Shown: piece by piece, positions 1 to 64,000 of the stretch
Numbering within the stretch: the stretch's first letter is position 1
How the letters are laid out: each line of letters begins with the position of its first letter
NCBI GenBank assembly: GCA_916610825.1
Contig: OU744446.1
Span: forward strand, 7,156,309 to 7,220,308
Length of the DNA: 64,000 nucleotides
From: Haliclystus octoradiatus
Lineage: Eukaryota; Cnidaria; Staurozoa; Stauromedusae; Haliclystidae
Direction: 5' to 3'
Program-made: the position numbers and the translations under genes
The notes under the pieces: generated by a model
Seen by the model: the letters and a program-made list of their open reading frames with translations, nothing else
Databases searched by the model: none
What the model was told of the DNA's origin: nothing

Positions 1-52
1 TTCACAAACACATAGGCATGTTACCCTGATATTATTTATGATTTTATTGTAG

Positions 53-3000
53 GCTTTAACAACTCAATAGAGATCATAATGAGATCATTCCCAGATCCAA
101 TTATCATGAGTGCAGGCAAGGAATTAACATTCAAACTTACCGTGGAGGTGAAATATGAAATTGGGGCGTCATTTATTGTGGATGTTTCAGTACAAAAAGA
201 CATGTACTTTTGGATGCCTGTACCGTGTATTGCTGGATTTGGCTCATGGTATGTTTATCAATCATAATACGAACTCCCATCACATAATCAATACAAACAA
301 TTATAATAACATGACAGGGAACATCATTTTTGAAGTTCTTTACTTTAGATTTTGACCCCTCCCTGTCATAAACATCTTGTCATACACATACAGAGTGATA
401 CAGGTTATAGGTTTGAACTCTGACACGTGCATATGTTCTCAATAGGAGCTCGATATATAGGAAATTTGGATAAAAGTTTTCTGCGTTGACTATTGGAATA
501 AGATAATATTGGGAATTTGTAACTCTAGAAGAAAATTAGGAAAAATGAAAAGGCCTTGAAGATTTTTGCTTTAAAAGGTGGGAACCAAAATTTGACTATT
601 GGAAAATGTCAAGTCTCATATTCACCGCCGTAAGTCCTGGGGGTGTGGGTGGGTATGACATCTCTTCAATAAATATTTTTGACTCATGTTTGGGGCATTT
701 GTGAAACAAAAAATACAGTACGCAGTACTGAAACTCCCGAATTGGCAAACTCCACGCCTTTTTCGGGCAAAATTGATGTTCCTTAGTAAGAAGCATGTAG
801 TTACGGTCTTGCTCATCTCGACCTCATTACTTGCAGAAATGTTTCACAAATACATAATCATTGTTTATCAGAACCTATAATAAACTGCTTTCTTTGTGAT
901 ATCATGCTGCGAATTAATTGATAATTGGCAAGTCTTGTAAGAAGGAGTTTTAAAAATTTATTAGATTTTATAAAAAATAATATAAAAAATTGTAGTGATA
1001 TTATATAAAATTTATCACCACATTGGCTTCTGATTTGGTTTTCATTTCATTTTATAGCAAAATATTTGACAAAATCTTCAAGAAATATCAAATGTAGCAG
1101 GCAAATTGAAAGTTCCCAAACTTTGATATCCATGAAAGTCAATAGCTTTGTAAACGTGTACACACCCATAAAGGGTGGCAGGTCCCCGTATGTCTGTCGT
1201 TTGTTACCTCCTGGAAGGAACTGGAGATTTTACAAGTTATCGAATGAGGGAGCCATTGTATTGCTTTTTAACGTGCCTGCTACGGGCGATCCAAATGGCT
1301 CCGACTTAATTGTACCCTGTCCATGTTACACAATACCGGAAGGGTCCGGCTGTTGATGACTACTTTCATAAGCCGATCGCAAAAATGAGGTGAACACAAC
1401 AGGTCATCGGGTTATTGTATATATTAATATATACCGTATGTGCCTGATTATTTGATACTATTTTTTATTTTAGTACTTATACAGTCGGATGTGATAAAAT
1501 CTATAAATATGGATATGTTGGAAAGTGTCCAATACCTGTTGGAAGTCATGATGTTGATGAAGCAAAAATGCAATTGCCAACACTCGAATTCCCATCTTTT
1601 TTAACTAGGGTGAGAATTTATAAAATACATGCAGGCAGCTATGGACGATCTGATCAAAGCTGATCTGACATATTGACCAATGACCATTATGTACACTGGT
1701 ACTTGTCTGCACTGGTATGTCAGTGGAAGAGTGACCGCGCAACATTGGGGAACTTATCGGGATTCGATTCCTTGACAGTGTACAACTGTTCTTCTCATGT
1801 CTGTAGATTCGCTATGTCCTTCAATAAACAAGCACTTAATCATATACGACTTTTCAATCACAAATTTATATGATTGGAAATGTGATATTATACTATTATT
1901 ATGTATCCTATGCCTGCATGTTTTACATACTGTTTCAGATTGAGGCATTACAGATATATCAAATTCAGCGGACGTTGTAGAGGAAAATTTAACGATACAA
2001 GACCTCCCTTTGCATCTTTTTGAACTTGTTTCATATTTTTTATTCTTGTCTCGCAGCTAATCAGTTAGTATCCTTCCCATCTGCTGTATTACTTTTCGTA
2101 GTTTTTGAACTGAATAATATTTGATTGCTGATTTATACTTTACTGTATAATTAATCAAATGTATTTTAAAAACTGTCCCATCAAATATATCTTAAATTTA
2201 TTGAAAACGCCTTGGAAAAGGAAAGAACTTCGCTGACTTTACGGGACCTCTCTTTTTCCTTCAAAGCAATTATCTCAAATTTGATATATTGATAAACTTT
2301 GGTGAAATATTTAAATATCATTAAAATCATATTTTCAAACGTTTGAGTGATAATCGATGGGTTGAAAAGTTTGATAATTTGCTTAAAATTTCAATATCAA
2401 TTTTCAAACTACTAACAGACACTCATTTTAAGTTTGGTTATCATTTGAAAATTTGTTAGAAATGTACAGTATATTCTAAAATCAACTTTTAGCAATAACA
2501 ATGCGTAATATAATACATAAATACATAACTTAACTTACATTGTTCACATATATACATAACTTAACTTACATTGTTCATATATATGCATAACTTAACTTAC
2601 ATTGTTCACATATATACATAACTTAACTTACATTGTTCATATATATGCATAACTTAACTTACATTGTTCACATATATACATAATTTAACTTACATTGTTC
2701 ACATATATACATAACTTAACTTACATTGTTCACATATATACATAACTTAACTTACATTGTTCACATATATGCATAACTTAACTTACATTGTTCACATATA
2801 TGCATAACTTAACTTACATTGTTCACATATATACATAACTTAACTTACATTGTTCACATATATGCATAACTTAACTTACATTGTTCACATATATACATAA
2901 CTTAACTTACTTAGTTACATGTACAGATTGTAATTTCTTACTGGATAGGTGCTCGACATTCTGTAAAACAGGGCTTAGGAAATTTCACAATTATTTTGTG

Positions 3001-3150
3001 AATGTAGAATTTGATTTGAAAAAGAAATTGATTAATTGATGTTTTCTTTGATTTCAGGGCAACTATTGGGCCAAATCAACAATTAGGGATTCAAGAACGA
3101 ATGAAATGATCGGTTGTGGTGAAGCTTATTTCAAAGTTGCATCAGAATGA
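53..3150 (+). CDS. GM2 activator-like ML-domain protein, copy 1 (5' partial; exons 2-4)
   Basis: Three exons are visible: 53-248, 1474-1609 and 3058-3150 (stop TGA 3148-3150). The first exon, with the signal peptide, lies outside the window. Exon lengths (196, 136, 93 nt) and phases (1, 2, 0) are identical to the two complete paralogues in this window, and all junctions are AG/GT. The protein reads GFNNSIEIIMRSFPDP, then KDMYFWMPVPC, FGSCTYTVGCD, CPIPVGSHDVD, PTLEFPSF and GNYWAKSTIRD...IGCGEAYF. The SCTY block, the CP.PVG block, the LPxLxFPSF block and the C-terminal IGC motif match the ganglioside GM2 activator / MD-2-related lipid-recognition (ML) fold, a secreted or lysosomal lipid-transfer protein that presents glycolipid to hydrolases. 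Ligand and location are inferred from the family. It is the most diverged of the three copies, with an ending VASE rather than VASA. Intron 3 carries a 31-bp minisatellite. No canonical AATAAA was found just downstream. Confidence 0.88.
1066..1356 (+). other. Unassigned open frame inside intron 2 of GM2A-like copy 1
   Basis: A 96-codon open frame lies in the intron between exons 2 and 3. From about codon 25 its base composition is visibly richer in G+C than the surrounding intron, and the translation (for example LLPPGRNWRFYKLSNEGAI, then VPCPCYTIPEGSGC and a stop) has a protein-like mix with Pro, Gly and Cys. I do not recognise the family. It may be the remnant of an inserted coding sequence or a chance frame; no splice partner could be placed. 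Confidence 0.15.
2517..2912. repeat. 31-bp minisatellite in intron 3 of GM2A-like copy 1
   Basis: About 12.7 nearly identical copies of a 31-bp unit (consensus begins ACATAACTTAACTTACATTG). Variants are mostly an A/G swap (ATACATAA versus ATGCATAA) and CACATA/CATATA at the unit joint. Unit identity is very high, so the array is young or homogenised. Confidence 0.95.
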
Positions 3151-3825
3151 ATTGATTACTTATGAACTTCATATTGAATTTCAATTCCATATTATTTACA
3201 TTAGAATTCTATAATTACACAAGCCAAAACTTGATTATAATATATTATGTTACTTTTAATGTTTCTCGAAATTCATATTGCAAATTAAACCTAGTATGAT
3301 TAGAAATGAATGTGTCAGCTACTTCAAGTGATAAGAAATGAAGTGGTTAATCTAACTGCATGCATAAGCTTTAACCAGAGCAACCGATAGAGGCAATTTC
3401 CCCTGGGGTGGGGCCGGATTAAGTTAACGAACCTGCGCGATGCTAGCTGTCGGCTGAGAAATGCTTATTTCTCGGTCTGACCTGGTCAGATGTTTGGTCA
3501 GCGTAATGTTTACTTGCACCATCCAAATAATGATAATAATATGCGTATTCATAAAGCGTGGCACCTTTTAGGAGGAAATCTTCACACTGGCGTTGTACGT
3601 TGATGAAGTCAATAAATATATCATGTTCAAAATAAGTACACATATTTGCCAGTTTTAAAATTAGAGGCAACTTGCAGATATGAAATGCACATGATGCATA
3701 TATAGTTATTTCTATATCTATGCACACATTGAATACACCTACTTATAGATCGGGGACAAGGATAATTTTCGGCTGACTCCAATCTAACCTACATATATAT
3801 CCGAAAGATGTGGCAGTGTCTTTTA

Positions 3826-5720
3826 GCAAGATTTTTATAATAGAACCAAGATAGTCTAACCCCTAGATTATACGCCGTACTTTCGAGAGCCGTACCAAGT
3901 CGACCAAACTCAAAAAATTACAAAAGTGGGATTATACGCCGACCCAAAAGTGTCGTACCAGTTGATTTTTGTTTGAACTTCACCGCTTACTGCGAGAAGA
4001 GATGTGACATTCTGTTCTGAGAATCCTTAATAGGAAGACTTTTTAATTCGAAATCTTCCAAGTTTTTACTGCATATTATAATTTGTTAACATACGCGTAT
4101 TTATAAAACTACTAAAATATTTGATTTAAAAAACACGATGTTCAAGATTATATTATCTTCATATTTAATATATTTTTCATATTTAAAGTGATCAAAAACA
4201 AAATATATTATAGATAGATAGATTATTTCCTTTCGATAAAATAAAAAAATGGCAAAGAATCCGTGAAAGAAATGTGATTGTAAAACTCGAGAGATTTTCG
4301 AATGCTGTTCTAATAATTTGATTGGCTAACTCCCGTGTTTGGATCACGCAAGCCAAAACAACTTGGACATCATGGTAGATAAAAACAAAACAGCCAAAGT
4401 TCCTAAATAATTGTAAATAAAAATTTGAATAACGTTAGCATCGTCAATGATATATAAATACTGCAGAATATCATAATTAAAAGCATTCTTCCTTTCGAGT
4501 CATTTTGTTTGGTCATATGGCTATTCCGAGACAAAAAGGCCCTACTAAACCGGCAAAAGTTTGCAAAACAGCAGAAATGAGAAACAAGACAGATCAAAAT
4601 CATGGCGTTCGAAAGAATCGAAAGTGGTTCGAAAGTATAACTCCGGATATGTGATTCGAAGAAAGGCAAAATATGACGAAGACGTTAAGATTTATAGGAG
4701 AAAATTGATCTAATCAGTCAAATATTTTATGTTAAATTCGTTTAAAAATAGTAAAAATAGGTTTTGCTTCACAAAAGGGTTACTGCACGGCAGCCTTGTG
4801 TTTGGGTTCTCTGATACCAACACTTGGGATGTTGGGAGATCCTCAAAAGCTGAAAAACACTCGCCCTACGGTTATTTATTTATAATCAGTAACCTTTACT
4901 TAGCAACAGGCAGGAAACAATAAGAAATTCAAACAGAAACCCCATGGGAATGACGAAAACACGCTAAGTTCGACCTTTTGAGAAATGGTACGCCTCACTA
5001 AAGTACGGCGTATATTCCAACTGCTTTTTTAGGCGTACCGGTACGGCTGTTTTCAGTTTGGTACGCCTGGATCAGCCGTACTTTCGATTTTGGGTCGACC
5101 CAAAAATTAATCGCTGTACTTTGCTAGATTATACGCCGTACTTTCAGGCGTGCCGATCCATTTTTGATGGATCGCCTATCGAAAGTACGGCGTATAACCT
5201 AAAGGGGTAACTCAGATTTGTGTTTGAAAGAATTTTAAACAGGTCATAATAATATCTTACGCTTGTGAAAATCAACCAACTGAAATGTAGTCAACATCCT
5301 CGAATGTTGAATAATTCAAATTTAAAAACAACTTCTTCGTCCGACATCAATAACATCCTCAAAAGTGTATTTTTTTTTACCCAATATTGATCATTTCCAA
5401 ACATTTAGTGATCGCTTCTGCCACGGCAAAGTCACTGAGAATTGGCCTTGAAAGCTATTTTAAGATCATCTCGTTTTGACGCAAAAAGGTTTCAAGGGGT
5501 CAGATTATCAAACAAACAAACTGGGTTTCTTGTGAAAAGATTTATTCGCGCGGTTCAGATGAAATTATGAAACCCGGCTCTGTTTGATTTTTTGCCATTA
5601 GCGACATTTCAAACATATTGAATATCAGCAATGTTTAATAAATGTTTCACTTTTCACAAGAAACCAAGTTTGGTTCTATTATAATATCTTTCTATTATAA
5701 TATCTTTCATTTAGTTATTG
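3826..5720. repeat. Dispersed repeat, copy 1 (interrupted by a MITE)
   Basis: The 3826-3859 segment plus 5208 to about 5540 aligns with 17689 to about 18045: the same run of short blocks, including AACCAAGATAGTCTAAC-type sequence, the TTTAAACAGG block, and CATCCTC and TTCGTCCGACATCA. The second copy runs directly into a Penelope-like fragment, so this may be retroelement-derived. An imperfect 23-bp inverted repeat (5517-5539 and 5650-5672) lies at its right end. The remainder to 5720 is not assigned. Confidence 0.7.
3860..5207. mobile_element. PIF/Harbinger-like non-autonomous element (1.35 kb)
   Basis: Terminal inverted repeats of about 27 bp start CCCCTAGATTATACGCC on the left and CCCCTTTAGGTTATACGCC read inward from the right; both continue GTACTTTCGA. 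The flanking trinucleotide TAA is duplicated (3857-3859 and 5208-5210), the TWA target duplication typical of PIF/Harbinger. The related locus at 17718-17720 has a single TAA and no insert, an empty-site comparison. Several subterminal copies of GTACGGCGTATA occur. No transposase reading frame was found; small frames at 4403-4669 (-) and 4729-4923 (+) are unremarkable. Confidence 0.85.
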
Positions 5721-6159
5721 GTCTTTTAATAAGTCTTATATCGTTGCTGACACAATTGATAGAAGCACATTATTTATTTGTGTTGCACGCATCTCAGCTG
5801 AGCTCCCATGTCTCGGACTGACTTTGGATGAAGCTGAACGCTGATTATTGAAGCACTAATAACAAAATACTCATAATCTGAATTCTGATTAGGAATATTC
5901 ACTTATACATTTGATAAGGACAAAAATTTTATGTTATATAAATGACAAATAGAAAAAATACAACATTATGGAAAACATTTACATATTTCTATTATCTTTT
6001 TTGTGGATAGGTCATATATGTAACATATTTGTTTTGGACATAAGGCCGGCTTACATGAAAATGTTTACATATAAAAATAAAAATGAGTTATAAACAATCC
6101 TCTGGTATAAAATGTGTATTTATAATCGAATCGATTTAGAGAAAAGATAAAAAATATTT
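5721..6159. other. Intergenic AT-rich stretch between GM2A-like copies 1 and 2
   Basis: This is the 3' side of both flanking genes, which converge here. No gene, tRNA or clear repeat was recognised. Confidence 0.5.
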
Positions 6160-9001
6160 TCACGCAGATGCCACATTGAAGTATCCTTCGCCACATCCAA
6201 TTACTTTATCAGTTGCTGAATCTCTGATAGTTGCTCTGGCCCAGTAATGACCCTGGTAAAAAGAGTGAGAATAATATATATAATTTGAAACGTCTAATTT
6301 TATCCTGCTGCAAACGGACATAGGATTCTCTAATCACACTAATCACATTTCAATGCTTAAATCAGGTGATCTTCATTCTAAAAAGATTAAATGATTCCTA
6401 GCAAGTTTATTGGTTGTGATGAGTGCTACTAAGCTGCTTCTTTGATGGCATTCTTTCATGATCATGCACTACATCTTTGCGACCATACGCAATATGTCGC
6501 TACATCTTTTCATGTTGTTATTGTATCGGATCAGAAGGACATGTTTACCGAAAATCGCATGATTCAAAGGGATGAAAATGTTTTGATAGACCTGCTCCAC
6601 ATGCCCCTGTACTCCACTTTATCAACGACTGTTTCGTATAGGGGTCATGTAACTTTTTATTGAATGACGTGATGCACATGCGCTCTTTACAGCAAATCAG
6701 AATGACCCATCACAGTTTAGCATGTGCGACTTTAGGAGGTGATTGGTCTATTTTCTAACTCCTGAAATTATTGGTGACGTCTTCTTTGTGAATTGAATAT
6801 GCGTTGAAAATGATTCGCACATCATCTCATATGTAACTGACACCCATTTGTCTCAAGTGGTCTATTTTATTGTGTTTAAACAATGGATGACACAACATTG
6901 GCAGTGTATCATTCTATTTGCTGAAATTTTACAAAATCCAGAGGTACAGTAGCGAAATAGCGGGTCTTGTGGAGCTGGACTAATGTTTTCACGCTTTTGG
7001 TGATCCAAAAGCTGACGATTATGCTGTATTGAGATAATAACATGAAATTATACTCGGGAAACTATTGACTTGTGTTTGCATATATCCTTCTAGAAAAGTG
7101 CACGGGTTGATGTGCTTTGTCATAATTTACCTGCACTCAAGATGTTTGGAGACATTTTGGGAGTAAATCACGATGAAGCACAGTACCCCGTGCATCATCT
7201 TTTATTGAATTGTGGTCAATGACGGTATTGAATATATTTAGGCTGATCCTGTTGATAAAGGCCACCTGCTTACAGAGTCCAGAAAAACCTCAAGTCTCAA
7301 CCTCAATACTAAATTTGAACCTCAATTAAATGGTTTTATTGCTTACGATTTCACTCAGCCAAAACCTTAAACTTTTACTCTGATGTTATTTTACATTAAT
7401 TAGATAGGATTTACTTACGTTCTGCATAAAAGATGGGAAGTTCAGTGTTGGCAGTGAAACCTTAACGTCGTCTACGTCATGACTTCCAACTGGTAATGGA
7501 CATTTTCCAACATATCCGTATTTATAAATTTCATCACAACCGACTGTATAGGTGCTGAAAATACGCAAATGCATTGCGATAAGAAATACAGCACAATACG
7601 ATTATCACGATGATTCGAATCTAACATTAATGGTAATGACAATGCAGGTTTCCAATTGTTTTTGCGGAAACATTCAATCAATTTATCATGCAGACATTTT
7701 TATCTGAATTATATCAACTAATTTCAACTTACCAAGAACCGAATCCTAAAACGCAAAACACTGGTATCCAGAATAGCATATCTTTTTGCAATTCAACTTT
7801 CACTTTGAAGGATGACCCGATTGGACGTTTAACAACAGCCGTTAACTTGAATTTCAGTTCTGTGCCTTTACTGATTACGATAGGATCTGGAAAGGACCTC
7901 ATTCTTATTTCAATGGCATTGTTGGACCCTAAAAAAAAAGTCAAATTGTGATTAATCGTCGATATAAGCTTTGTTGAAACCGATAAGCACTGAGCTGAAA
8001 TGAAGTAGGAGGAAAACATGATTACTAAGTCATCCATCTAACGAGATAATCAACATACGCTGAACGATGTGATTGATATTGTAACTACGATGTAATGAAA
8101 GTATAGTACATAAATACGACTCAAAACATACTTCCTCATCACATGGGCATTGTTGGTGAGATGTACCATATTAACCTAATTGATCTCTGGACTTATCATT
8201 AACAGCAGCTCACGACAATTGATAAATAGTACATGTATGTACCTCTATAGGCGTAACTGCAGTTTCTTTTATGCTCGGGTTTATCCATAACAGACACGAA
8301 CTTATAAATGAAAAAATGGCTGGGTGCGTCAGTAAAGCGCCACAGAACTAAAACGGCAGGTTTCTCCGGGCAACTTGAAAATCACATAAAAGTGTTCATA
8401 AAAATATGCTGAACAATTCCCTATTTCTTGTTTCAATTGATTTTCATCGTAAACCCTTCAAAAATATTTATAGTACATTCCTCCAATTTATATTTCATGA
8501 TTCACGGTCAAAGCCTTCTTATCGTTTTGAGAATATGCTGCATGTGAGCTTCTTTGATTCTTTTGTTCTCCCAAGATTCTGCAAATCCATATATAGAAGC
8601 ATGACGAATTAAACACGAAATATACGAATTAAGAGGGCTCTGACCGTGAAATGGTTTACAAATTCATCGTTGGTGAGCTCCACAATAATATTTGACTAAA
8701 ACATTTTGTGTGAATTTCAGATTGCCTGGAGAAACCTGCCGTTTTAGATACGTGGCTCTCGGTCTATTATAATATAATGCTCTTCTATATGGATGCGTGA
8801 GTTTCTCCCAATTTGGAGTTCAGAGTATTGAAATCTATGCATTGATAGTATTTAAGGAAATAGTTATGAATAATTAATTTGACATTGTGATTATTATATG
8901 ATTCTATTAATGTTCATGTGTAACTTACCACACGTAGTGAATGTTGCTGCGTTACAGCTTGCACAAAACGCTGCTATAGTGACGAATAATAACTTATACA
9001 T
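6160..9001 (-). CDS. GM2 activator-like ML-domain protein, copy 2 (complete, 165 aa)
   Basis: Complement of 8929-9001, 7733-7928, 7419-7554 and 6160-6252 (73+196+136+93 nt, 165 codons plus stop). Splice sites are GT/AG with phases 1, 2, 0. Start ATG at 9001-8999 opens a signal peptide (MYKLLFVTIAAFCASCNA), probably cut after residue 18. The mature protein has cysteines at residues 24, 83, 90, 96, 108 and 155; mammalian GM2 activator has eight, so the disulfide set is reduced. It differs from copy 3 at about 18 of 165 residues and carries WIPVFC where the other copies have WMPVPC. By family it should be a secreted or lysosomal lipid-binding cofactor of the ML fold; the ligand is unknown. It is divergent to copy 3 and convergent to copy 1. 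A MITE lies in intron 1. Confidence 0.93.
8337..8758. mobile_element. MITE in intron 1 of GM2A-like copy 2
   Basis: Inverted ends: 8337-8385 reads GCGCCACAGAACTAAAACGG and continues into CAGGTTTCTCCGGGCAA; the reverse complement of the right end (8710-8758) gives GAGCCACGTATCTAAAACGG followed by CAGGTTTCTCCAGGCAA. The arms are about 45 bp with a few mismatches. I could not define a target duplication. The interior is AT-rich and non-coding. Confidence 0.75.
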
Positions 9002-9064
9002 GTTGAGTTTTTGGCTTGGAGATCAGTCTTTCGAGAATAATAAGCTGAATTCAAAAGTAATCTG

Positions 9065-9073
9065 TATTTATAG
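9065..9073 (-). promoter_or_regulatory. TATA-like box of GM2A-like copy 2
   Basis: CTATAAATA on the minus strand, about 64 bp upstream of the ATG. The following sequence (AC.GAT..., TGAATTCA, TTATTATYCTCGA) aligns with the region upstream of copy 3, which also has an ATAAATAC element at the matching place. A start site about 30 bp downstream would leave a 5' UTR of roughly 35 nt (inference). Confidence 0.5.
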
Positions 9074-9099
9074 GTATTTTGTAGAAGCTGTTTCGTAAG

Positions 9100-12000
9100 A
9101 AAATACGATAATAGCGTCAGAATATGCAACTGAATAAACAATTAGTTTGTTCATGGATGTGATTGGTGTTTTTTAATTTCAATTCGATCATCAGATATTA
9201 TCACGGTAGAACTAAAACTTGAAATCCTATATGAAGTTGAAAGATATTTATAAGATCTTAATAAGGATTACCAAAACTTAAACAGTGATATTGAATCATC
9301 AAGAAGTTTAAGATGGTTTAAGATTGTTAAAACACGTTTTGAGGCGAGATGAGATTGTTTTTAGAATATTGCTATCAATGACTGTCAGTAACTGAAATCT
9401 AGGAACTAGAATAAGGAATAAGGATACCATTTTGTTTTTAATTATCTATTCAATGTTACTCCTGTATCCACTATTGAACACTACTATCTTATATCTCAGT
9501 ATTTTGACGATGAATATACTTTTATTGCATTGTTAATGCTTCTAAATCGGAGTAGGTTACAATTCGCTGTTGTGCAGCATACTGCTTGATGAAATTCGAT
9601 CCGAAATAGATATAGTGTCAGTAGTATATATTCTCTGATAGAAATGGACTAACAGACTTAAGAAGAAAGAGATAACTACAGTCATACCCTTCTCGTGGTA
9701 TTTGATATTACATCCTATCTATTGTATTCTCAGGTCGCTTATGCATAATCTTAAGAAATAAAAGTTAAAAGTGTCATGCTGCAAGAAAAATCTTCCTTCA
9801 TTCAAGGCATTTATGCTGAAAAACATAATAATGTCAAGAAAATTTGTACTTATATAATAATGAGCATATATTACAAGCAAATTTGTAATAGGGTAGGAAT
9901 ATTTTCTGGCTATGCGGACATTATATGAACAACATCATCTATATAAGTTAATTTACTCTTATTTCAGGCATATATAATTCCATTTATTCCATGAATTTTG
10001 ACTTCTTCTTGATTCAAACATCTTCATACTCTACTCCTATACCATTGGCCGTGCAAGTGCATATTATATTTAAATTTATTATAATTCTTTCAAATTGATA
10101 ATCAACTTCATTACATTAAGTTGCATGTTATAGAAAAGAAGAGTTCCTTATATACCTATGATGCACTTGTTAATGACTTGAGCACTGATATAATATAGCA
10201 CCATCAATAAACAGCTTTTGGTAATTAAATAGAGCGTAATTTTACTTGAAATTACTTTATATGTAATAACACAAACAACATTTGTCTCCAGCGTTTCAAA
10301 GTTCAAATTATATTGACATAATCATCTATGTAGGTTTCTTTTTCAGTGCTATTATAGTTAATGATAATTCTTTTATTATCTTTATTGTTATGTAATAGAG
10401 CCTTAATTAAGATTCTTGAGTTGTTGTCTTATCCTCATCTGTATTTGTTTTACAATAGCACCTGAGGTAATGTTGACTGCTGTTACTTTATTAATATACT
10501 ATTGTAAAATCGATGTACTGCAGAATATGCCTGTAAATCGTTTTCGTACTCTGAGACCAATTGTATAATGACCTGCCTACCTCCATCAAAAATGTAACAG
10601 AGCCATTTGCATTTCTTAAATTTTTTGAAACTCAATTTTAGCCAGTAAATACATAAACATGTGAACATAATAATTCCACGATTTTGCCTTGATTTGATTC
10701 CTAATTTTAAAAATATTACCATTAATTTATGCTTGTATATATAGAACAGATCAGTAGACCATTCTATTATAGATTGTATATATAGTTTATTTAAGTTATA
10801 AGATTGTATTTGTTTTAAAACGGGACATACATTGGCAACAGTGATACATCTCACTGACCTGTTTATCCTGTATAATTTTTCGTAATAAATAAAAATAAAT
10901 AATATCAATGTAACTGTATGACACGTTTTTTGTTCCTAGCAAAGGACTCATCAGAGACCTTTCTGATATCGTAGGTCATCAGACATCAGACACCTGAAGT
11001 CCTGCTAACGAATAATAATGGATGGTGACAATGTGTATATGTCTGTTGTTGTATTATTAATTTCATATGAACTTAAAATATATGAATGAAAATTATAAAT
11101 AGCCACATAGGAATTCTAGATTCTCACTTTTCATGGTATTCATGTAACTTGTGATATTTCCATGTGAAAACATCTGAATGATTAAAAGAAATAACATTAC
11201 GAAACAATCCCTGTTTTTGACAGATTATTATTATTGAGCTTTCACCCCTGATTATTCGACTTATAAATTATTATATAATTATAAATACTCAGTACCAAAC
11301 ATTTATTTCATCATTCATCACACGTTGTGTACTTATCTGACGATATATTGATAAACAATTCCAGCAACAACAACAACAAGTATAACCGTTATCATAATGT
11401 ATTCAGGAACCTGTTCAGCTACAATCATTTTCAATTCATAACTATAGTTATAATTCTCGAAATAGATGCTTAATTTAGCACCAATAAATTTTAAATACAC
11501 TGTAGTATATAAAATGAGCACGGTTATCATAGTGTTGATGCGAATGATCTATTCAAGCAGTTTTGAGCGATAAATGATACATCATACATTTTTACCATGT
11601 ATTCTGTTCCAATTGTGATTTTGACTGATCTATAAGAATGTAATTTTGAAGCCAGCAATTTGATTTACAAATGCAGTCCATAATCCCTTAAAAAATGTTG
11701 TGTAGTTCATCTAAATTGTCGGGTTCAATTATAGTATATTCTAGATGAACATATATGATAGATTGTGACCGGAAGCTTTCTATTTCTGGGTTCCAAGAGA
11801 GGGAAACATCGGCTTGAGATATGTTTCTGTCATTAATATTTTTATGCTCAATGCCATAGTGATGTCAAGGACGATTGAATTCCTGTCCGACGATTTCAAG
11901 AATTTCATAATTTTTATCTTTCTTCCACGCCCACCTCTATTCATTTTAGATATCTTTCTTCTCCATGACAGAATGGAGTTGAAAATTACTTAGATAAACT

Positions 12001-14880
12001 TTATGACTGGCTGAGAATTGAATAATACTGCAAAAAGTATTTTCAATAGTAATTATAATGTCTACAAACCATTTCAAAAATTTAATTGATGTTCAATATG
12101 TGTTGAGAATCTGAATATGAAGAATTTCCTCGAAAAATGAGAAGACTTTTGAATAAAAATGTTTGAAGAATTCCTTTGGATTAACAAATGGATATAGACG
12201 CAGTAAATAGTGCCATCAATCCTGAATTTATTAAACCTATAGATTTAGAAAGTTGAAGGCTCGTTAGCGGACTGAATAGAACTGCGGGTAACCGCTAGCC
12301 TCTTGGAATCAGAGTTGGATATTGACATTTTTACGTTTATGTGCGCTTTTCAGAAATTGAAGAGGACGGTAATATTTGACAGCAATTCAGTTTTCAGTCT
12401 CGCTCGACCCCAGCCTCATTTCCTCACGGCACTTCATCAGTGAAGGCGTAACAAAACCGGGGCTTATAAGAAGCTGTAATAAATATAAATATTGTGTGCT
12501 CAATCACAGCGCACCTGCGTATCACGTGGTATATAATTAGCCGTTGGATGACAAACCCGTTGAAGAACAATTCAACGAGGAGTGAACAAAAATGGAAGCG
12601 AAATTTGATTCCAACATTTTTTAAACAACTGACAAAGCAGACTTGAAACATTTTGGATTTAACTATTGAAACATGGTTGAAATAACAAAATAGAACAAAT
12701 ATCGTGCATTACATGATCGTTTAAATGATTTGTTTGATTATTCTTGAAGTAGAGAGAGCAATAATAAGAGGATAAGACGAAGTAAATATCACATGTTTGA
12801 CGAAGCGATCGCTATCGCTGGACAATTGAAAGCACATGTTTCGGTTAAGTTCATTTTGAAGAATCCACTCTAACGAAAATACCGAATATGAATTCTCCAA
12901 AATTTAATAAGTTAGTATAATTTTAAATATGGACAATACGACAGAATAAATAGTCGATCAAATATATTAAATAGATGATTCAAGCAGGTTTGTTTACATA
13001 AAAACCTTGGAATTTTATTCACGAATTTTATTATAAAACTTCGCGTGACACCTATAGATGCGTTTTGATTGGGCACGCCATGACAATATTTTGGTTTATG
13101 GAGGGTTTAAATGTTTCAACCACCAGCTTTTCCTGAAGCTCAGCGTGGAAACGAGAGACTTTCAAGAATAAGGCCTGTGAAAACTTGTCATCATACTTAA
13201 TATTCTAGTTTTAACATTGTATAGTCCTCGTTTCTGTGTTTGTAATAATTGATATCGAGTTGTTATGCAGTCATTAAATTGTTGAACGTATTCGGACGCT
13301 TTCTCTTTGAATTTAATAATTAATAAAAGTCGTAGTTTGGCCATATATATATACGACAGATCAGAGACTTTAACATTTCAAAAATTTCATTGTAATACTT
13401 CAAATCTCATGTCTTATCATCTCATCATCATCACTTGAATGCTGGTGTATCATTTTATAAGGACTCCTCCTTGAACAATTACTGCCAAGTCTTAATAAAT
13501 CGGAGAATAATTACTCCTCCAGTCAACATATATTAGATAATTTGAGCTTCCCGCAGGGAATAGTGACGACCTTGGAAAAGTATTTGAAATTTCCAATGGC
13601 GTCATTGTATTTTCCAGTGAATAATAACTCCCCAGTCATTATTAGCCAATGAAAAGACTCCCAATAGGCCAGTCAGCACATATATTCTCTAGGAAATGAC
13701 AAATTCCCCTATTTTATATTGATATAAATTTCCTATGAATATTTTGTTTTAATTATAATATATCTAGTTTTCTATAGCAAGGATGATAAATTATTCTGAA
13801 TCTAACTGTGCAGAAATAATGATATTTTGCAATAGAAACTTCAAATTGACAGATAATAATGTGCAATTTGCTGAACTTGGGATGTTGATTAATTGTTAAG
13901 ATTGTTGTTTAGTGAGTTAAAAATAAAATGTATAAAATCTAATACTGCATAATGTCGATAATACATTTTTAGATCTAGATAAAAAAAAGGAATTTGTATA
14001 GGAAGAAATAAGGGTTGAAAATGGAAATATAATGTACTCAATATTATCAAGACAATATAATGGGAACTAAGATATAAGTGCAACTCAACTTTGTGTTTTC
14101 AAGAGTTTTGAAAAGATAATACTAATTTTTATCATACCTATATGCGTAAATAATCCAGCTAAAATGTAATTATCATTTCAAGCATTGAAAATATTTCACA
14201 AAAATTTCGACGTTATCAGAAAAACGTATTATTTTTCGTGCAGAATTATTAAAAAGAGGGCCTGGTTTTCGATATTTTTAGACCTTCTTGTTTGTTTGCA
14301 AAAAATGTGTAAATTTTGGAATCTGAAAAAAGGACTTGGGCATCTGTCTATGTATTACTTTTCTTTCTCGATTTTGAGTAACATTCTGCTGGAGCTTTGT
14401 CAGAGATTACGATTTATTTCGGTGCGTTTTACACGAATGATATTATTTTTAAATCTGAAATAATGTTATAATTTGCTTTAAGCGTATACAAATGTTTCTG
14501 GCTATTTGAAATAATTATAGTTTGTATACAAATTAATGAAATTAATTTCAGTATGCTGTGACCTTGAGCAAGTATATATGCACAGAACATCTCCGAAATC
14601 CCATACGATATTGCTCATATTCTTCTATGATATTTCACTTGATATTCAATTCATGGTCCCATCTTAGAATTTAGGATTTCGTAATCGGCCTTGAATATTT
14701 CTCAATTTCTTAGAACTTTTCTACTGCAGAATTTAGCTGTGATAATATCCGATGATTGCAATTTCAATACAAACAACAATCAGCATTTTATAAGACCTTT
14801 TTCAAATAAAATCTGTTTATTCAGTTGCTTTATTCTGACACTATTTCAGCATTTTGCTGACGAAACAGATTTTACAAATT
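9100..14880. other. AT-rich intergenic spacer between the divergent GM2A-like genes
   Basis: About 5.8 kb with no recognisable gene, tRNA or transposon end. The longest open frame (10483-10908, minus, 141 codons) is Ile/Leu/Lys/Tyr-rich and looks like a chance frame in AT-rich DNA. The 13440-13700 part has a few repeated ACTCC and CAGTCA words but no clear unit. Confidence 0.5.
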
Positions 14881-14881
14881 A

Positions 14882-14890
14882 CATAAATAC
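14882..14890 (+). promoter_or_regulatory. TATA-like box of GM2A-like copy 3
   Basis: CATAAATAC lies about 75-80 bp upstream of the ATG at 14964, in the position equivalent to the TATA-like element of copy 2. Downstream words TGAATTCA and TTATTATCCTCGAGAAACAG are shared between the two promoters. Confidence 0.45.
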
Positions 14891-14963
14891 GAATCAATTA
14901 TGAATTCATTTATCCTTGAGTTTATTATCCTCGAGAAACAGTTTCAAAACAGAAGAAGTCAAC

Positions 14964-17247
14964 ATGTATAAACTCTTACTTGTCACCATCGTTGCATTTT
15001 GTGCAAGCTGTAATGCAGCAACATTCACTACATGTGGTAAGTTTGTATATAATCACGATAATGCATCGTTAAACAATTATCAATATCAATGAATATATGG
15101 CTTTCACTTCATCGTTTGTTTCTTTCATTATCAACAATCATCCTTCAACTTGTATAATTTTCTCTTTCCTTTCGATATCACATCATCAGCAAAATCATAT
15201 ATTTAAATTATTTTGTGTGAGGCTCGTGGAGGCTGGCAGGATACAACGCTGGTGTCGCAATAAGCAAAACTCATATCATAGCATTTGTGGACTTCAATTT
15301 GATGTAATGCTTACCGCTTGAAAATATTTAATTCGAATATTATAAGGCCGGGTTAATGATTTAAATTTAACTGTTCCTTTAGGCTCCAACAATGCTATTG
15401 AAATAAAAATGAGGTCATTTCCAGACCCCATGGTAATCAGTAAAGGCACAGAACTGAAGTTCAATATAACAGCTGATGTTAAACGTCCACTCGGGTCATC
15501 GTTTATTGTAAAAGTGGAAGTACAAAAAGATATGCTCTTCTGGATGCCAGTGCCTTGCGTTTCAGGATTCGGTTCTTGGTAAGTGGATATTATACACACA
15601 AATAATTGCGCATCTGAAAATTAATTCAATTATTTTTAAATCATTTATTAGACTTGATTCAGGTTTATTTTGCGTATTTCTAATTACAAACATTATTCTG
15701 CACTCTAGAAAAACTATTAAAACATTAAATTTAATACTTTTACAAGATGAAATGTTTTCTGTGATGATATTAAAACCGGGAGTAAAACCATTACATGTTG
15801 ATACATTTCGGTAAACTAGTCCCGATGTTCGGATCTGTGATCAGGAAGAAAGTTGACAAAGGATTAGAAAGCACTGTATCGGGTTGATGTTTTTAATATA
15901 ATATCGATGACATTAGAAATTAATAATCAATTTCAAGCGATTTCAATAAAGGTACTTACAAAAGAGAGCTGGTGAGAAGTTTTATGTAGAAAACTTCAAG
16001 ATAATTTTTCAGTGGACGCTTTTCTGTTCCTATAATCCTGAGTTTGAAGAGGCAGAGATTCTATACATCGGACTGTAATGCAGAATAAAATAAGAATAAT
16101 TTGTTCGTGTCAATTCTTAACTATACTGTATTCTGCAGAGCCATCTATTTACAAGAGTTGAGACACGCTTTCATGTGCCGCTATCGTCTCCAATTGGACA
16201 GATGCCAGTCACGTGATTTTTGGACGCCATCTTTGTTCTTTCAGAAACAGGTTGTCGATCATTTCAAGTGAAACGCGCGAAAAAATACAATCCAATATGG
16301 CTGAAAAAAACACACAACATTCTCCTGCACATGCGCACTGTTAAAAACGTGCTCGGGTCCAGGCAAAAAGATACAAAAATGGTAGAAGTGTCCCAACTCT
16401 TGTAAATAGATGGCTCTGGTATTCTGTTTTTCTTCATACATTGTGTATTTTGTTGTTTTATTGTGTGCTTTCATCATACTCCACTACACAAATTTCATTT
16501 CATATATATATTAAATTCTTTTAGAGATCCAAGAAGCGAGTGTTAAATACATATAATTATATTTTAAACATATATACATTTGTCTTTTCAGCACTTATAC
16601 GGTAGGATGTGATAAAATCTATAAATACGGATATGTTGGAACATGTCCATTGCCAGTTGGAAGCCATGATGTAGATGATGTTAAAATGACGTTACCAACA
16701 CTCAACTTCCCATCTTTTATGCAGAACGTGAGTATACCGATATCAATATTAATTATATTATTCAATTCCAATCAATTGGATTCAACGTTCTTCTTCGAAA
16801 AGAGTGAAAACAATAAGTGATTTATCCATTCAGGAGGAATATGAAAGTTTGTATGATTGCGGGTATGATTGTGGCAAGAAAAAGATAACATTATACATTG
16901 AATACATATTATGAGGTCGATTTAACATGAAGTGGTGACTCAAGGTTATTTTGAACACTATAAACTGTTGACCTTTCAATAGGCTAAGATCAAATCGATC
17001 CAATTTATTGACTGGGAATGATTCAATGACAATTTAAAATCTCTTATAAAGAACGAAATCAACAGTGATAAGGCAATGATACGCTCAATTTCATTTGCAG
17101 CACAAAATTAGGCGTTTCAAATTATATATACATTATTCTCATTCTTTTTATCAGGGTCATTACTGGGCCAGAGCAACCATCAGAGATTCGGCAACTAGTA
17201 AAGTAATTGGATGTGGTGAAGGATACTTCAATGTGGCATCTGCATGA
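14964..17247 (+). CDS. GM2 activator-like ML-domain protein, copy 3 (complete, 165 aa)
   Basis: Exons 14964-15036, 15383-15578, 16592-16727 and 17155-17247 (73+196+136+93 nt). All introns are GT/AG, with phases 1, 2, 0. Residues 1-18 form a signal peptide (MYKLLLVTIVAFCASCNA). The mature chain starts ATFTTCGSNN and contains FPDP (37-40), a KDMLFWMPVPC strand (73-83), FGSCTYTVGCD (87-97), CPLPVGSHDVDD (108-119), LPTLNFPSFM (124-133) and GHYWARATIRD...IGCGEGYF (136-160). Order and spacing match the ML / GM2-activator family: a small secreted beta-cup protein that extracts lipids for lysosomal hydrolases. One N-glycosylation sequon (N52-I-T) is specific to this copy. A 283-bp MITE sits in intron 2. 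Confidence 0.94.
16136..16418. mobile_element. hAT-like MITE in intron 2 of GM2A-like copy 3
   Basis: Inverted ends of about 31 bp with one mismatch start CAGAGCCATCTATTTAC on both sides when read inward. The 8-bp sequence GTATTCTG flanks the element on both sides (16128-16135 and 16419-16426), as expected for hAT-type integration. The 283-bp interior contains no transposase. Confidence 0.92.
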
Positions 17248-17688
17248 AAATATTTCTAAACTGTTAGGATAGTTGAATATTTAAAACCAATTTATATGAA
17301 ATTAATTAGACAATTCACCTGGAATAGGCTAAAATGTTTATTTTATTATTGTATTTGTCGAAATCATCATGTAAGCTGGCCTTACAGGCAATATTAACAT
17401 AAAATTATGATATTTAAAAAAAATTCAGCAATATACTTCTCTTCTCTCTCTACGCTCAATTGTGTTTTGCAAAATTACTACTATTTTGATGAAATCCATT
17501 ACTATTTGTAACTAATATAAAACGATGCTGAGTCTTATGTAATCTGATACGAACGCGCTAGGTGCGCAATGAGACATGAAAGAGGCTTAGAAAACCACGA
17601 GCCGCCAGGGAGTGATTTTGTCCTCTTAGGTGTTTCATAGCAACCAAAATGAAGTCATTATTTTTAGATTTAAAATATCCCGTACAAA

Positions 17689-18045
17689 CAAGATATTGTA
17701 ATAGGACCAAGATAGTCTAACACAGATTCATGTTTGAAAGAGTTTAAACAGGCCATAATATTATCTTACCTTTGTGAAAATCAGCCAAATAAAATGAATT
17801 TAGCATCCTCAAGTGTTGAATAATTCAAATTTAAAACAAAATCTTCGTCCGACATCATTAACATCCTCAAAAGTATATCTTTGTTGATCCAATATCGATC
17901 ATTTCCAAACATTTTGATCGCTTCTGACACGGCAGAATCACTGAGCATTGGTCTTCAAAACTTTTTTAAGATCATCTCGTTTTGATGTTAAAAAATTTCC
18001 AAGGTCAGATTATCAAAAATACAAACTTGTGAAATAGTTTTGAAG
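17689..18045. repeat. Dispersed repeat, copy 2 (uninterrupted)
   Basis: Collinear with 3826-3859 plus 5208-5540 and lacking the 1.35 kb insert found there, so it preserves the pre-insertion state (single TAA at 17718-17720). Confidence 0.75.
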
Positions 18046-18420
18046 GCCAATTCTCAGTGATGAGTGTTTGCTTGATTTGCCTACTGCAAGCGAAAATAAA
18101 AATGACGTTAACTTTGTATTACCTTTCGAATACCGAATTTCTACAAATACCTTGAAAACGCAAGTATCGGTCAAATTATTAGACCAGTTTGTGGCAGTAA
18201 AAATCTTGTTCATGATTTGAGGATACGCGAACAAAAGCCACCAATGGTGTCCCTTCAATACGTTGTGTATTGTTTATCAATGTGACTTGTGTGTTATGTT
18301 GTGCTAGTTATGTTGGCTATCATGCCAACACCTTCATCAACGTATTGACGGACACACCGGTTCAGCTATTGACGTACACTTTCATCCCTCTCACGGTTTA
18401 ACAAACTGATCTAAAAACCA
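18046..18420 (+). pseudogene. Penelope-like element fragment (RT C-terminus and GIY-YIG region)
   Basis: Frames translate to NDVNFVLPFEYR, then KILFMI*GYANKSHQW, CIVYQCDLCV and LHQRIDGHTGSAID...HGL. These are the linker and GIY-YIG endonuclease end of Penelope-like retroelement proteins, broken by stops and frameshifts. The better-preserved relative is at 57803-58096 on the minus strand. Confidence 0.7.
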
Positions 18421-18790
18421 ATAAAATCATAAAAGCCTAAGATTAAGAAATTTAAATTCATCATAACGCTATATCAGAGTAGAACAAGGGTTAGATGTGG
18501 AAAGAATTTAGTTCTGGCGAATTGCTTCAATCTCTGCTTGAGATATGGGTTGTGTGACCTGCACTTGACAATTCAAACAGCGCTTCTATCGAATCCATTC
18601 CATCTTATCCCGTCCATTTTCCGGTTTGTTGATCCATGTCCAGAAATGTTTTCACAATTTCAAAATGCGTAACCTTTTCGGCGTAGTTCAAGAAATGCTT
18701 TCATTCAGAAACTGATGAAATGGTGCTGAATTTCCCTTTCATCTTCCGCAGATTGAAGCTTCCAATCGTTCAAGTAACTCTCAAAAGTCT

Positions 18791-18864
18791 CGTCCCCAGG
18801 TGGGATTGAACCACCAACCTTTCGGTTAACAGTCGAACGTGCTAACCAATTGCGCCATGAAGAC
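18791..18864 (-). tRNA. tRNA-Asn (GTT)
   Basis: 74 nt on the minus strand with a complete cloverleaf and GTT anticodon in loop CTGTTAA. The acceptor stem GTCTTCA pairs with TGGGGAC through two G-U pairs, and the T-arm GGTGG pairs with CCACC around TTCAATC. It differs from the cluster copies at 44-54 kb (C-to-T in the acceptor, G-to-A in the anticodon stem, C-to-T in the T-stem side), so it is the most diverged Asn gene here but could still fold. Confidence 0.88.
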
Positions 18865-19587
18865 ATGTTGACAATCCATTTCAAGTGATTGACAGCACTG
18901 CATTGGATTTTCACAGCACTTTCAAGAATATTTCATGTATAGGACTGTTTATTCTAAATGTAATTCTACATTCTTAAACATGCACAAACTGTTCCTGTCC
19001 ACATATGGGGAACATTCCTGGTCGCAGTATGTTGAAGAACATACATTGTGTTGAGCGGTGCAACAAACCAAACTTCCCATTTCACAGATAAACAAAAAAT
19101 AGCAGATTGATATATTTATTTAAACTTTATTCAAAAGGAGGAGAAATCGTCATTGATTTTTTATTGTTATGTCGTTTTCCAACCCTTTATGTTTCTCCTT
19201 AAATCTCTTCTATGTGGATCTATAGGACCTAGGTAAGCTCCCTCGGAAACGCCTGTATATACTTGTACCCCAAATTGGTCATTTGTTTCCTGTTATGCTC
19301 AACGACATTTAAGCACTCATTCAATATATTGGGAATAAAAAATACATTTTTTTAACAGGATAAAAAGAGCCATGCAGCAAACAAACATATTTTATTCGAT
19401 TCCTGTTATTTTTTTAATTTGAGATTTATTTTGCGTGGCTTAATGAAATTCAATACTGCGCAGATAACTCAGAATCGTTTTGCTCAGGCCTTTAGAAAAA
19501 TTATTTTGAAAATGCAAACAATAAATAGTAACTTCCACTGAAGTTTCAATTTGTTTGATAACATTTTATTAACTAACCTACCTAACG
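18865..19587. other. Unassigned spacer
   Basis: No gene, tRNA, inverted end or tandem array was recognised. Confidence 0.4.
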
Positions 19588-20265
19588 TCGGCTCGACTTC
19601 TACAATCTGTGTAGTAGTATAGTCCCATAGAAAATATCACTAATAACAGCGACGCTTTGACTATCAGATAGTTATTGAAAGTAGTCTAGAATTATTCACA
19701 ATGATATTCTGAACAAATTAGAGTTAAAAAATATTTTAAAATGTGCACCAGAATTAGCTCCAGGCTCTTTTCTTTTGTATTTGAGTTTTAACAAAAAGAG
19801 CCTGGAACTAAATCCAGTGCACATTTTAAAGTGGGAATAAACCCCCAGACTATCTTTACATATGTAGTAGAACCCGACGTGAAAAACACAATGGCGTAAT
19901 TTTGTTTTCGATCTGGAAATTATTTCTTGGTGAAAAGCGCCTTCAAAGTGGTGTTTTGACCCAAATGTCGCTGAGAAAAAAAGGGATTGGATCTAGCTTT
20001 ATGACGACAAAGTCACAAGTCGTGCGGTTTGTCTAACAGACTCAACAGTGGGCTGATCACGCGACGTAATCTTTGAGGTGACCTAGCTCCGAGAAGTCAC
20101 GCAAAAAAAATTTCTGACAAGGCTGAGCCATGAACAAACATATAAACTCGCGAATTACGTAAAAAAGATGCATTTGTGATTTCAGGAGCAGAATAAAATC
20201 TATTGAAACGCTCGGTTGAAATAATTTCTCGTAGCGTCATTAAGCGCGATGAATCTGATATAGAT
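19588..20265. repeat. Outer inverted-repeat arm, left
   Basis: Matches the reverse complement of about 34895-35420 over blocks such as AGTATAGTCCCATAGAAAA, CAGATAGTTATT, GTGGGAATAAACCCCCAGAC, TTTTGACCCAAATGTCGCTG and GACTTGTGxxTTTxTCGTC-type sequence. Divergence is substantial and indels are present. It contains an additional hairpin at 19735-19830 that is absent from the right arm. No coding potential seen. Confidence 0.85.
19740..19825. mobile_element. Small hairpin MITE flanked by TTAA
   Basis: The arms AATGTGCACC...CTCCAGGCTCTTTT are about 32 nt with a few mismatches. TTAA flanks both ends (19736-19739 and 19826-19829), and the right outer arm has a single TTTAAA at the corresponding place. 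This suggests a TTAA-target insertion of 86 bp, although the palindromic flanks make the exact border ambiguous. Confidence 0.65.
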
Positions 20266-21099
20266 TGCGACTGTTCCTTTGTGACTAGTCTAGTGACACA
20301 TATTAGTTACGTATTCTGTGTGACCGCAGTACTTCTCAAATCTTAATTAGTAGACACGTACCCTTCAAAATAGCTTGATCTTACTCTATATAAGTTTTAA
20401 CTATTTTTAACTCTATGATCTGCAAGTTGTTCTTGAGTAAATATTTCTACAGGATATCCTTTCCATGATCTAAATGTGAATGTAAACTGACTTGATTTGC
20501 AAGGGCATGCACAGACGACTTTTCCTCGAGATAGTTGGTACTGCAAAGTATTAATTGTACTTTTTCGGATTTAATTAAGTATTACTAAAACATTAAATAG
20601 ACATTCTTCAATTATCATTTCAACGTTTAAGTTTGAAATTGATGTTTGTCTAGTAAAGCTTAAACCATGTAGTCGTATAGTTTATACGACTGTATAGATA
20701 GATATTTATACTCAATAGTCTAACAAAGTGTTCATCGTTAATTCACCAAGCATTCAATATTTAAAAAACCATTGGGAATTCTTCAGTACATTACACTATA
20801 AAATTCTATAAAATATCGGAAAATAGTACGATTACATGTTTTAATGAAGAAAAGTTTTATGTAGAAAATTTTATTTTTGCGATTTTCTACGTGAAATTTC
20901 CACGATAACCGCCATTTTGTAAATTTTTCTACGTTAAACTTAAAATTTTCCCGCGCGAGAACAATAAATAACACGCGCGATTTTTAAAATTTTCTCGAAG
21001 AGTTTATGTAGAAAAGCGGGAAATGTCTAAATAAACAATTGAAAAATGACTCCAATAAATGCGCCACGTCGTTTTACTCTGTTATCATCTACCATTGCT

Positions 21100-22860
21100 T
21101 TGGGTAAACTCATCGGGAAACATTTTCCCCTTTAACCTCATCGGGAAACAAGCCGATATTCTTTACTATTAACACGTATAATTTAATCCAAACAAATTCA
21201 TGGTTAATAACTATAATTCGTAAGTAGTACTTCATATAAAGGTGCATCAGTATAATACCTTTCTAAAATGCACAAAAGTTCGCATCTTTACGGGTTTTAT
21301 CATCGACTTCTCAATTTTCCTCATTAAACTTATTTGTACAAAAGCCGATATTCTTTACTAATAAACACGTATAATTTAATCCAAACAAATTCATCGCTTA
21401 ACAACTATAACTCGTAAGTAATACTTCATATAGAGGTGCATCAGTATAATACCTTGCTCTAGTGCACAAAAGTTCGTATCTTTACGGGTTTTTTCATGGA
21501 CTTATAGATTTCCTCATTAAACTTATCGGTACAATAGCCGATATTCTTTGCTATTAAACTTATCGATACGAAAGCCGATATTCTTTGCCATTAAACACGT
21601 ATAATTTAATCCAAACAAATTCATGGTTAATAACTATAATTCGTAAGTAATACTTCATATAAAGGTGCATCAGTATAATACCTTTCTAAAATGCACAAAA
21701 GTTCGTATCTTTACGGGTTTTATCATCGACTTCTCAATTTTCCTCATTAAACTTATTTGTACAAAAGCCGATATTCTTTACTAATAAACACGTATAATTT
21801 TATCCAAACAAATTCATCGCTTAACAACTATAACTCGTAAGTAATACTTCATATAGAGGTGCATCAGTATAATACCTTGCTCTAGTGCACAAAAGTTCGT
21901 ATCTTTACGGGTTTTTTCATGGACTTATAGATTTCCTCATTAAACTTATCGGTACAATAGCCGATATTCTTTGCTATTAAACTTATCGATACGAAAGCCG
22001 ATATTCTTTGCCATTAAACACGTATAATTTAATCCAAACAAATTTATGGTGAGTAACTATAATTCGTAAGTAATACTTCATATAAAGGTGCATCAGTATA
22101 ATACCTTTCTAAAATGCACAAAAGTTCGTATCTTTACGGGTTTTATCATCGACTTCTCAATTTTCCTCATTAAACTTATTTGTACAAAAGCCGATATTCT
22201 TTACTAATAAACACGTATAATGTAATCCAACAAATTCATCGCTAACAACTATAACTCGTAAGCAATAATTCATATAGAGGTGCATCAGTATAATACCTTG
22301 CTCTAGTGCACAAAAGTTAGTATCTTTACAGGTTTTATCATCGACTTATTAATTTTCCTCATTAAACTTATCGCTACAAAAGCCGATATTCTTTACTATT
22401 AAATACGTATAATTTCATCCAAACAAATTCATGGTTAATAATTATAATTGGTAGCTAATACTTCACAAATAAGTGTATCAATAGAATACCTTGCTATAGT
22501 GCACAAATGTCCGTGTCTTGACCGGCTTTATCATCAACTTATTAATTTTCCTCATTAAACTTAGGCTATCAGGATTTTTTTACTACTGAACACTTGTATT
22601 TCAATCCGATTTTAATCAAAACAAGTAATTTAGAAATAGCTATAATTGGTAGCTAATACTTCCGTTTCTTAAAGGGATTTTTCATCAACTTATCCATTTT
22701 CCTGATTAAACTTATCGGTTAATTCCCTATCGCGATATTCTAAGTCACTATTTATCACCTGTAGTTTAATCGAAGCATTTAATTTATGGAATGATTATGG
22801 TAAATAACTATAATTGCTAGTTATTACTTCACTTTTCTACTTAAATCCGATACAGTCTAA
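21100..22860. repeat. Left terminal tandem array of the foldback element
   Basis: About nine degenerate units recognisable by CCTCATTAAACTTAT at 21319, 21512, 21742, 21935, 22165, 22357 and 22550, with a variant at 22701. Spacings alternate 193 and 230 bp, giving a 423-bp higher-order unit; the longer one contains an extra 38-bp duplication of the GATACGAAAGCCGATATT segment. Units are inverted relative to the array at 28.4-31.5 kb. Confidence 0.9.
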
Positions 22861-22869
22861 AAACTACAT

Positions 22870-23940
22870 TTACAGATATGTATTCATCGGTAATGCCTCA
22901 TTCTAATTTCAGAGACGTATAAATTTTGGAGAAAATGGAAGACCGGCATTTTGAAAAACCCTAAGATACAACCTAGATCAACTCCATTGGCTGTATCTAA
23001 TGATAAATACATGATGTATTTTCAAAAATCTTTTCCATTGTCTCGACTACACATCTAAGAACTATATATAATAATATATCCATTTATCGTCATCATCATC
23101 ATCATTTATTCAGAACTTGAATAAGCTAAAAGCTTTTTTTCACAAGACTGATTGGATAGACCTACTACAAGTTGGAGAAAGGGACAACCTGCAATGTGAG
23201 GAACCCTAAAATGCTACCTACAGCTTGAATGGAAGTATCTATATAAAAGCAAGATATATTTTCATGAAATTTTTAACTTGTCTTGATACACATCTAAGAA
23301 CTACACATAATAGCTTTATCAAGTCACCTGCATTTCTCGTTGTCATTTGAGAGAACTACAAGTATGTGAACATTTTTTTGAATAATTTTTAACCTAGTTT
23401 TGTGACGTATGGAACTATCGCGAATTAAAATCTTCTTGCATATTAACCAATATGCACCTTCATCTATATCTGAAAAAAATATTGTTAATCTTATATAATT
23501 TCATACGTAAGGCACATTTTTGCCAAAGGCAGATTCTTTTTTGAAGGACACAAACGAACCAACAATTGGTAACTTTATTGGTGGCAAAACATCAATAGAG
23601 TGCTAGATGCGGATATGCAGAGCATTATAGAAAGAAATGCAAAAAACTAGACGTTGTCAATTGTTATTTAATGATATGCATGCCTCGTTCTGATATAAAA
23701 GATCTAATACCCAATGAAAAGAAAAAAATGAAAAACCAGCATTACACTAAAATAAGATATACCCCCATATGGACTTTAAATGACTGTATCTGAATAGAAA
23801 CATAATATATTTTCATGAAAGCTTTCTAAATACGATGAACATCTATACTAAGAGCATATATAGTGGTATGGAGTCATCCGCACGCCTCGTTCTGATTTGA
23901 GAGACCTACAAGTTGGAGAAAGTGAGAAAACCATATTGGT
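22870..23940. repeat. Central tandem repeats of the foldback element, left part
   Basis: Diverged units share TCATTCTAATTTCAGAGAC / TCGTTCTGATTTGAGAGACC, a TTGGAGAAAGTG word and CATCTAAGAACTA. Related units in the same orientation occur at 27480-28330, so the centre was probably one array later split by retroelement insertions. Confidence 0.6.
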
Positions 23941-25212
23941 ATTACGCGGTTTGCAAATATATTAGCTACAGTGTTATTAACAGGTAAATGCCTTTGATAT
24001 AATTTCTGAGAATGTCCTCTAGTTTTGGTTTTGTGAGAGGCAAGAAACATTTCTTTTTTTAAATCAACCATTCCATTAACAACTTTGTAAACCATACATA
24101 GATCGGCGTAAATTCGCCGAACTTCTAAAGAAAGCCAAACCTAGCATCTTAAGTCGAGTACAATAATCAGAATTATCAGAATTTGAACATTTTCGGCATA
24201 CGCGTTTTGTAAATCTCTGTTGAACTTTTTCTATGCATTTAACATCTTTTAATAAATAAGGACTCCATACTGGCATGATACTGGTGAGTTAGACTCCAAT
24301 ATAGGACGTACATACGTTGTATAGGCTTTTATTAGACATCTATGGTCTTTAGAAGAGAAACAGTTGAATATATATATATAAGGTAAGATGCTGAATGAGC
24401 TTTACCAGCGATATTAGCATAGTGACTTGATGACTTTTAATCAGAACATATAATAACACCAAGATCTCTAACTTTATCTATTCTAACAACTTCTTCACTA
24501 TTCAGATAATATTTGCTTATGGATAAGTTCTTATTTCCAAAAGAGATAGCATCGCATTTTTCTATGGCGATTTGAAGTTGCCAGGCATTTGCCCAATCAC
24601 AAAAAGCGTCAAGCGTGTATTGGAGTGCATTATCGTCTGAGTTAGTGTAACGACCAACTGAAAATTTAGCATCAGCAGCGAAAAGTTCAACTTCACAATT
24701 CTGCTTTAAACAAGAATCAATGTCATTTACATAAATTAGAAACAATAAAGGTCCCAAAACAGAACCCTGCGGTACCCCGCTAGTAACATTTATTGATGAC
24801 GATAAAGAATTTCCAATAACTACTTGTTGCGAACGACCATTTAAATAGCTTTCTAACCAATTCAAAAGCTCAAAACGTATGCTTTGAGTTTTGAAAGTAA
24901 TTTTGAATGAGTGACAGTGTCAAATGCTTTTTTGAAATCTATATAAACTGCATCTACTTGCGCTCGTATGTTGATCACGTCACACCATTCATTGATTGTT
25001 AATAACAACTGAGTACATGTAGATCTTCGGCGAAAAAAACCACATTGCTTGTCGGTGATAAGATTATTACTGAGAAGAAAGCAAAGTAATTCATCGTGTA
25101 GACCTTTTTCCATTACTTTACAGGCAATACATGTTAGAGATATTGGACGATAGTTCTGTTTCTTTGATGATAGTCCCTTTTTATAAAGTGGAATGACTAG
25201 AGCGGTTTTAAG
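23874..25212 (-). pseudogene. Non-LTR retrotransposon reverse transcriptase, remnant 1
   Basis: On the minus strand from 25212: VIPLYKKGLSSKKQNYRPIS, then KQCGFFRRRST, VDAVYIDFKKAFDTV, a 1-bp frameshift near 24870, SGVPQGSVLGPLLFLIYVND, LFAADAKFS, KVRDLGVIICSD, then after further stops and shifts RPILESNSP, WSPYLLKDV..IEKVQQRFT and TRGHSQKLYQ. This is a CR1/Jockey-type RT with a C-terminal region. The catalytic ADD motif reads AAD, so even apart from the frameshifts the enzyme would be inactive. It is truncated at its 5' end next to the (ATATG)n tract. Confidence 0.92.
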
Positions 25213-25225
25213 GATATATTATGAC

Positions 25226-25293
25226 ATGATATGATATGATATATGATATGATATGATATGATATGATATGATATGTTGTTGTTGTTGTTGTTG
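25226..25293. repeat. (ATATG)n then (TTG)n microsatellite
   Basis: About ten ATATG units followed by about six TTG units. It lies between retroelement remnant 1 and the 3' region of remnant 2, and may be the 3' tail of remnant 2 or an older satellite target. Confidence 0.95.
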
Positions 25294-25552
25294 TCACTTT
25301 AATATCAATATACCCAATTTTACAGGATGTGTGATAATTACATAATTAAGTTCTATTTATATAACATATATGTATATACAATATTTATTTTATTTATTTA
25401 TTTATTATTATTATTTTTTTACAATGATAGTAACTATTAACAATCCTAATAAAATAACTGACCAATTATTACAAATCTGGTATAATATGTGATAATTATT
25501 AATTATTCTACCATTGTTTAATACAACCAAAATATAGTATAATCTAATATCA

Positions 25553-25576
25553 TTTTTTTTTTTTTTTTTTTTTTTA
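25553..25576 (-). repeat. Poly(T) tract (poly(A) on the minus strand)
   Basis: A T-run of about two dozen bases some 60 bp beyond the stop codon of retroelement remnant 2, consistent with its poly(A) tail. The sequence between this tract and the ATATG repeat is AT-rich with ATTT repeats (about 25385-25415). Confidence 0.8.
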
Positions 25577-25634
25577 ATATTTTATAAGCCTCTTGCACGA
25601 TAAGAATTGAGTACAAATGCCCCAAGAACATTGT

Positions 25635-26400
25635 TCACGATAGTAGGTGGATCCGAGAATAAGAAGTGAATCTTTTCTTCAGTTGTCGACGAGCTAAAAC
25701 TACTATATACATTCTATTTATTGCATTATAGAAGGATATCCTATTATTATGGTTTGAAGAACAGAAAAAGAGAAGATGAATTTCGTCATCAATATCATCT
25801 TTGTTGCAAACTGGACACAGGAGATCTTCGTATGGGATACCAATATGGCGTCCTGTTTGTACAGTTAATTTATGAGAACTTACTCTCAGTTTAGTTAACG
25901 TTATCCTAGCTTTTGTATGAGGTATAAGTAGGCAGTTTTCGATTTGAAACTTTGATTTAATTTTTCGGTAAAAGTTCAATTGATTAGAGTTTTGATTAGC
26001 GGAGAGATTATTTTCAAATAATTGAATAAATTTATGCGTCAAATCTTGCTCTACTGCTTTTATAAATAAGTTTTGAGAAGTCAAGGTTGATAAATCCTTA
26101 TTGCAAAGGAGTGTAAAATCAACTCCAACTTCTCTCAAAATATTTTTGACATTTGCAAGCCAAGTAAGGGGGGAACTATCTAAGACTTGTTCTCCAAAAG
26201 CTTTATATACTAGTGAATTTTGATCAGAGTTTAACAAATGAATACAGTATTTAATTATTTTAACTTTAACATCGATATTTAATGGTAATAATGCTAAGTC
26301 ATCGCGTATCGCAGTCAGGGTAACATTCTTTGGTGCATTTAGCATACTACGCATTACTTTTTTTTGAAAGGCTTCTAATGGGTGTGATATGTTTGTATGT
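25635..26400 (-). pseudogene. Non-LTR retrotransposon ORF2 C-terminal region, remnant 2
   Basis: An open frame of about 255 codons without internal stops: AFQKKVMRSMLNAPKNVTLT, ALLPLNIDVKVKII, then KARITLTKLRVSSHKLTVQT, GRHIGIP and CPVCNKDDIDDEIHLLFFC. The last part is the Cys/His knuckle typical of the C-terminus of non-LTR retrotransposon polyproteins. The RT domain is absent, so this is a 5'-truncated copy. It starts at a TATG microsatellite (26392-26412) and is followed by a poly(A)-like tract. It is the least decayed retroelement fragment here. Confidence 0.88.
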
Positions 26401-26589
26401 ATGTATGTATGTATTTTGTAGCACAATGGCTAACAGGCAAATAAACAAAGGAGGATATTTTTAAATGTATCCTCACTTACATGTGACCTTTAAAAAAAAG
26501 TATATATATATAAAGAAAACTATGTTATCAGAAATAATTAACAGGCAAAGGAAAAGTTACAGAACTGTGATAAATTAACGTGATTAAGT

Positions 26590-27000
26590 ATAAATTTGAA
26601 TGTTTGTAAAGAATTAGACGATAACTTCTTCAGGAAGAGAGTTCCATGGCTTGATTATTCTATTTGCAAAGTAATGTTTGCAACAGTCATAGTTAAATGA
26701 TTTAGTTGGGTACAGCGTCAGTGAATGTCCACGCAAGGAATATTTGGAATATTTAATAGTGAAAAATTCATCTGGAGCCAAGTCAATCAAGTTTTCAAAA
26801 TTCTGAAGACCATGTGAAGATCAAACTTAAGGCGGTGTAATTCTAGAGACTCAAGGTTGAGGTAGGTAAGATGATCTACATAGGGCTTGTAAGAATTATT
26901 TTTCAAACAAACATATCTTGTGAAAGAGCGCTGAACATTTTCTAAAATATTTATGTCCTTGATGAGATAGGGATTCCGAGATATTTAGGGATTCCGAGGG
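26590..27000 (-). pseudogene. Non-LTR retrotransposon RT C-terminus, remnant 3
   Basis: On the minus strand: YLIKDINILENVQRSFTRYV, LNLESLELHRLKFDLHMVF, then after a frameshift LIDLAPDEFFTIKYSKYSLR, GHSLTLYPTKSF and CKHYFANRIIKPWNSLPEEV. It matches the region after the RT core of remnant 1 but is a separate, diverged copy. It ends at a second (ATATG)n tract. Confidence 0.85.
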
Positions 27001-27007
27001 ATTTAGA

Positions 27008-27063
27008 GATATGATATGATATGATTTGATATGATATGATATGTTATGATATGATATGATATA
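27008..27063. repeat. (ATATG)n microsatellite, second tract
   Basis: About eleven ATATG units with a few substitutions, directly adjoining the 5' truncation of retroelement remnant 3. It mirrors the arrangement at 25226-25275. Confidence 0.95.
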
Positions 27064-27684
27064 TTTTGTCATTTTGTTGAATCATAAATAATCATTATAT
27101 TTTGTCATAAATCTAAGGTTTCTAGTTAAAACATGAATATGACCCTATCATTTATTAATTTGTTATATGCATAAATACCGTATATGACATATAGCATCAG
27201 GTTAACAACTATGAATGTAAAGATATGTATCTATACATTAGCTATGTGATGTAATACTATACGACTGATTAAATTATCTATATAATAACTTTGCAAAATG
27301 ATGACAAATTCAATGATCGTAGATTCTCCTTGAATTGAGCAATAGTTTTTGATGTAAATATCACCCGTCAGATTGTTCCACCAGGGTATTATAGGGTAGT
27401 ATTAACTTGGATTATCTATTGATAAATCTACAAGGTTATGCCTGATGTCAATATCAACCTAGATTGCTGCTAGTAAATATAGACTTGATATTTTTTAATC
27501 CTGTTTTTTTAAATCACTTCGATACATGCCTGCGTATGATATACTATAACAGCGAATTAATAGGGAATTGTATCGGCGGTTATAGTGTGAAAGACATTTA
27601 AAGTCGAAAAAGTGAAAAACCAGCTTTTTTTTCAAATTCTGAAAAGTGGTGAAATTACACTTAGGTTGACCTAGATTGCTGCTA

Positions 27685-27884
27685 CAGCGTAACTCGCTTA
27701 AGTGCAAGTCAAATTTGCCAAAGGTTTTCATTGCATTTATCCGAATTTGCAGTTATCCGAAATCGTTTACCAAGGAAAAGACTCAAGGAAAAGACCAGAA
27801 AATTGTTTTTAACAGGTTTCAAAGCCAATTTGCAAATAAGCGGGAATTTCATTTATCCGAATTGCACATAAGCGGGTTACACTG
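27685..27884. mobile_element. pogo/Tigger-like MITE (200 bp)
   Basis: Inverted ends CAGCGTAACTCGCTTAAGTG (left) and CAGTGTAACCCGCTTATGTG (right, reversed), flanked by TA on both sides (27683-27684, 27885-27886). The neighbouring repeat units have the uninterrupted site GCTGCTAGTAAATATAG. It also contains internal ATCCGAA words near both ends. No coding frame. Confidence 0.9.
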
Positions 27885-28150
27885 TATAGTAAGTATAGAC
27901 TTGACATTTTTTAATCCAGTTTTTAAAATCACTTCCATACATGTCTGCGTATGACATACTAATATTAATAGTGAATTGTATAGGCGGTTATAGTGTGAGA
28001 GACAATTAAAGTCGCGAAAGAGAACAAACGGCTTTTTTCAAATTCTGAAAAATGGGTGAAGTCACAGGTCAACCTAGATTGCTGCTAGCTAGTAAATATA
28101 GACTTGAATTTCTTTTAAATCACTTCGATACATATCTGCGTATGACATAC

Positions 28151-28204
28151 CATAGTTTATAGAGACAAACCCTATATTACCAGGGTTTGTCTCTATAAAC
28201 TATG
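28151..28204. mobile_element. 54-bp perfect hairpin insertion
   Basis: A palindrome of 23-24 bp arms (CATAGTTTATAGAGACAAAC, then CCT) around the loop ATATTACC. It is flanked by the 7-bp direct repeat GACATAC (28144-28150 and 28205-28211). Sister repeat units at 27535 and 27945 lack the insert and have a single copy of the flanking word. Confidence 0.85.
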
Positions 28205-28431
28205 GACATACTAAAATTAACAGTGAATTGTTTCGCCGGCTGTGGCGTGAGAGCCATTTAAAGTCGAGAAAGTGAAAAACCGGCTTTTTTTTTTAATTCT
28301 GAAAAGTAGTGAAATCACACTTAGGTCAACCACTTGATAAAGACTTGATAATTTTCCGTAGTCATTTCACAATAGTTTGTTTTGATTAAATTACACAAGT
28401 TTAATTTTGAAGAATATCGTACGTGATAGGC

Positions 28432-31400
28432 AACCGATAAGTTTAATGAGGAAAATGAATAAGTCGATGAAAAAGCCGTAAAAGAGACGAAATTTTGTGC
28501 ACTATATCAACGTATGATACTGATACACCTTTGTGTGAAGAATTAGCTACAAATTGGAATTTTTTCAAAATGACTTGTTTTGATCAAAATCGGGGTAAAT
28601 TACACGTGTTCAGTAGTAAAAAATCCTGATTTGAACCGATAAGTTTAATGAGGAAAATGAATAAGTCGATGAAAAAACCCTTTAATATACAAACTTTTGT
28701 GCATTATAGCAAGGTATGATAGTGATACACTTTTGTGTGAAGAATTAGCTACAAATTTGAGTTATTTCAAAATGACTTGTTTTGATCAAAATCGGGGTAA
28801 ATTACACGTGTTCAGTAGTAAAAAATCCTGATTTCAACCGATAAGTTTAATGAGGAAAATGAATAATTCGATGAAAAAGCCGTTTAAGATACGAACTTTT
28901 GTGCACTATAGCAAGGTATTATACTGATACACATTTGTGTGAAGTATTAGCTAGCAATTATAGCGATTAACCATGAATTGGCGTGGATTAAACTACATGA
29001 GTTTAGTACTGATCAAAAAATCCTGAAATGAACCGATAAGTTTAATGAGGAAAATGAATAAGTCGATGAAAAAACCCTTTAATATACAAACTTTTGTGCA
29101 TTATAGCAAGGTATGATACTGATACACCTTTGTGTGAAGAATTAGCTACAAATTGGAGTTATTTCAAAATGACTTGTTTTGATCAAAATCGGGGTAAATT
29201 ACACGTGTTCAGTAGTAAAAAATCCTGATTTCAACCGATAAGTTTAATGAGGAAAATGAATAATTCGATGAAAAAGCCGTTTAAGATACGAACTTTTGTG
29301 CACTATAGCAAGGTATTATACTGATACACATTTGTGTGAAGTATTAGCTAGCAATTATAGCGATTAACCATGAATTGGCGTGGATTAAACTACATGAGTT
29401 TAGTATTGATCAAAAAATCCTGAATTGAACCGATAAGTTTAATGAGGAAAATGAATAAGTCGATGAAAAAACCCTTTAATATACAAACTTTTGTGCATTA
29501 TAGCAAGGTATGATACCGATACACCTTTGTGTGAAGAATTAGCTACAAATTGGAGTTATTTCAAAATGACTTGTTTTGATCAAAATCGGGGTAAATTACA
29601 CGTGTTCAGTAGTAAAAAATCCTGATTTCAACCGATAAGTTTAATGAGGAAAATGAATAATTCGATGAAAAAGCCGTTTAAGATACGAACTTTTGTGCAC
29701 TATAGCAAGGTATTATACTGATACACATTTGTGTGAAGTATTAGCTAGCAATTATAGCGATTAACCATGAATTGGCGTGGATTAAACTACATGAGTTTAG
29801 TACTGATCAAAAAATCCTGAAATGAACCGATAAGTTTAATGAGGAAAATGAATAAGTCGATGAAAAAACCCTTTAATATACAAACTTTTGTGCATTATAG
29901 CAAGGTATGATACTGATACACCTTTGTGTGAAGAATTAGCTACAAATTGGAGTTATTTCAAAATGACTTGTTTTGATCAAAATCGGGGTAAATTACACGT
30001 GTTCAGTAGTAAAAAATCCTGATTTCAACCGATAAGTTTAATGAGGAAAATGAATAATTCGATGAAAAAGCCGTTTAAGTTACGAACTTTTGTGCACTAT
30101 AGCAAGGTATTATACTGATACACATTTGTGTGAAGTATTAGCTAGCAATTATAGCGATTAACCATGAATTGGCGTGGATTAAACTACATGAGTTTAGTAC
30201 TGATCAAAAAATCCTGAATTGAACCGATAAGTTTAATGAGGAAAATGAATAAGTCGATGAAAAAACCCTTTAATATACAAACTTTTGTGCATTATAGCAA
30301 GATATGATACCGATACACCTTTGTGTGAAGAATTAGCTACAAATTGGAGTTATTTCAAAATGACTTGTTTTGATCAAAATCGGGGTAAATTACACGTGTT
30401 CAGTAGTAAAAAATCCTGATTTGAACCGATAAGTTTAATGAGGAAAATGAATAAGTCGATGAAAAAACCCTTTAATATACAAACTTTTGTTCACTATAGC
30501 AAGGTATGATACTGATACACCTTTGTGTGAAGAATTAGCTACAAATTGGAGTTATTTCAAAATGACTTGTTTTGATCAAAATCGGGGTAAATTACACGTG
30601 TTCAGTAGTAAAAAATCCTGATTTCAACCGATAAGTTTAATGAGGAAAATGAATAATTCGATGAAAAAGCCGTCTAAGATGCAAACTTTTGTGCACTATA
30701 GCAAGGTATTATACTGATACACATTTGTGTGAAGTATTAGCTAGCAATTATAGCGATTAACCATGAATTGGCGTGGATTAAACCACATGAGTTTAGTACT
30801 AATCAAAAAATCCTGAAATAAACCGATAAGTTTAATGAGGAAAATGAATAAGTCGATGAAAAAACCCTTTAAAATACAAACTTTTGTGCATTATAGCAAG
30901 GTATGATAGTGATACACCTTTGTGTGAAGAATTAGCTACAAATTGGAGTTATTTCAAAATGACTTGTTTTGATCAAAATCGGGGTAAATTACACGTGTTC
31001 AGTAGTAAAAAATCCTGATTTGAACCGATAAGTTTAATGAGGAAAATGAATAAGTCGATGAAAAAACCCTTTAATATACAAACTTTTGTTCACTATAGCA
31101 AGGTATGATACTGATACACCTTTGTGTGAAGAATTAGCTACAAATTGGAGTTATTTCAAAATGACTTGTTTTGATCAAAATCGGGGTAAATTAGACGTGT
31201 TCAGTAGTAAAAAATCCTGATTTGAGCCGATAAGTTTAATGAGGAAAATGAATAAGTCGATGAAAAAGCCGTAAAAGATACGAACTTTTGTGCACTATAG
31301 CAACGTATGATGCGGATACATTTTTGTATGAAGTATTACTCACGAATTATAGTTATTAACGATGAATTTGTTTGGATTAAATTAATCGTGTTTATTAGTA

Positions 31401-31560
31401 AAGAATATCGGCTATTGTACCGATAAGTTTAATGAGGAAAATTAAGAAGTCGATGATAAAACTGTTTAAGATACGAACTTTTGTGCACTATAGCAAGGTA
31501 TTATACTGATGTACCTTTATATGAAGAAATAGCTATAACGATTATGGTTATATTGTGATG
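28432..31560. repeat. Right terminal tandem array of the foldback element
   Basis: Sixteen units begin with the ACCGATAAGTTTAATGAGG word at 28432, 28634, 28836, 29031, 29233, 29428, 29630, 29825, 30027, 30222, 30424, 30626, 30821, 31023, 31225 and 31418. Spacings are 202 or 195 bp. The 202-bp type carries GACTTGTTTTGATCAAAATC; the 195-bp type carries TAGCGATTAACCATGAATTG. For most of the array they alternate as a 397-bp higher-order unit whose copies are nearly identical, so amplification was recent. Confidence 0.95.
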
Positions 31561-32404
31561 GTTAATCATTTTCGACATAAACTTATTCCTGGATTGTGAA
31601 ACTTTCCGATCTAATCCCTACTGTTTCACACGTTAATTATATTCGTTGCAAACTTCGTAGATTCAGTATAAATGATAAGAACATGTTCATAAAGTTTAAT
31701 CGATATTTATTAATTCGATGAATCAATGTAGATTCTCCATTAACTATGTTTTTGAGTTGTTGTTATAATAAACCGCATTGATTTATATTATTTCCTGCAT
31801 TTTGAAAAAAAATCGCATTTTTACGATATTTTTCCGCTTTTCTCTATTAAACATTTTTCAAACGCGGCGGATTTTTCGGCGTTAAACTTTTCTTCATTAA
31901 ACTTTTCTACATTAAACTTTTCTCCATAAAGACAAACTTCGAAATAGTACAAACATGATAGAGGACTTCGGACGTTCTTATTCAAGTTTACAGCCATGTA
32001 CTACAGCCACTAGAACTACAGTAATGCAGATTCTATCATTTGTCGGTTTTGCGGTATATCTTCATTGCATAAATTATTATCCTCTCTATCAAAGTTATAT
32101 GATTAACAAAATTAGGGTTTTGCAATGTGAAGTCTCGTTCCTTATTTTACATACGCCACAAAATTATTTTACCAGTCTAGTAATCATTCCTTCGGCTAGA
32201 AAGTAGAACATGTTAGCATCATGTCGTCACAATCTGTAGTTTATAGGATGCGGTAATACAGTGCAGAAGTTACTTTGCACAAAATACCTTTCTACAGAGA
32301 CGAGAAATCAGATGGACAGATTTCACTTCTGTGAAAAGAGGACTATAAAACCGACGGTTATGGTGTTCTTAATAGCGTTTCCCACCATACATTATGATTT
32401 TTAC

Positions 32405-34756
32405 CAGGCCCGGATAGAGGGGGGGTCTCGTATGTCAATTGACAAACGTTCCTTTTCTCTCAATGACGTAATCATGACGTAATCTGGTTTTTTGCATATC
32501 ATTGATAAATGATTAATCATGTCTATGAAGTAAATCATGTCTATGAAGTAGGGCCTTTTTAATTGAATGATCATAGCTAACTTCATCGCTCCCTATACTT
32601 ATTCAATTGAACAGCTTGCATCAATCAAATGATCTCAGTCCACTGTGATTGGGTAACGATCAGAGGCTTTAACAATTGACCTACTTTGATAACAATTGAC
32701 ATGATTTCTGTTTGGCACCTGATTGGTTAAAGATTGAAATTTTGATTCTCTTCGATAACAATTGACAAACTTTGTAACAATCGTGACATAGAAAATGTCA
32801 AACTGCAGATTGAGGCAAGTATTTGATTGGAAGAAACTCAAGCCTGTCCTTGCTTTACGCAATATGATTGGTTTTTAAACAATTGACAAACTACTTCAAT
32901 CTTGGGCATATTTGACAGAGAGATAATCTGAACAAGGGCACATGATCGTTAAAGAAATTTAAAAACAACGAGCGGTAAACTTAGGCCTGGATTATACAGC
33001 GCGCTTTCGAGCGTGCCGTGCTTTCGTTTACAGTAAATTGAAAGTTGGCTCGCTGCCGGCGCGCCCGTTTAACTTGACACGGCTCGCTGTCATTAGCACG
33101 GCGCGCTCCAAATCGAAAGCTCGCGTAGGAAGAGCGTGCTTTCACTTGAAGGCGAACTTTCATTTCGACATTCCAGGGATTCCTCTTACCATATTTGGTA
33201 AAAACCGGGGGTTGATGTCGAGAAAGAAATGTCTAGCCTCTTTTTCTCGGCCGTTGCCTAGATACAGTTCCGTTTTGCAAATAAACAGATGAATAAACAT
33301 TGATTTTCTTTCGAATTATAATCGAAATCCACAAAATAATAATAGGGAAACTACTCAGAGCATCTGTACTTCTCAATTAAAGAGGAGAAAACTTTCAAAT
33401 AGTATTAATTAGACAAGGTTATATATATATGCTCTGCAGATTAGATATAAGCCACTGTCTTGTATTTGTAGGACCATGGTAGGTTAAAAAACTATCATTG
33501 TACGATAATCACAACTATTTGATGGCGAATTGTGATAAAAATCACTTTTTGAAGCAATAAATTTATTTCACGAAAAGCGTATACTTGTCAATCAAAAGTC
33601 TTGTGAGATATTTTCTTACACGTCATCATGTAATTCAAAGGAAGTTTTTACACAACTTTTGAGGACGGCTCGCTGTATAACTAGACATTTTCAAAAGCGC
33701 GCGCCTTCAAATGAAAGCGCGCTCGAAAGCACGGCACGCTCGAAAGCGCGCTGTATAATTCAGGCCTTACTTGTTTTGACACACGGTCATTTTGTTGGCG
33801 TGCAGTCAGGAGCCAGGAGTCAGTATACAGTATATTCGAACATTTAAGCTATTATCTGAGCTTTGATATGTGGTGGAGGATTATCATAGAAGGACGTCAG
33901 ACGGCGAACGTTATTTTATCTGCAGTGTTGGCCAAATCGTAAAATCGATTCAAGTTGTCATTTTCCCATATATATGTCCTCGAAAATATGGAATTACCAA
34001 TGCGACTGTTAACTTTGTGAAACAAAAATAATTGGTATCTCGCTATTCATTTACATTATTGGTTTGCTTTACAAGTTTATCGCAGTTCAATGAATTGTTT
34101 ACTAAGCTACACTTTTTTTTCTCTGGATGCCTAATTATGAACTGATTTCCAGATTTAGCAAACTCAAAACTGGGTAATCATTAATTGAGAAAGAGATGTT
34201 GGCTTCTTTCCTAGATTATGAGCCTACTGTATCAATACGAGATGAATATGATCACTGCTCAAATGATCTCATGTACGTTTGTTTTGATTTATTGGATTGT
34301 GGAGAACCGTAGAACTGATTCCAGCGGCGATTAGCTACGATTAGTAGTCAAAGATCAGAAGGAACATCAGTGCTGTTTGTTGGTGATTAATTTAACAAGC
34401 TAAATATACTATTTAATTTATATTTTATCACTATGCTTTTAAATTTGATTGAACAACGTACATAACATATATTTGCAATTTCGCCAAGATAGATTTCAGT
34501 TTGCACGCAGGCTAATATTGATTTGGTAATTTAATGTAACGGTATCAAATTTAGAAATAGAAATAATAACATATTCCCTTTTTATTAAACAAAATAAATG
34601 ATGAAGGGAGTTGCTGGTGCCGGGGGACTGTTAAATGACTATTTATTTCCTCTTCCAGGGCCATTGCAGTAGGGGGGGTTTTGTCCCCTAATATGGGCGT
34701 GGCGATTTGATTACGTCATTTTGACAGGGGTATTCAAAATCCTGTATCCGGGCCTG
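32405..34756. mobile_element. hAT-like non-autonomous element (2.35 kb)
   Basis: Ends CAGGCCCGGATA in inverted orientation (12 bp perfect), flanked by the exact 8-bp duplication ATTTTTAC (32397-32404 and 34757-34764). Subterminal GACGTAATC / GATTACGTC words are also inverted. The left third has several AACAATTGAC repeats. A Harbinger-like MITE is nested inside. No transposase frame was seen. Confidence 0.9.
32984..33766. mobile_element. Harbinger-like MITE nested in the hAT-like element
   Basis: Inverted ends GGCCTGGATTATACAGCGCG and GGCCTGAATTATACAGCGCG continue for more than 40 bp with one mismatch (CTTTCGAGCGTGCCGTGC). TTA is duplicated at 32981-32983 and 33767-33769. The GC-rich subterminal part repeats GCGCGCTTTCGA. 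Its terminal core GATTATACxGCxxxCTTTCGA is shared with the element at 3860-5207. Confidence 0.93.
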
Positions 34757-34894
34757 ATTTTTACCCTCAAAAGAACACTCCATTTTCAGTGCAGACATAT
34801 GCTTACAACAATAAATTCTACTAAATTAGCTAGCTTTTGTGGTCACCAGAGAATCTTTTGATATGTGTTAAATATGTGTGAGAATGAAATGTCA

Positions 34895-35420
34895 AAATAT
34901 AATCTGTATAACGCGCGCTACGAATGAAATATTTTCTGATTTTTATTTTCTTCAAATTCGTGAACTTTAAAATCATTAAATCATCTGGAATTTTGCTACT
35001 CTTGAGTTTATATGTTCTTCCTTACCTCAGTTTTGTGGGAGAGAAAAATAGATTGCCGTTACAGAGCTACGCCATCTCAAACGTAACATCGCGTGATTAA
35101 TCTGATCTAAAGTCTATTAGAAAAACCACACGACTTGTGACTTTATCGTCATAAAGCTAGATCCAATCCCTTTTTTTCTCTCAGCGACATTTGGGCCAAA
35201 ACACCACTTTGAAGGCATTTTTCACCAAGAAATAATTTCCAGATCGAAAAAAAAATTACGCCATTGTTTTTTTCACGTCGGGTTCTATTATATATGTAAA
35301 GATAGTCTGGGGGTTTATTCCCACTTTAAACTCTTTCTAATAACTATCTGATTGTCAAAGTGTCTCTGTTATTGGTTGATTTTTTCTATGGGACTATACT
35401 ATGATTGTAGAGTTGCATTT
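34895..35420. repeat. Outer inverted-repeat arm, right
   Basis: Reverse-complement match of 19588-20265 (see the left arm). It lacks the small TTAA hairpin and about 45 bp of flanking sequence present in the left arm. Confidence 0.85.
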
Positions 35421-35429
35421 CTCGTCGGA

Positions 35430-36890
35430 TTTTCTTTGTCAAGTAAAGTTTTCATCTAAAATAGAAAAGTCAGCCGTGCTGTGTTTTGAAACTAATGAAC
35501 ATTCATGTTTTCTAGTGACCTCTCATTTTTTTCGCCTGAAGGAGGTGAATTTGGATTGAGCGTCACATCTCTCTTATAATCGAAAAACATTGTACATTTG
35601 ATCTCCAACATAGCATTTTTTACCTCTGCAATGATGTCTTCAAAATATATACGATCACAGATTCAAGTAGACTATATTAGTTATATAGTTATAATATTTG
35701 ATATTACTGTACTATATTACTTTACTATTTACTTTAAAATAATTCTCAACAAAACCCCGGAAATAATACACTCTAATTATACATTTATCAAAAATGGTAA
35801 AAGAAAGCATGACATTTTCCACATTCTCTTTGTCACAACCAGCTTTTCTCAGAACCAGCCTAATTATAGAATATGTCATCTCTTTGAAATAGGAATAAGA
35901 AGTTCACTGCTTAAGGGGTGACCTCAATCATTGTAGCTACACATATATCTATGTAAAAAGTTTCCTGTAATCTAATTAATTTGTATTGTTTCAATGATCT
36001 ATCTATCTATTTATATTAATATTTTGATATTATTTCACTATATTAATAAATGCATGTTTTTCGAATCCGTAGACATGGTGTGTACTATGATTATACCGAT
36101 TAAGCTAATGATAATAACATCTCAATGATAATCTGGAAAAAGTAATATATCATGCTCAAATAATGATAATAATATAGAGTCAAGAAAGACTAAATATTTT
36201 TACTGTTACTTAAAGTTTCATATGTTTCACTTAAAATTAACTTGAAGTTTACTTAAAATATTCACCACTCTGGTCTTTACAAGCATTGAGCACTATATTC
36301 ACCTATATTCACCTACCAATATTCTAAAATTTAAATGTTCATCATGCTCAAATATATATATTAGTATTTCTCATTTGAATAAGATTTTAATAATTATAAT
36401 TAATAATTATGTTGATATAGTAGTATATATTTATGTATCGAAATAACCAAGTCAGACCAGATGATACAATCAATACAACACTGATACACGTTTTTAACTT
36501 TCTTTTTCCTTTATGATTTCAATTAAAACGTATAACACCTGTACTGTTATAGCTATATGACATATGTATCACGTGGTTTATTACATACATGCTTAAAATA
36601 TCCTATAGAAATTTCTATTAGAAATTTTGCTTACCCTCAGCTACTTATCAATAATATATTTAACTTACACAGTAAATGAACCCATATATCTGACTTTATG
36701 TCGTAAAACTATTGATCGCAATCCAAGGAAGATTATTATTAGCCATATCAATATAGTGTGCTCAAAACATCACTCATACAGTCAGTCGTTCAGTCACTAT
36801 CATTTACAAAATATTGATTTCAATCAGATTATATAGACAATCTGTGTGTGCATCAGTAGATAACTACGATATATATATATAGGTTGTATA
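35430..36890. other. AT-rich spacer without recognised features
   Basis: Several open frames of 60-107 codons occur, but composition is uniformly AT-rich and none resembles a known domain. Confidence 0.4.
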
Positions 36891-36925
36891 GCAATTAGTA
36901 AGAGTTATTATAAACCTGTTTTCTG

Positions 36926-37189
36926 TTATTGGTGTCCCAGTTCATCAATCTTTTTGTAATAAACACCACATGACAACTTATGAGGTCCTTTCTTCTTCTT
37001 CTTTTGCAAACTTGGTAACAAAGCCATCGCTTTCTTTCTCTTGTTATTTTCAAAACAAATAGAAACAAATACTGGCTTAGGATCATTTCCCTTTTCCTGG
37101 CAAGATTCTAAAGCTGTCATAAATCTCTTCATACAGACATTTCCTTTCTTTAATTTTGCCTGCCATGCAATTTCTTCTTGGATAGACAT
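36926..37189 (-). other. Unassigned 87-codon open frame, Lys-rich
   Basis: The minus-strand frame begins MSIQEEIAWQAKLKKGN and contains a basic block (QKKKKKGPHK) that could be a nuclear-localisation signal. I recognise no domain and could not place a splice partner. A second minus-strand frame upstream (37394-37711) is also unassigned. The two could be exons of one gene or chance frames. Confidence 0.15.
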
Positions 37190-39056
37190 GTCTGCTATTC
37201 CAAAACTTTCACTGCAGTCTCTGTTTCACAGGAATACATATTAAATGCAGACTTATTTTGTAGGAGACTTGTCTATCAAAAACGTAAACAGTCTGTAAAG
37301 TCAACCGCAACTTAGCCATTGAGTGTTAAATTTTGTAGGAATTTAATCAAAGAAGTCAAAAGTATTGCATTTGCATTTGAATTAAATACCTGTTTATTTA
37401 CAAATAGAATAATTACCAAAATACTTTGACATCACGCTGTGTTGTGTGCTGTTTACGACTTTATAATGTTTATCAAGCTGTCTTATACAGCGTGAAGTAG
37501 AATTAATGATAACTAAACACATATCTATATGGTGTATATTATATATTGATATGAAGAAAGCCTTTGGCGCAAGTTTTGATGAATGCGAAACAGTTCCAAA
37601 ACAAGCACTATAGGATATGCGTCCGTCATAGATGCATCCAAAGTTGAAAACATCTTTAATATGAACAAATAAATGATACGTAGAGCCCTTTCCTGTAAAT
37701 ACCGCTCTCAATCGGCATTAGTTTTACAACTATCCCAGCAAAAAACTATAGAATGATTAATTGATTGATTGACAAACCCTTTGCAAAACACAATAAAAAT
37801 ACTCACGATTTCCAACCACTATTCAATTTTTCCAATAGGTTTATGCGCCCATACGTAATCAGCTTTCATCCTCATCATGCGACAGGTGCTTTGTGGGATA
37901 CCTTGCTAGACATTACCTTTCCATTCGTCATTTAAAACTGAAACGAAAGTTTAGAAGTTTTTTAAACTCGATTTTAATTTTATTTCATATTATATCAACA
38001 TGCTATTGTCTGATACTTCAATCGTTTTATCTGGAGATGTGCCTTGTGAATATAGCTTATAAACACTCCAAATAATCTAGAACTGTATCGCTGTATCACT
38101 GTGTGATATAATGCCAAGTTTGTTAGAAGTAGCATAAATGTTCTCGTCCTGATTGGATTTGGAAGTAGTAAATTCCGATTCACTGTATATCCAGCCATAG
38201 GCGTAGGAGGCGGGGGGGCTGGGGGGGCGGCAGCCCCCCCCCAAAAAAAAGAGAATTTTTCGGGCAATTTTCGGGCAAAATTAATTCCTCTCTTATGTCT
38301 TTCGGCATGATATTATTCGGGATTATTGGCAGGATTGTTGTCTTTTATCATCTACTTAATGCTTTGTCAGTAAAATAACTTGTGTTATGTAGATTATTCA
38401 CATTTTCTCATTTAAATTGTATAATTTATTAAATATTTATTAGGCTTTATAAAATTTCGGGAATAATCGAACGAACTTCTCAATCAAGGCAAATATGATT
38501 GGTTGGTTGAGCATCGTACATTGTAAAGAAATATTTTGTTTGAAAGTAAACTATTTAAGAAGATTACTTTATAAGTCAAATATTCCATCTACAGTACTTA
38601 GTTAAAGTTAGTTAAAGTTAGTTCCCGAAAATTGATTAACAATGGTATGGTATGAAATAGTGCCAATGACACAGTCAAATTGTATTCAAATTTCTTGGCA
38701 ACAACTGCTCTACAGACCGTTTTTCAAGTAGAAATAAGGTCATAATTTTTTTTTTAAATTAAAATCAAAAGCTATAGCACTTGGAGGTCTTATAAGGTCT
38801 AATTTTCCTTGGAAATTTAATTCCATTTAAATATAACGCCTATTAAAGTTTCTGATGCTGAAATATTGTGACGTTTCCTCTCTGTTAGTAGCACATATGA
38901 CATATACGATCATTTATGTTTTATAAAAAGAAATGTATTCAATCAGGATATCACAGCCTCACACCCTCACAGGAACAAAAAATTCATCATCCATTCATTT
39001 TTTCAATAGTTAATTCATGAGACATTCATTCAGTTTTAATTTATGATCTTAACAAA

Positions 39057-42000
39057 ATGTCGACAAGACCTCGAAAAAGAGCATATCGACAACGCGTCAA
39101 ATGTAATAAATGTTCGAAGGAGATTGATTCTGACTATCAAGATAAACATGCTAAACAACATCCTGAATGCACTGTTAAGTTTACGGTTGTGGTAGAAAGT
39201 AATCAAACTTTGCTTAGCGGAATTTTTTGTAATAAAGCAACTTCTCCCGGAACAGGTAATTCAGCAACAGAAGAAATAATATCCACTGCTTGCTCAAATG
39301 ATAATGAAGCACCTGAAGAATCACATATGGAAACAGGTACGTACGTTGATTGATTGCTCAATTGGTTTACATTTAAATTAAAATACTTTGTTTAGTTTAA
39401 TAGTGTTTCCAACTTTCCACTGGCAATACTATTCCCCTTAAAAATGCTGATATGTTTTGATTTCTGGCTTTTGCTAACGAATAAGCTATTAAACGGTTTT
39501 TCAGTTTCGTTTTGCACAGTATAGGGGTAGCAAGCCAGTAACTTATTATTGTAAAAGCATCTTTATGCAATCAATTCTCCTATGAAATAATCTCGCTTAT
39601 TAAGTGACGGGGATAGTTATGTTCATTGAACATCTGAAGGTATTGCAATAAATAAGTTTATACATGATAGCACATTAATAGATTGCCTAATGATCTGACT
39701 ATTTTCAATACTATGGCACGCTCTGCTACATAGCATTGAGCACTATCTATTAAGCAAAGTATTACAGCACATATATATAGGGAACATTGAATATCATTAT
39801 CCCAATTAAAATAGTAAGTGCTATAATATAACTGTGATATTGTTTCTAGATGTGGAAGGTTCAGTATCAAATATTTCTACCAGTGAATCAGACGATGATA
39901 TGAATTGCAAAGAGGATACATCTTCCGATGTTAATTCCAGTAAAGATCGTTTTGTATCGCAAGTTGATGACAGTGCTAAAACTAAAACTGTACAGTCAGA
40001 TTATTACTTTTCGTCACCGTTTCAACCATTGCAAAACCAATATAACCCAAAGATATATTCGAAAGAAACTTATACAAGAGATTTTAGCAATGAATTGTAC
40101 AGATTATATTCTTGGCTTACCTATAAGAGCGAGAACAAGAATTTTCAGTGCTTTGCATGCAAAAAGTTTATGGGGGATGACTCGTTTGAATATGAAAACT
40201 GGAAGAAACCTGAGCGACTTAAGAAGCACGCAAAAAGCAGAAATCACCAGCTGGCAATGGCGAAATGGATATGTGTCATTGCAAAAAAATAAAACATCAA
40301 TTTTGCAGAAGCTAAATGAATCACATCGTGAGAAAGTAGCTAAAAATCGAAGTTATTTGAAGATCATAATTGAATGTCTTCTCTTTACAGCACAGCAAAA
40401 TATTGCACAAAGAGGTCACGCAGAAGAGAGAGAAAATTTAGACTCTGTATCGGATATTAATAGGGGGAACTTTTTAGAGCTTTTGCATTTGCGATGTAAC
40501 GACATCTCATGGCTGTCGCAAAAGTTAAAGACCCAACTAAATGCGCATGCACAGTGGACATCCCCTGACATACAGAATGAATTGCTCCAAATCATAGCCG
40601 ATTTGTTTGTGAAAAAGATTTCTAGCGAAGCAAGAGATAGCAAATCAACGTCAATCATTGTAGATGAAACATCCGACATAAGCAGAATAGAACAGGTATC
40701 AATTTGCTTGAGATATGTCTTCAATGGGCACACAAAAGAATCTTTTCTTGGATTCTACAGTACATCCTCAACTGAGGGTGAAACGTTGTACAAAATTGTT
40801 AAAGATGTATTTATAAGATTGTCCTTGGATATGAAAGATGTAGTAGGAAAGTGCTCTGATGGTGCAGCTAGCATGAGTGGAATCCACAAAGGCCTATCGA
40901 CAAGATTAAAGGAAAGTTCGCCTTAAGCTGTGTATGTTCACTGTTATGGGCATCTGCTTAATCTTGCTATCCAAGATGTTTTAATTGATATCAAGCCACT
41001 GAGAAATGCACTAGGAACAGTGAAAACAATTTATAACTTCCTCGAGGCAAGCCCAAAGAGACACGCCCTCTTCAACAGCACAAGCATGGAGGGACAAGTT
41101 TTGTGCCGCACTCTAAAATCTCAGAGCGTCACACGATGGACATGTAGATGGGAAGCAGTCCGGGCAGTAATTGGGCAACTGCCAAACATTATCCAAGCAC
41201 TGCTTGTACTGACAAATGACAAGGATAGCAAGATATATTCAGAAAGTCGTTGCTTGCTCACGGCAATAAGTGATTTTAATTTTGTAATTGGCCTTATCAC
41301 CCTGAAAGTTATTTTATCAAACACAAGCAGCCTTAGCCAATTTCTGCAAGGGAAGAGGGTAGATGTCATCACTGCCAAGAATACAGCTGACGCGACCATA
41401 ATGACATTAAAAAAATGCAGAACAGAAGATTCTTTTGATCTTGTATGGAAAACTGCAGAAAATCTGACTACAATAATGATGGAAAAGCTTGAAGGCACTG
41501 AGTTTTCTGTTAAAGCTGCTAGATTGCCGAGGACTAAACAGCCTTCTCGACGGTCGCAAGTATTGGTTGGAGAGTCTTCTTCTGTCTCTGATGCCTTGAT
41601 CTATGAATCACCAAAAGATTACCATCGAATTGAAACATTCTATCCAAGTATGTCTCGTGCTGTATCGGAGCTCGAATCAAGATTTAGTAGCAACGATCAA
41701 AACATTCTATGTTCCCTTGGTGATGTTATTTTTAACGAGGAGCCGCAGGAGAAAAGTTTTGACGCAGTCTGTAGCCACTACGGTCTAGATAGAGATCTTC
41801 TGAATTCAGAAAAAAATATCAATACCAATTATGCTTTAATGGATGGAAATGAAAACAGTTAGTTGATTACTGGTTCAAAAATTGTACAAGATATGTATGA
41901 TGCTGGACAAGATATTGTACTTCCAATTTTTTACAAAGCTGCGCAAATACTGGCAACTATACCTGCGGCATCTTGCACAGCAGAAAGATCATTCAGCAGT

Positions 42001-42171
42001 CTCAGAAGAATAAAATCATATCTTAGAAGTACCATGGGACAGGTTAGATTGAACAATGTCGCTGTCATCAATATAGAGAGAACTTTTGCCAATGACATTG
42101 CAGAAAATTGTATGGATGATATTATTGATATATTTGGGAGAAGGAATGGACGAGATGATTACTTTTTTTAA
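39057..42171 (+). pseudogene. hAT transposase (TTF zinc finger, DUF4371, hAT dimerisation), disrupted
   Basis: Exon 1 39057-39336 (GT donor GTACGT), intron 39337-39849, then a long second exon from 39850, joined in phase 1. Order: a C2H-type N-terminal finger (VKCNKCSKEID...KHAKQH), an acidic linker (STSESDDDM), a TTF-type finger (NFQCFACKKF...RLKKHAKSRNH), the DDE/DUF4371 region with IIVDETSDISRIEQVSICLR and KCSDGAASMSGIHKG, and the C-terminal dimerisation motif AERSFSSLRRIKSYLRSTMG. Three lesions are seen: a 1-nt frameshift in or near the A7 run at 40283-40289, TAA at 40924-40926 and TAG at 41860-41862. The rest reads cleanly, so inactivation is recent. It resembles ZMYM1 / hAT-DUF4371-type proteins. 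Confidence 0.93.
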
Positions 42172-42255
42172 AATTCGGATTTTAAAAATATATTACTTTT
42201 GTAATTATTATTTGCTGTTCTCAATATATATATACATATAATGATATTAACCCAC

Positions 42256-42425
42256 AGATTACGAGTTTTGTCCGTTAATCTGAGTTTCGCTTAAATGCGC
42301 TCTTTAGACGGTTTATTCATACTTAGAAATGTACTTGCCAAGACACATATATTTCTCATTATGAATAAACCGTCTGATGAGCGCATTTGCGCGAAACTTA
42401 GAATGACGGACTGGGCTCGTAATCT
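42256..42425. mobile_element. Foldback MITE inside the hAT element
   Basis: Two arms of about 66 bp in inverted orientation (AGATTACGAG...GACGGTTTATTCAT) with roughly 80 percent pairing around a loop of about 40 bp. It lies between the transposase stop and the right terminus. A target duplication could not be defined. Confidence 0.75.
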
Positions 42426-43522
42426 TCGAGTCATTACTTATACCTTGCTGAGCATGAGTTTTGCCTCTTGAACTTATAATTATGTGTATAATACGTAACA
42501 ATATTTCGTTTAGATTGGAATTTATAGTGGTTAAGATTAGGAATGCAATTTCACAGCTATAAATTTTTGAAATATCTCTGTTTTGACTTAAGTTTTTTGT
42601 TTCGCATAAGTAGTGGTTCATTCATTAGAATACAATAATAGTACTAATAGTATAAGAGTACTAACCGATATTACTATCACTACCATTCCGTAATAAGAAA
42701 ATACCAAAAATTCAGTACCGCATCGATAAAATACCACCTTATAAGTACCATTAACGTGTTTGAAGTTTTGCATGGAAACAAATTATTTTGATTTGGAATT
42801 TCCGGGAAAATTTTTCGGGCAAACAATTTCTTCCCCCCAGTTGGAAGCATGCCCCTACGCCTATGTATCCAGCACGTGATAAGCATTCAGTTTCACGATG
42901 GTGTTGTTATTGTTCATTTGTCAAAAATACTGACCGGATTATATAGGAAAGTAAAACTTTCACTTACATATATTGCATAAGGCATTTAGATCAATAGTAC
43001 TCTGACTCTGATTCCCCGAGATAGTCCGCTTCTCCAATCCATGTTTGATTTATTTATAAGTAATTATCACAGGAGTGGTAAACTGTTTCTAAGGTATAGC
43101 CATGTAAGATACTCAACCGTTCATCTCCCCAATATGTAATCATTATCATTGTTGTTTCCTATATATAATGTATGATAAAAAAGCGCATAGTCTGTTTTTT
43201 ATACAGCACATCTCGTTCTTGGACACTCCACCATTAGCGTTGAGATTATATTCCTCATACCGTACATTTTGAAAGTTCCCTAGGGGTGCCACTATAGACA
43301 GTTTCTACTGTAACAAGGTAACAAGGCAAGTGTAATGGTAATCCTTTATTCAAAAATGACCTGGGCTGTATCTAAGTATCTAGTACAATTTGTTTCGTAA
43401 ACAAAATCGGAAATAGTTTCATAATAAGCAACTGAATAAACATCTAGTGTGCTGAATAATGTTAAATGCTGATTATTGCTTAAATTAAACTGGCTATCAT
43501 CCTATCTTTTCAAAGATGAATT

Positions 43523-43692
43523 CAATTGAGGAATTCTAAGAAATTTAAAAATATTCATTTTTGAATTCGAAATCCTAATAATAATATTGCTCCAGGAAAT
43601 TTAGGAAATTTCTATTATTTTGATTATCATTCAATAATTTAGGATTTTGAAATCTCAAATGAATATTTTTGAAATTTTAGAATTTCTCAATT
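43523..43692. repeat. Inverted repeat, possible MITE
   Basis: Arms of about 55 bp (AATTGAGGAATTCTAAGAAA... against ...AGAATTTCTCAATT) are separated by about 60 bp. AT-rich; no target duplication resolved. Confidence 0.55.
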
Positions 43693-44138
43693 TAATTTAT
43701 CGGTGGGTGAATCTAATGAGATTTGGAGCGAGCTCAATTGCTATTAAGTTCGGTTCTCTATTATCTCCCCTGTCCCAGAGGATTTTAATCGATCTTATTC
43801 AATTATCGGATTGTTAATGTTTATATATAATTACATAGAAAAGAGGCAACGAATATGTTTCATCTTCTGAAAGCGGATAGAATTGTCCAGAGTAAGGAGG
43901 GATTACATCACTCTTGTGAGTGGGTTATCGGAATTTAGACCGACGAGTTCACTAGCAACAAATGAGAAATCCATATCGTAAACGAGGCCACCGAGCTTTG
44001 TTAACGTGTAATTGATCAAATGGATGTTTTTTCTGCTCTGTTTTTTTCATGAAAATCGTTTTCACTGTAATTTGCTGTTGATAGCACTGATAATTGATTT
44101 CGCTGGAACGACGAATGAGCGGATTGTTGTATTATTAT

Positions 44139-44155
44139 GTCTCCGTGGCGCAATT

Positions 44156-44212
<57 letters not shown>
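44139..44212 (+). tRNA. tRNA-Asn (GTT)
   Basis: 74 nt, intronless; acceptor GTCTCCG pairs with CGGGGAC. Anticodon GTT sits in CTGTTAA, and the T-arm GGTGG/CCACC encloses TTCAAGC. Its flanks are shared with the copy at 46242-46315 in inverted orientation. Confidence 0.96.
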
Positions 44213-44394
44213 CAGCTATTTTGGAAAAACATCTCTGCATTGTGTATCTTAGATATATGCATTAGATATAAATTACAAAATTAGCCTTGGATGACTAGAG
44301 ACCCGAGAAAATGATCCAACCTTGTCGTATCGACTTTATGTAGCAGATTTAAAAGCTTTGAAAATCTTATGAAAGACTTTCATATTTCATACTC

Positions 44395-44456
44395 AGCAGA
44401 GTGGTGCAGCAAAAGCATGCTAGGCCCATAACCCAGAGGTCGGTGGATCGAAACCA
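44395..44456 (+). pseudogene. Initiator tRNA-Met pseudogene, 3' truncated
   Basis: The first 62 nt match the initiator tRNA-Met copies (CCCATAACC anticodon loop intact, a few D-arm changes). The 3' acceptor strand is missing: after GAAACCA the sequence jumps to TTTGAATTC, which in intact copies lies 22 bp further downstream. This is the signature of a short deletion. Confidence 0.9.
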
Positions 44457-44832
44457 TTTGAATTCCAGGTAGAATGAGCATCTTCAATGGAACTGCTTGT
44501 TAACTATAATGCTATTGCTTCACTCATTTATTCCTCTATGTATCTGAGATTCTTTTTATCTTTTATATCAAAACATTGTTCAATTAAAATGATTTGAAAC
44601 ATTGTTAAGTTTGATATCATTGCTGTACTGGGAATGCCACGCTTCTATAATCTTCCATCTCAAAGGATTTGCAAATCATTCAGCCTATTATTATAATTTC
44701 TCGGCTTGTATACATGAATATTGAGAAACCTTATTACTGGAATTCAAATGCTAACATAGAAGGGCAAAGATGATGTCTGATTCTTTGATTCTCTCCACCG
44801 TGCGAATTCAGAAATTTGATAAAAGATCTTAG

Positions 44833-45978
44833 CAGGGGCGGATCCAGCCAAAAATGTGAGGGGTGCAATAATTCTGGGCTAGAGGGGCGAAGCCCCGTCC
44901 ATCGAAGGGGTCCGGGGATATGCCCCCCCGGAAAATTTTTGGATATCCAAATCGAACTTTCAAGTAGCTACAAAGTATGGTCTATCTCATAGTTATTCCA
45001 AATTTACAGCGACAAAAAATGTTGTAACCAAGAAAAACAAGTATATATTCAAGTTAAATATATCAGCATTTGTAAGAAAATAGTAAATACAAATTTAAAC
45101 AATGTACCCTGGAGAGAGAAGAACATTTGTCTTGTTTAGTTTTTCCGGAGTTTGGATAAGGATGCCTCGTGAATCATGATACTGTAGCAAGATTAGTTTC
45201 CACCAAATTTGTGATGACCTTATGAGTTTATGAGTTTGCTCTCTGGACCTGACGATGCAAACTGCAACTCTGAAAATTCACAAACTTCTACCAGCATCGT
45301 TCAAATAAAATGACACCTTGAACTCATGTGAAATAATCTCCTTGGAGTATATGTTTTCAAACTGCTTCAGTTTTATCTTGAGAAAGATCGCCATTTAAAT
45401 TTTTTAACTTCCAACAATGATTATGAATTTAATCCTTCGCTAAGCGCCATTTGTGATTAAGTTAATAAAAGGAGGCTAGATGACGATGACTAATTCAAGG
45501 GTTTAAAAATAACAAAAAGAGAAAAGAAAGTACAAGCAGGACAGTAAGCAAGACAAGCTTTGTTATTCACGGGTGCCGAGGGGGGCGAACTATGTCAGGA
45601 ATGTGAAATAGAGCATTATCATTGGTTCATAGCTAAATTCTTTGAAGGCTACGTCATCTGAGGGGAGCGAAATCAAAGCAATCTATTGGATGCTCTACTT
45701 CCGCGGTAGCGAAATCAGTGTTGTTGATTGGTCAAATTAGGTTGACTTCCTTCTAGTCTAGTGTCCAATCATACGATTATTATAACAATCGTACTGCTAC
45801 TTCCAATCTGCTACGAAAAAATATGATGTACTCAGGATGAAATTTCATTTACAAGTAGTTTTCTCAGTTATTGTTTTCGTAAAGAATGAAAGCAAAACAA
45901 CAGCCGCGGCGCCATCAAACAGTTTAAAAATCTGACGGGTGCGCTTGCCCCTGTCGCGCCCCCCTGGATCCGCCACTG
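44833..45978. mobile_element. hAT-like non-autonomous element (1.15 kb)
   Basis: Ends CAGGGGCGGATCCAG (left) and CAGTGGCGGATCCAG (right, reversed). Flanks GATCTTAG (44825-44832) and TATCTTAG (45979-45986) form an 8-bp duplication with one mismatch. The left subterminal region has GGGGCGAAGCCCC and runs of G/C. It lies exactly between two inverted tRNA-Asn / initiator-Met units. No transposase seen. Confidence 0.85.
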
Positions 45979-45990
45979 TATCTTAGTACA

Positions 45991-46062
45991 TAGCAGAGGG
46001 TGGTTTCGATCCACCAACCTCTGGGTTATGGGCCCAGCACGCTTCCGCTGCGCCACTCTGCT
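45991..46062 (-). tRNA. Initiator tRNA-Met (CAT)
   Basis: 72 nt on the minus strand: acceptor AGCAGAG with CTCTGCT, anticodon loop CCCATAA with the three G-C pairs of the initiator stem, and the initiator-type T-loop ATCGAAA. The T-stem pairs GGTGG/CCACC; one variant (GGTTGG before the stem) is specific to this copy. Confidence 0.94.
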
Positions 46063-46241
46063 GAGTATGAAATATGAAAGTCTTTCATTAAAGATTTTCA
46101 AAGCTTTTAAATCTGCTAAATAAAGTCGATACGACAAGGTTGGGTCATTTTCATCCAAGGCATCCAAGGCTAATTCCGTAATTTATATCTAATACATATA
46201 TCTAAGATACACGATGCAGAGATGTTTTTCCAAAATAGCTG

Positions 46242-46298
<57 letters not shown>

Positions 46299-46315
46299 AA
46301 TTGCGCCACGGAGAC
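46242..46315 (-). tRNA. tRNA-Asn (GTT)
   Basis: 74 nt, identical in sequence to the copy at 44139-44212 but on the opposite strand. It lies 179 bp upstream of the initiator Met gene at 45991-46062, in the same order. Confidence 0.96.
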
Positions 46316-47374
46316 ATAGTAATACAACAATCCGCTCATTTGTCGTTCCAGCGAAATCAATTATCAGTGTTATCAATAGCAAATTACAGTACAAACGATT
46401 TTCATGAAAAAAACAGAGCAGAAAAAACATCCATTTGATCAATTACACGTTAACAAAGCATATGCAAATGTTGGCTTATCATGGTATAGTGCTGTCAATT
46501 TCCGCATTTCGTAACTCTATCTATTGTTAATTTAAATTTGTATTACGATGCTGATATTCTCACGGATAAAGTGCTTTGATTTTGCATCATCAATGTGACA
46601 GGATATTCAAATGTTATCATCGTCTCCACAACAACTGGTATTACTTTATAAAACTTTTTTATTCCCAGATTTAGTCGCGGCAGCTTTAGCAGATTTAGAT
46701 GTGTATTCTAAGTTTCTGGGAGCCATGATGTCTGGGTATGTGGAGCCCCACATAGTACATTTTATATGGGATCAATTAGGTATTTATGTGAGACCATCAG
46801 GACGTTCAAATCAGTCCTGAGGCTTAAGAATAGATATTTATATTACGCGTTTACAAACGCACGGTTGACCGTTAGTTCTGAATTTGCTTTCAAATACAAT
46901 TTGCCTTCAAATTAATATTCGTTCAACTTTACAGACGTCATCGTTTGGGGAAACTGCTTGAGATCTTTGTAAAAGATAATTTTAAATTATATCATAATGT
47001 GAAAGATTGTACAAAAGTATTTGATGGTTGATAATGTTAAAAGACTTTTTGAGATCTATAATTATTGCAGCTGCGAGCTGTTTGAAAGTATTTTCTTAAC
47101 CCAAACTAAAAGATAGTTGAAAAATTGGTGTTGAAATAAATGTAAGTTTGGTGGTAAACAAAAAACTCCAGAATTTTTGAGAAGGTATTTAGCAAAGAAA
47201 TTGGTCGATAAAAAGTAAAATAATGGGCATCTGCACTTTTGAACAGTGAAATATCTTTAGCTATTTTATAATGATCAGGGGGATAAGCCAGTCTTTCGAA
47301 ATTTCATTCATCAACCCTTCTGCGTGAAAAAGTAGTCCACTTTTGGGTTCCATGAATTCAAAAGATTTATTACG

Positions 47375-47446
47375 TAGCAGAGGGTGGTTTCGATCCACCG
47401 ACCTCTGGGTTATGGGCCCAGCACGCTTCCGCTGCGCCACTCTGCT
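47375..47446 (-). tRNA. Initiator tRNA-Met (CAT)
   Basis: 72 nt on the minus strand with a perfect initiator-type cloverleaf (acceptor AGCAGAG/CTCTGCT, CCCATAA loop, ATCGAAA T-loop). Confidence 0.96.
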
Positions 47447-48080
47447 GAGTGTAAACGGTGAATATCTTTAATGCAACCACGTTTTTAATTTAGATTGTCT
47501 GAAACTGAACTCTGATGACAGCAACATATTGAATTGACACATTTGAGATTCTAACAGGAATTTGAGAGCCATGTTTTCTTCCATTGAAATTTCCAACAAT
47601 TTAACAGTCATGAAGTTTTTCTGAATGTATAAGCATAACTACTGTTCATCCCCTTTTTAATACGATTCGAATCGATCATCTATAAGAGTCAAAGTAGATT
47701 CCCTGAGGTGGAATAAATCTGCTAATCATGCAGTTTGGAGATTGCTGCAATGTTGTCTGAGTGGGATCATTCCTCAATGTAAAATGCACGTTGAAATGAT
47801 TGCTGAGGGGTATACTCTAATGTATACATCATAATTGAAGCATGACTATAATTGAATATAATTGTGACTTGTCAATGTTTAGACTTGAGGTAGAGTGTAA
47901 AAAAGTAATCTATCGAAAGCCTGACGCTGTATGAACGGACGTATTCAACTGAGATCCCCATCCAAGTTCTTAGTTTTCCAACTAATCGTCAAGTATGCTC
48001 CTTTGAAGTCTAACAAGATCCTTGTTCATCCAGAGTGACTTTGGTTCAATGATCTAATGTTGACAATTTTAAGAAGAGAA

Positions 48081-48360
48081 AGAAAAATATGCTAGATAAA
48101 TTGGTCGAGGTCATAAAGCCAGATGCAGATTACTGTATAAAACAACAAGAAATGTATACAGCAATCCTGAGGAATCTCTAGAAATATAAACATATTTCTG
48201 GATTAGTTACCGGATGCTTCTGTAATTGAAGTAATTCAAAAAAAGAAATGCTAAAGAAATTGGTCAAGGCCAAAGCCAGATGCAGATTACTGTTTGTTGT
48301 TAAAAAAAACAAGAAATGCATGTACACTAATACTGTTGAATCTCTAGAAATATAAACACA
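48081..48360. repeat. Tandem duplication, period about 159 bp
   Basis: Two diverged copies offset by about 159 bp (48091 and 48250 are equivalent positions), both ending in TCTCTAGAAATATAAACA. Confidence 0.8.
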
Positions 48361-48430
48361 TTAATATAACATATAAACACATTAATATAACATATAAACA
48401 CATTAATATAACATATAAACACATTATATA
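48350..48430. repeat. 22-bp tandem repeat, about 4 copies
   Basis: Unit ACACATTAATATAACATATA plus AA, nearly perfect. Confidence 0.9.
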
Positions 48431-50229
48431 TATGGTTTTGCTGTTAGTTTCTTGTCTTATGTGAAAAACGTGTTCTCCTTATACCATCATTCAGAAATCC
48501 TTTGGCTTTTGCTGTTAACTTTGGTGGATCTAATCAATACCATCGGAGAAAAAATTAGCAAAGTTTTGGAGCGTAAAAGTTCTTTTCCAAGCAAAATTCG
48601 TTTGCTAATTTTGCTTCACTTTTTCAAATAACTCATGGAATCATACGGAACCGCAATTGATTTATTGTGATAAAATTCAATGAAAATGTGATTATCTCTT
48701 GCGAACAACTCTCAAGGTGATTAAAACATTTTATATTGATCATTTCCAAATGCCTGTATTTTTTATTCATTGTCAGATCATGGTGATATGCTATTACTTT
48801 CAATAACTTTTAAAGTTGAAAAATATCTCAAAAGAAAATATATATCGGGTCCCGATGTAAACATTACATATCGGTATATTGAAAATTATTGAAATGTATT
48901 GACCATATCGGTATCCGATACATCGAGCAACACTAATTGCTTCCAGCCATTATTAAGAGCCATTATTACTTATCTCTTCAATAGGCACATTTCCTTGACA
49001 TTTGTAAATGTGCCAACCAATTCTAAAGAAGCTTGGACTCAACGTATTATTCAATAATTTCAGACCTGGTAGCAATTTGCCATGTGTATTCTAAACTAAT
49101 ATAGAGTGCTTGTTCTGCACAATTGGCCAATCGTAATCAATCAAATGATTTAATTCCACCTTACGTATCAGCTTATTACAGTACATATCACATCACGGAA
49201 GCAGGTCTCCTAAAGTCCAATCATAGTTATTCAAAATAATGAACAATCAAAGAGTCACTCTGTTAGTCTTGCTGGATCTATTTGTGCTGTGTTTGACATT
49301 GTTTCTCGTGAAATCTCCATGAATTCTTCATATTTAAAAAGCCAATTTAAGACCAACAGTGACATCCGAAAATTTCAACAGAACAGAAATTTCAAGTAAA
49401 TTATAAAATTTCAAGTAAGAATGAACTTGTTTGAGATGTGGCTCAAGAAATTTGTCTGGGTCCTATGCTTTATGTGATGTAATTAAATGCTCTGTACGAC
49501 TTGATAAGCAATCAGCTACAAGCTGTACACGGATATTGAGATGATAACCAGTAATATATCCCATTCAAGCCTAATGTAGGACATACGAAGTATAAGCAAT
49601 GGAGGTTTTGTGGAAAAAATTAGATATATATGCTACCAAATCAATTAATGATAAATGATGATTAAACCGAAATAACGCTAATGGGGACGCCCATCCAGCA
49701 ATCCAAAGTATCGATTGAGGAATTAAAATTGGAAGCAACTCCATTATTGTATGTGGTAATTTATATTAAAAAACCTTTTGAGTTCATCAAGACCAACGAC
49801 TAAACAAACAGGTATCATCTGTATGCTCAAAATAATTTTACCAGCTCTACAGAATTCGTTAAGTACAAAATTTCCAGACATCAGACATTATGAGAACGAA
49901 AATTCATGCCTTCGTTACAGCAAACATTGACATTGCACTAAATCCACAATGATCGAGCTCCATTGGCTATCATTAATATTCTGCATAACGTTAAAAATTT
50001 CAGTTTTAACATTTTAATGCTTGAAAGGAGAGGCACCTTCATGTTTGAAAGACATGATAAGTTGTTATATGCCGTAAAAAATATTGAGGTCCAATACTGG
50101 ATTACTTTTAAAGTGTATATCCCGGATATTTGGAGATTGCATCTTTAGATAGAGAAACATTTCTATTAGTACATGATCTTCTTGTGTTTTTACTTTGCGC
50201 AGTCATTTCTCCTTCTTTTGCAAAAACTG

Positions 50230-50282
<53 letters not shown>

Positions 50283-50303
50283 GACCAATTGCGCCACGGA
50301 GAC
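50230..50303 (-). tRNA. tRNA-Asn (GTT)
   Basis: 74 nt; differs from the main copy by one D-arm change (TTGGTCAGCG instead of TTGGTTAGCG). Its 3' flank (50108-50229) is repeated at 56830-56950 without a tRNA. Confidence 0.95.
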
Positions 50304-52036
50304 ATATTAATGCAGCATTCCATCCATCCTTTAATCCAGAGAAGGATCTATCAATAGGAAATTACATTAAGCCCAAACAATTTACATGAAAACACAGACA
50401 AGAAACATCCGATTGATCATTCACAAGTTTTCAAAAGGAGGAGAAACATTGGCTAATTAGCCATGTTCTGTCAATCTTCGCACCTATAGCTTTATAACAA
50501 CTTTATTAAACTCCTTTCTACATTAGAAGAAAAAGAAAGTAATTTATTGAGGACTCTTAAGCAGGTAACACCATGAGTATTTTAAATTAGATAAACTAAT
50601 TTTGAAAATGAAATGTTCTGCTTCGTATTAATCCTTCTTGGTGACAGGGAAAGTAAAGGCTACATTTTAACTGTGGTTGAATACAATAACTGTTCTTGTA
50701 ATGATTAATTATTTACAGCAAATGACCTGTATCTTGTCATCTCCAAATGTAGTGTGGCACTATTTCTCAAGCGCCTAGTCAGTCTATCCGATGTATCCTA
50801 GAACGTATTTTACAGGCTACGATATCTTCGTTTCATTTATTCGTCATTTATTGATTATTTGGAAATTTATTTGAAAACAGGATTATTTGAAGAAATTGAT
50901 TATTATAATATTATCATATGATTGTATTTGTACATATATACATCGTTATGGAAATGACAATGCCAAACAAATAAATGCTCAAATATCTCAGACTTGAACA
51001 AATAATAGAGAAAATATTGGATACCTGTTGACGTCCACTCCTCCCACATTGTTTTTACTTTTTTTTAAAGTACTGATCCTCGGAAAATCGAATGCTTGTA
51101 TGCGCTCAAATCCTTGTCTAATCTATCCATTCAAACATCGTCCAAAACTATACAGACTGTTTCCAGGCAGAATGATAAATCAGTACATTTGAAATTGAAA
51201 CTATGAATGGAGATTGAGAGCCACTTTTTATTAATTTCAATTATGAAGGATTTGTAAATTCACTGCATTTATATAAAAATACTGCCTCAACCCTCTTAAT
51301 TAAGATTCAACAGGAATAGGAAAAGATGTGGTGATTCTCAATTTTTGATATTGCATTATCAATCCTTATTTCTGCGTGAAACAGTAGTTCACTATACGGT
51401 TCCTTGAGTTTTAAACAATTCATATAAATATAAGACAAGTACATTAGTTACTTGTACACAAGTTGTTTCTGGCCATTAGCCTTCATCGGTGCTGCTCAGT
51501 GAGCGAACGAGGGACTGACTTCGGTATATATATGAATCTGCATGCAAGGCTAAGCTGTACTATTGGCGTTCTATCTGCTTTCCTTGGAAATCAATCTAAT
51601 TGCAATTTGTGACGTAGTACCAGGTGCGCAACATATTATATAGGCCTGCTTTTCATACATTGAGACTTGCATCAAAAAGATAATTCCTAAATATCAACAG
51701 ACAATTAGACATACATGATACAGTTATAAATGTGTCTAAACGGCAATTTTGTTTTACATTGTACGCGCTGTTTGGTAAACAGTATGGGCTACTGCAGACC
51801 TGCAGTCAAACGCAGCAGCATCTTTGTCGATGTCTTGTAAATGTGTTTGTGAACAATTTATGTTTCTGATAGAAAAAACTGTTCTAGAAAGTTCACATCA
51901 CATAATTATTCTATGAGATGAAAAATTTAAGAGAAGAGGGAAAGATGTGGACTGATCTGTTATTTCTTATCAACACTTCCTCGTGAAACAAATGTCCACC
52001 ACCTTTCGGTTCCATGAATTCAAAATATTTAGTACG
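50304..52036. other. Spacer between tRNA genes
   Basis: No gene recognised. The stretch 51335-51430 resembles the 3' flank of the initiator Met copies (TTTCTGCGTGAAACAGTAGTT) but lacks the tRNA itself. At 51466-51495 there is a GTTTCTGGCCATTAGCCTTCATC motif like those found near Penelope-like element ends. Confidence 0.4.
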
Positions 52037-52108
52037 TAGCAGAGGGTGGTTTCGATCCATCGACCTCTGGGTTATGGGCCCAGCACGCTTCCACTGCGCC
52101 ACTCTGCT
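52037..52108 (-). tRNA. Initiator tRNA-Met (CAT), one T-stem mismatch
   Basis: 72 nt on the minus strand. The T-stem reads GATGG against CCACC (one A-C mismatch); the D-arm has CAGTGG instead of CAGCGG. It probably still folds. Its 5' flank matches the Asn-Met spacer of the other units, but the Asn gene is missing. Confidence 0.85.
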
Positions 52109-52810
52109 GAGTACGAAATGTAAAAGCCTTTTATTGAAGATTTTCAAAGCTAGAAATCTGCTAAATAAAGTCGATACGAAAAAGATGGGTCATTTGCTTG
52201 GTTCTCTAGTCATCCAAGGTTAATTTGTAATGTTTCTATTTAGAGGTTTAGAATTCATGTAGGAAATGCAGCATTGAGGTACTAGTTCAATATATGGTCT
52301 AGCTGATCAAAAGCCTCACTTCGATTGTCAGGAAGATGCGAAAGTATCGTTTGGAGTTGCGTTTAGAAAGTAAAATCTTCAATTTTTCAAGATTCTCTGA
52401 ACTGTTGGGGACATATTTTGATACCAAACACTGAACAGGTCATTTTGTCAACATTTATAAGCAGCAGCAAATTGGCACAAGCGATCAGAGAAATAGGTGT
52501 TGATTATTCTAGCTGATAATTTTTCACATAATTTGTGAAGATGTTGTCGAGTAGAGTGCGAGATCTTTCAGCAACTCGTGTAGATTTTGACGTAATTCCA
52601 AGCAAACTAAACTTAAGTAAATAGTCAACTATGTTTTCTGATTTTGTGGATTGTATTAACATGTTTACATTGGGAATGGAAACATCTTATCCTTGCCATA
52701 TTTTGTGGAGGGCTAAAGCTTTCAGTAAGGAAGTATCAAGTAGTTGAGAAACGTGCTCGCTGTTCTGCAGTTGAACAATGTTGAATAAAATACTTTTACA
52801 TTTCATACTC

Positions 52811-52885
52811 AGCAGAGTGGCGCAGCGGAAGCGTGCTGGGCCCATAACCCAGAGGTCGGTGGTGGATCGAAACCACCCTCTGCTA
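52811..52885 (+). tRNA. Initiator tRNA-Met (CAT) with a 3-nt insertion
   Basis: 75 nt instead of 72: the sequence AGAGGTCGGTGGTGGATCG duplicates GGT between the variable loop and the T-stem. The rest is intact. The gene may be non-functional or processed with an enlarged variable loop. Confidence 0.8.
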
Positions 52886-54085
52886 CGTAATAAATGTTTT
52901 GAATTCATAGAACCCAAAAGTGTGGACTACTGTTTCACGCAGAAGGGTTGATGAATGAAATATCGAAAGACTGGCTTTATCCTCCAAAATAGCTGAAGTT
53001 ATTTCACTGTTTAAAAGTGAAGATGCCCATTATTTTACTTTCTATCGATCAATTTCTTTGCTATCAAAAATTCTGGAACATTTTGTTTACAACCAAACTT
53101 TGAAGTTGAACGAATATTCGCTTAAACGATTATTAATTTATTAATTTGAAGGCAAATTGCAATTAATGGCAAATTCAGAAATACCGCTCAACCGTGCGTT
53201 TGAAAACTCGCAATATAAATTCTGTGAAATAATAGATGAATTTAATAAAAAGGAATTCAAAGTACATGCTAAAATTTCAAATATTTTGAACTAATCTATC
53301 ACAACTATTGGCTATTGTTACTGTTAATGTTTGTGAGTATACTTAATATCATTTTTTTTAAAAACAAGTTAAACAACTATTATTTTCTAAGCTTGAAATT
53401 AGGCACTAAAACTTAAAGTTTGGATTATTGCAAGTTTAGTGCTGGAAGATTTTCAAGACACCATGCTGTAAATAATATCATAAAGCGCACAATGGGATCA
53501 ACTGTATACGATATATTCTTGAACCTCAGGACTCATGTCAATCTGATTTGAACGTCCTGATGGCCTCACATAAATACCCTGGTCCCATAGATAATGTGCC
53601 ATGTGGGACTTCACGTGCCCGGACATCATGGCTCCCAGTCACTTGGAATGCACATCTAAATCTGCTAAAGCTGCCGCGACTAAATCTGGGAATAAAAAAG
53701 TTTTATAAAGTAATACCAGTTGCTGTGGAGACGATGGTAACATTTGAATATCCTGATGGTGCAATATCAAAGCACTATATCCGTGAGCATATCAGCTTCG
53801 TAATACAAAGATCAAATGCACTGTGTGTCTTTGGGACATTCCAAAAACAATTAACCTTTAAAAGTTTAAATTAACAATAGATGGATTTACGAAGTGGTGC
53901 GGAAATTGACAGTACTAGCATGATAAGCCAACATTTGTATCAGCTTTGTTAACGTGTAATTGATCAAATAGATGTTTTTCTGTTCTGTTTTTTTCATGAA
54001 AATCGTTTGTACTGTAATTTTCTATTGATAACACTGATAATGGATTTCGCTGGAACGACGAATAAGCAGATTGTTGTATTACTAT

Positions 54086-54159
54086 GTCTCCGTGGCGCAA
54101 TTGGTTAGCGCGTTCGGCTGTTAATCGAAAGGTTGATGGTTCAAGCCCATCCGGGGACG
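54086..54159 (+). tRNA. tRNA-Asn (GTT), variant
   Basis: 74 nt. The anticodon stem has a C-to-U change giving a G-U pair (TTCGG/TCGAA). The T-stem is changed on both sides (GATGG/CCATC), a compensatory pair of substitutions that suggests selection for folding. Confidence 0.93.
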
Positions 54160-54219
54160 CAGCTATTTTTGAAATACATCTCTGCATTGTGTAATTTAGA
54201 TATACGCATTCGGCAGCAG

Positions 54220-56370
54220 TTGCAGTCATCTGAGCAGGTCATTTGAGCATATCGTTCTGGTCGTAAAAAGTTACGCATGTTGAGAACTTTCCCTATAATA
54301 AATGACGAATAAATGAATTCTTGTATCTGTAAAACAACACTGACTGTGAATGACTTAAAACATAATGTGAATAATTACAAATTAATTATATGAAAGGTAT
54401 TTTTATGGATAAGTCCTCAGATTTAAGTCTAGATTTATTTAAACATATGTAGATTTTTTGCTAAGCGAGTAATTAAAGATGGTGGATTATAAATATATAT
54501 GCAGCGTACAGCAAGAAAATGGCAGTACTCATTTGAATTAGAAAGAGGCATAACAAAACTGCCGTACCTTGAAATTAAGTTAAATATTTATTTATTTATT
54601 TATTTGTATTTCATTTTGAATTGCATTTGAATAGATTTTTTGTAATTATACTTTGATGTTTCATCATGTTCTATATATTTATTCAGTAGGGAATGTCCGT
54701 GATATAGTCAAAGGCTCTCATACAACGATTTGTTCTGATTGTGGAACTTGATGCAGGCGTGTCCCATTTTTTTATTTAGTTTATTTTAATGAGAACAGGT
54801 CTCTGAGGTTTAGGCTAAGATAATCTTTGGCTGCGGCATTGCTTTTCCTGATTCAATTTGATGCTGATCAAATCGGGGACCAGTTTAACACCTTGAGCGG
54901 TGTATCTTCCATGCGACAGTGAATTCTTTTTCCAGAGATATATAATTGTTGCTGTAATCGTTGTAGCTGTGTCAACAAGAGTATTATGCTGCTAACCCAT
55001 ATATGGCAGGGTTTCTAATTTTTGCTTCGATGACTTTTTTAACAATTCGCTTGGGACAGATATTTTTGCCATGTAGCTGTACGTACAATTTTGTATTGTA
55101 CAATGGTTGGATAACGATAGCTCATTATCGAATTGTCCTCCAATTTTTCTTGCTTTTTGTTTGAATTTTATATGCCGTTGTCATTTTTAGCGTGATTTCA
55201 GGAAGATACACCTCATGGTATCATTTTTGGATGTCAATCATCATTAAATATTGGACATCCCAAAATAATACCATGTATGGTCTTCTTAGCATTTGATATT
55301 GAATAGTTCGATCAACAGGGGTAATGAAGCAAGTGGTCTGTCTGATCTGATGCTGCCATCATTGGTTTGTTTGCTACTGAGGTTCCAATTAATACAAAAA
55401 GACTTACCCAGAAGCCTTGATTATATTTTTGCAGATTTTGGATAATTTTCTGGTGTTTTCATTGCTCTTTCGAAATTTTCTTGTATGTGATTGGAGTAGT
55501 TTGGAGAAGAGCTACAGAAGACTTACCCTTAGAATTGGCCGCGAAGACTGTTGTCTGACGTAAGCAGAGCAATTATAGTTAGCAGAGTTTGACATGATTG
55601 TTGATACTTACCTAGCAGCTTCATCCAGCTAAAGACTTCTGTGCCTTCTCGATTTCTCGTTGGTCAAGTCTGGGAAAGTATGAATCTTGAACTACAAATC
55701 ATTATGCTGCTTGTGCTTGTAGCACACACATCAACTCACTTAGCTACGGAGTTAAATGTCGCTGGATATACTCTGAACATAATTATGAAAGTCTGTTCAT
55801 TTTGACGATATCAGCAAAAGTAAGCAACGCCTTATTGCTAAGTTTCTAATTTCCAAGGCCAAGAGTGGAGTGGATTTGAAAGACGTTTCGATTGAACTTC
55901 AAAATGTGTATATAGATAACTATAGTTATTAAATATAGCTATAAAACAATTCTAACAATGGAAACTTAATTATAAAACTGGATATCTCAATTTTTCATGC
56001 TCCAAGGAAATTCTCTAGGCTCAATCCCTCAGCTTTCATTTTAACGCGGATGCTATATTGAGGAATTTTCCCACTCAGACTGAAGCATGCAATATCCAAC
56101 CTGAAGGATAAGTAGGATCAGTCTCCCAGGGATTCCACTTCTTTAACTCTTCTGAAATTTTCAAATCTTATTAATAAGAATGATCAATAATTGTGCATAT
56201 ACATGCCGTGAACTACAATGATCGACTAAGGGACTATCATAGTTCTTAGAAATTACAAAAAAAACATGGCTCTCCATTACCAGAAAATATTTTAAATGCA
56301 CCAATATGTTATACTGTCTCCAAACGATTAAGTTGTCAACAATGTTTTAATAGAAGACTTTCACACTCCA
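54220..56370. other. Spacer without recognised genes
   Basis: (TATT)n at 54586-54605 is the only clear simple repeat. No domain-like frame was found. Confidence 0.4.
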
Positions 56371-56375
56371 CTCTC

Positions 56376-56447
56376 AGCAGAGTGGCGCAGCGGAAGCGTG
56401 CTGGGCCCATAACCCAGAGGTCGGTGGATCGAAACCACCCTCTGCTA
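56376..56447 (+). tRNA. Initiator tRNA-Met (CAT)
   Basis: 72 nt, same sequence as the copy at 47375-47446. The downstream flank (TTTTGAATTCATGGA) is shared with the other initiator Met copies. Confidence 0.96.
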
Positions 56448-57802
56448 CATACTAAACTTTTTGAATTCATGGAGCCGAATGGTGATCTATTTTTACATAA
56501 ACGACTATATAGGGCCATTTACACTGCACCAAAACAGGCACGATACTCGTCAACTAACACCCGAGGTGTTAACCAGAATGCAGCCCGTGCTAGTTTATTC
56601 AAGGTTTACACAGCTCATTAAAAACTGTTTTCAAGATCATCCGCGCCTATTTTTACGCGAGCCGAGATTAAAAACTTACAATCTGAATTATAGGTTTCTC
56701 GCTATTTAATGGTTTTATCGGTGAAATTCGATAAATTAAGATTCAATTAAGTTATATAACTTGTTAGGATTCCGTTGAAATGAAAATCACTATGCACATA
56801 TTATAATTATACTTTTGTAACATGTCTCCATTAAAGTGTATATCCCGGATATTGGGAGATTGCTTCTTTAGATAGAGAAATATCTTCTATTGGTACATGT
56901 TCTCCTTGTATTTTCACTTTGGGCAAGCATTTCTTCCTCAAAAATGCAATCAAAGTTACGATTTTGTGTCTCATTCTTTTTCCTGCATAGGAACCCTCTT
57001 ATGTTCCACAAGAGGGTTAACATTCCGAGATATATCACTCCGAAAGCAGATTGCCATTTGGTTCAGCCGTTTATTATTTAGAGACAAATAAGTAAAACAT
57101 TTGGTGTTTTTCCGGTGTAAACTCTCTTGTTGAAAATAAACAGGTTAAACTGTTACTGATTTTGTTACAAAACTTCAGAATTCCACTGTAAAGAGACGCA
57201 ACTTCTATGAAAATTACTGCAAAACGGCACTGTGTCCACTTTTTGAGCGGGCCGAGATTACCTCGAGAAATGATCTCGGTCCGATCAAAATCAGCCCACA
57301 TCTTTGCCTCTTCATAATGACAATATATTGAATCCCAATAAACGACATATGCAGTATCAAACTACGTTAATGATCGAGTGATTCACTCCAGTGATGGACT
57401 CCTGCGTGGATTTACTAATCATTTGAAGTTGAAGATCATCGAAAAATTCTGCCATGCATAATTTCAAGCATATAAAAAAATGAATTACGATGTCTCAAAC
57501 AATTTAATTAATAAATTCTTGCTCATTAAATTTGTAACAAATGACAGCGATAAAAAACATGGGATTTCACAACGTTTGGCCATATCATATCTTCATGGCA
57601 TCATCACATGTATAAATACAAATTAAAAATTAAAAAATATATACAGTTTGAGTTTACAAAGGGAATTATCAAATACAATTACACGGAAATTAAACAAACA
57701 ACCTGGATTTTATAGAATCCGATTGCGTGTTGAGTGTTGGCTTGATCCACGTGATTGCAAGCATTTCATAAATAAAACAGTCACTTTTGTTATTGCATTT
57801 AT
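56448..57802. other. Spacer with a duplicated tRNA-Asn flank
   Basis: 56830-56950 repeats the sequence found 3' of the tRNA-Asn at 50230 (AAAGTGTATATCCCGGATAT and onward) but has no tRNA. At 57567-57600 there is an ACAACGTTTGGCC...CTTCATGGCATCATCAC motif, possibly a Penelope-like element terminus. Confidence 0.4.
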
Positions 57803-58150
57803 TTAAAATGCAGGACTGTTGCGGACAGTTAAACCGTGAGAGTGGCGAAGGTGTGCGCCAACAGCTGAACCGGTGTGTCCGTCAATACGTTGATGAAGGT
57901 GTTCGCATATGTAGCCAACATAGCTAGGATCACACAAGTCACATTGAAAACAATACACAACGAATTGACGGGACATCATCGGTGGCTTTTGTTCGCGTAT
58001 CCTCAAATCATCAATAAGTTTTTTACAGGTTACAGGTTTTACGAATTCGTCAATATTACCCTGCGTACCTGCCCCGAGGTTTGTTTCTAAAACCATTCAG
58101 AAAAAACCTTGGAGCTGGTGAGCAGGCTAATGATCCTCTAGCAGAAATAT
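57803..58150 (-). pseudogene. Penelope-like element fragment with GIY-YIG endonuclease motif
   Basis: The minus-strand frame ends at TAA 57803-57805 and reads KKLIDDLRIREQKPP, VVYCFQCDLCDPSYVGYICE, HLHQRIDGHTGSAVGAHLRH and SHGL. The CxxCDxxYVGY core followed by LHQRIDxH is the GIY-YIG-associated end of Penelope-like polyproteins. The RT domain is absent from this copy. The fragment is much cleaner than its relative at 18046-18420. Confidence 0.88.
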
Positions 58151-60000
58151 GGTTTCTATTGCAAAGGAAGCGGCATTTAAAGGGAGAATATTGACCTGGT
58201 AACGATGCGCTTGCAACTTGAATTCTTCATACCAAATTCAAGTACTCGTTTTGAAACAGAGTTGGCCTCGCCTTAATTGCGAAATCATCAAAAACACGAG
58301 ACAGGAAGAAATGTCGAAGCTGTGAAACTCGTGACAATCATCAACGAATCTATGTTTTCAAATAATGATTTATTCCATGCATTAAACTCAGATTCGCATC
58401 CTTCTATTGAATTATCAAATTAGTTTGCTTTTGGTATTTTTATCCTGCAGATTATACTTATTGAACTTGAGTTGTTATTAGCTGGCAAGCATTTGTGGAC
58501 CGATCGTTACATCAAAAACATGAATAAAAACGATAGTCCATACCCAAGAGGACCCAGGAAGTCAAGAAACACAAGGATTTGCCTTTATAACGAAAATCAA
58601 AATGTTAAACAAGGTTCTTGTTTAGGGTTACTTTTCGTTCAACATATCAATCGAACTGATCAAACTAAAACCGCTTCTGCATATTATACCGCTTCTACTT
58701 TTTATGGCTTTTATACTGTTGATCACATAGTAAACAATACATTCTAATCCAGAACGTGATAAAATAATGAAACCAAAGTATGTAGTATAGCTACCAAATT
58801 GTGATGGCAGGAAAAACGGTAGATATAGCAGTTTCTTTTAGCCTTTTTATTACATAGCCTGGTCGTTTCATGTAACATGAGGACAAAAAGTGTTGACTGC
58901 ATAACCTGGAACTTGTACTAGCCTTCCATTTTTCTCTTTTTATCGCATTAACCCAATCATCTCTAAGATTTTTGTTGTTAGGAAAGCTGAAAGCAAATCA
59001 AGGCCTCAATACTTTGCATTGTATTTATGGTGAACAAGATTACGCTATGGATGTATAAATAAATTTAACATTGACCTTACCGATGGTATTGTATTTCTTT
59101 GGGTGTATCTTTAGAATTGTTGATACAACCAAATGCTACACAATGATGACCCATTGTCTACAAAGATAAATCATTTCAATGCTTTGTGTCATGATGGACC
59201 ACAGGAATGTCAAATCACTGAGCAAAAAAACCATGTGCTTCAAAGCGCGGGAAATTTGAGTTTAAATTGAAATCGGAAACTCATAAAAGTGCTAAGAGAG
59301 TCGAGAAAGAGTGATAATAGCAACAACTAAGGTCCTCAGATACTCAAAATTCTATTTATAAACTGCATATAAATGGACACAGTGCAATAGGCGCTATATA
59401 AATCAACATTATTATTATTATTAAATGGAAGTGATTTCATTTCTATAATTATTTTCGATGGCAATTGGTTCTTCTACTTTGTAATTTCTCACAGCTGAAC
59501 ATGTGCAGTGTGCATGCAGGGCGAATACTTTCCCTCCGCTATTAACTATGTTTTATAAATTTGGTGGCAATATTTACAGATCTTTAAATTAAAACTTAAT
59601 AGTTAAGTTACTATATGATTGTTTCATAGAAATGTTGTCCATGATTCTCCCAACAACAGTATCACAATTCATGTAGTATATCACGTCAATGATAAATTTT
59701 ACGACAAAAATATTCCACGTATAATCGATGTCATTTCTCACATCGAGAATTGTAGAAATCACAAAAATTATAGCCAAGCTCTGAACTAGCTTATTCAGTA
59801 TCAAGTACTTCCAAGGTATGGTTTACATATACTTGAAATACATCAATAAATCACAACATGACTTGACTTGTTTTGGCTGTTTTCGCAATGCTTGCGTTTA
59901 CGCGGGAAAGTAGCAGCACCACCAACAAAATGGCGTCGGCTGCCCATGAGTGGCGACATCGAGAACAATAGGCCGTCACGTGTGTAGCGCTTTATGTCTT
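58151..60000. other. Spacer with a retroposon tail
   Basis: At 59385-59424, TAGGCGCTATATAAATC followed by an ATT repeat resembles the 3' tail of LINE/SINE retroposons common in invertebrates. The remaining sequence holds no recognised gene. Confidence 0.4.
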
Positions 60001-60426
60001 CTAACTGTATGTTATGTAGCACAACAACAACATCAAATCAATTAACCTCGATCTCACACAATCATGTCTCCCCTGAACAGTATTTGAGGAGGAACAAGTT
60101 ATTAAGCACAACTTCATTTTGTATCCAAACATTTTATGATACCTCTATTTGAAATTTGGGATTAAAAAACGGCATTTAACTCCAAAACTGACTCTTCTTT
60201 ATCGGGTTAATCCGGGGATGCATCCTCCGAAATAAAAATCTTTTTTCAAGAACTGATCTCTATCGGAAAGTCTAAGCGAAAAATTTTCGGACGGAAGGAG
60301 TCAACAAAGAGGATTGAATTTATGAGTAAAAGCCTTTTTATCGTATGATTTCCCATCTCACCTATGTTTGCATCATCAATATATTCAAGAAAGGAAACAC
60401 ATCGTCCATATTAAAAGTAAAATGAT

Positions 60427-60499
60427 TGCCCAGTGTGAGGATTGAACTCACGACCTTCAGATTATGAGACTGACGCGCTACCTACTGCGCTAACCAGGC
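60427..60499 (-). tRNA. Elongator tRNA-Met (CAT)
   Basis: 73 nt on the minus strand: acceptor GCCTGGT with ACTGGGC, D-arm GCGCAGTAGGTAGCGC, anticodon loop CTCATAA, T-arm GTGAG/CTCAC around TTCAATC. Confidence 0.96.
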
Positions 60500-60660
60500 T
60501 ATATTGACCGACTATCGTACCCAATATGTAACAGCATGGTGTAATACACATCTGATCAGGAGATTCGAAAAATGAATCGATTGTAGATGGCATTACAAGT
60601 GCTCATGTCCATCCTACGTCGACTGCCAGTCACATGCTTGTCTTTGATATGTCTATTAGG

Positions 60661-61108
60661 CAGAGGTGTCCAGGAGCCGGAGTCAAACTCCGACTGCGGC
60701 AGGAGTATCTGAATTCCAACAGGAGCCGGACTGGAGTAAATTTTTCCAAGACAGGAGCAGAAATCAGAGCCAGAGTCTAAATTGCACTCCTGGTAATTTC
60801 TTTATGAACAATGCAAAGTTGAAAATTGTCTGGATATTTCTACATTGGTTGGATTAGCTGCGTATTTCAGTTGATGTTAGTTTATTTTGTACTTTTCTAT
60901 GTTTGCTTGATGTTCGGTGGATAAATTGTTTTTCGGTTTTCAGACGTTTTACAGGAGTTTGTCTGAAATGTTTTGGAGCCGGAGTGAGAGTAGGAGTCTA
61001 TTTTTCTTACATTATCGGAGCTGGACTCGGAGTCAGACACTTCTGTAAGGAATTTTTTGTGGATTCGGAGTCTCAACATTCTGACTCCGTACACCTCTGA
61101 TTAAGCTG
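60661..61108. mobile_element. hAT-like insertion (448 bp) in the duplicated tRNA-Met unit
   Basis: The 8-bp word CTATTAGG flanks the insert (60653-60660 and 61109-61116); the sister copy near 63078 has a single uninterrupted site. The left end begins CAGAGGTGTCC, and near the right is CACCTCTG followed by nine further bases. GGAGTC/GACTCC words recur throughout. Confidence 0.85.
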
Positions 61109-61210
61109 CTATTAGGTTTTTCTAACAAAACATTCCACTATGCATATTAGCAAATAATCATAAATCTCTATATTAATAGTAGTGCCTGTTTGTAAATAAA
61201 TTATATGTAT

Positions 61211-62470
61211 ATTTGTGGTCTCTCCGCGACTTCTGTACGTCTCACTGGCGAAATATAATCCATTATCATGAAATCATACAAACATTTGTGTCGAGATAAC
61301 CATGTACAGTAGCAAATTGTTTGAATGAGCATTATGATATTCTGGCGTTGTTTTAAAATAATAAACTTTCCTTGATGGTTTATTTGATATCATTGTATTA
61401 ACTAATTTAGAGATTCCAAAAATTTCATTGGTTGATAAGTTAACGGGTAAATAAATCGAAGGAGAATTGAAATCTCCAGCAGGAAAACGTTTTGTTATGA
61501 ATAAAGCTGCGAGAAAAAAAATTGGTACAAAATAACAACACAACTAAGTTTGCACACAACGTTTCGACTGATTAACTTCAGCCATTCTCAAGTGAATGTT
61601 TCTTATTAATGATTAAGCTATATATATACATAAAAATCATTTGCCCTTTGTGGGTAACGCTACATCATGAAGAATATTTACAATATGATAAATTGTCAAC
61701 AAAATTATTTAAGAAAATAAAAATATACCATTTTATAGCATTCATTTTCAGGTTACGATACAAAAATAACAGTAACATACAGCCCGGGGCGATTTCAATA
61801 ATTTTTGGTGAAGTGGGTAATTTTCAGAGATCGGGAGGATGGCTAAGACATGCTATAGGACAGATAATTCCATACACCAATGACATATCTGGATTTGATT
61901 GAAGAATCAATGTCTCAAAAGGGATACCTCCTTGTGTTTCCAGCTAATGACAGATCACATAGTATCAACTAAATTGATAATAATCTTAAAGATCAGGGTA
62001 AAACTAATGGGGCTGGGGTTGAAATTCATCCTAGAGGATTCTTAGCCCTGTCTTCAAGGAAACAATTTTGTCTGTCAGAAAATGTTTGGAATTTCAAGCA
62101 GTTTTCAAATATTTCTGTAACTATTTCCCCCTCTTCAGGGGAACTAGCGCCTTTAATGGGGAAATCCCGCTGTCACCATGCTAAAGAGCATGCAAAGGTC
62201 AAGCTCTAACGGACAATATTCGAGTGATACAAAATAAGTTTGTTTAGACGATATGTTCATGTTTTAGGCTTCTTAAACTCAATGACTTACATTTTATGTG
62301 TGCTAAGAGCGTAACAATTGTTTAATTATTTTTGCTAATTAGTAATTTGAAAGTTTTATCACACAAGGTCCAGTACTGGACCTACACTAGTTGCTAGTAA
62401 CTTGATACTACGATAAACGACTTCTCTCTAATGTATCATGAATGGACTGACTAATAACGCGCACAAACTG
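61211..62470. other. Spacer between the two elongator tRNA-Met units
   Basis: Frames at 61274-61543 (-) and 61609-61902 (+) are unassigned. ACAACGTTTCGACTGATTAAC at 61556-61576 resembles Penelope-like terminal sequence. Confidence 0.35.
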
Positions 62471-62474
62471 ATCT

Positions 62475-63160
62475 TTGTGTAGCACAACAACAACATCAAT
62501 TAGCCTCAATCTCACACTTTCGTGTCTACCCTGAACAGTTTTTGAGGAGGAACAAGTTATGAAGCACAAATTCATTTTGTATCCAAACATTTTATGATGT
62601 CAATATTTGGAATTTGGGATCCAAAAATGGCATTTGATTCCAATACTGGCTCTTCTTCATCAGGTCAATCCGGGGATGCAGGATCCCCTGAAATGGAAAC
62701 CTTTTCGGACAGCAGGAGCCAACAAAGAGGATTGAAGTTATGAGTAAAAGCCTGTTTATCGTACGATTTCCTATCTCACCTATGTTTGCATCATCAATAT
62801 ATTCAATAAAGGAAACATATCATCCAAGTTAAAAAAATAAATAAATTGCTTGCCCAGTGTGAGGATTGAACTCACGACCTTCAGATTATGAGACTGACGC
62901 GCTACCTACTGCGCTAACCAGGCTATATCTACCAATTATCGTACCCAAAATGCAACAGCAGAGTGTAAAACACACCTGATCATGAGATTCAATAACAAAA
63001 TCGACTGTAGATGGCATTACAAGTGCTCATGTCAATGGTATGTCGACTAGCAGGCACATGCTTGTCTTTGATATGTCTATAAAGTTTCTGTAACAAAATA
63101 TTCTATTATGCATATAAGCAAGATAATGATAAATATGCAATATTAACATAGAAACTATTT
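62475..63160. repeat. Elongator tRNA-Met tandem duplication, copy 2 (empty site)
   Basis: Collinear with 60010-61210 minus the 448-bp insertion. Confidence 0.92.
62851..62923 (-). tRNA. Elongator tRNA-Met (CAT)
   Basis: 73 nt on the minus strand, identical to the copy at 60427-60499. Confidence 0.96.
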
Positions 63161-63724
63161 TGCTACGAATAATTCTTGCAATCTGCTTGGTTAACGCCTA
63201 TGAAGCTATCTCACAACATCAAAGCGGTAAGTAAAAGCAAGCCAGGACAAAAACCTCTGAAACCATATTTTCAAAATGGCTGACCGCAGCTTTGAAAATT
63301 GAAATTCAACGTGTCAAACAACTCTCACCTTAGCTTTCTTCTGATGGCGTCATAAATATAAGAGAATTACATAGTTGATCTCAAGGTTTATAAGATCAAC
63401 GAATGATCTTAGAAAAGCGTAACAAACAGTCACAAATCCGGGCTGGTTATGTTCTAAATCAAATAGTTCACACTTTATATGAAATATGGTCTCATAGCTT
63501 CACTCGAGACACTTCAAGAGAAAACTTGAAGGCGAAAATCACTCGCCGACTATTTGTTTAATATCTAATCTAATTATAATATCTTGATATCAGACTATAG
63601 AGTCACGCTTGATTTTTGTTTCGAATATGGTTGAAATTCGACTTCCTAATCGGCATTATGTATGAGCATTGGGAGACAAATATTTCAGTCAAATTGCACA
63701 AAGACTGTTGTTGACGACGAATGC

Positions 63725-63872
63725 AGTCCGTTGCGCCGAAAGTCGTTGCGCCGAATGGTTGTTGCGCCAAAAATCGTTGCGCCGAAAGTCCGTTTCGCCC
63801 ATAAGTGATGCGCCGAGAGGCCGTTGCACCGTTGGTCGTTGTGCCAAATCACACTGCACCAATAGTCCGTTC
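63725..63872. repeat. GCGCC-rich 15-17 bp imperfect tandem repeat
   Basis: About nine degenerate units of the type GTTGCGCCGAAAGTC. Strongly GC-rich compared with its surroundings. Open frames on both strands across it are by-products of the repeat. It may be the subterminal part of a DNA transposon cut by the window edge. Confidence 0.85.
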
Positions 63873-64000
63873 GTCTCGGTGGTTATCACGGATCGATAGA
63901 AAGAATCTTTATGATCTTTATGCAGAAATACTTGGAAGGCAGATAGCCTGGATGCAGACTAAAACGTCGTCAAGGGAAAATGTAAAGAAAGCAACGTTTT

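Follow-up and report, generated by a model that had tools for sequence, protein, structure and literature searches.

The window, a stretch of 64,000 nucleotides from Haliclystus octoradiatus (C1:7156309-7220308), harbors a complete copy of a foldback transposon of 11,112 bp (20830-31941, plus strand), which was delimited by its tips genome-wide and by pairs of target-site duplications (TSDs). The element sits between two identical plus-strand copies of AAATAGTAC at 20821-20829 and 31942-31950, which represent the left and right TSDs, respectively. A sequence-only reading of the window had placed a foldback-type element at 20821-31950 with a 9-bp word at its outer edges; this word is an exact repeat, and the span, comprising the element and both 9-bp copies, is correct to the base. 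Going inwards, each asymmetric tip is followed by the 15-bp tip words and a unique terminal domain, behind which come a tandem array, the inner domain and a centre that holds retrotransposon fragments. The left tip (20830-20868, plus strand) starts with the asymmetric GATTACA, followed by two 15-bp tip words, and the right tip (31880-31941, minus strand) starts with the asymmetric CGAAGTT, followed by the 15-bp tip words GAAAAGTTTAATGTA. The outermost 7-9 bases are unlike between the element ends (GATTACATG versus CGAAGTTTG), and a 37-bp alignment with 32 of 37 positions identical (counted by hand) is common to both tips at an equal offset from either end. The left unique terminal domain (20830-21120, plus strand) spans ~290 bp, and the query that covers it (20821-21120) has at least 40 genome matches, 28 of 40 starting at query position 8-10, where the duplication ends on its inner side. 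The right unique terminal domain (31536-31941, minus strand) spans 406 bp, with at least 46 genome matches for the 415-base query 31536-31950; both counts are lower bounds, as 40 candidates were scored for each query (40 of 43 for the right one).

Two tandem arrays form the arms of the element. The left array (21121-22720, minus strand) carries the anchor ATTTTCCTCATTAAACTT, opposite in direction to the tip, and the right array (28431-31535, plus strand) is composed of 202/195-bp units with 16 anchors; the unit length in the arms is ~197 bp. Tandem Repeats Finder reported periods of 192-230 bp with a higher-order period of 423 bp for the left array (21124-22563), and a period of 202 bp with a higher-order period of 397 bp and a score of 4427 for the right array (28431-31535). 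Each arm is an inverted copy of the other, with a best alignment of 71.9% over 1,796 columns (E 0.0). These long terminal inverted repeats, made of tandem direct repeats as in foldback elements, bear out the architecture and the opposite array orientation first proposed, but the left array measures 1.4-1.6 kb instead of 1.8 kb, and the centre ~5.7 kb instead of 5.5 kb. With at most three mismatches, the anchor AAGTTTAATGAGGAAAAT is present 16 times on the plus strand and seven times on the minus strand of the element, one of the seven lying in the right tip, and has no occurrence in the other 52.9 kb of the window. Each array unit carries AAGTTTAATGAGGAAAAT or a near match, which is a version of the tip word AAGTTTAATGAAGAAAAG reversed relative to the tip of the same arm. 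Anchors of the window copy are spaced by 202 or 195 bp on the right, with 193 bp at the outer end, and by 192-193 or 230 bp on the left, with 151 bp at the inner end. Alignment of the units between arms showed 94% identity at columns 144-162 and full identity at columns 1-18, the latter biased by the choice of units through that very anchor (at most three mismatches).

In the centre, or middle domain (22721-28430), there is no match to MULE, and none of the open frames was recognised as encoding a transposase, in line with the earlier claim that no transposase lies inside. It contains on the minus strand a passenger reverse transcriptase fragment (24437-24919; Pfam RVT_1, E 8.5e-12), which we read as non-LTR-type and which recurs in other long copies. 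A 264-aa open frame without Pfam match (25635-26429, minus strand) may be a LINE C-terminal fragment; as it comes before the reverse transcriptase piece when the minus strand is read, the pair resembles two independent insertions. The inner domain has direct repeats in families of 117, 55, 38 and 20 nt (27454-28368). Inside one of these repeats sits a 56-bp palindrome (28150-28205) with perfect 24-nt arms and 8 nt between them, which is found in nine of 12 copies and which we read as an insertion with an ACATA(C) duplication. At element position 3102-3104 (window 23931-23933), eight of the 11 fetched copies (C14a, C14b, C2a, C7, C5, C10a, C10b and C2b) have ~250 extra bp with the flanking 3 bp aligned twice, resembling a small insertion with a short duplication; this extra segment is absent from the window copy, C1b and C6b, and C6a is devoid of the whole region. 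In the C14a copy (L041), an extra stretch at 6544-12533 of the oriented copy is a nested transposon with ends GAGCGTTTTCCTCT, THAP/DDE_Tnp_4 and YqaJ/PHD/Ulp1 genes and, by our reading of the junctions, a TA duplication, which we take to be of type ISL2EU. These genes of the C14 copies were rejected as the element's own transposase because they belong to the nested element, and so was a 1,924-aa Pao-type frame in the C7 copy, which is a nested retrotransposon. The Pao-type frame fits an animal genome, as such elements are not known outside animals. Outside the element, the window also contains a transposase-like gene of several open frames (39810-41862), with Pfam DUF4371 (E 4.5e-16) in one of three frames scanned, and tandem repeats at 2515-2910 (31 bp, 12.8 copies) and 48350-48432 (21 bp, 3.9 copies).

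A search of the 261.9-Mb assembly (33 contigs) with 28-base tip patterns, allowing three mismatches, revealed 36 left and 25 right tips, compared to no match genome-wide for the same patterns read backwards. The sequence-only reading had let its case depend on a second copy with the same termini, and many are present. The interior was read for 12 copies, namely the window copy and 11 fetched ones, two of the latter representing one duplicated site. Dispersed as foldback copies are, they are 2.6-16.8 kb long and variable in arms and interior. Pairwise divergence of the 12 left ends over 294 bp has a median of only 1.0% (range 0-2.0%), which indicates that the amplification is recent. The longest match of this kind to the window copy, 98.7% over 10.7 kb, was found for the copy at C1:5061338-5076646. 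Paired tips are 0.2 to 37.6 kb apart, ranging from a copy of 203 bp on C11, with GGGAATGCA on either side, to the copy C1c, which has a matching TSD; a copy on C2 measures 18.5 kb.

Further analysis of the 12 copies showed that the right arrays have 2 to 37 anchors, and that the outermost right spacing is 193 bp and the innermost left spacing 151 bp in every copy. Such constant end spacings, while the array length varies, are as expected if change occurs inside the array. When 86 units of 202 bp were compared across 11 copies, leaving out the duplicate C14b, the divergence was 3.1% within a copy versus 3.3% between copies, and no concerted evolution of the arrays within a copy was seen in this set. 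As the units are hardly more alike within than between copies, array changes appear to be recent or to proceed without homogenising. Altogether, the copies are nearly identical at their ends, and array length and interior vary freely.

Further copies with target duplications, which the sequence-only reading had proposed to look for, were found: an exact TSD of 8-9 bp is present in 15 of 20 tip pairs, or at 14 of 19 sites if the C14 site, duplicated with identical flanks, is counted once. Among the first 13 paired copies, 11 have an exact TSD (six of 9 bp and five of 8 bp) and two have none; of five further pairs, C2c, C1c and C2d (two of 9 bp and one of 8 bp) as well as C11 have a TSD and one does not. 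The five pairs of the 20 without a TSD are C10b, C8 outer, C8 inner, C2e and the C4 composite. As a control, none of 154 mismatched end pairings reached 8 bp. Counting the first G of the element would extend the repeat to nine bases in four of the 8-bp copies (three sites). A TSD of about 9 bp is that of foldback elements, and it falls within the 8-11 bp that define the Mutator (MULE) superfamily in the available part of the source (PMC6446971). The C1 tips at 37840385 and 37878020 have TACAAAAGG on both sides, indicating that these ends, 37.6 kb apart, most likely moved as one element; ~1.9 kb at the right end of its interior was read, and part of the 37.6 kb may have been added later. An inverted tip pair of 3,126 bp at C8:7673800-7679900 (L061) has no TSD and sits within another copy's right array. 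At C4:15215600-15215760 (L073), a complete left tip is immediately preceded by a 24-bp left-tip fragment with GTCACAGAG on either side of it, which resembles the trace of a repair that was aborted once an element had been excised.

Empty counterparts, of paralogous kind, were found with joined flanks for two of 10 sites among the sequences examined. The joined flanks of C6b match neighbouring short-period satellite units uninterrupted over 141 bp (98.6%); as the TSD word recurs in every satellite unit, the C6b duplication carries little weight by itself. For C14a, window 56508-56599 aligns to the joined flanks at 84.5% and continues past the junction, a single base of the duplicated word being different. 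This stretch of the window is a copy of the dispersed repeat that received the C14 element. Overall, the element spans GATTACATG to the complement of CGAAGTTTG, integrates as a single unit and causes an 8-9 bp duplication of the target. The ends, the duplications and the empty sites together point to cut-and-paste movement.

The sequence-only reading had placed the mobilising enzyme elsewhere and had proposed to look for an autonomous relative with a MULE-type transposase. A MULE domain search of the genome gave 85 matches, none of them in the window element, and no MULE is encoded by any of the 12 copies read. The claim is thereby upheld as far as a MULE inside this copy is concerned, and the proposed MULE identity of the enzyme rests on the 8-9 bp TSD and on published relatives. 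Compared with all tips, two of the 85 matches lie within 20 kb inside a tip (3.2 kb on C1 and 8.0 kb on C4, a left tip in both cases), against 0.4 expected by chance, and none lies within 20 kb outside a tip. The two MULE-bearing copies have a common junction at element position ~412, from which they continue into a 119-bp tandem family. In the C1 copy (at 13.26 Mb), this array is followed by simple repeats and then by a different MULE fragment (E 3.2e-07), with no FLYWCH match in the three frames scanned and no right tip listed nearby. Since the MULE genes of C1 and C4 lie behind a foreign 119-bp array, they are taken as candidates and not as the proven cognate enzyme. Neither the 12 copies read nor the comparison of the 85 MULE matches with the tips yielded a clean transposase gene in an autonomous copy. 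The search for MULE genes beside a sister tip family (words GAAAAGTTTTATGTCG), which is repetitive with 1,429 first-look candidates, led nowhere; by eye, among those of its 146 places that were listed, the nearest MULE matches flank C11:7611769 at distances of 12.7 and 13.3 kb.

The element is probably a non-autonomous foldback DNA transposon whose cut-and-paste movement depends on an enzyme provided in trans, most likely a transposase of the Mutator (MULE) superfamily, an assignment resting on duplication size and on analogy with Tetris and Tm1. We propose that this enzyme would recognise the 15-bp tip words as putative binding sites. The arrays with their reversed tip word might function as extra binding or tethering sites that join the ends, even when these are tens of kb apart. 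The enzyme would then cut the element out and paste it elsewhere, and unequal exchange or replication slippage may alter the array length between moves, with other transposons gathering inside as passengers.

Without any mobility, long inverted arrays can also form as chromosomal palindromes or satellite arrays when a chromosome is rearranged or a segment duplicated, and the two C14 copies are indeed one duplicated site. This origin is refuted by the TSDs and empty sites: identical ends at many unrelated sites, site-specific duplications of 8-9 bp and two empty sites reduce its probability to practically nil. Another possibility sees the autonomous source in the C4 element, which spans 31.9 kb between its tips at 15187687 and 15219601 and whose single-copy ZSWIM-type MULE and Ulp1-like/PHD frame would move the whole family. 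NOF plays the like role for Drosophila Foldback. This copy was read up to C4:15200000 and from ~15217800 on, together with 161 bases at 15215600. Both of its ends are divergent family members (92% on the left and 86-90% on the right), and its 119-bp array is followed by the Ulp1-like/PHD frame, with Peptidase_C48 at 3.7e-04 (just at the cut-off) and PHD_2 at 2.3e-05 (below its cut-off), and by a MULE gene in several frames (L062:2020-7078), which we read as exons. An open frame of 315 aa in this gene matches MULE with E 3.2e-17 and ZSWIM1-3_RNaseH-like with E 7.3e-30, and the gene is without close copies in the genome, the other matches being 24-36% identical and the best-scoring one 28%. However, from position ~412 the copy belongs to a different repeat family of 119 bp, which is also found without foldback tips at eight other listed places, the flanking words are unlike (TTTAAAATG versus ATCGTGGCA), and an adjoining frame was read as gypsy-like. 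Moreover, ZSWIM1/3 are also host genes in animals. We regard C4 as the source of the family as quite improbable.

The same non-autonomous foldback element might instead be served by another cut-and-paste enzyme, of the P/Galileo, Merlin or hAT type. Duplications of 8 bp occur in the P/Galileo, Merlin and hAT superfamilies; a TSD of 8-9 bp also fits superfamilies other than MULE, and the cognate MULE is not proven here. For Galileo, the available part of the source describes a foldback architecture that arose in an element with a P-type transposase (PMC3688188). On the other hand, a TSD of 9 bp was found in six of 13 pairs, in two more and in one further pair, a size common for MULEs in the accounts available to us (PMC3169594, PMC6446971), and an enzyme of these other types is given only a minor chance. 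A foldback transposon mobilised in trans by a MULE transposase is the reading we prefer.

The 119-bp tandem array defines a second family (L019:1913 onwards, L062:1-1830 and L063:600-1475). Its presumed tip, placed from the start of the between-copy similarity, has TATTTCCACGC forward along with one reversed word, and the array word GCGTGGAAATA is present in L062 in 26 reversed and no forward copies. Each of these two families of the genome has a short tip word that points forward at the tip and recurs reversed through the array. In addition, a repetitive family with tips CACGATTGGCTATTACGTCGAAAAGTTTTATGTCG (L064-L066) follows the same tip-word logic. Speculatively, and with little confidence, arrays of reversed transposase sites could have evolved convergently as a means for DNA transposons tens of kb in length to synapse and move. 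If true, arrays that act as end-finding machinery would relax the usual length penalty of DNA transposons.

The present family is young and well delimited, with tips 0.2-37.6 kb apart, matching TSDs and empty sites, and its natural copies with 2 to 37 units allow the long-standing question of the role of foldback arrays to be tested. The family further illustrates how transposition can disseminate satellite-like arrays in a genome, as already brought up by Tetris.

Foldback (FB/NOF) of Drosophila and TU of sea urchin have a 9-bp TSD and inverted arms built from tandem repeats. Galileo has a TSD of 7 bp, compared to 8-9 bp here, and the Phantom paper is reportedly that of Marquez and Pritham. 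The architecture of the element is already known by analogy: its layout is that of Tetris, and its tips are of the Tm1 kind. To our knowledge, the sequence family is new, and the sequences suggest the same for the large size range and, in two families, for a tip word that points forward at the tip but is turned round in the array. As far as the available account goes, Tetris, a foldback transposon of Drosophila virilis with an 8-10 bp TSD and ~220-bp arrays, has a terminal domain, ~220-bp tandem repeats and an inner domain in the same order, and a 37-bp stretch is common to its array units and its terminal domain (PMC4079207). Its transposase was not found in that account, and a MULE was inferred as the mobilising enzyme on grounds like those here (PMC4079207). 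Compared by description and not by sequence alignment, the present element differs from Tetris in the 15-bp tandem words of its tips and in arm length, which reaches 37 anchors (>7 kb) in one arm compared to 1,735 bp at most in Tetris (PMC4079207). Beside the proposed role of the arrays as extra transposase sites we set Galileo, a Drosophila element of the P superfamily with foldback-like long arms, in which, in the portion of the source available, two of four arm repeats have extra sites for the THAP domain that are bound in vitro, although its transposase is P-type (PMC3688188). The Mutator/Foldback family Tm1 of Meloidogyne, as covered in the available part of its description, resembles the present family in its outer motifs, which are asymmetric, 7 bp long and succeeded by tandem words mostly of 14 bp, in its TSD of 8-10, mostly 9 bp, and in its several size classes, including MITE-like ones (PMC3169594). 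Its elements are ~1.1 and 2.6 kb long, and that part describes no ~200-bp arrays in them (PMC3169594). Unlike the present family, for which no MULE copy is proven, Tm1 has an identified one, as a Phantom-type MULE was found between similar tips (PMC3169594).
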